From Candidatus Thorarchaeota archaeon (lineage in GTDB: Archaea > Asgardarchaeota > Thorarchaeia > Thorarchaeales > Thorarchaeaceae), in assembly GCA_018238375.1 (NCBI GenBank), contig JABCTJ010000173.1, forward strand, positions 1 to 34,008: a stretch of DNA of 34,008 nucleotides. Direction: 5' to 3'. The notes under the pieces are model-generated. The model did no database searches and had not been told where the DNA came from. It was given only the letters and a program-made list of their open reading frames with translations. The first letter of the stretch is position 1. Every line of letters begins with the position of its first letter. Shown piece by piece: positions 1-34,008 of the stretch. The translations under genes and the position numbers were made by a program.

Positions 1-541
1 CCACTACTCGCGGCAGGTTGACGATGTTGTGGATGAGTTTTCCAGGCATCACTCGCTCATAGGAGAATGCCAGATCAAAGTCTTCGCCCGCCTTTAGACC
101 TGACTTGTCTTCAATGATGACTTGAACCACGTTCTCTGTCGTGCCCGGTGCCACAGTCGATTCAACAACAACAAGAGTGCCCTTTTTCATATGCTTGCCG
201 ATATTCTCACTCACTTCACGCAAGGAGCGGTATTGGGGAGTGTGTTTAGCATCGGTCGGAGTCTGAACGTCAACCAGAATGACATCTGCAGTTGAAAGAA
301 CATTGATGTCGTCAGTCACTCTGAACGTACCCTTTTTGACAACCTTGGCTACGAGCTCATCAAGACCCGGCTCATCCCCTTCAAAAGGCGATTTTCCGCT
401 GTTTAGTACATCTATTTTCCAGCCGGACCGCTTGGACTTTCTCTGCAGTCCCGTCACGTCAAACCCGTCAACATCAGCCAGTAGGGCCGCACAGGGTATT
501 CCAACGTAACCCATACCAATTACGACGATCTTTGTTGTCAT
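1..541 (-). CDS. UDP-sugar 6-dehydrogenase (UDP-GlcNAc/ManNAc type), partial
   Basis: This is the N-terminal 180 codons of a nucleotide-sugar 6-dehydrogenase; the gene runs off the left edge with no stop. It starts at ATG 541, preceded on its own strand by GAGGAG about 11 bases upstream. The protein opens with a Rossmann NAD-binding motif (VVIGMGYVGIP, residues 6-16). It continues with a DVQTPTD segment, then VVVESTVAPGTT and ERVMPGK. The last two resemble the UDP-N-acetylmannosamine/UDP-N-acetylglucosamine dehydrogenase branch (WecC/WbpA-like) more than plain UDP-glucose dehydrogenase. The family oxidises the C6 hydroxyl of a UDP-sugar twice, giving a uronic acid for surface glycans or protein glycosylation. 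The catalytic cysteine region lies outside the window, so substrate cannot be decided. The epimerase at 4.7-5.7 kb may act in the same sugar pathway (inference). Confidence 0.88.
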   Translation of the reverse strand, partial: MTTKIVVIGMGYVGIPCAALLADVDGFDVTGLQRKSKRSGWKIDVLNSGKSPFEGDEPGLDELVAKVVKKGTFRVTDDINVLSTADVILVDVQTPTDAKHTPQYRSLREVSENIGKHMKKGTLVVVESTVAPGTTENVVQVIIEDKSGLKAGEDFDLAFSYERVMPGKLIHNIVNLPRVV

Positions 542-718
542 CAATCAACGCTCCTCGTTTGAGCAATACACTGCCACGTGCGTCTGCGCGCCTCTAATTC
601 ACTAAAAAGGTTGTCCTCCATCAGGTATCTTCTCTCTAGCGGACCTCAATAAATCAGGAACCAAACGTCAGTCAAGAACATTGATGTCCAAGATCGTGTA
701 CGTTTCGGGCAACAACAT

Positions 719-1546
719 TCATTCTACGTCTACTAGAGAAGAAAGCCTCTCTATGGTTTCTTCGTAGACTGCATCGCTCTCGATTGTCAATTCGATAGCT
801 CCCTCGGGACACACTTCAACGCAGCGGCCACACGCTCTACATGCGTCACTAATGACAGCCCTGCCATTGACAAGGGTGATGGCATCCACAAAGCACACAT
901 CATCCGTGCATGTGCCACAACCAGTGCACCTGTCAGTCACACGCACGTTCACTCCATCCATTCTGGCAATCTTGCGAGCTATCTGCGGGTTGAAATCAGG
1001 CAGTGCGTTCCACAAGCAACAACACGGGCAGCAGTTACAAATCGTCAAGAGCTTGCTCCCGGGTCCAATGTTGAGCCACATGGTATCTAGCTTGTTCCTA
1101 CCTATCATCTGAACCAAGCCAGCGTCTTGGCACTTCCTCAAGTGTTCGAATGCTTCTTCCTTTGTTGCCTCACGCCCCAGTTGGGGATTGATTCCCAGCA
1201 CTGCTTCCCCAAGAAAGAGGCATCCAAGATCTATTGGGTAATCCTTGCATTGATCGGAGTCGCGGCAAATGCACTTGTTCATGATCCAGCGATGGCTGGC
1301 TTTCTCGATGAAATGCTTCACAATCTTCGACGGCAGGATGGTATCTGTAGGTCGCTCAATGGACTTCCCCACATGGATGGACATCTTGACAACATTGTCC
1401 TTTGGAAGGTAGACGACACCATCCTCCTTGAACATCATGTCGTAGACTATCCGCCCCACACCCGGAATACGGGTTATTCTTGCAATGATGCGTTTGTAGG
1501 CATATGCTTGTTTGAGCAATTCCACGAACCAAAGAGGATTAGCCAT
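719..1546 (-). CDS. Cysteine-rich 4Fe-4S ferredoxin-domain protein
   Basis: A 275-residue cytosolic-looking protein. I chose ATG 1546 because the 32-residue extension from an upstream start is low-complexity and does not look like part of the fold. The C-terminal third holds two ferredoxin-like cluster motifs: cysteines 207, 210, 213, 218 (C-x2-C-x2-C-x4-C, one residue longer than the classic spacing and without the usual proline) and cysteines 236, 239, 242, 246 (classic C-x2-C-x2-C-x3-C-P). Upstream are a C-x-C-x5-C-x8-C cluster (residues 92-109) and an unusual CNCCPCCC run (170-177). Electron transfer or a redox-regulatory role is likely, but no partner enzyme is adjacent. It is transcribed divergently from the UPF0182 gene. 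The ferredoxin domains are clear; the specific function is unknown. Confidence 0.82.
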   Translation of the reverse strand: MANPLWFVELLKQAYAYKRIIARITRIPGVGRIVYDMMFKEDGVVYLPKDNVVKMSIHVGKSIERPTDTILPSKIVKHFIEKASHRWIMNKCICRDSDQCKDYPIDLGCLFLGEAVLGINPQLGREATKEEAFEHLRKCQDAGLVQMIGRNKLDTMWLNIGPGSKLLTICNCCPCCCLWNALPDFNPQIARKIARMDGVNVRVTDRCTGCGTCTDDVCFVDAITLVNGRAVISDACRACGRCVEVCPEGAIELTIESDAVYEETIERLSSLVDVE

Positions 1547-1683
1547 GCTGCTTGACCGATGTAGAGCAACTGATAATGATTCCGAAAGGAAAAAACATAA
1601 TCTTAGTGTATCCGCACAAGACGAAACTATCATATGGCCCACGGTTATCGTGAAGTAGTTGACACGCTTGATTGGTGGAAGAA

Positions 1684-4600
1684 ATGAAGCATGCTAAGCT
1701 CCTATTCGTCTTTATCATACTCGCCCTGATTGCCATTACGGTCACTAGCACCGCATACGGGTGGTTCCTCGGACAGAACATCTACCAGAGTACATACTCA
1801 GCCAAGGCCGGAGTCAACTTCTGGGACACTTGGACCTTGGAGAACAACATCTTCACTGCCTCATTGCTACTAACACTTTTGAGCGTCATAACCCTGCCGC
1901 AGCGATCAACATTCATCTCTTTCATGTCAGCAGTATCACAATCCGGGCCTGTAACCAAGCGCCTTGACATGACATCTGCAGTGATTTGGAGGTTGCTTGA
2001 GTTTGGCGGGTTTTTCATATTCTACGTGTCGGCAGGCGGTTATTCGTTAACCGGCCAAAATGTGGCATTTCTAATGATGTTGTTGGGCCACGGATCCATC
2101 TCAATAACATCCGCTGATGTAGGAACGCTCTTTTCATTACCCTTCGCGCCGGGAACCAGCTCTGAGTCGATAGTGAGCCTTGTTCCAGCGTTGGAGGCAT
2201 ATCAGCTGTACCTTGGGCTTTTTGCTACTTTCTTGGTTCTCACCGGAGTCCGACTTGTTCTATCGGCCATAACTGACATGATGAGCCACAAGCGCGACAT
2301 GTTTGTTGTGATTCCCAAGATTCTGCTAGCAGTTTCCATTGCGATTAGCCTCGAGATTCTGGGTGTACCCATGTGGACAGTAAATGCAGGGACTTGGATG
2401 AGCTACATGGCTCTGATAGTAGCGCTCTTCGCTAGCATAGCCGGTGCTGTGCTATTCTTGTTCCTCCGAGTTCATATGGGCGATGCACAGCAGCGCACAA
2501 GAAGCAAAATATCGCAATTGGAGGAAGATTTCGCCCGTTTTCAGGGAGAGTTGGTATCTCTTCGCAGCGAATACGAGAGTGGCGATGTAACTGCCATTGA
2601 TTACCGCCGGAGGGTCACCCTCCTAATGGAAGACCGAGCCCATATTGCCAAGGAGTTGGGTCGTCTCAAGCTCGAGAGTTTAATTCCCATCAGGGGCTCC
2701 CCTCGGAAATTCGGTTTCCTTGCAGTCATTCTTATTGCGATGGTCATTATCCTGCCTCTCGCACAAAGTTTCTACTATGGCATTCAGAGGGAGGGCGACA
2801 AATACATCGATTGGAAATTCAACTACGAAACCCACAAGGAAATTACCATAACGAATTGGGCGGCAGGATTAGACGATATGGAAATGCAGACGCTAGACGA
2901 TCTCACATCGAACGCGACGCCAGAGGGAGAGGTTGAGTTTCTCACGACAGTTCGACAATGGGACCAGGCTGCCAGCTTCCTACGTATGAAGAACCAGATT
3001 GGGACGAACTGGATGGAGCTTGCAGATTCTGACATCGTCTATCTCAGGGGGCATGAGTACTGGATAGCACCCTTGACGTTCGATTACAGCGCAACCCGGA
3101 CTAGCTTCATCAATCAACACCTCATCTACACGCATTCTGAGGGTCTTGTCGTACTCGATGCTTACAGTGGTGACATAATCGAACAGGATTCCCTAGTCGC
3201 TCTATTGAACCGAAGCGAGTCCATCGACATCTACTACGGCGAGGGGCGTGGTTTCAGAGATGTCGTCTTTACAGATGTTTCCGGCTTTGAGGAGATAAAT
3301 AATGCCACCTTTCAGGGAACGCCTGACTACGAGCTTGCAGGTTTCGAATCCACCTTCTACATGCTAGCCATGGGTCCGGATGCGTGGTCTTTCATGGGTC
3401 GAAATATGAGCATGTTAGTCCAGCGTGATGTACTCTCTAGAGTGCAGACCATTCTGCTACAGGGGCTGGCCGCTGATAGAGACCCCTATGTTGTTGTTGA
3501 CACAGCAGGGAATCTCCACTATGCGGTATCAATCTACATTGATTATCATCTTGCGACGGGTTATGCCGCTGAGAACTACATGCGATTTCTAGGCGTTGTC
3601 CTTGTGGACATAGGCACAGGCGAGCTGGAGTTCTATAAATCGCCCGTTGCAGAGGAATCATTCTTCATTGACAGAACATACATGGACTACTACGACTGGC
3701 AGGAAGCACCCCATTGGCTTCAGAGCCAGATGAAATGGCCAGAGGACCTTTATGAACGCCAGCTTGATGTGGCATACATCTATCATGTTGATGATGGTTT
3801 TGTCTGGCAAGCGGGTCAGGATTTCCACGAAGCACCGGATAACTCTGACACACGATACATCATAATGCGAATAGGTGGCAAAGACCGTTTCGTCGCTATG
3901 CACAACAGTGAGTTTCGCGACTCTGTGGGACGGAACTTGGCTGGCATCTATGTGATGGGATGCGGTGACACTGACTTTGGCAGGCTGACTTTCTACAGTG
4001 CGGGTGAGCCAGGGTTCTCCACGCTGCTTGGCCCAACCGCGGCTGTTCAAGCGTTTGAAACGAATGACGAGGTTCGGACTCAGCTGCAATTCTGGGGTAA
4101 ACACAGGTATGGCAATCGCCTCCTCTATCATCTAGGCGGGGACCTATTCTTCGTAATCCCCGTATTTCTCGAAGTGGAGTCATCAACCAACATTGTCATT
4201 GAGAAGTTGGGCGGGGTTGGCCTTGTAGATGCTGAGAGCGGCGAACGAGTGGAGTTGGGCAGTAGTGTTGTAGAAGCATACTACAAGATGTTTGGGCTTC
4301 TCAATCAGACCGCTGTGGAAGTAGGGGACGTTGGCATAGAGAGCGCAATCTTTGACCCCCTTACGATAGATTCAGGCGCTTTCTCACAGCTAGTATTGGG
4401 TCTTAGAAACAATGACAATGTGAGCCACGATCTATGGGTTGACATTGTGATTGTAGCCGGCAACTTCTCGGTCTGGTGGCATGGAAGCGAAGTCGCTCCA
4501 ACAGTGTATCCCTCGAATACCACATTCACACTGAGCATAGGAACCGTGGGTGCAGGTGATATCTATGGTACCTCACCATCGGTCGCAGTCTATCTGCCCA

Positions 4601-4695
4601 CCGGCTTGGTGCTTGGTCAGTATCTGGTTTATGTGATTCTGAGGACGGAGGAAGGGGTCGCTGATCAGGTCAGCTTAATCCTAACAGTGACGTGA
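1684..4695 (+). CDS. UPF0182-type large membrane protein
   Basis: About 1003 residues. ATG 1684 is preferred, with GGTGG six bases upstream; TTG 1672 and GTG 1675 are in-frame alternatives. The N-terminal third has about six to seven hydrophobic helices, beginning with an uncleaved signal-like helix at residues 5-23. A charged coiled-coil-like stretch follows (about residues 265-345), then a last helix (about 350-370) and a roughly 630-residue outside domain. The outside domain holds segments resembling UPF0182 (COG1615): RGHEYWIAPLTF, NQHLIYTHSEGLVV and SIDIYYGEG. The final roughly 110 residues look like a beta-sandwich module ending in SLILTVT, which I do not recall as usual in the family. 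Function is unknown for this family. Its stop is 12 bases from the stop of the convergent epimerase gene. Confidence 0.78.
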   Translation: MKHAKLLFVFIILALIAITVTSTAYGWFLGQNIYQSTYSAKAGVNFWDTWTLENNIFTASLLLTLLSVITLPQRSTFISFMSAVSQSGPVTKRLDMTSAVIWRLLEFGGFFIFYVSAGGYSLTGQNVAFLMMLLGHGSISITSADVGTLFSLPFAPGTSSESIVSLVPALEAYQLYLGLFATFLVLTGVRLVLSAITDMMSHKRDMFVVIPKILLAVSIAISLEILGVPMWTVNAGTWMSYMALIVALFASIAGAVLFLFLRVHMGDAQQRTRSKISQLEEDFARFQGELVSLRSEYESGDVTAIDYRRRVTLLMEDRAHIAKELGRLKLESLIPIRGSPRKFGFLAVILIAMVIILPLAQSFYYGIQREGDKYIDWKFNYETHKEITITNWAAGLDDMEMQTLDDLTSNATPEGEVEFLTTVRQWDQAASFLRMKNQIGTNWMELADSDIVYLRGHEYWIAPLTFDYSATRTSFINQHLIYTHSEGLVVLDAYSGDIIEQDSLVALLNRSESIDIYYGEGRGFRDVVFTDVSGFEEINNATFQGTPDYELAGFESTFYMLAMGPDAWSFMGRNMSMLVQRDVLSRVQTILLQGLAADRDPYVVVDTAGNLHYAVSIYIDYHLATGYAAENYMRFLGVVLVDIGTGELEFYKSPVAEESFFIDRTYMDYYDWQEAPHWLQSQMKWPEDLYERQLDVAYIYHVDDGFVWQAGQDFHEAPDNSDTRYIIMRIGGKDRFVAMHNSEFRDSVGRNLAGIYVMGCGDTDFGRLTFYSAGEPGFSTLLGPTAAVQAFETNDEVRTQLQFWGKHRYGNRLLYHLGGDLFFVIPVFLEVESSTNIVIEKLGGVGLVDAESGERVELGSSVVEAYYKMFGLLNQTAVEVGDVGIESAIFDPLTIDSGAFSQLVLGLRNNDNVSHDLWVDIVIVAGNFSVWWHGSEVAPTVYPSNTTFTLSIGTVGAGDIYGTSPSVAVYLPTGLVLGQYLVYVILRTEEGVADQVSLILTVT

Positions 4696-4707
4696 TTCAA
4701 TCCGAGA

Positions 4708-5655
4708 CTACTGCATATGGCTCCGATACCAGTTGATAGTATGCTCCAGACCGGTTTCAAAGGGCATCTCTGGTGTGAATCCAAGAACACTCTGGGCCTT
4801 TTCCATTGACCCTATACTATGTTTGACATCACCTATCCTCGGGTCAACATGAACAATCTTCGACCCTTCGGAGGATGCCGCCTGATTGATCTTGTTTGCA
4901 ACATCTACTATTCGAATCAAGTCCATGCCGGACATATTGATGACTTCACCATTCGCTTGTGGTGTTTTCCCCGCAAGAACTGTCCCCCTGGCCATATCGG
5001 TCACATAGACAAAACTTCGGGTCTGCTCACCATCACCCTCCACAGCAATCGGTTCACCCCTGATTGCACGGTTTATGAAGATGGAAATCACTCCACTGTA
5101 CTCGGAGTACGCCTGTCTGGGACCATAAACATTGAAGTACCTGAGGATGGTGGTCTCGATTCCGTACGCTTCACGAAACGCTTTCATGTACTCCTCTCCG
5201 GCAATCTTGGAAGCTGCATAGGGGCTAAGCGGATTCACGGGGGTTTTCTCTAGTACCGGCATCTTTTCTGGATTCCCGTACACGGCAGCACTAGAGCTAA
5301 ACACGAACCGGCTAACATCCAATGCTCTTGCGATATCCAAAACATTGACGATGCCAGTTACATTATTCTTGTTTACCAGAATCGGGTCCTCAATGGAGGC
5401 AGTCACGGAGGAGATAGCGGCAAGATGAAAGATTAGATTGATGTCCGACGGCAGCTTTGACTTCAGGCCAGGATCGCAAACATCTGCCTTAATGAAACTG
5501 AACTCGGGATTTGATGAGAATGAAGCCATATTGCTCTGGTTACCCGTTCTCATGTTATCGATGCCAATGACATGATGTCCCTCTTCCAAAAGACGCTCAA
5601 CCAAATGGCTCCCTATGAAGCCCGCACATCCAGTCACAACCACTTTGCCATCCAT
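4708..5655 (-). CDS. NAD-dependent sugar-nucleotide epimerase/dehydratase (GalE-like)
   Basis: An extended short-chain dehydrogenase of 315 residues. ATG 5655 is chosen because TGGAGGTT sits about 7 bases upstream; the TTG at 5670 overlaps that ribosome site. The NAD motif TGCAGFIGSHL is at the N-terminus. The catalytic residues are visible as FSSSAAVYG (serine) and YAASKIAGE (Tyr-x3-Lys). Further on, RYFNVYGPRQ and the substrate-loop segment GDGEQTRSFVYV are typical of UDP-glucose/UDP-GlcNAc 4-epimerases and related dehydratases. The predicted role is interconversion of UDP-hexoses for glycan synthesis in the cytosol. The exact sugar is not decidable from sequence. It lies convergent to the UPF0182 gene and divergent from the ion-pump operon. 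Confidence 0.9.
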   Translation of the reverse strand: MDGKVVVTGCAGFIGSHLVERLLEEGHHVIGIDNMRTGNQSNMASFSSNPEFSFIKADVCDPGLKSKLPSDINLIFHLAAISSVTASIEDPILVNKNNVTGIVNVLDIARALDVSRFVFSSSAAVYGNPEKMPVLEKTPVNPLSPYAASKIAGEEYMKAFREAYGIETTILRYFNVYGPRQAYSEYSGVISIFINRAIRGEPIAVEGDGEQTRSFVYVTDMARGTVLAGKTPQANGEVINMSGMDLIRIVDVANKINQAASSEGSKIVHVDPRIGDVKHSIGSMEKAQSVLGFTPEMPFETGLEHTINWYRSHMQ

Positions 5656-5787
5656 CTCGACAACCTCCAATGAAACGTTAACGCCACCGTCTTATCTCTT
5701 GCGTGTCAAGCCGTCAGACTTATGAGCTACCCCCATTGCCCCGTATCAATCAACCGATTAACTGCTAGACGCGGGCAGGGATGTCTG

Positions 5788-6084
5788 ATGATTTCACAAC
5801 CATTCGAGTTTATTCAGCTAATAGTCCTAATCCTGACCGTAGTTTTCTTTCTCTTGGCAATCGAGTATCGAAAGCTCTCATTTGCAGTGATCTCATTCGC
5901 AGTAGGTAATGGTTTCCTAAGCCTTACCTTCTTCGCTCTCGGTGCACCCTTTGTTGCAGTCTTCAACTTCAGCGTGTTCTCAGGTGCAATTGCAATCTTG
6001 TTTCTTGCTGCCATGAGTCTTGAAGCGCCTGCTGAGGAGGAATGCCCGGAGGATGATGACTATTGTGAGGTGAGTACTCAATGA
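5788..6084 (+). CDS. nuoJ: Complex I-like subunit J, N-terminal half (NuoJ/MbhD-like)
   Basis: A 98-residue membrane protein with three predicted helices (about residues 8-27, 31-52, 55-78) and an acidic tail with two cysteines. ATG 5788 puts the first helix near the N-terminus, with GGCAGGG upstream. The segment GAPFVAVFNFSVFSGAIAIL resembles both NuoJ (chain 6) and the MbhD/MrpA C-terminal (DUF4040) module, families that are themselves related. It opens a six-gene operon and its stop overlaps the next start (ATGA at 6081-6084). A split J subunit is known from Methanosarcina Fpo (FpoJ N and C). The predicted role is a membrane-arm element coupling redox chemistry to ion pumping. Whether it is NuoJ-like or MbhD-like is not settled by eye. 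Confidence 0.78.
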   Translation: MISQPFEFIQLIVLILTVVFFLLAIEYRKLSFAVISFAVGNGFLSLTFFALGAPFVAVFNFSVFSGAIAILFLAAMSLEAPAEEECPEDDDYCEVSTQ

Positions 6085-6347
6085 AGCACAAGATTGCAGC
6101 AATCATACTGTCAATCATCATGGTACTCTTGATTGGCGTGCAACTTGTTGACTTCACCGCCTTTGCCTTGAGCACACCCACAGAATCGCTTCTGAATCCC
6201 GCAGATTGGGATATCATAGGTCAAAGGGTTGGCGAGCTGATGTGGTCCTACCGTGTGGTTGACGTGTTGGTTCAGGTCACATTGCTTCTAGCAGCAGTCA
6301 TCGGTGCCTCGGCAATGTTTCGTTCAATGCGGAAGGAGGAGAACTAA
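6081..6347 (+). CDS. Complex I-like subunit J, C-terminal half (NuoJ/MbhE-like)
   Basis: An 88-residue protein starting at ATG 6081, overlapping the previous stop by four bases (translational coupling). It has two hydrophobic helices (about residues 4-26 and 59-78) separated by a polar loop. The second half, with VGELMWSYRVVDVLVQ followed by TLLLAAVIGA, resembles the C-terminal half of NuoJ and also the YRGFDTLGE-type segment of MbhE/MrpA. The glutamate of that Mrp-type motif is glutamine here. Together with the preceding gene it probably forms one functional J subunit in two pieces. It ends one base before the start of the K gene. Confidence 0.72.
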   Translation: MKHKIAAIILSIIMVLLIGVQLVDFTAFALSTPTESLLNPADWDIIGQRVGELMWSYRVVDVLVQVTLLLAAVIGASAMFRSMRKEEN

Positions 6348-6348
6348 G

Positions 6349-6678
6349 ATGTTCGACATGCTTCACATCTATCTCATCTTTGCGCTCATCCTCTACGTCT
6401 TGGGCATCTATACATTAGCCAGCGCAAGAAATATGGTCAAGCTCGTTATTGGAATCGAGATCATGGTCGCAGCTGCGAACTTGAATTTCCTTGCCTTGGC
6501 CGCGTTCACTGCGGGACCGGACATTCTTGGACCAATCGACCCCACAGTACAGACCTTCGTCATTCTGTCCATCGTAGTTGGTGGGGTAGTAGCAGCAGTA
6601 GCCATGAGCCTCATTGTTAATGCTTACCGCCACTACGGGACACTTGACATCCGTGAACTCAGGAGGCTGAGGGAATGA
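6349..6678 (+). CDS. nuoK: Complex I-like subunit K (NuoK/MrpC family)
   Basis: A 109-residue protein with three helices, starting at ATG 6349 with GGAGGAG seven bases upstream. The conserved first-helix motif VKLVIGIEIM keeps the membrane glutamate (Glu37, equivalent to E. coli NuoK Glu36). The second conserved glutamate of NuoK (Glu72 in E. coli) has no counterpart: the aligned stretch reads ILSIVVGGVVAAVAMSL, closer to MrpC/MbhG proteins. The segment DPTVQTFVI matches the family loop. It overlaps the start of the L gene by four bases. Role: membrane-arm subunit in the ion path between the J and N-like subunits. Confidence 0.88.
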   Translation: MFDMLHIYLIFALILYVLGIYTLASARNMVKLVIGIEIMVAAANLNFLALAAFTAGPDILGPIDPTVQTFVILSIVVGGVVAAVAMSLIVNAYRHYGTLDIRELRRLRE

Positions 6679-8675
6679 TTCTACCTCTAGAATTGTTGGG
6701 TTGGCTTGTGTTTGTAGTGCCAATAGCTGGTGCCCTTCTCACCCCCGTTTTCGGTAAGATCCACCCCACTCTAAGAGAAGTCATGGCAGTTCTTGTTGGT
6801 TTCGTCACCGCCTTTTTTGCTCTAGATATGGTTCTGGACATGCTAATCAGCCCCACATCAATCGATAACAACCTAGTCACTTGGGTTATAGCGGCTGGAA
6901 TTGAGGTGGAGTTTGGTGTTCTAATCGACCCCCTCAGTGTCCTGTTGGCCTGCATTGCAGGAGGCATCGGTTCGCTAATCATCCTGTTCAGCGTGGGATA
7001 CATGACTGGTCATGATGCCGAAGGAAATGCAGTCAAGGATCCTAGCCTAACCCGGTACTACTTCTTCATGCAATTCTTCGTTGCAGGAATGATTCTCCTA
7101 GTGATGGCGAACAACATGCTCATGACCTTCATTGGCTGGGAAATCGTTGGAATGTGCAGCTATGCGCTCATAGGATTCTGGCACAACCTGAAGGAACCCA
7201 GTCCGGTGCCGGAGTACAAGACGGAGGGCGAATACAACGCAGCAAGCGGTATGAAGGCATTCATGGTCACAAGAGTTGGCGACATCGGCCTGCTCGCAGG
7301 AATCCTGCTTCTGTTCTTCATCACGGGCACGTTCAACTACACTGAGATGCTCCAAACCGACGCTTGGGCTGTGGGTTTATTCCATCTGTTGCCCATTGTA
7401 GCGATATTGATCTTTGCTGGCCCAATTGGTAAGAGTGCACAGTTTCCCCTTCATATCTGGCTGCCAGATGCGATGGCTGGGCCTTCGACAGTTAGTGCGC
7501 TCATCCACGCAGCAGCGATGGTAAAGGCGGGAGTATATCTTGTCGCGAGAATCATCCCCATCTTCCTAGAGGTCATGCAGACCGTACCGGAAATGATTGT
7601 GTTCTTCCAGACGGTTGCGGCCATTGGTGCGTTCACTGCATTCATGGCGGCCACGATGGCCCTCGTACAGGATGAAATCAAGAAGGTTCTAGCGTATTCC
7701 ACCGTTTCACAGCTAGGATACATGTTCATGGCTCTCGGTGCAACTGGTCTTGTAGCTGAGAGCGTTTCTGCGTATGCTGCTGGAACTTTTCATCTGCTTG
7801 CTCACGCCTTGTTCAAAGCTCTACTATTTCTCGCCGCGGGATCTGTACTGCATGCAGTTCAGAGCAAGAAAATGAGCGACATGGGTGGAATCAGAAAGGA
7901 CATGAAGGTCACTTTTGCAGCATTCACAGTCGGAGCGCTCTCATTGGCTGGAGTGTTCCCGTTCATTGGTTTCTGGTCGAAGGAGCTGATATTCGAGGCG
8001 CTATGGCACGGTGGGCAGTACATCATCTTCTCCGTTGCCTTCATCACAGCCATCCTGACGGCGTTCTACACGTTCAGAATGGTTGGTATCACGTTCTTTG
8101 GCGAGAAGTCCGAGCATATCAAGAGTCTGGAGTCGCACGGGCATCATATTCATGAAGCACCTCGAACAATGACGATTCCCCTCATCATACTGGCGGTGCT
8201 TGCCGCAACTGGTGGCATCCTTGAGCTTGTATTCTTCGGATACTTCTCAGGACTTGAGACCGGCGTACTCACACACTTCGATTGGGCACACCTTGCACCG
8301 TTTGCTCTGGGGATAACTACAATATTCACAATCGCTGTGTGGCTCGTTGGCATCACTCCAGCATATCTCATCTATTGGAGGAACAAATACGACCTAAGCA
8401 GGTTCAAAGATGGGGTCCTCTACAAGTTTCTGTGGAATCGATGGTACATCAACGCCCTCTGGTATAGAATCTTCGTTGATGGTTACCTGTGGCTGAGCAA
8501 CACAATCCATGCTCGCGTGGAATCCGCGCTGTTGGCGTTCAGTGGCGCCTTGAGCGGTGGTATGGATGGTGTATCGCGTGGTTGGAGACGTACCATGACT
8601 GGTGTGCTCAATACCAATGTATTGGGCATGATGGTTGGTATCATCGCGTTTCTATTGATTCTGATATTATTGTAG
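6675..8675 (+). CDS. nuoL: Complex I-like antiporter subunit L (NuoL/FpoL)
   Basis: 666 residues, polytopic, the largest antiporter-like subunit. ATG 6675 overlaps the K stop (ATGA) and has GGAGGCTGAGGG upstream. Conserved ion-channel residues are present: Glu156 in GWEIVGMCSYALIGFW, Lys253 in GKSAQFPLHIWLPDAMAGPS, Lys284 in MVKAGVYL and Lys381 in LFKALLFLAAG. The long C-terminal extension (about residues 490-666) fits the lateral-helix part of NuoL. The FPLHIWLP/GPSTVSALIHAA signature is characteristic of NuoL rather than M or N. Role: ion (H+ or Na+) translocation in the membrane arm. Its partners in the operon are J, K, M and N. Confidence 0.95.
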   Translation: MILPLELLGWLVFVVPIAGALLTPVFGKIHPTLREVMAVLVGFVTAFFALDMVLDMLISPTSIDNNLVTWVIAAGIEVEFGVLIDPLSVLLACIAGGIGSLIILFSVGYMTGHDAEGNAVKDPSLTRYYFFMQFFVAGMILLVMANNMLMTFIGWEIVGMCSYALIGFWHNLKEPSPVPEYKTEGEYNAASGMKAFMVTRVGDIGLLAGILLLFFITGTFNYTEMLQTDAWAVGLFHLLPIVAILIFAGPIGKSAQFPLHIWLPDAMAGPSTVSALIHAAAMVKAGVYLVARIIPIFLEVMQTVPEMIVFFQTVAAIGAFTAFMAATMALVQDEIKKVLAYSTVSQLGYMFMALGATGLVAESVSAYAAGTFHLLAHALFKALLFLAAGSVLHAVQSKKMSDMGGIRKDMKVTFAAFTVGALSLAGVFPFIGFWSKELIFEALWHGGQYIIFSVAFITAILTAFYTFRMVGITFFGEKSEHIKSLESHGHHIHEAPRTMTIPLIILAVLAATGGILELVFFGYFSGLETGVLTHFDWAHLAPFALGITTIFTIAVWLVGITPAYLIYWRNKYDLSRFKDGVLYKFLWNRWYINALWYRIFVDGYLWLSNTIHARVESALLAFSGALSGGMDGVSRGWRRTMTGVLNTNVLGMMVGIIAFLLILILL

Positions 8676-8687
8676 GAGGCTGGAGCG

Positions 8688-10223
8688 ATGCAAGGAATAA
8701 TCGATATCCCCATCCCCTCACACGACCTTATGATTCTCACACTGCTCGGTCTTATCTTCGGCGGACTTCTTGTCATGCTTGCAGGAAAATGGTCTGAAAA
8801 GGGCGCGCAGGCACTTGCAAGTCTTGTTCTACTTGGTGGCCTTGCTCTGAACGTATTTCTCCTACTCAGTCCTGAGGTGTGGAGTGGGGGCGAGGTTCTC
8901 TATGAGGTAGTCTGGCTTGGATCAGCAGATTCCCCAATAATGAACATGGGTTTCAGAGGCGACGGTCTTAGTACACCTATTGCCATTCTGATTCTTGGCC
9001 TAGGCCTTTTCTCAATCCTCTTCTCGACGGTTTACATGAAAAATCTGAAGCAGCCTGGTCTGTACTACTCCTTAATGGTCTGGTTCGTCGCAGCCATGGT
9101 GGGGGTAATCTACGCAACGGACCTTATGCAGTTCTTCATTTTCTACGAGCTGATGCTCATACCTGCTTTCGTCTTGGTATACGTCTACGGAGTTTCAGAA
9201 GATCCTGTCAAGCGCTCGAAGAATGCTCTTCAGTTCTGGATATGGACAGCCGCAGGCGGGATTGTATCCCTCTTTGCAGTGTTCATGCTGTTTGGTTACG
9301 CCGGTACAATGAGCATCTCGACACTAACCACAGCATCGATTCCTGTCGAGATAGCAAAGCTCATCGGAATCATCTTTCTCTTGGGATTCGGCATGAAGCT
9401 CGGGCTTGTGCCTTTGCACGTATGGGCGCCTCCTGTCTATGGTGAAGCGCCTCTCCCAGTGCTTGTTCTCCTCAGTGGAGCCATGACCAAGACCGCGGCC
9501 TATGGTGTAATTAGAATCGTCATCCCCATCCTATCTGAGGGACTCCGCGGTTATGCCTCTGGTCTGATGGTGATTTCACTCATCACAATGTTCTATGGCG
9601 CAATGATGGCAATCTCCCAAAAGGATCTCAAGATGATGCTTGCATACTCCAGTATCAGTCAGCTTGGATACTTGATGTTTGGATACTCGACCATGACTTC
9701 AATTGGTGTCAATGGTGCAGCATTCCAGCTGATCAACCACGGGATTCTGGCTAGTCTGACATTCTTCTGTGCAGGCGCTATAAAGATGAAGACTGGAACG
9801 ATGAAGTTTGACAAGCTGGGGGGTCTTGCTCCCAAGATGCCCATACTTGCCACAGTCTACATTATTGGTGCACTCGCTCTTGCTGGCACTCCGCCGATGT
9901 CCGCGTTCGTGGGCGAGTGGATGATATTCGCTGGTGCAGCTGAACGTACTGCATTGGCTGGTGTTGGTCAACCATTCTACTTGATCATGACTGTTCTTGC
10001 TGTGGTGGCTACGGGTCTTACTGCAGCCTACTACCTCTGGTCCATTAGGCGTATCTTCTTCGGGCAAGTTCCAGAAGGTATGGAGGACGTCAGAGACCCG
10101 CCGCGGTTAATTTTGGTAATCACCGGAATCATGGCTTTCGTCGTTGTGATTCTAGGCGTTTGGCCATGGATGCTTTGGAGATTCATAGGTCCGGTTCTGA
10201 CCGGAGTTGTGGGAGGAGGCTGA
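8688..10223 (+). CDS. nuoM: Complex I-like antiporter subunit M (NuoM)
   Basis: 511 residues, about 14 helices, starting at ATG 8688 (GGAGGCTGGAGCG just upstream), 12 bases after the L stop. Channel residues are visible: Glu154 in FFIFYELMLIPAF, Lys237 in GFGMKLGLVPLHVWAP and Lys268 in SGAMTKTAAYGVIRI. LAYSSISQLGYLMFG and the INHGILASLTFF helix follow the NuoM pattern. The segment after that helix (AIKMKTGTM) lacks the YERRHTR-like sequence common in NuoM, a possible lineage change. Role: one of three antiporter-like pump modules. Confidence 0.94.
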   Translation: MQGIIDIPIPSHDLMILTLLGLIFGGLLVMLAGKWSEKGAQALASLVLLGGLALNVFLLLSPEVWSGGEVLYEVVWLGSADSPIMNMGFRGDGLSTPIAILILGLGLFSILFSTVYMKNLKQPGLYYSLMVWFVAAMVGVIYATDLMQFFIFYELMLIPAFVLVYVYGVSEDPVKRSKNALQFWIWTAAGGIVSLFAVFMLFGYAGTMSISTLTTASIPVEIAKLIGIIFLLGFGMKLGLVPLHVWAPPVYGEAPLPVLVLLSGAMTKTAAYGVIRIVIPILSEGLRGYASGLMVISLITMFYGAMMAISQKDLKMMLAYSSISQLGYLMFGYSTMTSIGVNGAAFQLINHGILASLTFFCAGAIKMKTGTMKFDKLGGLAPKMPILATVYIIGALALAGTPPMSAFVGEWMIFAGAAERTALAGVGQPFYLIMTVLAVVATGLTAAYYLWSIRRIFFGQVPEGMEDVRDPPRLILVITGIMAFVVVILGVWPWMLWRFIGPVLTGVVGGG

Positions 10224-10228
10224 GTCAG

Positions 10229-11788
10229 ATGCAGCTGGATTTCCTATTCTCTCCCGAGTTTGCGACTGTGATGCCAGTACTGATTCCAATCGTCTTTGCA
10301 ATCTTGGTTGCAGTGCTCTCTGAGGGGGTTCGCGTTGCCGTAAAGCGAGTTCCCAAGGGTCTCCCAGACGCTATTGCAGTCATAGGCTTCGCATTAGCGC
10401 TCATGTACGTGTACATGCTCGGAACCGAGGTTTGGAGCAACGGAGTGCACACATTCGTTTTGTCTTGGAGCGGCGGCAATTACGTGATGGCTGCAGACGA
10501 GTTCTCCGTCTTGATGATGGGGCTTTTTACATTCATGGGCCTTGTTGTTGCATTGTACTCCGTGGGCTACATGAAAAAGGACACTGGCCTAGCTCAGTAT
10601 TACATCTTGCTTCTGATCATGGTGGGCGCAATGAATGGCGTCGTGATTTCCACGGACCTGTTCACACTCTACATGTTCTACGAGACCATGGGTGTCTGCA
10701 GTTTCATCCTTGTGGCTTTCAGGAGGACTTGGGAAGGCATCGAAGCCGCTATCAAGTACCTCATGATGTCTGCGATTGGATCGACTCTAGTGCTCATGTC
10801 CGCCAGCTACCTTTACGGTCTAACTGGCACGCTCAACCTAGCTCTAATGTCACAGGCATTGCAGGCACACCCCGAGAATCCTCTTATTCCAATCCTCATT
10901 GCTCTGCTTACTGCTGGGTTCGCTGTGAAGGGTGCCGTAGTTCCCTTTGCGGCATGGCTTGCAGACGCTCATCCAGCGGCACCAAGTGGCATCAGCGCCA
11001 TGTTGTCTGCTGTCGTGATTAAAGTGGGCATCTACGGTATCATTCGCATCAACACACTGTTGTTTCCGATTCATACCATCTACTTCGATTGGCCGCTACT
11101 GATCTCAATCCTTGCCTTAGTCACAATGACCGCTGGCAACTTCTGGGCACTCACGCAGAAGGACCTCAAGCGAATGCTGGCATACAGTTCGATAGCTCAG
11201 ATAGGCTTCATTCTCTTTGCATTCGGAACGGCTACACAGTTTGGATATCAGTCCGGAACATTCTACATCCTCGTTCATGCTCTAACTAAGGGGCTCCTAT
11301 TTCTCTGCGCAGGAGCGTTCCTACATGCAGTTGGCAGTCGTGACTTGGATGACCTGAAAGGAGTCGGCAAGATGATGCCTGTGACAGGAGCGTTCTTTGT
11401 AATTGGTGTGCTATCTCTTATGGGAATGCCGCCCTTGGCTGGCTTTTACGCGAAGTTCCTAATCCTCGCCGCTGGTGTCGACGCGGGAATCAATTTCACT
11501 GGCTACTATCTGCTATTCACAGTTGTTGCCCTGTTCAACGCTCTGCTTGGCCTTGGCTACTACCTGAGGATGATAAAGACGGTCTGGTTTGAGCCGCTGT
11601 CTGAAAAGGTCAGAAGCGCGCATCGTGCTAGTCCTTCAGTCATCTTGGGGATGGGGATTCTTGCGGTTGCCCTGTTGGTCATAGGTGTGTATCCTGCCCC
11701 AATCTACAGTATTGCTGAGGCTGCTGGCAGTGCGCTATACAACTACGTGGATGTTGTTAATGCAATCATGGCCGCCAGAACCCCCTAG
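10229..11788 (+). CDS. nuoN: Complex I-like antiporter subunit N (NuoN/MrpD-like)
   Basis: 519 residues. ATG 10229 is chosen because GGGAGGAGG lies about 10 bases upstream; an earlier in-frame start would overlap the M gene by 64 bases. Polytopic, with Glu152 (MFYETMGVCSF), Lys234 (FAVKGAVVPFAAWLADAHP), Lys265 (VVIKVGIYGIIRI) and Lys354 (HALTKGLLFLCAG). LTQKDLKRMLAYSSIAQIGFI and MGMPPLAGFYAKFLIL are shared by NuoN, MrpD and hydrogenase antiporter subunits. The call N rests on operon position; by sequence it could equally be called MrpD-like. It ends the operon; the next genes are on the other strand. Confidence 0.92.
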   Translation: MQLDFLFSPEFATVMPVLIPIVFAILVAVLSEGVRVAVKRVPKGLPDAIAVIGFALALMYVYMLGTEVWSNGVHTFVLSWSGGNYVMAADEFSVLMMGLFTFMGLVVALYSVGYMKKDTGLAQYYILLLIMVGAMNGVVISTDLFTLYMFYETMGVCSFILVAFRRTWEGIEAAIKYLMMSAIGSTLVLMSASYLYGLTGTLNLALMSQALQAHPENPLIPILIALLTAGFAVKGAVVPFAAWLADAHPAAPSGISAMLSAVVIKVGIYGIIRINTLLFPIHTIYFDWPLLISILALVTMTAGNFWALTQKDLKRMLAYSSIAQIGFILFAFGTATQFGYQSGTFYILVHALTKGLLFLCAGAFLHAVGSRDLDDLKGVGKMMPVTGAFFVIGVLSLMGMPPLAGFYAKFLILAAGVDAGINFTGYYLLFTVVALFNALLGLGYYLRMIKTVWFEPLSEKVRSAHRASPSVILGMGILAVALLVIGVYPAPIYSIAEAAGSALYNYVDVVNAIMAARTP

Positions 11789-11804
11789 GAGATGCCGCTT
11801 CCAC

Positions 11805-12230
11805 CTATTGCCTAGCAGACTCTGGATGGGCTAGTTCGTTTTGCTCGCCGTCACTCGAATGAATCGCTGGTATCTTGAACCACGCGGCCAAGATAGCCCC
11901 ACATGCCGTGAATACGACTAATGGTGGCAGGTAGATGTCACCAGAACCAGTCCACCCAGCTGCAACTCCTGAGAGAACGAAACCAAAAAGAATTTCGAAT
12001 CTGAAGAACCATTTCCAAAGCATTGGATGGTCTAGAAACGAGTTATAAAATCTCATCCACAGTTCATCGCCATCGCATCCTTTCCTGCCATGCTCCACCA
12101 AGCCTCGATTAATGTATTTGCTAACTTGACACATCTGAAGCCAGAACAACAGGACAATCAAGCCCAGTAGTACGATTGGTACCAACACTATCCAGACATA
12201 CTCGTCGAACGTTTCATGCAAGCCCTGCAC
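11805..12230 (-). CDS. Small membrane protein of the 3-TM cluster (1)
   Basis: 141 residues, no family recognised. GTG 12230 is supported by GGAGGTAG about 8 bases upstream, inside the end of the preceding gene. Topology: TM1 (about residues 12-33), a charged stretch of about 45 residues containing VEHGRKGCDGDELW, TM2 (about 77-95), a short loop, TM3 (about 102-118), then an acidic tail. This TM-charged-TM-TM-tail layout recurs in most minus-strand genes up to 17.8 kb. It lies two genes from the end of the ion-pump operon, on the opposite strand and convergent with it. Function unknown. Confidence 0.7.
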   Translation of the reverse strand: MQGLHETFDEYVWIVLVPIVLLGLIVLLFWLQMCQVSKYINRGLVEHGRKGCDGDELWMRFYNSFLDHPMLWKWFFRFEILFGFVLSGVAAGWTGSGDIYLPPLVVFTACGAILAAWFKIPAIHSSDGEQNELAHPESARQ

Positions 12231-12236
12231 TACTTT

Positions 12237-12566
12237 CTACCTCCAGCTCACTTGGAATCCGGCTTGATTGCTGTATGTAACCACTTCTATTTTACCGTTT
12301 GCAGTTGGCAAATTAACCCGTAATGCTGACGCGGTACCAACGACCAATATCACCAGAAATACTGGCCAATACACCTCAAATGGACGTACCCATGCAATTG
12401 CCAAACCTGCTAGAGTGAAGGACAAGAAGGTAGCTCCCTTAAACTGCAAGTTCCACGTCGATGTCCGAGCAGATGGCACAGTCACTACCAAAGCACTCGT
12501 CCCACCAGAGCTTGCGGGCGCCGGAATCAAAGCGCATCTCTCGGAAGCATCCAGAGATGTTGTCAT
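12237..12566 (-). CDS. Hypothetical small membrane protein, possibly incomplete cluster member
   Basis: 109 residues with no recognised family. The first 40 residues are polar and rich in Ser, Thr and Ala. Then come two hydrophobic helices separated by WVRPFEVYWP and a polar C-terminus. The pair of helices with a W/P/E loop matches TM2-loop-TM3 of neighbouring cluster proteins, while the equivalent of TM1 is missing. It could be a shortened paralog, or the N-terminal part may be misread. No strong ribosome site is seen before ATG 12566. The stop is 6 bases before the start of the next gene on the same strand. Confidence 0.5.
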   Translation of the reverse strand: MTTSLDASERCALIPAPASSGGTSALVVTVPSARTSTWNLQFKGATFLSFTLAGLAIAWVRPFEVYWPVFLVILVVGTASALRVNLPTANGKIEVVTYSNQAGFQVSWR

Positions 12567-12620
12567 TAGTCATCCATAGCTCTTTTTCATTTACGAATTA
12601 CAGTCCATAATAAGGCTCTG

Positions 12621-12968
12621 CTACGGAATTCGCTCGCGACGGTCATGCCATCCGACAATAATGGAGGCCAGAATCGTGGTCCCCCATAGAACTGCTAGGA
12701 TCTGATAGAATAAGCTCGGAGGTTGTGATGAGGAGAATAGAATCAACGGCCATAGTGAAATAGCAGTTATGGTGAAGGCTCCTGTGATGTATAGCATTAC
12801 GTGTTCCCACCACCACGGACGTCCTTCATAGATAAGTTTGCTTCTTGCCTTGACAAAGCCTCCGAGGATAGATGTTCCCCAATACCTATCAGCAAGTGCA
12901 AGATACAGGAGGAATCCCAGCAGCATCGGACCCATGAGAAGAGCGCCCAATATTATGGGACTAGTCAC
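12621..12968 (-). CDS. Small membrane protein of the 3-TM cluster (2)
   Basis: 115 residues. GTG 12968 is supported by GAGGTGGTG about 8 bases upstream. TM1 (about residues 4-25) is followed by a basic, aromatic stretch (KARSKLIYEGRPWWWEH), TM2 (about 58-79), a short SSSQPP loop, TM3 (about 84-104) and the charged tail WHDRRERIP. The layout matches the neighbouring cluster genes, but sequence similarity is weak by eye. Function unknown; presumably an integral membrane protein. Confidence 0.68.
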   Translation of the reverse strand: MTSPIILGALLMGPMLLGFLLYLALADRYWGTSILGGFVKARSKLIYEGRPWWWEHVMLYITGAFTITAISLWPLILFSSSQPPSLFYQILAVLWGTTILASIIVGWHDRRERIP

Positions 12969-13077
12969 TTATTATCACCACCTCATGATTCAAGGACAAT
13001 GAGTAATAGGAATTGACTGTTTCGCCAATGCATGATTCAAAGGCCTCCTCCATCAATCTAACTCCTGCAATTGCTAG

Positions 13078-13935
13078 CTATGTGACCCAGCTTGGAGCCA
13101 CGAAAATCGCATCCATTGGTTGGGCGCTGGCTATCACACCAAGCTCGTACACCATCACTAGAATCCACAAAATGAAGGCTAATATCATTGTCCATTTAGC
13201 AGCCTGCATGGCTACTGCATTCACCTTACCGAATATCTTCGTTAGAATTCCTGTTACTTTGTCAACTAAATGGCCCTGTATGATGAGGAAGCCGAACAAC
13301 TTCGCCAGCCAAACAATAATGAGTACGCCAATCCCCATCAGGGTGTCTCCTCCGGTTGTGTATCCGTTCGCATAGTTGTGATAGAGAGCCCAAAGGTGCT
13401 TGAACAGGCAGGCACTCCAGACACCCAGACAGACCATGAAGATGATGTAGGTCGCCCAGTTAATTACTAGCCACGACGATACTATCAATGCCACTGTTGC
13501 TAGCGTCAAGTGGGTTCCGGTTTCGAAAGTGCTTATCTGCGCTTGTTCTACCTGCTGCGCGACTCTCTGTGCAATAACTGGGTCATCAAAGTTGATTCCT
13601 TGGATTCCGAAGTTTGAGGTAACCACATTCACGGTTCCAAGAAGGTCTATGGTCAAGTCCATCACTAATGTGCAGACGCCAAATGCCGCGTTGACTGTTA
13701 TCTGTAGGGTGGGCCACAATGATTGCAGCCATTGGAAGATGAGATTCTGGTTTGCAAACTGCTGACTTGCGGGATTCAATTCGTCTTCTGGTTCAGGTCC
13801 CACACCATCGCTGGTACCGTCATACTTTATCGGCGAATCTGGATTCAACGCAGTGAGATCGGCAATCACGTTGATGTCGTGAATCCTCATATCCACAAGG
13901 TTGTAGTGAGAGTACCTGTATCCCAGCGGCACCAC
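13078..13935 (-). CDS. Hypothetical membrane protein, possibly truncated at the N-terminus
   Basis: 285 residues from GTG 13935. The reading frame stays open only 12 codons further upstream to a TGA at 13972-13974. The first roughly 75 residues are polar and read like the interior of an exported domain (YSHYNLVDMRIHDINVIADL), with no signal peptide. The C-terminal two thirds contain about four to five helices, including TLATVALIVSSWLVINWATY and the last one before ASAQPMDAIF. No family recognised. The gene differs from the 3-TM neighbours in size. The lack of signal peptide and of a clear ribosome site suggests either a 5'-truncated remnant of a larger protein or an unusual start. Confidence that it is coding is good because the frame is long and hydrophobic. 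Confidence 0.6.
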   Translation of the reverse strand: MVPLGYRYSHYNLVDMRIHDINVIADLTALNPDSPIKYDGTSDGVGPEPEDELNPASQQFANQNLIFQWLQSLWPTLQITVNAAFGVCTLVMDLTIDLLGTVNVVTSNFGIQGINFDDPVIAQRVAQQVEQAQISTFETGTHLTLATVALIVSSWLVINWATYIIFMVCLGVWSACLFKHLWALYHNYANGYTTGGDTLMGIGVLIIVWLAKLFGFLIIQGHLVDKVTGILTKIFGKVNAVAMQAAKWTMILAFILWILVMVYELGVIASAQPMDAIFVAPSWVT

Positions 13936-13971
13936 GTGTTTGATGACTCTTCCATACTGCTCTTGCAGATA

Positions 13972-14358
13972 TCAGGGTTCCCTAGCAGAATCCCCCTCCT
14001 TCTCTTCTTCCCCTGTTTTTGAATAGCAAACTGGAAGTGAAATGGACAGCAAAATACCACCAAAAAATACGTACCAACTATCCATCATCAGGGCTATTGC
14101 CTCTTCGGGAACGAGAATCAATCCTGGTAGGAAAACGGCAACAAGAGGAAGAACAAAGAACAGCAAATAGAAACCTACCTCTGTTGATCTCCGTTCTTTT
14201 GCTCTAACGTACAGCCACGCTAGGCCAGCAACTTCTCGATCTTCACCTTTTCTCAAATCAGCGATAATTCCAATACCCCTGAAGAAAGCGTACCCAAAGA
14301 ATAGGAATATGCATATTGAAAGCAAAGCGCCTAAAGGAGCCCATTCCATTATTTCCAT
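13972..14358 (-). CDS. Small membrane protein of the 3-TM cluster (3), PEEA motif
   Basis: 128 residues from ATG 14358; GTG 14367 is an in-frame alternative. TM1 (about residues 6-27) is followed by a charged stretch (LRKGEDREVAGLAW, VRAKERRSTE), TM2 (about 57-78), the loop LVPEEAIALMMDSWYVF, TM3 (about 82-103) and the acidic tail GEEEKEGDSAREP. The loop and start of TM3 match the gene at 16802-17341 (LLPEEAIVIISSTWIVF), so the two are probably paralogs. The gene at 15719-16108 has a weaker version (WPEDF then SSW). Function unknown. Confidence 0.7.
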   Translation of the reverse strand: MEIMEWAPLGALLSICIFLFFGYAFFRGIGIIADLRKGEDREVAGLAWLYVRAKERRSTEVGFYLLFFVLPLVAVFLPGLILVPEEAIALMMDSWYVFFGGILLSISLPVCYSKTGEEEKEGDSAREP

Positions 14359-14393
14359 GTATATCACTCGCTCCCGCAGATTGTTGAATCTTT

Positions 14394-14543
14394 CTAACTA
14401 CTCGTGAAAGCCATGTGCAACGATAGTCCAACTAGCACGGTGAATAGAATAAGGGCGCAAACAAGGCTCCGGAAAGCAACATCCAGCATGATAACAGAAC
14501 CCCATGATATGCCCAAGAGCATGAATCCCACAAACCAGTTCAT
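14394..14543 (-). CDS. 49-residue membrane miniprotein
   Basis: A short gene with ATG 14543 and stop TAG 14394-14396. GACAGGAGGAT directly precedes the start with good spacing, which is among the better ribosome sites in the cluster. The product has two hydrophobic stretches (NWFVGFMLLGISWG and SLVCALILFTVLVG) separated by a short segment with Asp and Arg, and no other features. It sits between two cluster genes on the same strand with compatible spacing, so it is likely co-transcribed. Function unknown; a small subunit or regulator of neighbouring membrane proteins is possible (inference). Confidence 0.55.
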   Translation of the reverse strand: MNWFVGFMLLGISWGSVIMLDVAFRSLVCALILFTVLVGLSLHMAFTSS

Positions 14544-14581
14544 ATCCTCCTGTCACCTCTCACCCTATTGCCAATCTTCAT

Positions 14582-15091
14582 CTATGAACTCAAAGATTCC
14601 TTCAACAACTCCCTTGCCGACTGCCCTACGTCATCGTCTCGTTGAGAAAGGCGAGTGAGCAAATCTAACGCGTCATCCTTTTCAATCCGTTTGTCTTGCA
14701 GCAATTTGCGCACCGTGATCTTCAGTTGTTTCGCGGGGTCATCAGCCGTTTTGATAAAGAATGGCTCGATTAGGGCGACCAGTTTTTTTGATGTTAGACA
14801 AGTCCTGCCTGTAGGCTTCTTGAAAACTAGGTAGCGTGTTCCAATGATTGCAGCAACAGCCAATGCGCCAAAAGCCCCAAATAGAATGTACGTGCCAACG
14901 CTTGCTAACAGGACGTCCAGCAGTACAGCGATTCTCCATTTTAACACAAGATGGCCTAATACATCAGATTGCTGCTTTGGTGAAGTGCCCACGAGTTTTT
15001 CCAGTTTCCCTGCATAGATCAGTGCAACAATACTCAGGGCATAGAATGGCAGAGCAATCACGAGCTGAAGAATTTCTTGAGGAACCTGCAT
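14582..15091 (-). CDS. Membrane protein of the 3-TM cluster (4) with RDDD-x-G tail domain
   Basis: 169 residues from ATG 15091, with GGTG about 8 bases upstream. TM1 (about residues 8-26) is followed by the charged stretch KLEKLVGTSPKQQSD, a hydrophobic pair (about 50-85), and a C-terminal soluble helical region of about 65 residues rich in Lys, Asp and Arg. The end, LLTRLSQRDDDVGQSARELL, shares an RDD(D/E)-x-G pattern with the genes at 16195 and 16802 (RDDEIG and RDDELG). These three are therefore probably paralogs with the same cytoplasmic tail. Function unknown. Confidence 0.72.
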   Translation of the reverse strand: MQVPQEILQLVIALPFYALSIVALIYAGKLEKLVGTSPKQQSDVLGHLVLKWRIAVLLDVLLASVGTYILFGAFGALAVAAIIGTRYLVFKKPTGRTCLTSKKLVALIEPFFIKTADDPAKQLKITVRKLLQDKRIEKDDALDLLTRLSQRDDDVGQSARELLKESLSS

Positions 15092-15195
15092 TGATTACAC
15101 CATTCGCTACTCCTCTTTGCATACTCCAAGCGGCACCTTGGCAATACAAGCCACAATCGAATTGGTCATTCCAGTAGCCATGGATGTATCACTTC

Positions 15196-15600
15196 TTACG
15201 TTTTTGTGACTATCATCTCACGAAGAAGCCTTTCATTGTGGATGAATAGAAGTGAGAAGAATAGCATCACGCTAGATACAGCAAGGATCATCCCTATGCT
15301 GTAAATTATGTCTATTGATACAAACAACGGTTGAAGCCAAAACTCACCCCATACTACCACCAAGATTGGTGCAATGAGTACAATCAGATAGAATGCATAG
15401 ATAATCAAGGGTGGTTTGGCAGTATATTGATCTAAGATCCATTTTCCGATGCCTATCCGCTTATCGAATTCCTTAGACAAGGCTCTTTTCATCGTGTCCA
15501 GAAGGATTTTCGGTAGATACCATATGACTAGAATGGGAGCTAGTCCCGCAAATCCCAGAAGCGCGATAATGAGGACATTCAAATCGACCAACGGAGTCAC
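15196..15600 (-). CDS. Small membrane protein of the 3-TM cluster (5)
   Basis: 134 residues if translation starts at GTG 15600. The frame stays open to TTG 15768, but that start would overlap the upstream gene by 50 bases and add a cysteine-rich, unconserved-looking extension. The shorter form matches the 128-141 residue size of neighbours. TM1 (about residues 8-30) is followed by the charged stretch KRALSKEFDKRIGIGKW, TM2 (about 60-82), the loop VVWGEFWLQP, TM3 (about 95-118) and the tail HNERLLREMIVTKT. The tail resembles NRRVRHEMLEEG at the end of the gene at 17403. Function unknown. Confidence 0.66.
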   Translation of the reverse strand: MTPLVDLNVLIIALLGFAGLAPILVIWYLPKILLDTMKRALSKEFDKRIGIGKWILDQYTAKPPLIIYAFYLIVLIAPILVVVWGEFWLQPLFVSIDIIYSIGMILAVSSVMLFFSLLFIHNERLLREMIVTKT

Positions 15601-15718
15601 CCCAATGAAGGTAGGAATGATTGCATATCTACAGCAACTACAAAGTAGTAAGCTGCCAACGCAAACATGAACACTCTGCAAATAAGTGTTGATGATGATG
15701 CGGCTTGTGTCGTAGCTC

Positions 15719-16108
15719 CTACTTGCGGTCAGTGAATTCCGAAATCGAACTAGGACTTGAACAGGCAATTCTCAATGTCCCAAAGACCACAGCAATAGCA
15801 GCCCAAGATGAAAGAGAATACACTGTTGATAGAAAATCCTCCGGCCATAGTAGCCAAGTCGCTATAATGGGCACCCCAAAGAGAATGCCCAGAGATCCGA
15901 ATGTGGCGACAGCACATGCAGCCAAGGTTCGAGTCGTTCGAACATGGAGGGCAACCAATCTAGGGAGTCTTGCTGGACGCGAAGTACTTGCGGAGTTCAT
16001 GAAATGTCGCCTGTACCGAGCTGCAGCTTGCTCCGCTACACCGAGAGCGAATAGCGGTATTGCAGAAGCCACAGTTATCAGGAAGATAGCCAGATTATCA
16101 ATCGCCAT
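15719..16108 (-). CDS. Small membrane protein of the 3-TM cluster (6)
   Basis: 129 residues from ATG 16108, with GGAGGGGG about 6 bases upstream, a strong ribosome site. TM1 (about residues 4-26) is followed by a very basic stretch of about 35 residues (ARYRRHFMNS to HVRTTRT), TM2 (about 63-86), the loop LLWPEDFLSTVYSLSSW, TM3 (about 96-113) and a polar tail. The loop echoes the PEEA...W pattern of the genes at 13972 and 16802. The basic stretch is probably cytoplasmic by the positive-inside rule. Function unknown. Confidence 0.7.
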   Translation of the reverse strand: MAIDNLAIFLITVASAIPLFALGVAEQAAARYRRHFMNSASTSRPARLPRLVALHVRTTRTLAACAVATFGSLGILFGVPIIATWLLWPEDFLSTVYSLSSWAAIAVVFGTLRIACSSPSSISEFTDRK

Positions 16109-16194
16109 TTCAATCCCCCTCCATTTGAATGAGAGAGCCTCATATGCTTTTGCGATATTCTCAGACCGTTATGCTTTGTCTGATGCATATGTTA

Positions 16195-16740
16195 TCATAC
16201 TGAATTCTGACGTTTTGAAATCCATTCTGACAAGACCTGCTTAAAGACAGTCCCTATCTCATCGTCCCGAAGTAGAAAGCGTTCCTTCGCCGCGTTGTAA
16301 TGTGCTGTTCCAGACCTTTCGGGTTGGCCCTCGAAGCCATTCACAAGGCCCTCAAAGAATTCTTCCAAGGCAACCAATGATTTGGACTTTTCAATAGCTA
16401 TCTCTTCTAGATGCTCCCCTAGAGCTAGCTCTCTCTCTTTTATTGGATGGAAACGCATGTCAACCCAAATCAGAACTAATACCCACAAAAAAGCTTCAAT
16501 TCCTGCGAACACGACCATGCCTTCCAACAACTCGTATCTAGGCCCAAACTCAAGAACAAAATACTCGGCAAGCCAGACCAACATGAGAAACCCAATCCCA
16601 ATCATGGCTCTCCTGTAAGTTGCAAAGAAAAAGCGACCAGCTTCTCGTACGAAAACGGGGCCAATGCTTCGTCTTTCGCAGAAGTCACAACTAACTATGA
16701 AAAGCAACAATAAAGGCACTCCGATAATAATGACCAGCAT
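16195..16740 (-). CDS. Membrane protein of the 3-TM cluster (7) with RDDE-x-G tail
   Basis: 181 residues from ATG 16740, with GGTGGGG about 7 bases upstream. GTG 16830 is in frame but would overlap the upstream gene by 29 bases. TM1 (about residues 2-17) ends in a cysteine pair (CDFCERRS), then a charged stretch, TM2 (about 44-60), a loop with FGPRYELLEG, TM3 (about 68-87) and a cytoplasmic helical tail of about 90 residues. The tail ends in FLLRDDEIGTVFKQVLSEW, the motif shared with 14582 and 16802. Its size also agrees with those two (169 and 179 residues). Function unknown. Confidence 0.7.
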   Translation of the reverse strand: MLVIIIGVPLLLLFIVSCDFCERRSIGPVFVREAGRFFFATYRRAMIGIGFLMLVWLAEYFVLEFGPRYELLEGMVVFAGIEAFLWVLVLIWVDMRFHPIKERELALGEHLEEIAIEKSKSLVALEEFFEGLVNGFEGQPERSGTAHYNAAKERFLLRDDEIGTVFKQVLSEWISKRQNSV

Positions 16741-16801
16741 CTTGACACCCCACCACTGACTGTAAGTGATTCCTCCGTCATAAGAGTATGCTGTTGTACT
16801 G

Positions 16802-17341
16802 CTAGTCGTCCCGTGCTCCCTCGCTGACACCTAGTTCATCTGCGAGAGTCCTCGCACGCTTCCCTAGTTCATCATCGCGTTCAAGAAGCTGCTTCAGATG
16901 AACACTAGCCACATTGCTTCCACTTTCAGCTTCATATGAAAGCGTCATAAGAACATCACGCAGCTTATCATGAGGGATGCTAGTACTGTCCATTTGTCTG
17001 CTAGCCGCGGCGTGGCCTTGGATGATCCCGACTATTGGAAGAACCGGAAAAACAATCCATGTTGAGCTTATAATGACAATTGCTTCTTCCGGAAGGAGCA
17101 CCAAGCATAAAGCCCAGAAGCTGAGTGGAACCATAGAGAAGAGCAGTCCGTGAAGAGCGGCGCATCGCTTGGGTGTGCTGACACTCTTCTTTAGTATGGA
17201 CCGGCCTATCCCGGTCACTTCCTCAGCCTTTGCTGCGCTTAGCATTGCCCTCTTTATTGTGAAGTAGACTACGAAGATAAGTCCAAATTCGAAGATGCCA
17301 ATCAAGAGAGCCGCATATGCAATCTCACTCGGTTCACTCAT
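16802..17341 (-). CDS. Membrane protein of the 3-TM cluster (8), PEEA and RDDE motifs
   Basis: 179 residues from ATG 17341, with GGTGA upstream. TM1 (about residues 8-30) is followed by a charged stretch (KAEEVTGIGRSILKKSVST), TM2 (about 62-83), the loop LLPEEAIVIISSTWIVF, TM3 (about 90-110) and a soluble helical tail ending LLERDDELGKRARTLADELG. It carries both motifs seen separately in neighbours: the PEEA loop of 13972 and the RDD-E/D-x-G tail of 14582 and 16195. It therefore links the short and long subfamilies and is the best seed for a profile search. Function unknown. Confidence 0.74.
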   Translation of the reverse strand: MSEPSEIAYAALLIGIFEFGLIFVVYFTIKRAMLSAAKAEEVTGIGRSILKKSVSTPKRCAALHGLLFSMVPLSFWALCLVLLPEEAIVIISSTWIVFPVLPIVGIIQGHAAASRQMDSTSIPHDKLRDVLMTLSYEAESGSNVASVHLKQLLERDDELGKRARTLADELGVSEGARDD

Positions 17342-17402
17342 ATAATCATGTCACCTTTTCTTTTTCCCTCATGATCATTCATCTATGTATTTTCTCCAGA
17401 GC

Positions 17403-17795
17403 TCACTTATTATCTTCACGTCTTTCTGGAATCATTCCTTCCTCAAGCATTTCGTGTCGCACCCTGCGATTCATCTGCATCACAGGCAATGAGAACAATA
17501 GTACTAATGCAGTCATGAGGAATGCAATATATGGAGAACTGTAATCGAAAAGAGACTCTACAACAGCAGAAACCAGGTGCCCGCCCCACAAGAAATAGCT
17601 CACTAGGAGTGTTGGTGTCAACGCAAGCACGTCGAATAATAGATCGAACAGCCGGGGATTGGCCCTGTAGGAATATCCCCATTTAGCGTACTTACAAAGC
17701 CCTCGCAAGATAAGGCCATGTACCAATGCGCCAATGAGCAATACGGGCAATATGCTCGCGAATAGGATCAAGACACCAAGAATCAAATCAAGCAT
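17403..17795 (-). CDS. Small membrane protein of the 3-TM cluster (9)
   Basis: 130 residues from ATG 17795. TM1 (about residues 3-30) is followed by LCKYAKWGYSYRANPRLFD, TM2 (about 50-70), a loop with Asp and Ser-Pro, TM3 (about 88-106) and the highly charged tail NRRVRHEMLEEGMIPERRED. It shows the same layout as the other cluster genes and a tail like that of 15196. It is the first gene of the run in the direction of transcription. Function unknown. Confidence 0.7.
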   Translation of the reverse strand: MLDLILGVLILFASILPVLLIGALVHGLILRGLCKYAKWGYSYRANPRLFDLLFDVLALTPTLLVSYFLWGGHLVSAVVESLFDYSSPYIAFLMTALVLLFSLPVMQMNRRVRHEMLEEGMIPERREDNK

Positions 17796-17861
17796 ATCAA
17801 AACACTCCGATTCTGCATTGATAGTAGCGTGAGCCTAAAGGATTTCTGCTTTCCAGTTTCG

Positions 17862-18911
17862 CTAAGACCGAACCCGTCTAACTAGCTCCCGAATCGTCAT
17901 CGACATGAATAGCAGAGAACCAATCACGAAGTACGACAGATAGACAAGAGTGCCTATGATAATCGTGATGTCGGGGATGATTGCCCAGATCAGTAGCAAG
18001 ATGAAAAGCAAGCCATACCATCGCTTCAGTTCTTTCGTTCCCAACAGTTTCGAATCAACACTCGGAATGGATTCGGATTCATCGACTGGAGGACTTGCAT
18101 AGATGAGCAAGATCACAAAGGCATAGATGAATAGCGTAGCGATGATTGTTTCAATACCTGGAATGCGCTCAGGTAGCAGAACTGGAAATGTGATAGCGTA
18201 CAAGAGGATAACATATGCAGCAGTCACAGCCAGACCCTTCCTTCCCAATCTTAGTGATTGAATCGAGAACGATCCTCCTCCGCGCCTTTTGATAAGATAG
18301 TATGGGATTAGAATCAGGACGAGGCTGCCAAGTGCCGTAATCCCCGCCACGATGAAGTCGTATTCAGAACTGATTATCATGAACAAGGATCCTATGATGA
18401 AAGCGTACAGGTAGAACACTGAATTCCGTTGACTTCTCTGAAGGAACGAAGTGTGAGTTGGGAAGGTGGTTTCCATTCCCTCATTCGATGTGCTGCCTGC
18501 TTGAGATAAAATCTGGAATACCAGAATCGGCAAAACGAATGCCATTATTGGGTGCCAGAACAAGAGCAGCACGATATTCTCGGCAATTGCGAGCCCAAAG
18601 ACCGTGCCAAGAAGAGGTGGCTCTGTGAAGTATCCCGCCCATAGCACCTTTGTGACCCATGACTCATAGAGCCCGAATAGTATTCCCCAGAGGTACAGTT
18701 GACCCACTGACGTTCTCTTGGTTCTCATGGCAAGGTTCAGAAAGAGCAGGGTATGCGACCAATAGAGGGGCAGCGTGACAAACCAGGCCCACTCAGTAAT
18801 GAACCATAGAATGGATGAGCCCGAGAACGCCTCAGCGAATACCATTGACAGGAGGCCGATAAGCACCAACTGGGACCACCTCGAGTCTGTTGGGTTCTCT
18901 GAGTCTTGCAT
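17862..18911 (-). CDS. Polytopic membrane protein, family not recognised
   Basis: 349 residues from ATG 18911, with AGGAAAGG just upstream. I count about nine or ten hydrophobic helices, with a soluble loop near residues 130-155 and a basic segment RRGGGSFSIQSLRLGRKG near 210-228. The conserved-looking portion is N-terminal: SHTLLFLNLAMRTKRTSVGQ and GLYESWVTKVLWAGYF. No transporter or enzyme signature is recognised. It is followed on the same strand, after 66 bases, by the 3-TM cluster, so it may head that transcription unit (inference from spacing). Confidence 0.72.
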   Translation of the reverse strand: MQDSENPTDSRWSQLVLIGLLSMVFAEAFSGSSILWFITEWAWFVTLPLYWSHTLLFLNLAMRTKRTSVGQLYLWGILFGLYESWVTKVLWAGYFTEPPLLGTVFGLAIAENIVLLLFWHPIMAFVLPILVFQILSQAGSTSNEGMETTFPTHTSFLQRSQRNSVFYLYAFIIGSLFMIISSEYDFIVAGITALGSLVLILIPYYLIKRRGGGSFSIQSLRLGRKGLAVTAAYVILLYAITFPVLLPERIPGIETIIATLFIYAFVILLIYASPPVDESESIPSVDSKLLGTKELKRWYGLLFILLLIWAIIPDITIIIGTLVYLSYFVIGSLLFMSMTIRELVRRVRS

Positions 18912-18969
18912 GCCTTTCCTATGAGCTGTATCGTGGATATTTCTTCCTAAAACGGGACGTAGTCCAAAG

Positions 18970-18978
18970 AACTATATC
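18970..18978 (+). promoter_or_regulatory. TATA-like box for the GIY-YIG gene
   Basis: AACTATATC lies 30 bases before the TTG start at 19008. That spacing would give a nearly leaderless transcript, common in archaea. Assigned by position and sequence only. Confidence 0.4.
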
Positions 18979-19007
18979 ACGTGCTAGGCGCTCCCATGTG
19001 ACCAGAC

Positions 19008-19295
19008 TTGCCTTACTACGTCTACATAATCGAAACAGAAACTGGCACCTACTACACTGGGCAGACTAATAATCTAAACCGACGACTGAACGAGCATGTA
19101 TCTGGGAACTCAAAGTCCGCTGCCTACTTTCACATGCATCAACCCAAATACCTCGTCTACGTGGAAGAATGCGGCACCAGAGGTGATGCTCTTCGCCGTG
19201 AGCGTCAGATTAAGCGGAATCGACGACTTAAGCTATTCTTGATTGGTGATCGACGAGATCTCCAAGGACTCGTGAATTCAGAAACCATCTCCTAG
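19008..19295 (+). CDS. GIY-YIG nuclease superfamily protein (YhbQ/UPF0213-like)
   Basis: 95 residues, about the usual length for stand-alone GIY-YIG domains of the COG2827 type. The start must be TTG 19008 or later, because a TGA lies in frame at 18999-19001. The motif reads PYYVYIIET, then TYYTGQTNNLNRRLNEH, with the conserved arginine and histidine. ALRRERQIKRNRRLKLFLI carries the family glutamate. Members act on or bind structured DNA, but the role of the small proteins is poorly defined. A short spacing (53 bases) separates it from the following kinase gene. Confidence 0.88.
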   Translation: MPYYVYIIETETGTYYTGQTNNLNRRLNEHVSGNSKSAAYFHMHQPKYLVYVEECGTRGDALRRERQIKRNRRLKLFLIGDRRDLQGLVNSETIS

Positions 19296-19348
19296 GACCG
19301 ATTAGTTTTCATATCCGGGGCATGTCACTCAATGATTGGTGAGCAGTG

Positions 19349-20869
19349 ATGACTGAATTGATCTTGGCGTTGGATGTCGGAACCACCGGAGTGCGCTCTA
19401 TGGTCTTTGATACAGAGGGTGTTGTTCTTGCGCGTGCCTACAAAGAGTTCGAGAGTTCCTATCCCAAGCCCTCTTGGGTGGAGCAGAATGCGCAAATTTG
19501 GTGGGACACTGCTTGCGTAACAACCAAGCAATGCCTCAAGAAAGCAGGTGTCAGCGCTGAGCGTATCTGTGGGCTGAGTGTGACTAACCAACGCGAAACG
19601 ATCGTACCAATCGACGATGCTGGTAATCCATTACGTAGTGCCATTGTCTGGCAGGACCGTCGAACTGTGCCCCAATGCGATTGGATTCGAAGTGTCATGT
19701 CGCCAGCTGATGTCTATTCAATCACTGGGCTCACCATTGATCCTTACTTTACCGCTCCCAAGATTCTCTGGATAAAGGAGAACGAGCCTGAGGTCTTCAG
19801 CAAGGCTTGGAAGTTTCTCTTGGTTCACGATTTCATGGTCTTCAAGCTCACTGGCAAAGCAATCACTGATTATTCCAATGCAAGCAGAACGATGCTTTTC
19901 GATATCAAGGATGCAGGTTGGTCTGAGAAGATGCTCAACGCATTTGACATCCCGCGGGAGAAGCTCCCTAACCCCCTGCAGTCTGGTACTCCCGTAGGAG
20001 AGGTAACTGCGAAAGCAGCCAAAGATTGCGGGCTCAAGGAAGGCACTCCTGTGATTGCTGGAGGCGGAGACCAGCAGTGTGCGGCGCTAGGAGTGGGTGT
20101 GGTTCGCGAGGGCTCAATCAAGTCAACTACTGGAACAGGCACTTTCCTGCTTGCCTACTCTGACACTCCCAGATTCGACAGCGAAATACGAGTGCTCTGC
20201 AGCCGCCATGTTGTCCCGGGCGCTTTTGTTGTGGAGGCTAGCATGTTCACCACGGGCTCAGCTCTCAGGTGGTTCCGCGATAATCTGGGTGCAGAAGAAT
20301 GCAATCTTGCCAAAAAGCGGGGCATCGACCCGTATGAGGTCATGTCGGAAGGGGCAGGCGCGATTCCAGCTGGTTCTGAGGGCGTCATCCACCTGCCGCA
20401 TTTCGCAGGGGCCGGTGCACCCTACTGGAACCCACACGCGCGTGGTGTGTTCGCTGGCCTTGCTCTTGGCCATACTAGAAAGCATCTCATGCGATCGATT
20501 TTGGAGGGCGTTTCCTACGAGATCAGAACCAACCTCGAAATTATGAACCATATCGGGATTCCTGCTTCAGAAGTTCGTGTGACTGGAGGTGCTGCCAGAA
20601 GTCAAGTGTGGATGCAGATACAGGCTGATGTGCTTGGAGTGCCTGTAATCCGGACTGAGATGGAAGAGGCTACCGCTCTAGGAGCCGCAATCCTTGCCTG
20701 CAAAGGAGTGGGTTTGTTTGACTCGATGGTAGCAGCTGCTGACAGCATGGTGAAACCACTGAAGCCCCTGAAACCGCAAGATGAGAATTGCGATGTCTAC
20801 GCTGAAGGATTTGCGCGGTTCAAACAGCTCTATGCTTCAATATCCAACATCAAGTGGTCTGGTGACTAA
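19349..20869 (+). CDS. FGGY-family carbohydrate/polyol kinase
   Basis: 506 residues from ATG 19349 (GTG 19346 directly precedes it). It has the two ASKHA ATPase halves: the phosphate-1 motif LALDVGTTGVRSMVFD at the N-terminus, then VTNQRETIVPIDDAGNPL and IVWQDRRT, which are glycerol-kinase-like. AGGGDQQCAALG follows, then STTGTGTFL, HFAGAGAPYWNPHARGVFAG and RVTGGAARSQVWMQIQADVLG. The middle and C-terminal parts look as much like xylulokinase as glycerol kinase. It phosphorylates a sugar or polyol with ATP in the cytosol; substrate is unresolved. No transporter or dehydrogenase is adjacent to help. If it is glycerol kinase, it would feed lipid glycerophosphate or glycerol catabolism. Confidence 0.9.
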   Translation: MTELILALDVGTTGVRSMVFDTEGVVLARAYKEFESSYPKPSWVEQNAQIWWDTACVTTKQCLKKAGVSAERICGLSVTNQRETIVPIDDAGNPLRSAIVWQDRRTVPQCDWIRSVMSPADVYSITGLTIDPYFTAPKILWIKENEPEVFSKAWKFLLVHDFMVFKLTGKAITDYSNASRTMLFDIKDAGWSEKMLNAFDIPREKLPNPLQSGTPVGEVTAKAAKDCGLKEGTPVIAGGGDQQCAALGVGVVREGSIKSTTGTGTFLLAYSDTPRFDSEIRVLCSRHVVPGAFVVEASMFTTGSALRWFRDNLGAEECNLAKKRGIDPYEVMSEGAGAIPAGSEGVIHLPHFAGAGAPYWNPHARGVFAGLALGHTRKHLMRSILEGVSYEIRTNLEIMNHIGIPASEVRVTGGAARSQVWMQIQADVLGVPVIRTEMEEATALGAAILACKGVGLFDSMVAAADSMVKPLKPLKPQDENCDVYAEGFARFKQLYASISNIKWSGD

Positions 20870-20906
20870 TTTAAGCAGGTAGTCCCATTGGACGTATGGG
20901 CAAGTT

Positions 20907-20932
20907 AGATATTCCCAAATATCCTAATATCT
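20907..20932. repeat. Short inverted repeat upstream of a small membrane gene
   Basis: AGATATT (20907-20913) and AATATCT (20926-20932) are perfect reverse complements separated by 12 bases. They end 8 bases before the GTG start at 20940. Such a dyad could be an operator or cover the ribosome site; being A+T-rich and only 7 bases per arm, it may be chance. Confidence 0.3.
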
Positions 20933-20939
20933 GCTGGTT

Positions 20940-21191
20940 GTGGTGCTCGTGGAGGGTAAAACCATCTTTTACATTCTTGTGACAATCGCGCTGTTGGTTG
21001 GAGGGTTCCCCCTTGGAATCTTTTCCCTAGAAATATTCCTCAGCAGTATCACCTTGGGTGGAATTCTATCCACAATTCTTTTTGCTCTGCTGGGTTTATG
21101 TTGTCATGGGATTGACAGACCAGAAGCTGAAGACACCAAAGTACGCGATGACGTTTGGTCAGTGTCGCAAGTAGAGTCACGACGGATATGA
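20940..21191 (+). CDS. Hypothetical 2-TM small membrane protein
   Basis: 83 residues from GTG 20940. Two hydrophobic helices (about residues 8-28 and 34-54) are followed by a polar, mostly acidic tail (IDRPEAEDTKVRDD). No family recognised. No strong ribosome site is visible, which fits a leaderless or weakly expressed transcript. It lies 70 bases after the FGGY kinase on the same strand. Coding status is plausible from the clean hydrophobic pattern but not certain. Confidence 0.45.
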   Translation: MVLVEGKTIFYILVTIALLVGGFPLGIFSLEIFLSSITLGGILSTILFALLGLCCHGIDRPEAEDTKVRDDVWSVSQVESRRI

Positions 21192-21309
21192 AGTGACTTA
21201 TGCCAGAAGGAACTTAGACAGCGTGGGTCTTGGAGTGAGAGGATGTTATACTGTTTCTATCCGTATCCTGTGATTCACCAATTACTCGTACCTGCTCACT
21301 CAAGAAATC

Positions 21310-21522
21310 CTAGGTCGAGTAGATAGCCAGCTTATTTCCCTTGTCCAAGACAAGTATCTTCACGTCTGGGTCATTCGATATCCACTCATCAATCACATCT
21401 TGTGGATTCTCCGCCTTATCCAAGTGAACCGATTCTACGGTTTCTTTGTCGAGTTATGTGAACATCTGAATGCCTTAAAGGACTTCCAAGATATCAGCCA
21501 ATTTGTGCGCTTTGTGCTCGTA
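21310..21522 (-). pseudogene. Degenerate duplicate of the 3' end of larA
   Basis: This stretch aligns base for base, without gaps, with 22195-22407, the last 71 codons of the intact LarA-family gene. The offset is constant at 885 bases. In the matching frame it reads YEHKAHKLADILEVL, stop, GIQMFT, stop, LDKETVESVHLDKAEN and then the same C-terminus ending DKGNKLAIYST with the same stop position. The two internal stops are TAA. Matching sequence also continues a few bases past the stop (CAAGAAAYCC). Upstream of 21522 the similarity ends abruptly and no 5' part of larA is present. It is therefore a non-functional remnant of a duplication or of a former second gene. Confidence 0.9.
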
Positions 21523-21545
21523 GGTCAAAGGTAGTTCCCTACGTA

Positions 21546-21555
21546 TAGTTATATT
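21546..21555 (+). promoter_or_regulatory. TATA-like box for the gene at 21613
   Basis: TAGTTATATT lies about 58 bases before ATG 21613. It is an A+T-rich archaeal TATA candidate, and the leader would be about 30 bases. Positional evidence only. Confidence 0.3.
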
Positions 21556-21612
21556 GAAGAATTGGCAAGTATACAATGCTTTCCTCAGATGCTTGATACA
21601 GAGGGTTATAGA

Positions 21613-22104
21613 ATGAGAGTTTCTGTCTTGGTTGGATCTCTGGTCATGTTATCCTTGCTAGCTCCCATGACCATTGTTGGTATTGAGAGTAATGTGTGGT
21701 TGGAAGATGGACCACAGAGCATGATGAGTGTTTACTGGGTCTTCGTCTATGGTATCTATGATTATTCCAATCAGCAGTTTCATTTTCTTGATTTCTTCTA
21801 CACATGGACTTACCGGTGTATGTCACTACTCTGGATCAGTATCGGATTGATAATCTCACTTGCATTACTCTTTGACAAGGTTCCACAATCATCAACGAAG
21901 CGTGCATGGGTCCTAGGTATGTTAGCTCTAGCGGTTCAGTTGACTTCTGCACTTATAGCTCCTCTATTCCAGACGGGGGGCGCAATCCTTCAGATTGTGA
22001 GATACTCCATTCCAATCCCCCTTCAGTCCATTTTGTTGCTTGTCTTTCTGGCATATGATTGGCATAATAGACGACGCAGACTTCCCAACGATGACCGTTT
22101 CTGA
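21613..22104 (+). CDS. Hypothetical membrane protein inserted between larA copies
   Basis: 163 residues from ATG 21613, with GAGGG about 7 bases upstream; TTG 21562 and ATG 21589 are in-frame alternatives. Four or so hydrophobic helices: residues 3-24, 66-85, 98-118 and 125-147 approximately, with a basic tail HNRRRRLPNDDRF. Between helices 1 and 2 is an aromatic-rich external-looking loop (YGIYDYSNQQFHFLDFFYTW). No family recognised. It lies exactly between the degenerate and intact larA 3' ends, so it may have been trapped by or carried with the rearrangement (inference). Confidence 0.6.
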   Translation: MRVSVLVGSLVMLSLLAPMTIVGIESNVWLEDGPQSMMSVYWVFVYGIYDYSNQQFHFLDFFYTWTYRCMSLLWISIGLIISLALLFDKVPQSSTKRAWVLGMLALAVQLTSALIAPLFQTGGAILQIVRYSIPIPLQSILLLVFLAYDWHNRRRRLPNDDRF

Positions 22105-22194
22105 CCCGACGTACAATAGTGGTCGGTGGGATGCGTTCGTTTTCGCCGAAAATCGGGGAGCCGACTCCTTCGACTATCAAACGCCCAAGAAACC

Positions 22195-23481
22195 CTAGGT
22201 CGAGTAGATAGCCAGCTTGTTTCCCTTATCTAAGACAAGTATCTTCACGTCTGGATCATTTGATATCCACTCATCGATTACAGCTTGTGGATTCTCCGTC
22301 TTATCCAGGTGAGCCGATTCTACGATCTCTCTATCGAGCTCTGTGAACATCTGAATGCTTGAGAGGTTTTTCAAAAGCTCAGCGAACTTGTACGCCTTGT
22401 GCTCGTACAGATGATATTTCCCGCTTATCGACTCTATTACAGTGTCAAGTGGAGCAGTCAACTTGTTGTAGAAATTCTCCATTGCACTCTCAGGCGCTAC
22501 ACCATCTCTGCACTCAGCAAGAAACAGAATCTCTCCGCCTTTTGACACTGCATTCTTAGTGAGTTCAAGTGCTCTCTGGGCATGATACAGACTCTTGTCT
22601 TGTGGGTAACCTCCCGGAGACACCACAATCCTTGGTCTGGCGGTTACAGCGAAGCTTGCCGTTTCATCGAGCACCTTAATGCCATCAGCTATCACTGGCT
22701 CCATGCGACCGGCGCCAGCCCACACTACTTTGTCGCCATTCGATACTGTCGAGAGAGTGAAGACCGTAGCACCCTTGGTTATCATCTCAGCCGCTTCTCT
22801 CATGTCATCCGCAAGAGGGTTTGTTCGCCTTGCCGGGTCTGGGTGATACGGATGCGTTCCGAAGGTCGACTTGGGGTCAAGTGCCATTGAATGATTGCCC
22901 TCGATTGATGCAAACCCACACACTCCTGGCAAGAAGTCCTTGAGAGCATTGGAATATCCACTGAAGTAATGGGCTTTCATATCAGCAAGAGGGACGTACA
23001 CATCGTGACCGACAGCAGCGGCGTTAACAATGACGGGCGTACCTCTGTTTGTCTTCCCTAAGTCAGCCATATCTGGTTCTTGGCAATCATGAATCTTCAC
23101 TTTGTAGTTCTCAAGCCCTGCATCAGCACACGCGCGTTTGATCATGTTCACGATTTCTAGGTTCCCGGGGTGTTCTACTTCGTGTGACCCGGTTGTGACT
23201 ATATACTGGATTCTTCGTGCATCCTTTAGTTTCGGGGCAACCGCGCTGAGGAGTGCCCAGTGAGGCTCGTCTCTAGTATGGTCCTCCACCAAGACACAGA
23301 CACTCTTGCCCTTGACGATATCTATCAGAACGGGCCCGTATGGATTCGCAAGGACCTTGTTGAGTTCCTCTAGACTATCCTCTACAGTCTTGACTTTCTT
23401 CGGTGCGACTGTTCCAGCGAGGTTCTTCTCAGGAATCTCCAAGTCAACAGTTCCATCGCCGTAATTTAGAGTCACTTTCAT
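22195..23481 (-). CDS. larA: LarA-family nickel-dependent racemase/epimerase
   Basis: 428 residues from ATG 23481, with GAGG about 8 bases upstream; this matches the usual 420-430 residue length, and the longer frame from 23553 adds an unrelated 24 residues. TGSHEVEH, the segment GHDVYVPLADMKAHYFSGYS, and ALKDFLPGVCGFASIEGNH match the LarA core, in which histidines and a lysine bind the nickel-pincer nucleotide cofactor. The family racemises lactate or other 2-hydroxy acids, so substrate is open. Cofactor genes larB, larC and larE are not in the window. A broken copy of the 3' end lies at 21310-21522. Confidence 0.88.
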   Translation of the reverse strand: MKVTLNYGDGTVDLEIPEKNLAGTVAPKKVKTVEDSLEELNKVLANPYGPVLIDIVKGKSVCVLVEDHTRDEPHWALLSAVAPKLKDARRIQYIVTTGSHEVEHPGNLEIVNMIKRACADAGLENYKVKIHDCQEPDMADLGKTNRGTPVIVNAAAVGHDVYVPLADMKAHYFSGYSNALKDFLPGVCGFASIEGNHSMALDPKSTFGTHPYHPDPARRTNPLADDMREAAEMITKGATVFTLSTVSNGDKVVWAGAGRMEPVIADGIKVLDETASFAVTARPRIVVSPGGYPQDKSLYHAQRALELTKNAVSKGGEILFLAECRDGVAPESAMENFYNKLTAPLDTVIESISGKYHLYEHKAYKFAELLKNLSSIQMFTELDREIVESAHLDKTENPQAVIDEWISNDPDVKILVLDKGNKLAIYST

Positions 23482-23587
23482 CCTGGTTGCCTCAACAAAT
23501 GAATGGAACAGTCTTTGAAAAGGATTAACTATTCTGCATAAGTGATACACCAAAACTAATATCCGCTCTTGATGTTACTTCCGAGGC

Positions 23588-23911
23588 ATGAGCAACCGCC
23601 ATAGTGGTGGCACCTTCGCAGAAGCAGGGCGATGGTGTGCAGTCGCATCCGAACTTCCTTGTTCAGTCATAATCATGGTTTTCATAGGACATCTTCTAGG
23701 TCAGACCTGGTGGGGGGCACAGGGTGCAATGACAGGTGCCATGATTGGAGCGATTGTTGGCTTGCTACTGGGCATGTACAGTGTCTACATCACAATTCAA
23801 TACTACGATAAGCTGGAACAAGAGCGTCCAGTCATGCGGCCTTATCGGCCTCCACAGGAGGAGATTGATGAGGACGTTGAATTTCCCGACTACACGAAAC
23901 GCACTGAGTAG
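23588..23911 (+). CDS. Small 2-TM protein, AtpI/AtpZ-like
   Basis: 107 residues from ATG 23588, with CCGAGG just upstream. Two helices are seen: SVIIMVFIGHLLGQTWWG region (residues 26-44) and a glycine-rich one, AMTGAMIGAIVGLLLGMYSVY (about 46-66). The tail is acidic (PPQEEIDEDVEFPDY). The arrangement, with a long glycine-zipper second helix, recalls AtpI/AtpZ (the 'gene 1' protein of F-type ATP synthase operons, a c-ring assembly or magnesium/calcium transport factor). The similarity is weak and could reflect only composition. The ATP synthase genes begin 770 bases downstream on the same strand. Confidence 0.55.
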   Translation: MSNRHSGGTFAEAGRWCAVASELPCSVIIMVFIGHLLGQTWWGAQGAMTGAMIGAIVGLLLGMYSVYITIQYYDKLEQERPVMRPYRPPQEEIDEDVEFPDYTKRTE

Positions 23912-24481
23912 CTACTTCACGAAATCAGAGTCATCAGCGTCCAGTACTTCAACTATCAATCTTGTGGAGGTTCGTCCTATCAGTGCCACGATAATCTGAA
24001 TTAGAAGAGAAATGAAGAAAGCTCCTAGCGCATATCCGAATATTCGAAGAGAAATGGAAGTATGAGATGCGGCCCATGGTGCTAGGAACCACAGATCAAT
24101 TAGATACCAGGTATAGACACCTGTGGCGAACATGGTCAATACAAGCAGTCCATAGATGAAGATGACTGCCTTGACTCTTGGTGCGTTCATTTTGACTTGC
24201 TCGAGGCCTCGTCCAACCACAGCATTGCTAAGTCTCCTAGAAAACCTGAGAAAGACGCTAAAGGCAGCTAGAAAGACAATGAGTGTGATGATAGATAGAA
24301 TCAACAACAGTAAAACCTGAATCTCAGGAGCAATTATCTCTAGGAAGCCTCCAATGTACCAGGCCAAGACAGAACCCACCATCACAATTATTGATAGAAT
24401 CTCCACCACGAACGTGATAGTCGCAGAATTCCTAAACATTCCTCCAATGTCGAATTGACCATTGCTAGTTTCATCCGTCAT
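23912..24481 (-). CDS. Hypothetical 4-TM membrane protein
   Basis: 189 residues from ATG 24481; GTG 24490 is an in-frame alternative. Four helices at about residues 22-43, 55-81, 105-128 and 145-168 are separated by a short basic loop (RFSRRLSNAVVGRGLEQVK). The tail is acidic (EVLDADDSDFVK). Its stop abuts the stop of the convergent gene (23911/23912), so the two genes share no spacer. No family recognised. Confidence 0.68.
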   Translation of the reverse strand: MTDETSNGQFDIGGMFRNSATITFVVEILSIIVMVGSVLAWYIGGFLEIIAPEIQVLLLLILSIITLIVFLAAFSVFLRFSRRLSNAVVGRGLEQVKMNAPRVKAVIFIYGLLVLTMFATGVYTWYLIDLWFLAPWAASHTSISLRIFGYALGAFFISLLIQIIVALIGRTSTRLIVEVLDADDSDFVK

Positions 24482-24610
24482 ATGAACCACATCTAGCAGC
24501 TGCTATCTTCTAGTTTTGAATCCTTCTAATACATCTCACCTGGTACTAGATGCGGCACGATATTCAAACACTCACTATAAGGGATTGAAACGCACTGAGA
24601 TAGCTCGTCA

Positions 24611-24620
24611 GCTTTATATC
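24611..24620 (+). promoter_or_regulatory. TATA box for atpC-atpK
   Basis: GCTTTATATC, a near-consensus archaeal TATA box, lies 58 bases before the atpC start. The expected start of transcription is about 24-26 bases downstream, leaving a leader of roughly 30 bases. It is the clearest promoter element in the window. Confidence 0.55.
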
Positions 24621-24677
24621 AATCGGACGGGGACTGTCAAATAATCCCATTCGGGCCAAGAACGGGGCTAGTTTATC

Positions 24678-25745
24678 ATGAAGGCCTACAAGGCTGCGAA
24701 AGAGTACGGATTCGTCAATGCGAGAATTAGAGGACATCTGGCACGCTCGCTCAGTATTGCTGACTTTGAACGACTCTTATGCTCCAAAGACTACAAGAAG
24801 TTCATCGGAGCATTGAGGGGAACCCGTTACGGCCCAGTCATAAGCGCTGCTACCCCGGCGGAGCTGCCGAGTCCTGAGGAGCTAGCGTTGGTTTTAGCCA
24901 TTGACTACGCTAATGTCAGTCATAGGCTCACCCGGTCTTTGTCCGGGAAGGTACGCCGCTTCGCTGAATCATACTCTTTGGTCTTCTTGATAGAGGGCTT
25001 GAAAACTGTGATTCGCGGGAAGCATGTGGGGCTTGGGAAGGGCCAGATACTCAGATTTGTGGTACCGACCTCCCCCGCACAGTCAAGAATATTTGCGCAG
25101 TTACTCGAGACGGAGAATGTGGAGAAACTCATTGAAAAAATTCCGATTCTGGATCTGAAGGTCGCACTTCTCACTAGACTCCCCGCATACAAAGAGTTCG
25201 ATTCCGCAGCACCGCTTGAGGTGGCCCTTGAGGAGTGGTACCTGCGAAAGATTATGGCCTCACTGGAAGAATTCTCTAGTGAAGACAAGCAGAGGATAGT
25301 TCAGCTTCAGGAAGCACGTGTGGACTTGCGTAACGTTATCATGATGTTGCGTGCATTGATTCTGGGTTTCAATCAACGCATGATTAACGCTTCAATGGTT
25401 CGATTCACTGAAGACTCACAGGCATTCGGGGACTCGATACGCCAACGTGATTCTTGGAGCGGAGTGTTGATGCAACTCAGGAAAACCAGACATACCGGGA
25501 TGGCTACTAGACTTAGGCGGATATATGCCAATACCCAAGACTTAGCAGAGATCGAGCTGGCCGTGGAAGATTACCTTGCACAACAGATTAAAAAGCAAAT
25601 TACTGGTTTCCCATTCCATCTTGGTACTGTGATTGGGTTCTTCAACCTCAAGTACCTTGAGGTGCGAAACTTGCTATCTATCGCAGTAGGGCTCGAGAAA
25701 GGAGAGCCTGCCTCAATCATAAGACAGATGATTACTATATGGTGA
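24678..25745 (+). CDS. atpC: A/V-type ATP synthase subunit C
   Basis: 355 residues from ATG 24678, close to the family length. The start YGFVNARIRGHLARSL fits the N-terminal motif of archaeal subunit C (V-ATPase subunit d). The protein is all-helical and soluble. A mid-protein segment (VDLRNVIMMLRALILGFN) and the C-terminal FFNLKYLEVRNLLSIAVG match the repeated three-lobed domain. It links the central stalk to the membrane rotor ring. atpK follows after 19 bases on the same strand, with a shared promoter likely. Confidence 0.92.
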   Translation: MKAYKAAKEYGFVNARIRGHLARSLSIADFERLLCSKDYKKFIGALRGTRYGPVISAATPAELPSPEELALVLAIDYANVSHRLTRSLSGKVRRFAESYSLVFLIEGLKTVIRGKHVGLGKGQILRFVVPTSPAQSRIFAQLLETENVEKLIEKIPILDLKVALLTRLPAYKEFDSAAPLEVALEEWYLRKIMASLEEFSSEDKQRIVQLQEARVDLRNVIMMLRALILGFNQRMINASMVRFTEDSQAFGDSIRQRDSWSGVLMQLRKTRHTGMATRLRRIYANTQDLAEIELAVEDYLAQQIKKQITGFPFHLGTVIGFFNLKYLEVRNLLSIAVGLEKGEPASIIRQMITIW

Positions 25746-25764
25746 TAATTGGAGGAAGCCAACA

Positions 25765-26166
25765 ATGAAAATCTATTCCCTGAAAACCAGTCTTGCCCTA
25801 CTAGTCGCCAGTGCACTAGTCCTGGTTCTATCTTTGTCAGTACTTGCGTTTCTTGTTATGGAGATGTATGCTGTCAGCGCATTGAGTGTCATGCCGGGCC
25901 GTGACTTCAGGTTGCTGCAAATAACAGATCCTACTCTGGGAATTATTGGTCTTGCGTTGGCTGCGGCAATTACCATGGGTACTGCTGGGGTTGGCGCGGC
26001 TCTGGGGATGGCGACGACATCCGCAGCAGCTCTTGGGGCAATCACTGAGAGGCCGGAGCTTTTTGGCAAGACTGTTTTGTACGTGGTGTTCATCGAGGCA
26101 GTTGCAATCTACGGTTTTGTTATCGCTTTCATGCTGGTCGGCTACATTCCATCATTGATTGGCTGA
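25765..26166 (+). CDS. atpK: A/V-type ATP synthase subunit K (membrane rotor ring)
   Basis: 133 residues from ATG 25765, with GGAGGAAG about 9 bases upstream. One two-helix ring hairpin occupies roughly residues 55-130: GLALAAAITMGTAGVGAALG, a polar turn with ITERPELFGK, then VVFIEAVAIYGFVIAFML. The ion-binding glutamate is Glu111. An extra N-terminal hydrophobic helix (residues 8-30) precedes it, as a signal-anchor or third helix, seen in some archaeal proteolipids. The helix-1 glutamine of the best studied sodium-type rings is not seen, so protons are the simpler guess (inference). Confidence 0.9.
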   Translation: MKIYSLKTSLALLVASALVLVLSLSVLAFLVMEMYAVSALSVMPGRDFRLLQITDPTLGIIGLALAAAITMGTAGVGAALGMATTSAAALGAITERPELFGKTVLYVVFIEAVAIYGFVIAFMLVGYIPSLIG

Positions 26167-26219
26167 GATACGCCCGAAGATGCGTCATCAGCTTCCAGTC
26201 ACCCACATCTTCACGGATA

Positions 26220-26849
26220 CTAGATTGACGTGTTATTGTTTTCAAAAAGAATAGGTGAAATTAGCTTCCTCATCTCGCTCATCATTCGATTTCTGCGACC
26301 CTCGAAAGTATTGTCTACCCATTTTGTACCATCTTTGCTTTTGACCAAGACTCCTCCAGCGGAGCTGATTTTTTCCTTTGATAGCGAAACTCTGGTCTTA
26401 ATTCCTGTATGCCTTGTGATCTCCCGGCTTATTTTTGTGAGGTCCATCTGCGGGCTTTGACCCTTGGGCAGCATCAACTCAACTTCCTCAACAGCAAGGA
26501 TTGAGCCGCCTTCAATGGCGAGGCCAACCAGCATGTTAGCATAGCCCTTTGTCTTGTGTTTTTTCGTCAGAGATTCAATCGCCAGTTCTAGCACCTCAGT
26601 AATCAAGGCTTCTTTGGCTTCAAGGATTTTGTGCCTCGCCGCCAATCTTGCATTGGCATCTCGCTTCACACTATCTATTCGAGATTGTATCTCAGCTTCA
26701 ACCATCATTTCAGCCTTCTTGGCCTTGCCTTTCTTCCTTGCGTCGAGCAGCTTTGTTTCTCTCAGTTTCTTTGCATCTTTAATTATGGTGTCTTCTTTTT
26801 CAGTCACCTTTTTGTTAATCATCTCAATGATAGATTGAACACCGCTCAT
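26220..26849 (-). CDS. atpE: A/V-type ATP synthase subunit E (peripheral stalk)
   Basis: 209 residues from ATG 26849, with GGAGTGAGG upstream. The N-terminal half (about residues 5-100) is a long coiled-coil rich in Lys, Glu and Ala (KKVTEKEDTIIKDAKKLRET). The C-terminal half is a small globular domain ending with KISSAGGVLVKSKDGTKWVD and NTFEGRRNRM, which match subunit E. It forms the peripheral stalk with subunit H, whose gene lies 4 bases upstream on the same strand. It is convergent with atpK, 53 bases away. Confidence 0.92.
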   Translation of the reverse strand: MSGVQSIIEMINKKVTEKEDTIIKDAKKLRETKLLDARKKGKAKKAEMMVEAEIQSRIDSVKRDANARLAARHKILEAKEALITEVLELAIESLTKKHKTKGYANMLVGLAIEGGSILAVEEVELMLPKGQSPQMDLTKISREITRHTGIKTRVSLSKEKISSAGGVLVKSKDGTKWVDNTFEGRRNRMMSEMRKLISPILFENNNTSI

Positions 26850-26853
26850 ATCC

Positions 26854-27174
26854 TCACTCCCCTCCAAGCATCATCTCTACCACCGCATGCACTGCAGCGG
26901 GCTTTCTATCCTTTGAGGCCTCCTGTATCTGAGCGATTATTCTATCAACCTTCTTCTGGAACTTACGTTCCCTGGCAGCTCTCTTTGCCTCATTCTCGTT
27001 TAGTCGGGCTTCAGCCGCCTTCTTACCCTTGGCTTCACTGTCCTTCATTATCTTCTTGATATCAATCTCAGTCTGTTTCCGAATCTCTCTTGCACTGTCC
27101 TCCGCGGCGCGAATTCTATCCTCCGCTGTCTCTTCTGCCTTGTGAATCAGATTGATGTCTTGAGCTTCGGGCAT
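26854..27174 (-). CDS. atpH: A/V-type ATP synthase subunit H (peripheral stalk)
   Basis: 106 residues from ATG 27174, the usual length. The whole protein is one charged helix (HKAEETAEDRIRAAEDSARE, then continuous Lys/Glu/Arg-rich heptads), ending in VHAVVEMMLGGE. That is the pattern of subunit H (bacterial/archaeal G-like), which pairs with subunit E in the stator. It is the first gene of the leftward H-E unit and diverges from atpI. Confidence 0.9.
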   Translation of the reverse strand: MPEAQDINLIHKAEETAEDRIRAAEDSAREIRKQTEIDIKKIMKDSEAKGKKAAEARLNENEAKRAARERKFQKKVDRIIAQIQEASKDRKPAAVHAVVEMMLGGE

Positions 27175-27225
27175 GCAGTCCTTCCTCGTGACGCACTATG
27201 TCAGAAGTCCCTGACTGGAATTCAA

Positions 27226-27235
27226 GATAAACGTT
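27226..27235 (-). promoter_or_regulatory. Promoter-like element upstream of atpH
   Basis: On the minus strand this reads AACGTTTATC, with a TATA-like TTTAT core, about 55 bases before the atpH start. The same AACGTTTAT string occurs on the plus strand at 27331-27339 upstream of atpI, so the two divergent units probably carry matched core promoters. Confidence 0.4.
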
Positions 27236-27330
27236 AGCCTGAGCCGGTATGAATGGTGTATGCGGTTCATTCCCGTGGTCATCGATGTGGATAGTGAGTG
27301 GTCTACCTTTGAAGCGGTTCCATAAGTCAC

Positions 27331-27340
27331 AACGTTTATT
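27331..27340 (+). promoter_or_regulatory. Promoter-like element upstream of atpI
   Basis: AACGTTTATT lies about 75 bases before ATG 27415. It matches AACGTTTAT on the opposite strand near atpH; the two lie about 95 bases apart. The TTTATT core is a plausible TATA box. Confidence 0.4.
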
Positions 27341-27414
27341 TCTGGAGGACAAGCCCTGAGCCTCAAGGTGTCTGAACTGAACTGGTCGTTCTTCTACGAC
27401 CCTCACTAACGGTG

Positions 27415-29589
27415 ATGTCAAATATGCGCCCCGAAAGCACACTAGTTGCCAAGGTTGTTTCTCATCGTGACCTTGAGAGACAGGTCATTCTAGCTTTGGG
27501 ACAGTTCAGTCAGTTTGAATTCATAGATGTGCAGCTTCAAGCTGAGTTCATTGAAGTAAAAAAATCACAAATAGAAGAAGGCGTTTTTGATGCTCTTGAA
27601 AGGCTCTCTAAAGTAGTTGCTTTGCTCGGCATAGACCTGAGGAAGAGGAGTGGACAACGCATCGAGATTGACGATTCAACACTCGCAAAGTCAAGTGACT
27701 TTGCCCTAAGGGTCTTGAACGCAATCGAAACCGAAGTTCTGGAATACGACGAGCATGCAGCCTCTAATGTGGCTGAGATTGAACGGCATATGAGCATAAG
27801 AGACGTTGCGGAGTCACTCAGACCACTTGGTCTTGACATGAGTCTCCTAGGATCCACAGAGTACACGTTCACAACAGCCGGAATACTCCCTTCGGGAAGA
27901 TTATCTTTACTCAAGTGGAGTCTTAGAGAAATCACCGAGAACGCTTTCGCATTCAGGTCACGTCCCCTTGAGAGGGGCGTTTCAGTAATCAGCGTTAGTG
28001 TGGCAATCGAGAACAAGGGAACCATTCGGAGAATACTCTCCGCCATGGGTTTCGAAGAGGTGGATGTCTTCGAGGATGTGTCGGGACGCCCTGAGGAGAT
28101 AGCTGCCCACGCAATTCGTAGGATTGGTGAGCTTGAAGCGGAGCTCAAGAAGCTCCGCAAACGCAAGGCGTTCATAGCGAAAGAATGGCGAATGAAGATC
28201 TCAGCAGCTTGGGAAGCCCTCGACGTAGAGAAGAGCAGAATCAATGTCAAGAACTACCTTGTCTATACCCCCCAATCCGTGAAGGTTTGGGGCTGGATCC
28301 CTGCAGGCTCAGAAGATCGCCTCATTGCGCTTCTTCGTGAGAGGACCGATGAAACCGTACAGATATCCTTCGAGCATCCTGACTTCGCGGAACTGGAATC
28401 TCCAACATGCCTTATCAACCCCTCAATTATGGAACCTGCAGAGGAGATGGTTAAAGCCTACGGCACCCCGTCCAAGCATGACTTGGATCCAACAAATATC
28501 CTGTTCTTCACCTTTCCTCTGATATTCGGACTCATCTTTGCGGATGTAGGCCAAGGCTTCCTGATTATGTTGATAGGATTGGCTGCTTGGAGAGCCAAAC
28601 AAAAGGGAGAGGAGTGGGGCGATATGCTCGGGTACCTGCAGGCAGGGGCAACAGGCCTGATTATGATGGGTTTATGCTCGATGCTTGGTGGATTCCTTTT
28701 CGGGAGTTTCTTTGGTTCGCATACTGTAATAGAACCACTTTGGCCTATCTTCGCCCAGACTCTTGAGAATGGAGACCCCAATCCATGGCGGCAAGCTCAC
28801 ATGCTCAAGCTCTCCATTGAGGTAGGCGCTGTTCAAATTTCCTTGGGAATCGTGTTGAATCTATACAACAGATTGCATCACCGCGATTTCCGCCGGGCTA
28901 TTGTGCCAATCTCCTTTCTGTGGCTCTATCTCGGATTCATCAACCTGCTTCTCTCTGTCAGTTACAATAACATCAATCAGTGGTTCAGTCCAACTGGCCA
29001 TGTGAATCTCTGGATACCATTTGCTGGAATAGGCTTTGGCTCAGGAGACAACGGAATCTATCCTCCACTGCCTATCACTCCTTTGATGTTCACCATAGCC
29101 GCTCTCTTCCTTCCTCTAGTCATAATGGGCGTGGCCTCCTTGTTGTCGGGGGTTGATGGTATGGTAGAGTTCATGGAGTACTCCCTCGGGATGGTTAGCC
29201 ACACTGTGAGTTACGCCCGGATCTTCGCTTTGAACACCGTTCACGTCATCCTCAGCGGCGTCTTCTTCAATCTGATTCCTGGAATCATTGACATCCCGTT
29301 CCCAGCACTCACGATATTCGGAATTGTGATTATTCCCGAGTTCTTCATGCACGATGGACACGCTGTTGCACCTCATCTACCACTAGTTGGTGCGATTGTC
29401 GGAACAATTATTGTTGGCTTGCTTGAGGGTCTATTAGCTTTTATGCATACATTAAGGCTTCACTATGTCGAATGGTTCAGCAAGTTTTACCATGGCGATG
29501 GCATACCCTTCAAGCCGTTTGTGATCAAACGAATTCACACAGTATCTACAATGTCAGGGTCTGCTCAGTCTAACTATCCTATGCCCTAG
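27415..29589 (+). CDS. atpI: A/V-type ATP synthase subunit I (subunit a, stator ion channel)
   Basis: About 724 residues from ATG 27415 (GTG 27412 and ATG 27424 are nearby alternatives). The N-terminal half, to about residue 350, is soluble with coiled coils (ELEAELKKLRKRKAF). The C-terminal half has about seven to eight helices starting at TFPLIFGLIFADVGQGFLIM. The ion-channel arginine is in MHTLRLHYVEWFSKFY (about Arg681), a motif found in all subunit a/I proteins. Role: ion half-channels beside the K ring and anchoring of the stator. It is transcribed alone, divergent from atpH-atpE. Confidence 0.95.
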   Translation: MSNMRPESTLVAKVVSHRDLERQVILALGQFSQFEFIDVQLQAEFIEVKKSQIEEGVFDALERLSKVVALLGIDLRKRSGQRIEIDDSTLAKSSDFALRVLNAIETEVLEYDEHAASNVAEIERHMSIRDVAESLRPLGLDMSLLGSTEYTFTTAGILPSGRLSLLKWSLREITENAFAFRSRPLERGVSVISVSVAIENKGTIRRILSAMGFEEVDVFEDVSGRPEEIAAHAIRRIGELEAELKKLRKRKAFIAKEWRMKISAAWEALDVEKSRINVKNYLVYTPQSVKVWGWIPAGSEDRLIALLRERTDETVQISFEHPDFAELESPTCLINPSIMEPAEEMVKAYGTPSKHDLDPTNILFFTFPLIFGLIFADVGQGFLIMLIGLAAWRAKQKGEEWGDMLGYLQAGATGLIMMGLCSMLGGFLFGSFFGSHTVIEPLWPIFAQTLENGDPNPWRQAHMLKLSIEVGAVQISLGIVLNLYNRLHHRDFRRAIVPISFLWLYLGFINLLLSVSYNNINQWFSPTGHVNLWIPFAGIGFGSGDNGIYPPLPITPLMFTIAALFLPLVIMGVASLLSGVDGMVEFMEYSLGMVSHTVSYARIFALNTVHVILSGVFFNLIPGIIDIPFPALTIFGIVIIPEFFMHDGHAVAPHLPLVGAIVGTIIVGLLEGLLAFMHTLRLHYVEWFSKFYHGDGIPFKPFVIKRIHTVSTMSGSAQSNYPMP

Positions 29590-29609
29590 CGATACGGGTG
29601 GAACCACCA

Positions 29610-31961
29610 CTACTGTCCTGCGCCGCCAAGGTACAAAATAGCGAGCTCCGCATCTTGCTTGAACATCGGCTCCTGATCCCGGCTGAGCCTTTGCTTATTG
29701 TCCCATACACCCCTTGCCAGAAGGTCAGTGGTCTTTGCCTTTGTTTCGACATTCTGTGCCGCTTGAGTGTCACCAGCCTGCTGGAATACTTGTGCTGCAT
29801 AATTGTAATTGCCCGCTGCCTCTCTGAGCTGGTCACTTGCATTGGAGTAGTGCTTCTTTGCCTTGGTCTTCTCTCCCTTTCTATACCGGTACTCCGCCAA
29901 GAAGTCGCTCTTTGCTCCTTCCATGCGCAACAGGTCTCCCCTGAACTTCATTACAACCCCTTGGAGTTGCTTGACCTGTGCATCGACATTGTTCTTCTGA
30001 CGAATCGATTCTAGCTTCACACTAGCCAGCTCGTTTGCGGCGGACGTGAATGAAACTACTGCTTGCTTGATTTTCAGGATAGTGTTATCGTGAGCTTGAA
30101 TGACCTCATCAAGACCATCTTCGTCATCGAACTCAGCAAGCTCATCAGCAAGTTTGACGAAGGCATTATTTCTCTCAATCTGAGCCCTAAAAGCACCCTG
30201 CTCAGATTGCTTAGCAAATACTTGGGCTTCGGATGCGAATGCAGTAGCCAAGGCTAGCCTGCCAAGATCCAGCAATTCTTCAGCTGTTCCCATCTCTCCG
30301 ATTACCTTGTAATATGATGCGGCCTCCGCAGCATGAAGATTCTCCAGGATTCGTGACATGATGAACTTGACGCCCTGCTGAAGCTGCGAGCTCAGCTGGA
30401 ACTGGATGACGTATTTTACATTGTTGAGGATTGCGAGGGTTTTATTCCTCAGATTTCCCACTTCTTCATCTTCTTGTTCAACGCTCAACAGTATCCCAAG
30501 ACTATCCAGCCCTTCACGAATCGCCTCCAATGACTCCGCTGGATTGGTGCCCATGTGCTTCAGAGCCTCGTCCAGTGCTTTGTTCACATCCTTGATGAGC
30601 CCAGTTTTACGCAGGTCCTTGGCGAAATCGATCTGACTCGTGATGCTTCTGATGTTATCAGACTGCTTAAGGAGATCTTTCACGAATAAGAATGTCTTCA
30701 GGTTCTCGCTTATGGCGCCTGTCAGCTCTCTGGTCTTCGAGAGCTTTTCTGCCTTTTTCAAATCCTTGAGTATGTCCTTGAGTACTACTATCGCTTCTTT
30801 CTTGTTGTTGACTACTAGTAATTGTGATAGGTCCATGGATGAAGTTTCTGCTTCACAGAAATGAGATTGAGCCTTCTTGTGCTCCTTGTCGTTGCGAGAC
30901 TGTGCTGCATTGGGCTGCAGTGAAACGACCCGTCCGAAACACTTCTCAGCCCGACCAAACGCATCTGACGCGGAAATGTAGAGCTTGGCTGCGTCTTCGA
31001 GATTTCCGGCTCTCATCTGAGCGTCGGCAATATCATTGTAGGTCATTGCCAGGTACACCTCGCTAAGCCCTGCAGTATTAGATTTCCACGCATCTAGGCT
31101 GGATAACTTCTGTTTGCTAACTGCTTTGCTCTCTTTGAAATGGGGAATCGCTTCGTTATACAGATCAGTAGCCTGCTCAAAGATGAAGGAGCTAAGAATA
31201 TCCCTCCAAATCAGCTCGTCGAACGGATTGAAAGCTTGTCTGAATGTACTTTCTTGTCCAATCAAATCGTTGAGGAATTCATCATAGAATTCTGCCTCCG
31301 CGGCCTTATTCTTACCACGGAGCTCTGCAAGTTCCTTCTCTCCTGCATCTCCAGCTTCTCGTACAAGACTGTAAGCCTTGTGACCTAGCGCCACTCTCCT
31401 GAGTTTCTGGGTGCCGTCCACCTTTGATGGGATTGCTGAGAACGGTTTTTCAAGCATTGTGTAGACAGCGGCCAAGTAGCGCGATGCTTCCTTTCCCTTT
31501 TCCTCACTCTCTTGTTCAACAAACGGTCCACTTGCAGCACCTGCCTGATGGAGCCATGCCATGACCTTAGCCATCCATACATCTCCGAGGTTGCTCTGAT
31601 GCTTTGTTGTAACATCCTCGAGTGCTTCCTTGATTTGCTCCTTTGCTTCTCCCTCTGCAGCACGATATCGTTCTCTTAGGTATGCTATTTCAAAATCATC
31701 ACTCATCATCTGCTCGCTGAACGTTGCTATCTCGTCATAGAGCTTAGTGAATGCGTCGTGCATGAGGATTCGCTTTCTTTCGAGGGTTTCTTTATCATCG
31801 ATATCAGTAAGTGCGAACTCCTTGACGCCGTCTTGCACTAGGATATTCAGCTCGTACAACTTACTAGTATGGACGGTCACGTCATCTGTCAGGTCTTCTT
31901 GTTTTGGATGCCTGTTACTCAAAGAGAGCACCTTCAGGAAAACAGCATTCCCCTTGCCCAA
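29610..31961 (-). CDS. 783-residue all-helical TPR-like protein
   Basis: Begins at TTG 31961; the frame stays open eight codons further to TAG 31986-31988, with no better start. The product is soluble, without signal or membrane helices, and almost wholly alpha-helical. TPR-like segments are seen near residues 255-345 (LSEVYLAMTYNDIADAQMRA, then LEDAAKLYISASDAFGRAEK) and near the C-terminus (KKHYSNASDQLREAAGNYNY, AAQVFQQAGDTQAAQNVE). The middle is coiled-coil-like. No family recognised. Such proteins are usually scaffolds; the tail repeats recall the helical hairpins of SNAP-type adaptors, but that is only impressionistic. It is convergent with atpI, 20 bases from its stop. Confidence 0.75.
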   Translation of the reverse strand: MGKGNAVFLKVLSLSNRHPKQEDLTDDVTVHTSKLYELNILVQDGVKEFALTDIDDKETLERKRILMHDAFTKLYDEIATFSEQMMSDDFEIAYLRERYRAAEGEAKEQIKEALEDVTTKHQSNLGDVWMAKVMAWLHQAGAASGPFVEQESEEKGKEASRYLAAVYTMLEKPFSAIPSKVDGTQKLRRVALGHKAYSLVREAGDAGEKELAELRGKNKAAEAEFYDEFLNDLIGQESTFRQAFNPFDELIWRDILSSFIFEQATDLYNEAIPHFKESKAVSKQKLSSLDAWKSNTAGLSEVYLAMTYNDIADAQMRAGNLEDAAKLYISASDAFGRAEKCFGRVVSLQPNAAQSRNDKEHKKAQSHFCEAETSSMDLSQLLVVNNKKEAIVVLKDILKDLKKAEKLSKTRELTGAISENLKTFLFVKDLLKQSDNIRSITSQIDFAKDLRKTGLIKDVNKALDEALKHMGTNPAESLEAIREGLDSLGILLSVEQEDEEVGNLRNKTLAILNNVKYVIQFQLSSQLQQGVKFIMSRILENLHAAEAASYYKVIGEMGTAEELLDLGRLALATAFASEAQVFAKQSEQGAFRAQIERNNAFVKLADELAEFDDEDGLDEVIQAHDNTILKIKQAVVSFTSAANELASVKLESIRQKNNVDAQVKQLQGVVMKFRGDLLRMEGAKSDFLAEYRYRKGEKTKAKKHYSNASDQLREAAGNYNYAAQVFQQAGDTQAAQNVETKAKTTDLLARGVWDNKQRLSRDQEPMFKQDAELAILYLGGAGQ

Positions 31962-32054
31962 GATATCTGCATCTATTAAGAGTACCTAAGCAGGCCTCGA
32001 ATAATATGGTTCAGAAGAGTGGATTACGCATCGATTCAGTCGAATCTGAACCTG

Positions 32055-32447
32055 TCAGATTGTATTCGACTCATCAGCTGGCCTGAATCTAATGCTTCGG
32101 CCATCTCTGAACTTGGCTAATCTTCCCTCTTCGACCAGCTGGTTCAACACCTCGCTGGTCCTAGACCTGGATTTTCCCCATTGTCTGGCAAGTTCAGCTG
32201 CTGTAGATCCTGAATCTGTACGTTGAATCAGGTCAACCAACCTCTCCCAGGCGACATCTCGTGCAATGCAACTCTCCTGATTAGCGAAAACGTTGTATTG
32301 ATTCGCATCCGTGGGCATTGACTTTACTGGAGGTGCCTGTTTCAATTTCGAGGCCAGTTCGTTCATAGTTTCATGAATCATCATTACGGTTTTTCTGAGC
32401 TCCTTGATTTCTTCCCGAAGCCCCACGATCTCATAGTTTTTCGACAC
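32055..32447 (-). CDS. Coiled-coil winged-helix transcriptional regulator
   Basis: 130 residues from GTG 32447, with AGAGGGG about 7 bases upstream. An N-terminal coiled coil (LREEIKELRKTVMMIHETMN, residues 10-35) probably dimerises. It is followed by a linker and a winged helix (about residues 68-124) with recognition helix segment GKSRSRTSEVLNQLVEEG and wing RDGRSIRFRP. The pattern is typical of archaeal MarR/ArsR-like DNA-binding domains. It could regulate the adjacent TPR-protein gene, which starts 93 bases downstream on the same strand (inference). A DNA-binding role is likely; the target is unknown. Confidence 0.8.
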   Translation of the reverse strand: MSKNYEIVGLREEIKELRKTVMMIHETMNELASKLKQAPPVKSMPTDANQYNVFANQESCIARDVAWERLVDLIQRTDSGSTAAELARQWGKSRSRTSEVLNQLVEEGRLAKFRDGRSIRFRPADESNTI

Positions 32448-32458
32448 TTTATTCCCCT

Positions 32459-32827
32459 CTACTTCTTATGCCCTTTTCGAAACTCGCGGTAATTACGTTT
32501 CTTCTTCTTCTCGAATGTTTCCTTTGCTTCTTCGGATTCAAAATGAATCTCTTGAGTTGACGAGTAGTCCGGACAATCCTCTGCAATCATTGAATTGATG
32601 GCAGCATCAGCTTCCTCTTCAGCATCAGCGGAGATCTCTTCACCATCTCTTGGAAGCGCATTCTGGTCACGCTCCTTCTGAATCACATCAAGTAGCGAAG
32701 ATCTAGTCTGATCCGGTTCTAGCACCTCAATCTCGTCGTATTCTGTTTTCTTTGAATCTGAAACTTTTTCGGCCAAGATGTCTTTGGTCTTCTTTGCATA
32801 TGTCTTGCTCTTATGTTGGTAAACCAC
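32459..32827 (-). CDS. Small highly charged hypothetical protein
   Basis: 122 residues from GTG 32827, with GGTGG about 7 bases upstream. It has a basic start (HKSKTYAKKTKDILAEK), a long acidic centre (DGEEISADAEEEADAAINSM) and a very basic end (EKKKKRNYREFRKGHKK). It is probably disordered or helical and without membrane segments. No family recognised. It ends 11 bases before the winged-helix gene on the same strand, so the two are probably co-transcribed. The basic tail would suit nucleic acid binding (inference). Confidence 0.6.
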   Translation of the reverse strand: MVYQHKSKTYAKKTKDILAEKVSDSKKTEYDEIEVLEPDQTRSSLLDVIQKERDQNALPRDGEEISADAEEEADAAINSMIAEDCPDYSSTQEIHFESEEAKETFEKKKKRNYREFRKGHKK

Positions 32828-32882
32828 TGTATGCCACCGACGTCGTCAACAACAATCAACAATTAACAACGTTTTGTTATAA
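32828..32882 (-). promoter_or_regulatory. Leader with TATA-like box and TTGTTGA-type repeats
   Basis: On the minus strand CTTATAAC (near 32875-32883) is followed by a stretch of repeated TTGTTA/TTGTTGA units and then GACGACGTC before GTG 32827. The TATA-like box is about 50 bases from the start, consistent with a promoter for the charged protein and regulator genes. The repeats may be only low-complexity sequence. Confidence 0.3.
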
Positions 32883-32909
32883 GCTTAGCTATGCTAACCT
32901 GTAGCATTC

Positions 32910-33692
32910 TCAAGTGGAATCAGCAAGGGTTCTGGCAAAGGTCATGTACCCCGTGTGTGCGACCATCCACGTGGTCGGGCGAGTCTTGTTCTCGCGCACC
33001 ATGATTTCTCTCTCAAGAACTTCCAACGTTCGAATCATGCCCCATTGTCCGCTCTCGCCCATAGCCTTGCAGGTCTTCATGACTTGTTCGATTGTGGGGC
33101 TATAGCTAACAAGATAATGACTTGGCTTAAGCGCATTGTGAGCCGTGTCAACAACCAACCATGGGGTTGCTAGATCCAAAACCACCGCGTCAACCGCCTT
33201 CTCTTCGATACCTTCGATGATGTCCTTCAAATGCATAGTCACGTTTTCCAATGCGTTGTGGCGCTTCAAGTTCTTCTCGGCTTGGATGTAATGATTCTCT
33301 CGGGCTTCGTATGTGTAGATCTGACCTTGCGGGCCCACAGCTTTGGACAGTATGTACGTGAGTGCGCCAGATCCGGTTCCTGCCTCAACAACTCTACATC
33401 CTGCAGATATCCCGGCTTCAATCAAGATGGTGCCTGCATCTTTTGGATAGATGATCTGAGTGTTTCGGCCCATCGAAATCTGAATGTCCGTTTGACTAGG
33501 CTTGTGGATTTGAAAGGTTTGACCCGAATGACTCTCCACCTTGATACCGTAGGGACGGCCGATGATATCATCATATTTGATGATGCCCTTGTTGGAATGG
33601 AATTCCTCTCCTACCTTGACCTTCCTTATCCAGTACCTCTTGGCATCCAAGAAGATGTAGATGTAACTGCCATCTTGAATCGGGTCCTGCAT
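32910..33692 (-). CDS. trmI: tRNA (adenine-N1)-methyltransferase TrmI
   Basis: 260 residues from ATG 33692 (TTG 33698 is in frame). The N-terminal small domain is followed by the Rossmann methyltransferase core: RVVEAGTGSGALTYILSK (SAM-binding motif I), IYTYEARENH, then VDAVVLDLATPWLVV and the segment LVSYSPTIEQVMKTC. These match the archaeal/bacterial TrmI family, which makes m1A at tRNA position 58 (and 57 in some archaea) as a tetramer. The end TTWMVAHTGYMTFARTL is also family-like. Housekeeping gene; the neighbours are not tRNA-related by sequence. Confidence 0.95.
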   Translation of the reverse strand: MQDPIQDGSYIYIFLDAKRYWIRKVKVGEEFHSNKGIIKYDDIIGRPYGIKVESHSGQTFQIHKPSQTDIQISMGRNTQIIYPKDAGTILIEAGISAGCRVVEAGTGSGALTYILSKAVGPQGQIYTYEARENHYIQAEKNLKRHNALENVTMHLKDIIEGIEEKAVDAVVLDLATPWLVVDTAHNALKPSHYLVSYSPTIEQVMKTCKAMGESGQWGMIRTLEVLEREIMVRENKTRPTTWMVAHTGYMTFARTLADST

Positions 33693-33765
33693 GAGCAATC
33701 AAATCTCGTGCAGTCGTTTTGAGTGTTCCTGCTCTTACTAGGTCGACTCGCGCCAACCCACAAAG

Positions 33766-33773
33766 CTTTATCC
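33766..33773 (+). promoter_or_regulatory. TATA-like box for the right-edge gene
   Basis: CTTTATCC lies about 36 bases before TTG 33808, a spacing that would give a short leader of about 10 bases. It lies in the 115-base intergenic region divergent from trmI. Confidence 0.4.
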
Positions 33774-33807
33774 GAGAACTCTTTGCTGGCCCAAGAGAGG
33801 GAGACCC

Positions 33808-34008
33808 TTGGACGATAGTAGTAAGAAGCACGCCCCGGAGAGGACTCTGGATTCCGACACCTTGGAATCCGACCGTCCGATAGAGCTTATCCCAAAGAAT
33901 GTCCTTGAGTATAGACCCCGCGTCAGAGATCCACCGGACCTGTTTGTGGATCTAAGTGTTGGCGTGGTTCTGGGCCGGTCCAACTCCTTTCACCGGAAAT
34001 ATCGAAAT
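33808..34008 (+). CDS. Unidentified protein, partial at right edge
   Basis: The frame is open from TTG 33808 to the end of the window (67 codons), with AGAGAGGGAG just upstream. The first 20 residues are polar and charged (LDDSSKKHAPERTLDSDTLE). They are followed by RPIELIPKNVLEYRPRVRD and DLFVDLSVGVVLGRSNSFH. The short stretch is not enough to name a family. A TTTAT box 36 bases upstream and the ribosome site support a real start. Confidence 0.55.
   Translation, partial: MDDSSKKHAPERTLDSDTLESDRPIELIPKNVLEYRPRVRDPPDLFVDLSVGVVLGRSNSFHRKYRN

What the first reader, a model, noticed from the sequence alone, without database searches (positions are those of the whole stretch)
11805..17795. Cluster of eight or nine diverged 3-TM membrane proteins
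Seen directly: consecutive minus-strand genes at 11805, 12621, 13972, 14582, 15196, 15719, 16195, 16802 and 17403, and perhaps 12237, share one layout: TM1, 30-45 charged residues, TM2, short loop, TM3, charged tail. Short motifs link some of them: PEEA...SW in 13972 and 16802, weaker in 15719; the tail N-R-x-R-x-EM in 15196 and 17403. I recognise none of the sequences. Inference: an expanded family that may form a hetero-oligomeric membrane complex, a sensor array or a defence-like system. Its position next to a respiratory pump may be chance.
Basis: partly seen in the sequence, partly recalled or inferred. Interest (0 to 1): 0.75.

Follow-up and report, generated by a model that had tools for sequence, protein, structure and literature searches.

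The report
Orphan immunity-gene array in Thorarchaeota
The row of small membrane proteins looks like a store of antidote genes from a previously undescribed toxin-swapping weapon system in Asgard archaea (the closest known relatives of eukaryotes), left in place after nearly all of the matching toxin parts were lost at this site.

Summary
In detail: nine consecutive minus-strand genes, each encoding about three TM helices, lie between a complex I operon and a conserved 349-aa gene. The interpretation changes.

In other genomes of the class, the same kind of 3-TM gene sits directly behind a ~245-aa variable membrane tail (58 of 67 tails, against 7 of 60 control genes). The tail is the C-terminus of a large secreted protein with an N-terminal domain that has an invariant His/Cys pair, lectin-fold repeats and a conserved junction. 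Tail and partner sequences co-vary (Mantel r=0.70, 0/5000 permutations). Each genome usually has one full-length protein plus headless tail/3-TM cassettes whose junction DNA is 85-95% identical while the tails share only ~25%. This is the architecture of a polymorphic toxin/immunity system.

The window holds one tail+3-TM pair (13078/12621), a 24-codon tail remnant before 13972, a head remnant, and eight 3-TM genes without tails. Two blocks are 85-89% identical in DNA to same-genus loci where 13972 and 15719 still follow complete tails. One congener lacks the array at this site.

Best reading: an orphan immunity array of a Thorarchaeota-specific system with membrane-acting toxin tails. Killing and protection are inferred, not shown. 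New variant of a known kind.

The parts
17403..17795 (-). orphan 3-TM immunity-like gene (130 aa)
   Evidence: ORF; relative L079:2826-3209 in the G153 array, E 4e-13
16802..17341 (-). orphan 3-TM immunity-like gene with helical C-terminal motif LxxLLxRDDExGxxAR (179 aa)
   Evidence: AF2 pLDDT 84: 3 TM helices plus C-terminal helices; related to 3-TM genes next to tails
16195..16740 (-). orphan 3-TM immunity-like gene, C-terminal RDDE motif (181 aa from ATG 16740)
   Evidence: related to tail-adjacent genes in L052, L051, L054, E down to 1e-12; L079:662, 1e-18
15719..16108 (-). orphan 3-TM immunity-like gene (129 aa)
   Evidence: 80% aa identical to the gene directly behind a complete tail in G111 (L084:6204-6608); dN/dS 0.34
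15196..15591 (-). orphan 3-TM immunity-like gene (about 131 aa)
   Evidence: 70% aa identical to L084:6778-7140; dN/dS 0.47; 15134-16147 collinear with L084 at 84.6% DNA identity
14582..15091 (-). orphan 3-TM immunity-like gene, C-terminal RDDD motif (169 aa)
   Evidence: related to tail-adjacent genes L057:1697 and L058:2686, E 3e-7; leave-window-out profile 4e-10
14397..14474 (-). C-terminal remnant of a deleted toxin tail (LVCALILFTVLVGLSLHMAFTSS)
   Evidence: 83% aa over 24 residues to the end of the L012 tail, E 1e-6; DNA homology to L012 begins at 14474
13972..14358 (-). orphan 3-TM immunity-like gene (128 aa)
   Evidence: 89% aa identical to the gene behind the complete tail in G120 (L012:8239-8622); dN/dS 0.26
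13861..13971 (-). junction / homology arm (VIKHVVPLGYRYSHYNLVDMRIHDINVIADL) without a head
   Evidence: 67% aa to the head/junction query; 84-87% DNA to L012 and L084 junctions; DNA homology with L012 stops here at 13865
13078..13860 (-). variable toxin-like membrane tail (about 245 aa, ~5 TM), headless cassette
   Evidence: junction HMM 71.5 bits; tail homologs E 4e-24; no Pfam or NCBIfam hit
12621..12968 (-). 3-TM immunity-like gene paired with tail 13078 (115 aa)
   Evidence: next gene downstream of the tail, gap 109 bp, 3 TM
12457..12518 (-). decayed head-domain remnant (RFDSGARKLWWDECFGSDCAICSDI)
   Evidence: 84% DNA identity to the head in L012, E 1e-12
12237..12566 (-). pseudogene ORF: out-of-frame head remnant plus 3-TM gene fragment
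11805..12230 (-). orphan 3-TM immunity-like gene (141 aa)
   Evidence: relative L070:443-928 in the G090 array, E 5e-11
17862..18911 (-). conserved flank (349-aa membrane protein) marking the site boundary
   Evidence: 86-91% identical and at the same site in G120, G111, G028
10229..11788 (+). conserved flank (last complex I-like gene) marking the other boundary
   Evidence: 95% aa identical at the same site in G028

Best explanation
The cluster is a chromosomal array of mostly orphan immunity genes of a polymorphic toxin system restricted to this archaeal class (Thorarchaeota). The complete weapon, usually one per genome in relatives, is a secreted surface protein: signal peptide, a domain with an invariant His/Cys pair resembling a clan CD (caspase-like) peptidase, two or three lectin-fold repeats, a short conserved junction and a ~245-aa hypervariable tail (a small beta sheet followed by about four long TM helices). 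The gene directly behind each tail encodes its cognate 3-TM protein. Silent tail/3-TM cassettes recombine onto the head through the junction. When a new module displaces the old, the old 3-TM gene is often kept. Proposed mechanism (inferred): the lectin repeats bind a neighbouring cell; the tail is released, perhaps by the peptidase domain, and inserts into the neighbour's membrane, which it permeabilises; the resident 3-TM protein meets its cognate tail inside the membrane and blocks it, as E1-type immunity proteins do for pore-forming colicins. The window's organism keeps eight orphan antidotes and one cassette, and no full-length weapon was found in its 92.6%-complete assembly. Shown: architecture, pairing, co-variation, cassette homology arms, displacement at this site. 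Inferred: toxicity, protection, proteolysis, pore formation.
For: Co-variation: Mantel r=0.696, 0/5000 permutations, maximum permuted 0.149. Cassettes: same-genome junction arms 85-95% DNA identical with tails at 18-29% identity; arms more alike within than between genomes (0/2000 permutations). Architecture: full-length proteins of 1061-2120 aa; AF2 pLDDT 82, tail = 4 strands + 4 helices of 29-35 residues; lectin-fold PDB matches, E down to 4e-8; H70 and C105 invariant in 10 of 10, directly after strands. Displacement: window 14474-13865 is 89% identical to L012 8122-8732, where the complete tail precedes the ortholog of 13972; window 16147-15134 is 84.6% identical to L084 6181-7205, where a complete tail precedes the ortholog of 15719; tail and head remnants remain. 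Orphans conserved: dN/dS 0.26-0.47. Relatives of all but 12621 occur in other arrays. Class (Thorarchaeota) named by locus L128. Literature: PMC3150448 (CDI orphan modules), PMC5361080 (orphan immunity arrays by effector displacement), PMC3482391 (caspase-like releasing peptidases in polymorphic toxins), PMC10906532 (E1-type 3-TM immunity).
Against: No toxin activity or protection is known. Neither tails, 3-TM genes nor the N-terminal domain match Pfam or NCBIfam, and the 3-TM model has no PDB match. The clan CD assignment rests on motif and strand order only; profile search of PDB found nothing. The tail could be a membrane anchor in the producing cell. AF2 confidence in the tail is uneven (37-79 over its helices). 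Not all 3-TM genes in the window can be linked by sequence.
Confidence: 0.74

Rival explanations
1. Self/non-self recognition without killing: the variable tail anchors a lectin-bearing surface protein in the producer's own membrane, and the 3-TM protein is its cognate assembly partner or signalling subunit. Variation serves kin recognition or evasion, analogous to one of the hypotheses for VARTIG in Thermococcales.
For: The tail is a multi-TM domain at the C-terminus of a secreted protein, where an anchor would sit; tail and partner co-vary, as binding subunits would; VARTIG authors list recognition as an alternative (PMC8416519).
Against: Headless tail cassettes with homology arms and partner genes kept after tail loss under purifying selection are the pattern of toxin/immunity arrays. 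A partner subunit without its protein would have no obvious use.
Confidence: 0.16
2. One reading: paralogous 3-TM subunits forming one hetero-oligomeric membrane complex or sensor array.
For: Common layout, tandem order, and profile links between some members.
Against: Each 3-TM type follows a different tail elsewhere; gene content and order change between congeners; one congener lacks the array at this site.
Confidence: 0.03
3. Unrelated fast-evolving small membrane genes gathered by chance in a hotspot (for example mobile-element or virus remnants).
For: The site is a hotspot: G120 carries MNT/HEPN and VapBC modules there. Four of the nine proteins cannot be linked to the rest by sequence.
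Against: The 3-TM layout repeats, most have relatives in tail-bearing arrays in other genera, the spacing behind tails is regular, and DNA synteny is preserved. No integrase or viral gene was seen among the window ORFs.
Confidence: 0.04

Closest known systems
Contact-dependent inhibition (CdiA-CT/CdiI) orphan modules
   Same: Large secreted protein with variable C-terminus behind a conserved junction motif (VENN there, DMRVHDINVVADLN here), immunity gene directly downstream, headless orphan modules carrying varying lengths of homologous head (PMC3150448).
   Different: No CdiB/two-partner-secretion or filamentous haemagglutinin parts detected; heads are lectin-fold repeats behind an N-terminal His/Cys domain; tails form one diversified TM family instead of many unrelated enzymes; archaeal cell envelope.
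Vibrio cholerae T6SS orphan immunity gene arrays
   Same: Effector displaced by new modules while the old immunity genes are retained in a row (PMC5361080).
   Different: No T6SS; the effector is a domain of a surface protein; immunity proteins are membrane-embedded.
Pore-forming colicins with E1-type immunity proteins
   Same: Membrane-acting C-terminal domain, small 3-TM immunity protein acting inside the membrane (PMC10906532).
   Different: No sequence match; the tail has about four long predicted TM helices and a beta sheet and is not a recognisable colicin pore domain; several immunity types carry an extra helical C-terminal domain.
VARTIG modules of Thermococcales
   Same: Archaeal large secreted protein with hypervariable C-terminus and variable downstream genes; compared with polymorphic toxins by its authors (PMC8416519).
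   Different: VARTIG varies an Ig domain; here the variable part is a multi-TM tail and the repeats are lectin-like. [quoted passage not shown]
Archaeal polymorphic toxin systems predicted by Makarova et al. 2019 (mBio 10:e00715-19)
   Same: Archaeal toxin/immunity loci in general.
   Different: The paper was not held, so overlap with this family could not be checked; it is known here only from citations in PMC8416519 and PMC12988326.

Membership tests
Polymorphic toxin system (sensu Zhang 2012) | conserved secreted N-terminal part with a variable C-terminal domain starting at a conserved junction | tested here: met
Polymorphic toxin system (sensu Zhang 2012) | specific immunity gene directly downstream, co-varying with the C-terminal domain | tested here: met
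   58/67 vs 7/60 controls; Mantel r=0.70
Polymorphic toxin system (sensu Zhang 2012) | stand-alone C-terminal cassettes that can recombine onto the head | tested here: met
   headless cassettes; arm identity 85-95% with dissimilar tails in the same genome
Polymorphic toxin system (sensu Zhang 2012) | C-terminal domain is toxic and the downstream protein neutralises it | not testable with these tools
   needs expression assays
CDI (CdiB/CdiA) | two-partner secretion domain, filamentous haemagglutinin repeats and CdiB partner | tested here: not met
   no such Pfam match in six head-bearing proteins; AF2/Foldseek show lectin folds
Pore-forming colicin with E1-type immunity | colicin pore-forming domain in the toxin | tested here: not met
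   no Pfam match
Pore-forming colicin with E1-type immunity | small 3-TM membrane immunity protein encoded next to the toxin | tested here: met
   (layout and position only; protection not tested)
Clan CD (caspase-like) peptidase, N-terminal domain of the full-length protein | catalytic His after one core strand and Cys after the next | tested here: met
   H70 and C105 invariant in 10/10; they follow strands 98-102 and 133-137 of the AF2 model
Clan CD (caspase-like) peptidase, N-terminal domain of the full-length protein | caspase-hemoglobinase fold or sequence match to the clan | tested here: inconclusive
   no Pfam or PDB sequence match; Foldseek on the whole model returned only lectin-domain hits
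VARTIG | hypervariable C-terminal Ig domain | tested here: not met
   variable part is a beta sheet plus TM helices

The most novel reading that the evidence does not exclude
Thorarchaeota carry a lineage-specific contact-dependent weapon in which a caspase-like peptidase domain, lectin repeats and an exchangeable four-helix membrane toxin are fused in one surface protein, opposed by a diversified 3-TM immunity superfamily. Some genomes, like this one, have disarmed and live as immune-only bystanders with antidote arrays.
Probability: 0.5. Interest if true: 0.82.

Novelty: new variant of a known kind. Interest (0 to 1): 0.7.

Why it matters
Polymorphic toxins are described as rare in archaea, with most immunity superfamilies absent there (PMC3482391), and archaeal ones had not been characterised experimentally as of PMC8416519. 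The literature searches and an Asgard defence survey turned up no description of such a system in Asgard archaea. If right, it shows that Asgard archaea fight their own kind across the membrane, provides a superfamily of membrane immunity proteins and matched tails for direct toxicity tests in ordinary laboratory hosts, and turns a row of 'hypothetical membrane proteins' into a readable record of past toxins. It also places a putative caspase-like domain in an Asgard conflict system, which bears on the history of caspase-like peptidases.

Tried and rejected
Pfam, NCBIfam and PADLOC scans of the 3-TM proteins gave nothing above cut-offs; weak hits such as 8xMP, DUF4190 and KwaA are sub-threshold and were rejected.

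Single-protein search of the phylum with 16802 gave only faint hits; those hits nevertheless led to the cassettes.

Hetero-complex and respiratory-pump links were rejected (variable content, site without the array in G028).

PDB sequence searches for the N-terminal domain and Foldseek for the 3-TM model were negative.

A genome-contig scan with the full alignment could not run; a single-protein scan recovered only Ca. Thorarchaeota CSMAG_1051.

Ribosome-binding sites: immunity genes have stronger matches than headless cassettes (34/52 vs 14/41, background 9/52, p=0.0035); suggestive only, and the window's own genes are mixed.

The leave-window-out profile test is partly circular, because close relatives of the window genes remain in the profile; the profile-profile test with controls is the fairer one.
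Full report
WHAT IS IN THE WINDOW. The contig (34,008 bp, a 2.5-Mb, 92.6%-complete assembly) has, between the last complex I-like gene (to 11788, +) and a 349-aa membrane protein (17862-18911, -), a run of minus-strand genes of 115-181 aa, each with about three predicted TM helices, plus ORF 13078-13971. None matches Pfam, NCBIfam or PADLOC above cut-off. ORF 12237 is a pseudogene.

THE KEY: RELATED LOCI. A search of the phylum with 16802 gave faint hits, but their loci showed that such 3-TM genes alternate with larger genes carrying the motif GYRYSHYNLVDMRIHDINVVADLNxHDPN, and 13078-13971 carries it too. A head+junction query found 22 of 47 genomes of the class positive. After fetching 40 regions, a junction HMM gave 67 ORFs with a tail of at least 180 aa from 13 genomes. 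The tail (~245 aa) starts with a conserved YWTGWWPxLH...DLLG stretch and is then hypervariable with 3-6 TM segments. A scan of GTDB contigs named one source genome: Candidatus Thorarchaeota archaeon CSMAG_1051.

PAIRING. 58 of 67 tails are followed within 300 bp by a 90-260 aa ORF with at least two TM segments, mostly at residues ~7, ~60 and ~85, against 7 of 60 control genes (p=1.6e-18). At least five of the nine exceptions end at contig edges. Tail-tail and partner-partner similarities correlate (Mantel r=0.696; 0 of 5000 permutations, maximum 0.149).

CASSETTES. Full-length proteins (1061-2120 aa) have a signal-like N-terminal helix, an alpha/beta domain, lectin-like repeats, the junction and the tail. 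The N-terminal domain is found mostly once per genome. Other tails are headless cassettes with only the last part of the head. Within a genome the DNA arm around the junction is 85-95% identical between cassettes whose tails share 18-29% of residues. [quoted passage not shown]

DISPLACEMENT AT THIS SITE. Window 14474-13865 is 89% identical in DNA to L012 8122-8732 (G120, same genus, same site). In G120 the complete 513-aa head+tail ORF precedes the ortholog of 13972 (89% aa). In the window the homology begins abruptly inside the last codons of the tail, leaving a 24-residue remnant, and stops downstream inside the junction, after which the window has tail 13078 and G120 has other DNA. Window 16147-15134 is 84.6% identical to L084 6181-7205 (G111); there a complete tail precedes the ortholog of 15719, while the window has another 3-TM gene (16195) upstream. 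A head remnant lies at 12518-12457 (84%). G028 has no array at the site, only an unrelated 207-aa gene. Orphans kept in two genomes evolve under purifying selection (dN/dS 0.26, 0.34, 0.47), more loosely than the flanking genes (0.05-0.19). G153 contig 38 also has a run of at least four 3-TM genes without intervening tails. Vibrio T6SS immunity arrays arise by the same displacement (PMC5361080).

WHAT THE PARTS LOOK LIKE. AF2 of a 1061-aa full-length protein (72-row alignment, mean pLDDT 82): helix 8-38, alpha/beta domain 44-300, beta sandwiches to ~830, four strands 857-902, then helices 915-946, 955-983, 988-1020 and 1025-1059. The best PDB matches are galectins, calreticulin, laminarinases and CBMs, i.e. 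lectin/glucanase-like repeats. The N-terminal domain has invariant H70 (SHGGP) and C105 (ACxS), each directly after a strand. This resembles clan CD peptidases, which are known releasing peptidases of polymorphic toxins (PMC3482391), but sequence searches of Pfam and PDB do not confirm it. AF2 of 16802 (pLDDT 84) gives three long TM helices, a short PEEA helix and a C-terminal helical part carrying LxxLxxRDDExGxxAR, a motif shared with many partners in other genomes. It has no PDB match.

ONE FAMILY? Subfamily profiles link 13972, 16802, 16195 and 14582, directly or through related 3-TM groups, and 15719 weakly; controls never exceed 25% probability. 17403, 15196 and 11805 have relatives in other arrays, and 12621 is defined by its own tail. 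So: one superfamily core, plus members too diverged or unrelated to link.

MECHANISM. Shown: architecture, pairing, co-variation, cassette arms, displacement, retention of orphans. Inferred: lectin repeats bind a neighbour; the tail is released and inserts into its membrane; cognate 3-TM proteins block it inside the membrane, as E1-type colicin immunity proteins do (PMC10906532). I give 0.74 to the toxin/immunity reading, 0.16 to recognition without killing, and little to the hetero-complex or chance readings.

NOVELTY. The searches and papers available describe no such system in Asgard archaea. VARTIG is the nearest archaeal analogue in organisation. Makarova et al. 2019 on archaeal polymorphic toxins could not be read. 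I file it as a new variant of a known kind.

Noticed in passing
L012 (G120:C38) 5576-6741, 8772-9472, 10130-10956, 11878-12751: The same site in a congener also holds three nucleotidyltransferase/HEPN (HepT-like) pairs and one VapBC pair (Pfam) interleaved with the toxin cassettes: the site is a general conflict-gene hotspot.
   Followed up: partly
L020 (G000:C227) 5151-7250: The window's own genome has a 699-aa secreted protein with two copies of the same lectin-like head domain but Ig-like repeats and a single C-terminal TM instead of a variable tail; the head domain is reused in ordinary surface proteins.
   Followed up: partly
L110 (G047, another Asgard family) 1471-3282: A 604-aa protein carries a relative (36% identity) of the His/Cys N-terminal domain outside the class, with no toxin tail seen.
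   Followed up: no
L071 (G043:C70) 5014-11376: A 2120-aa full-length version with additional DUF2341 and glucuronyl-epimerase-type beta-sandwich domains inserted among the heads.
   Followed up: no
L096 15236-15859 and L084 3540-4163: A 207-aa multi-TM gene of unknown family occupies the array site in G028 and lies beside the array in G111.
   Followed up: no
1672-4695: UPF0182 family large membrane protein next to the complex I-like cluster (Pfam 9e-21).
   Followed up: no
19008-19295: Small GIY-YIG nuclease-domain protein next to the 349-aa gene, conserved in congeners at the same place.
   Followed up: no
29610-31961: 783-aa mostly helical protein with a weak TPR hit and sub-threshold Imm68 similarity; function unknown.
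   Followed up: no
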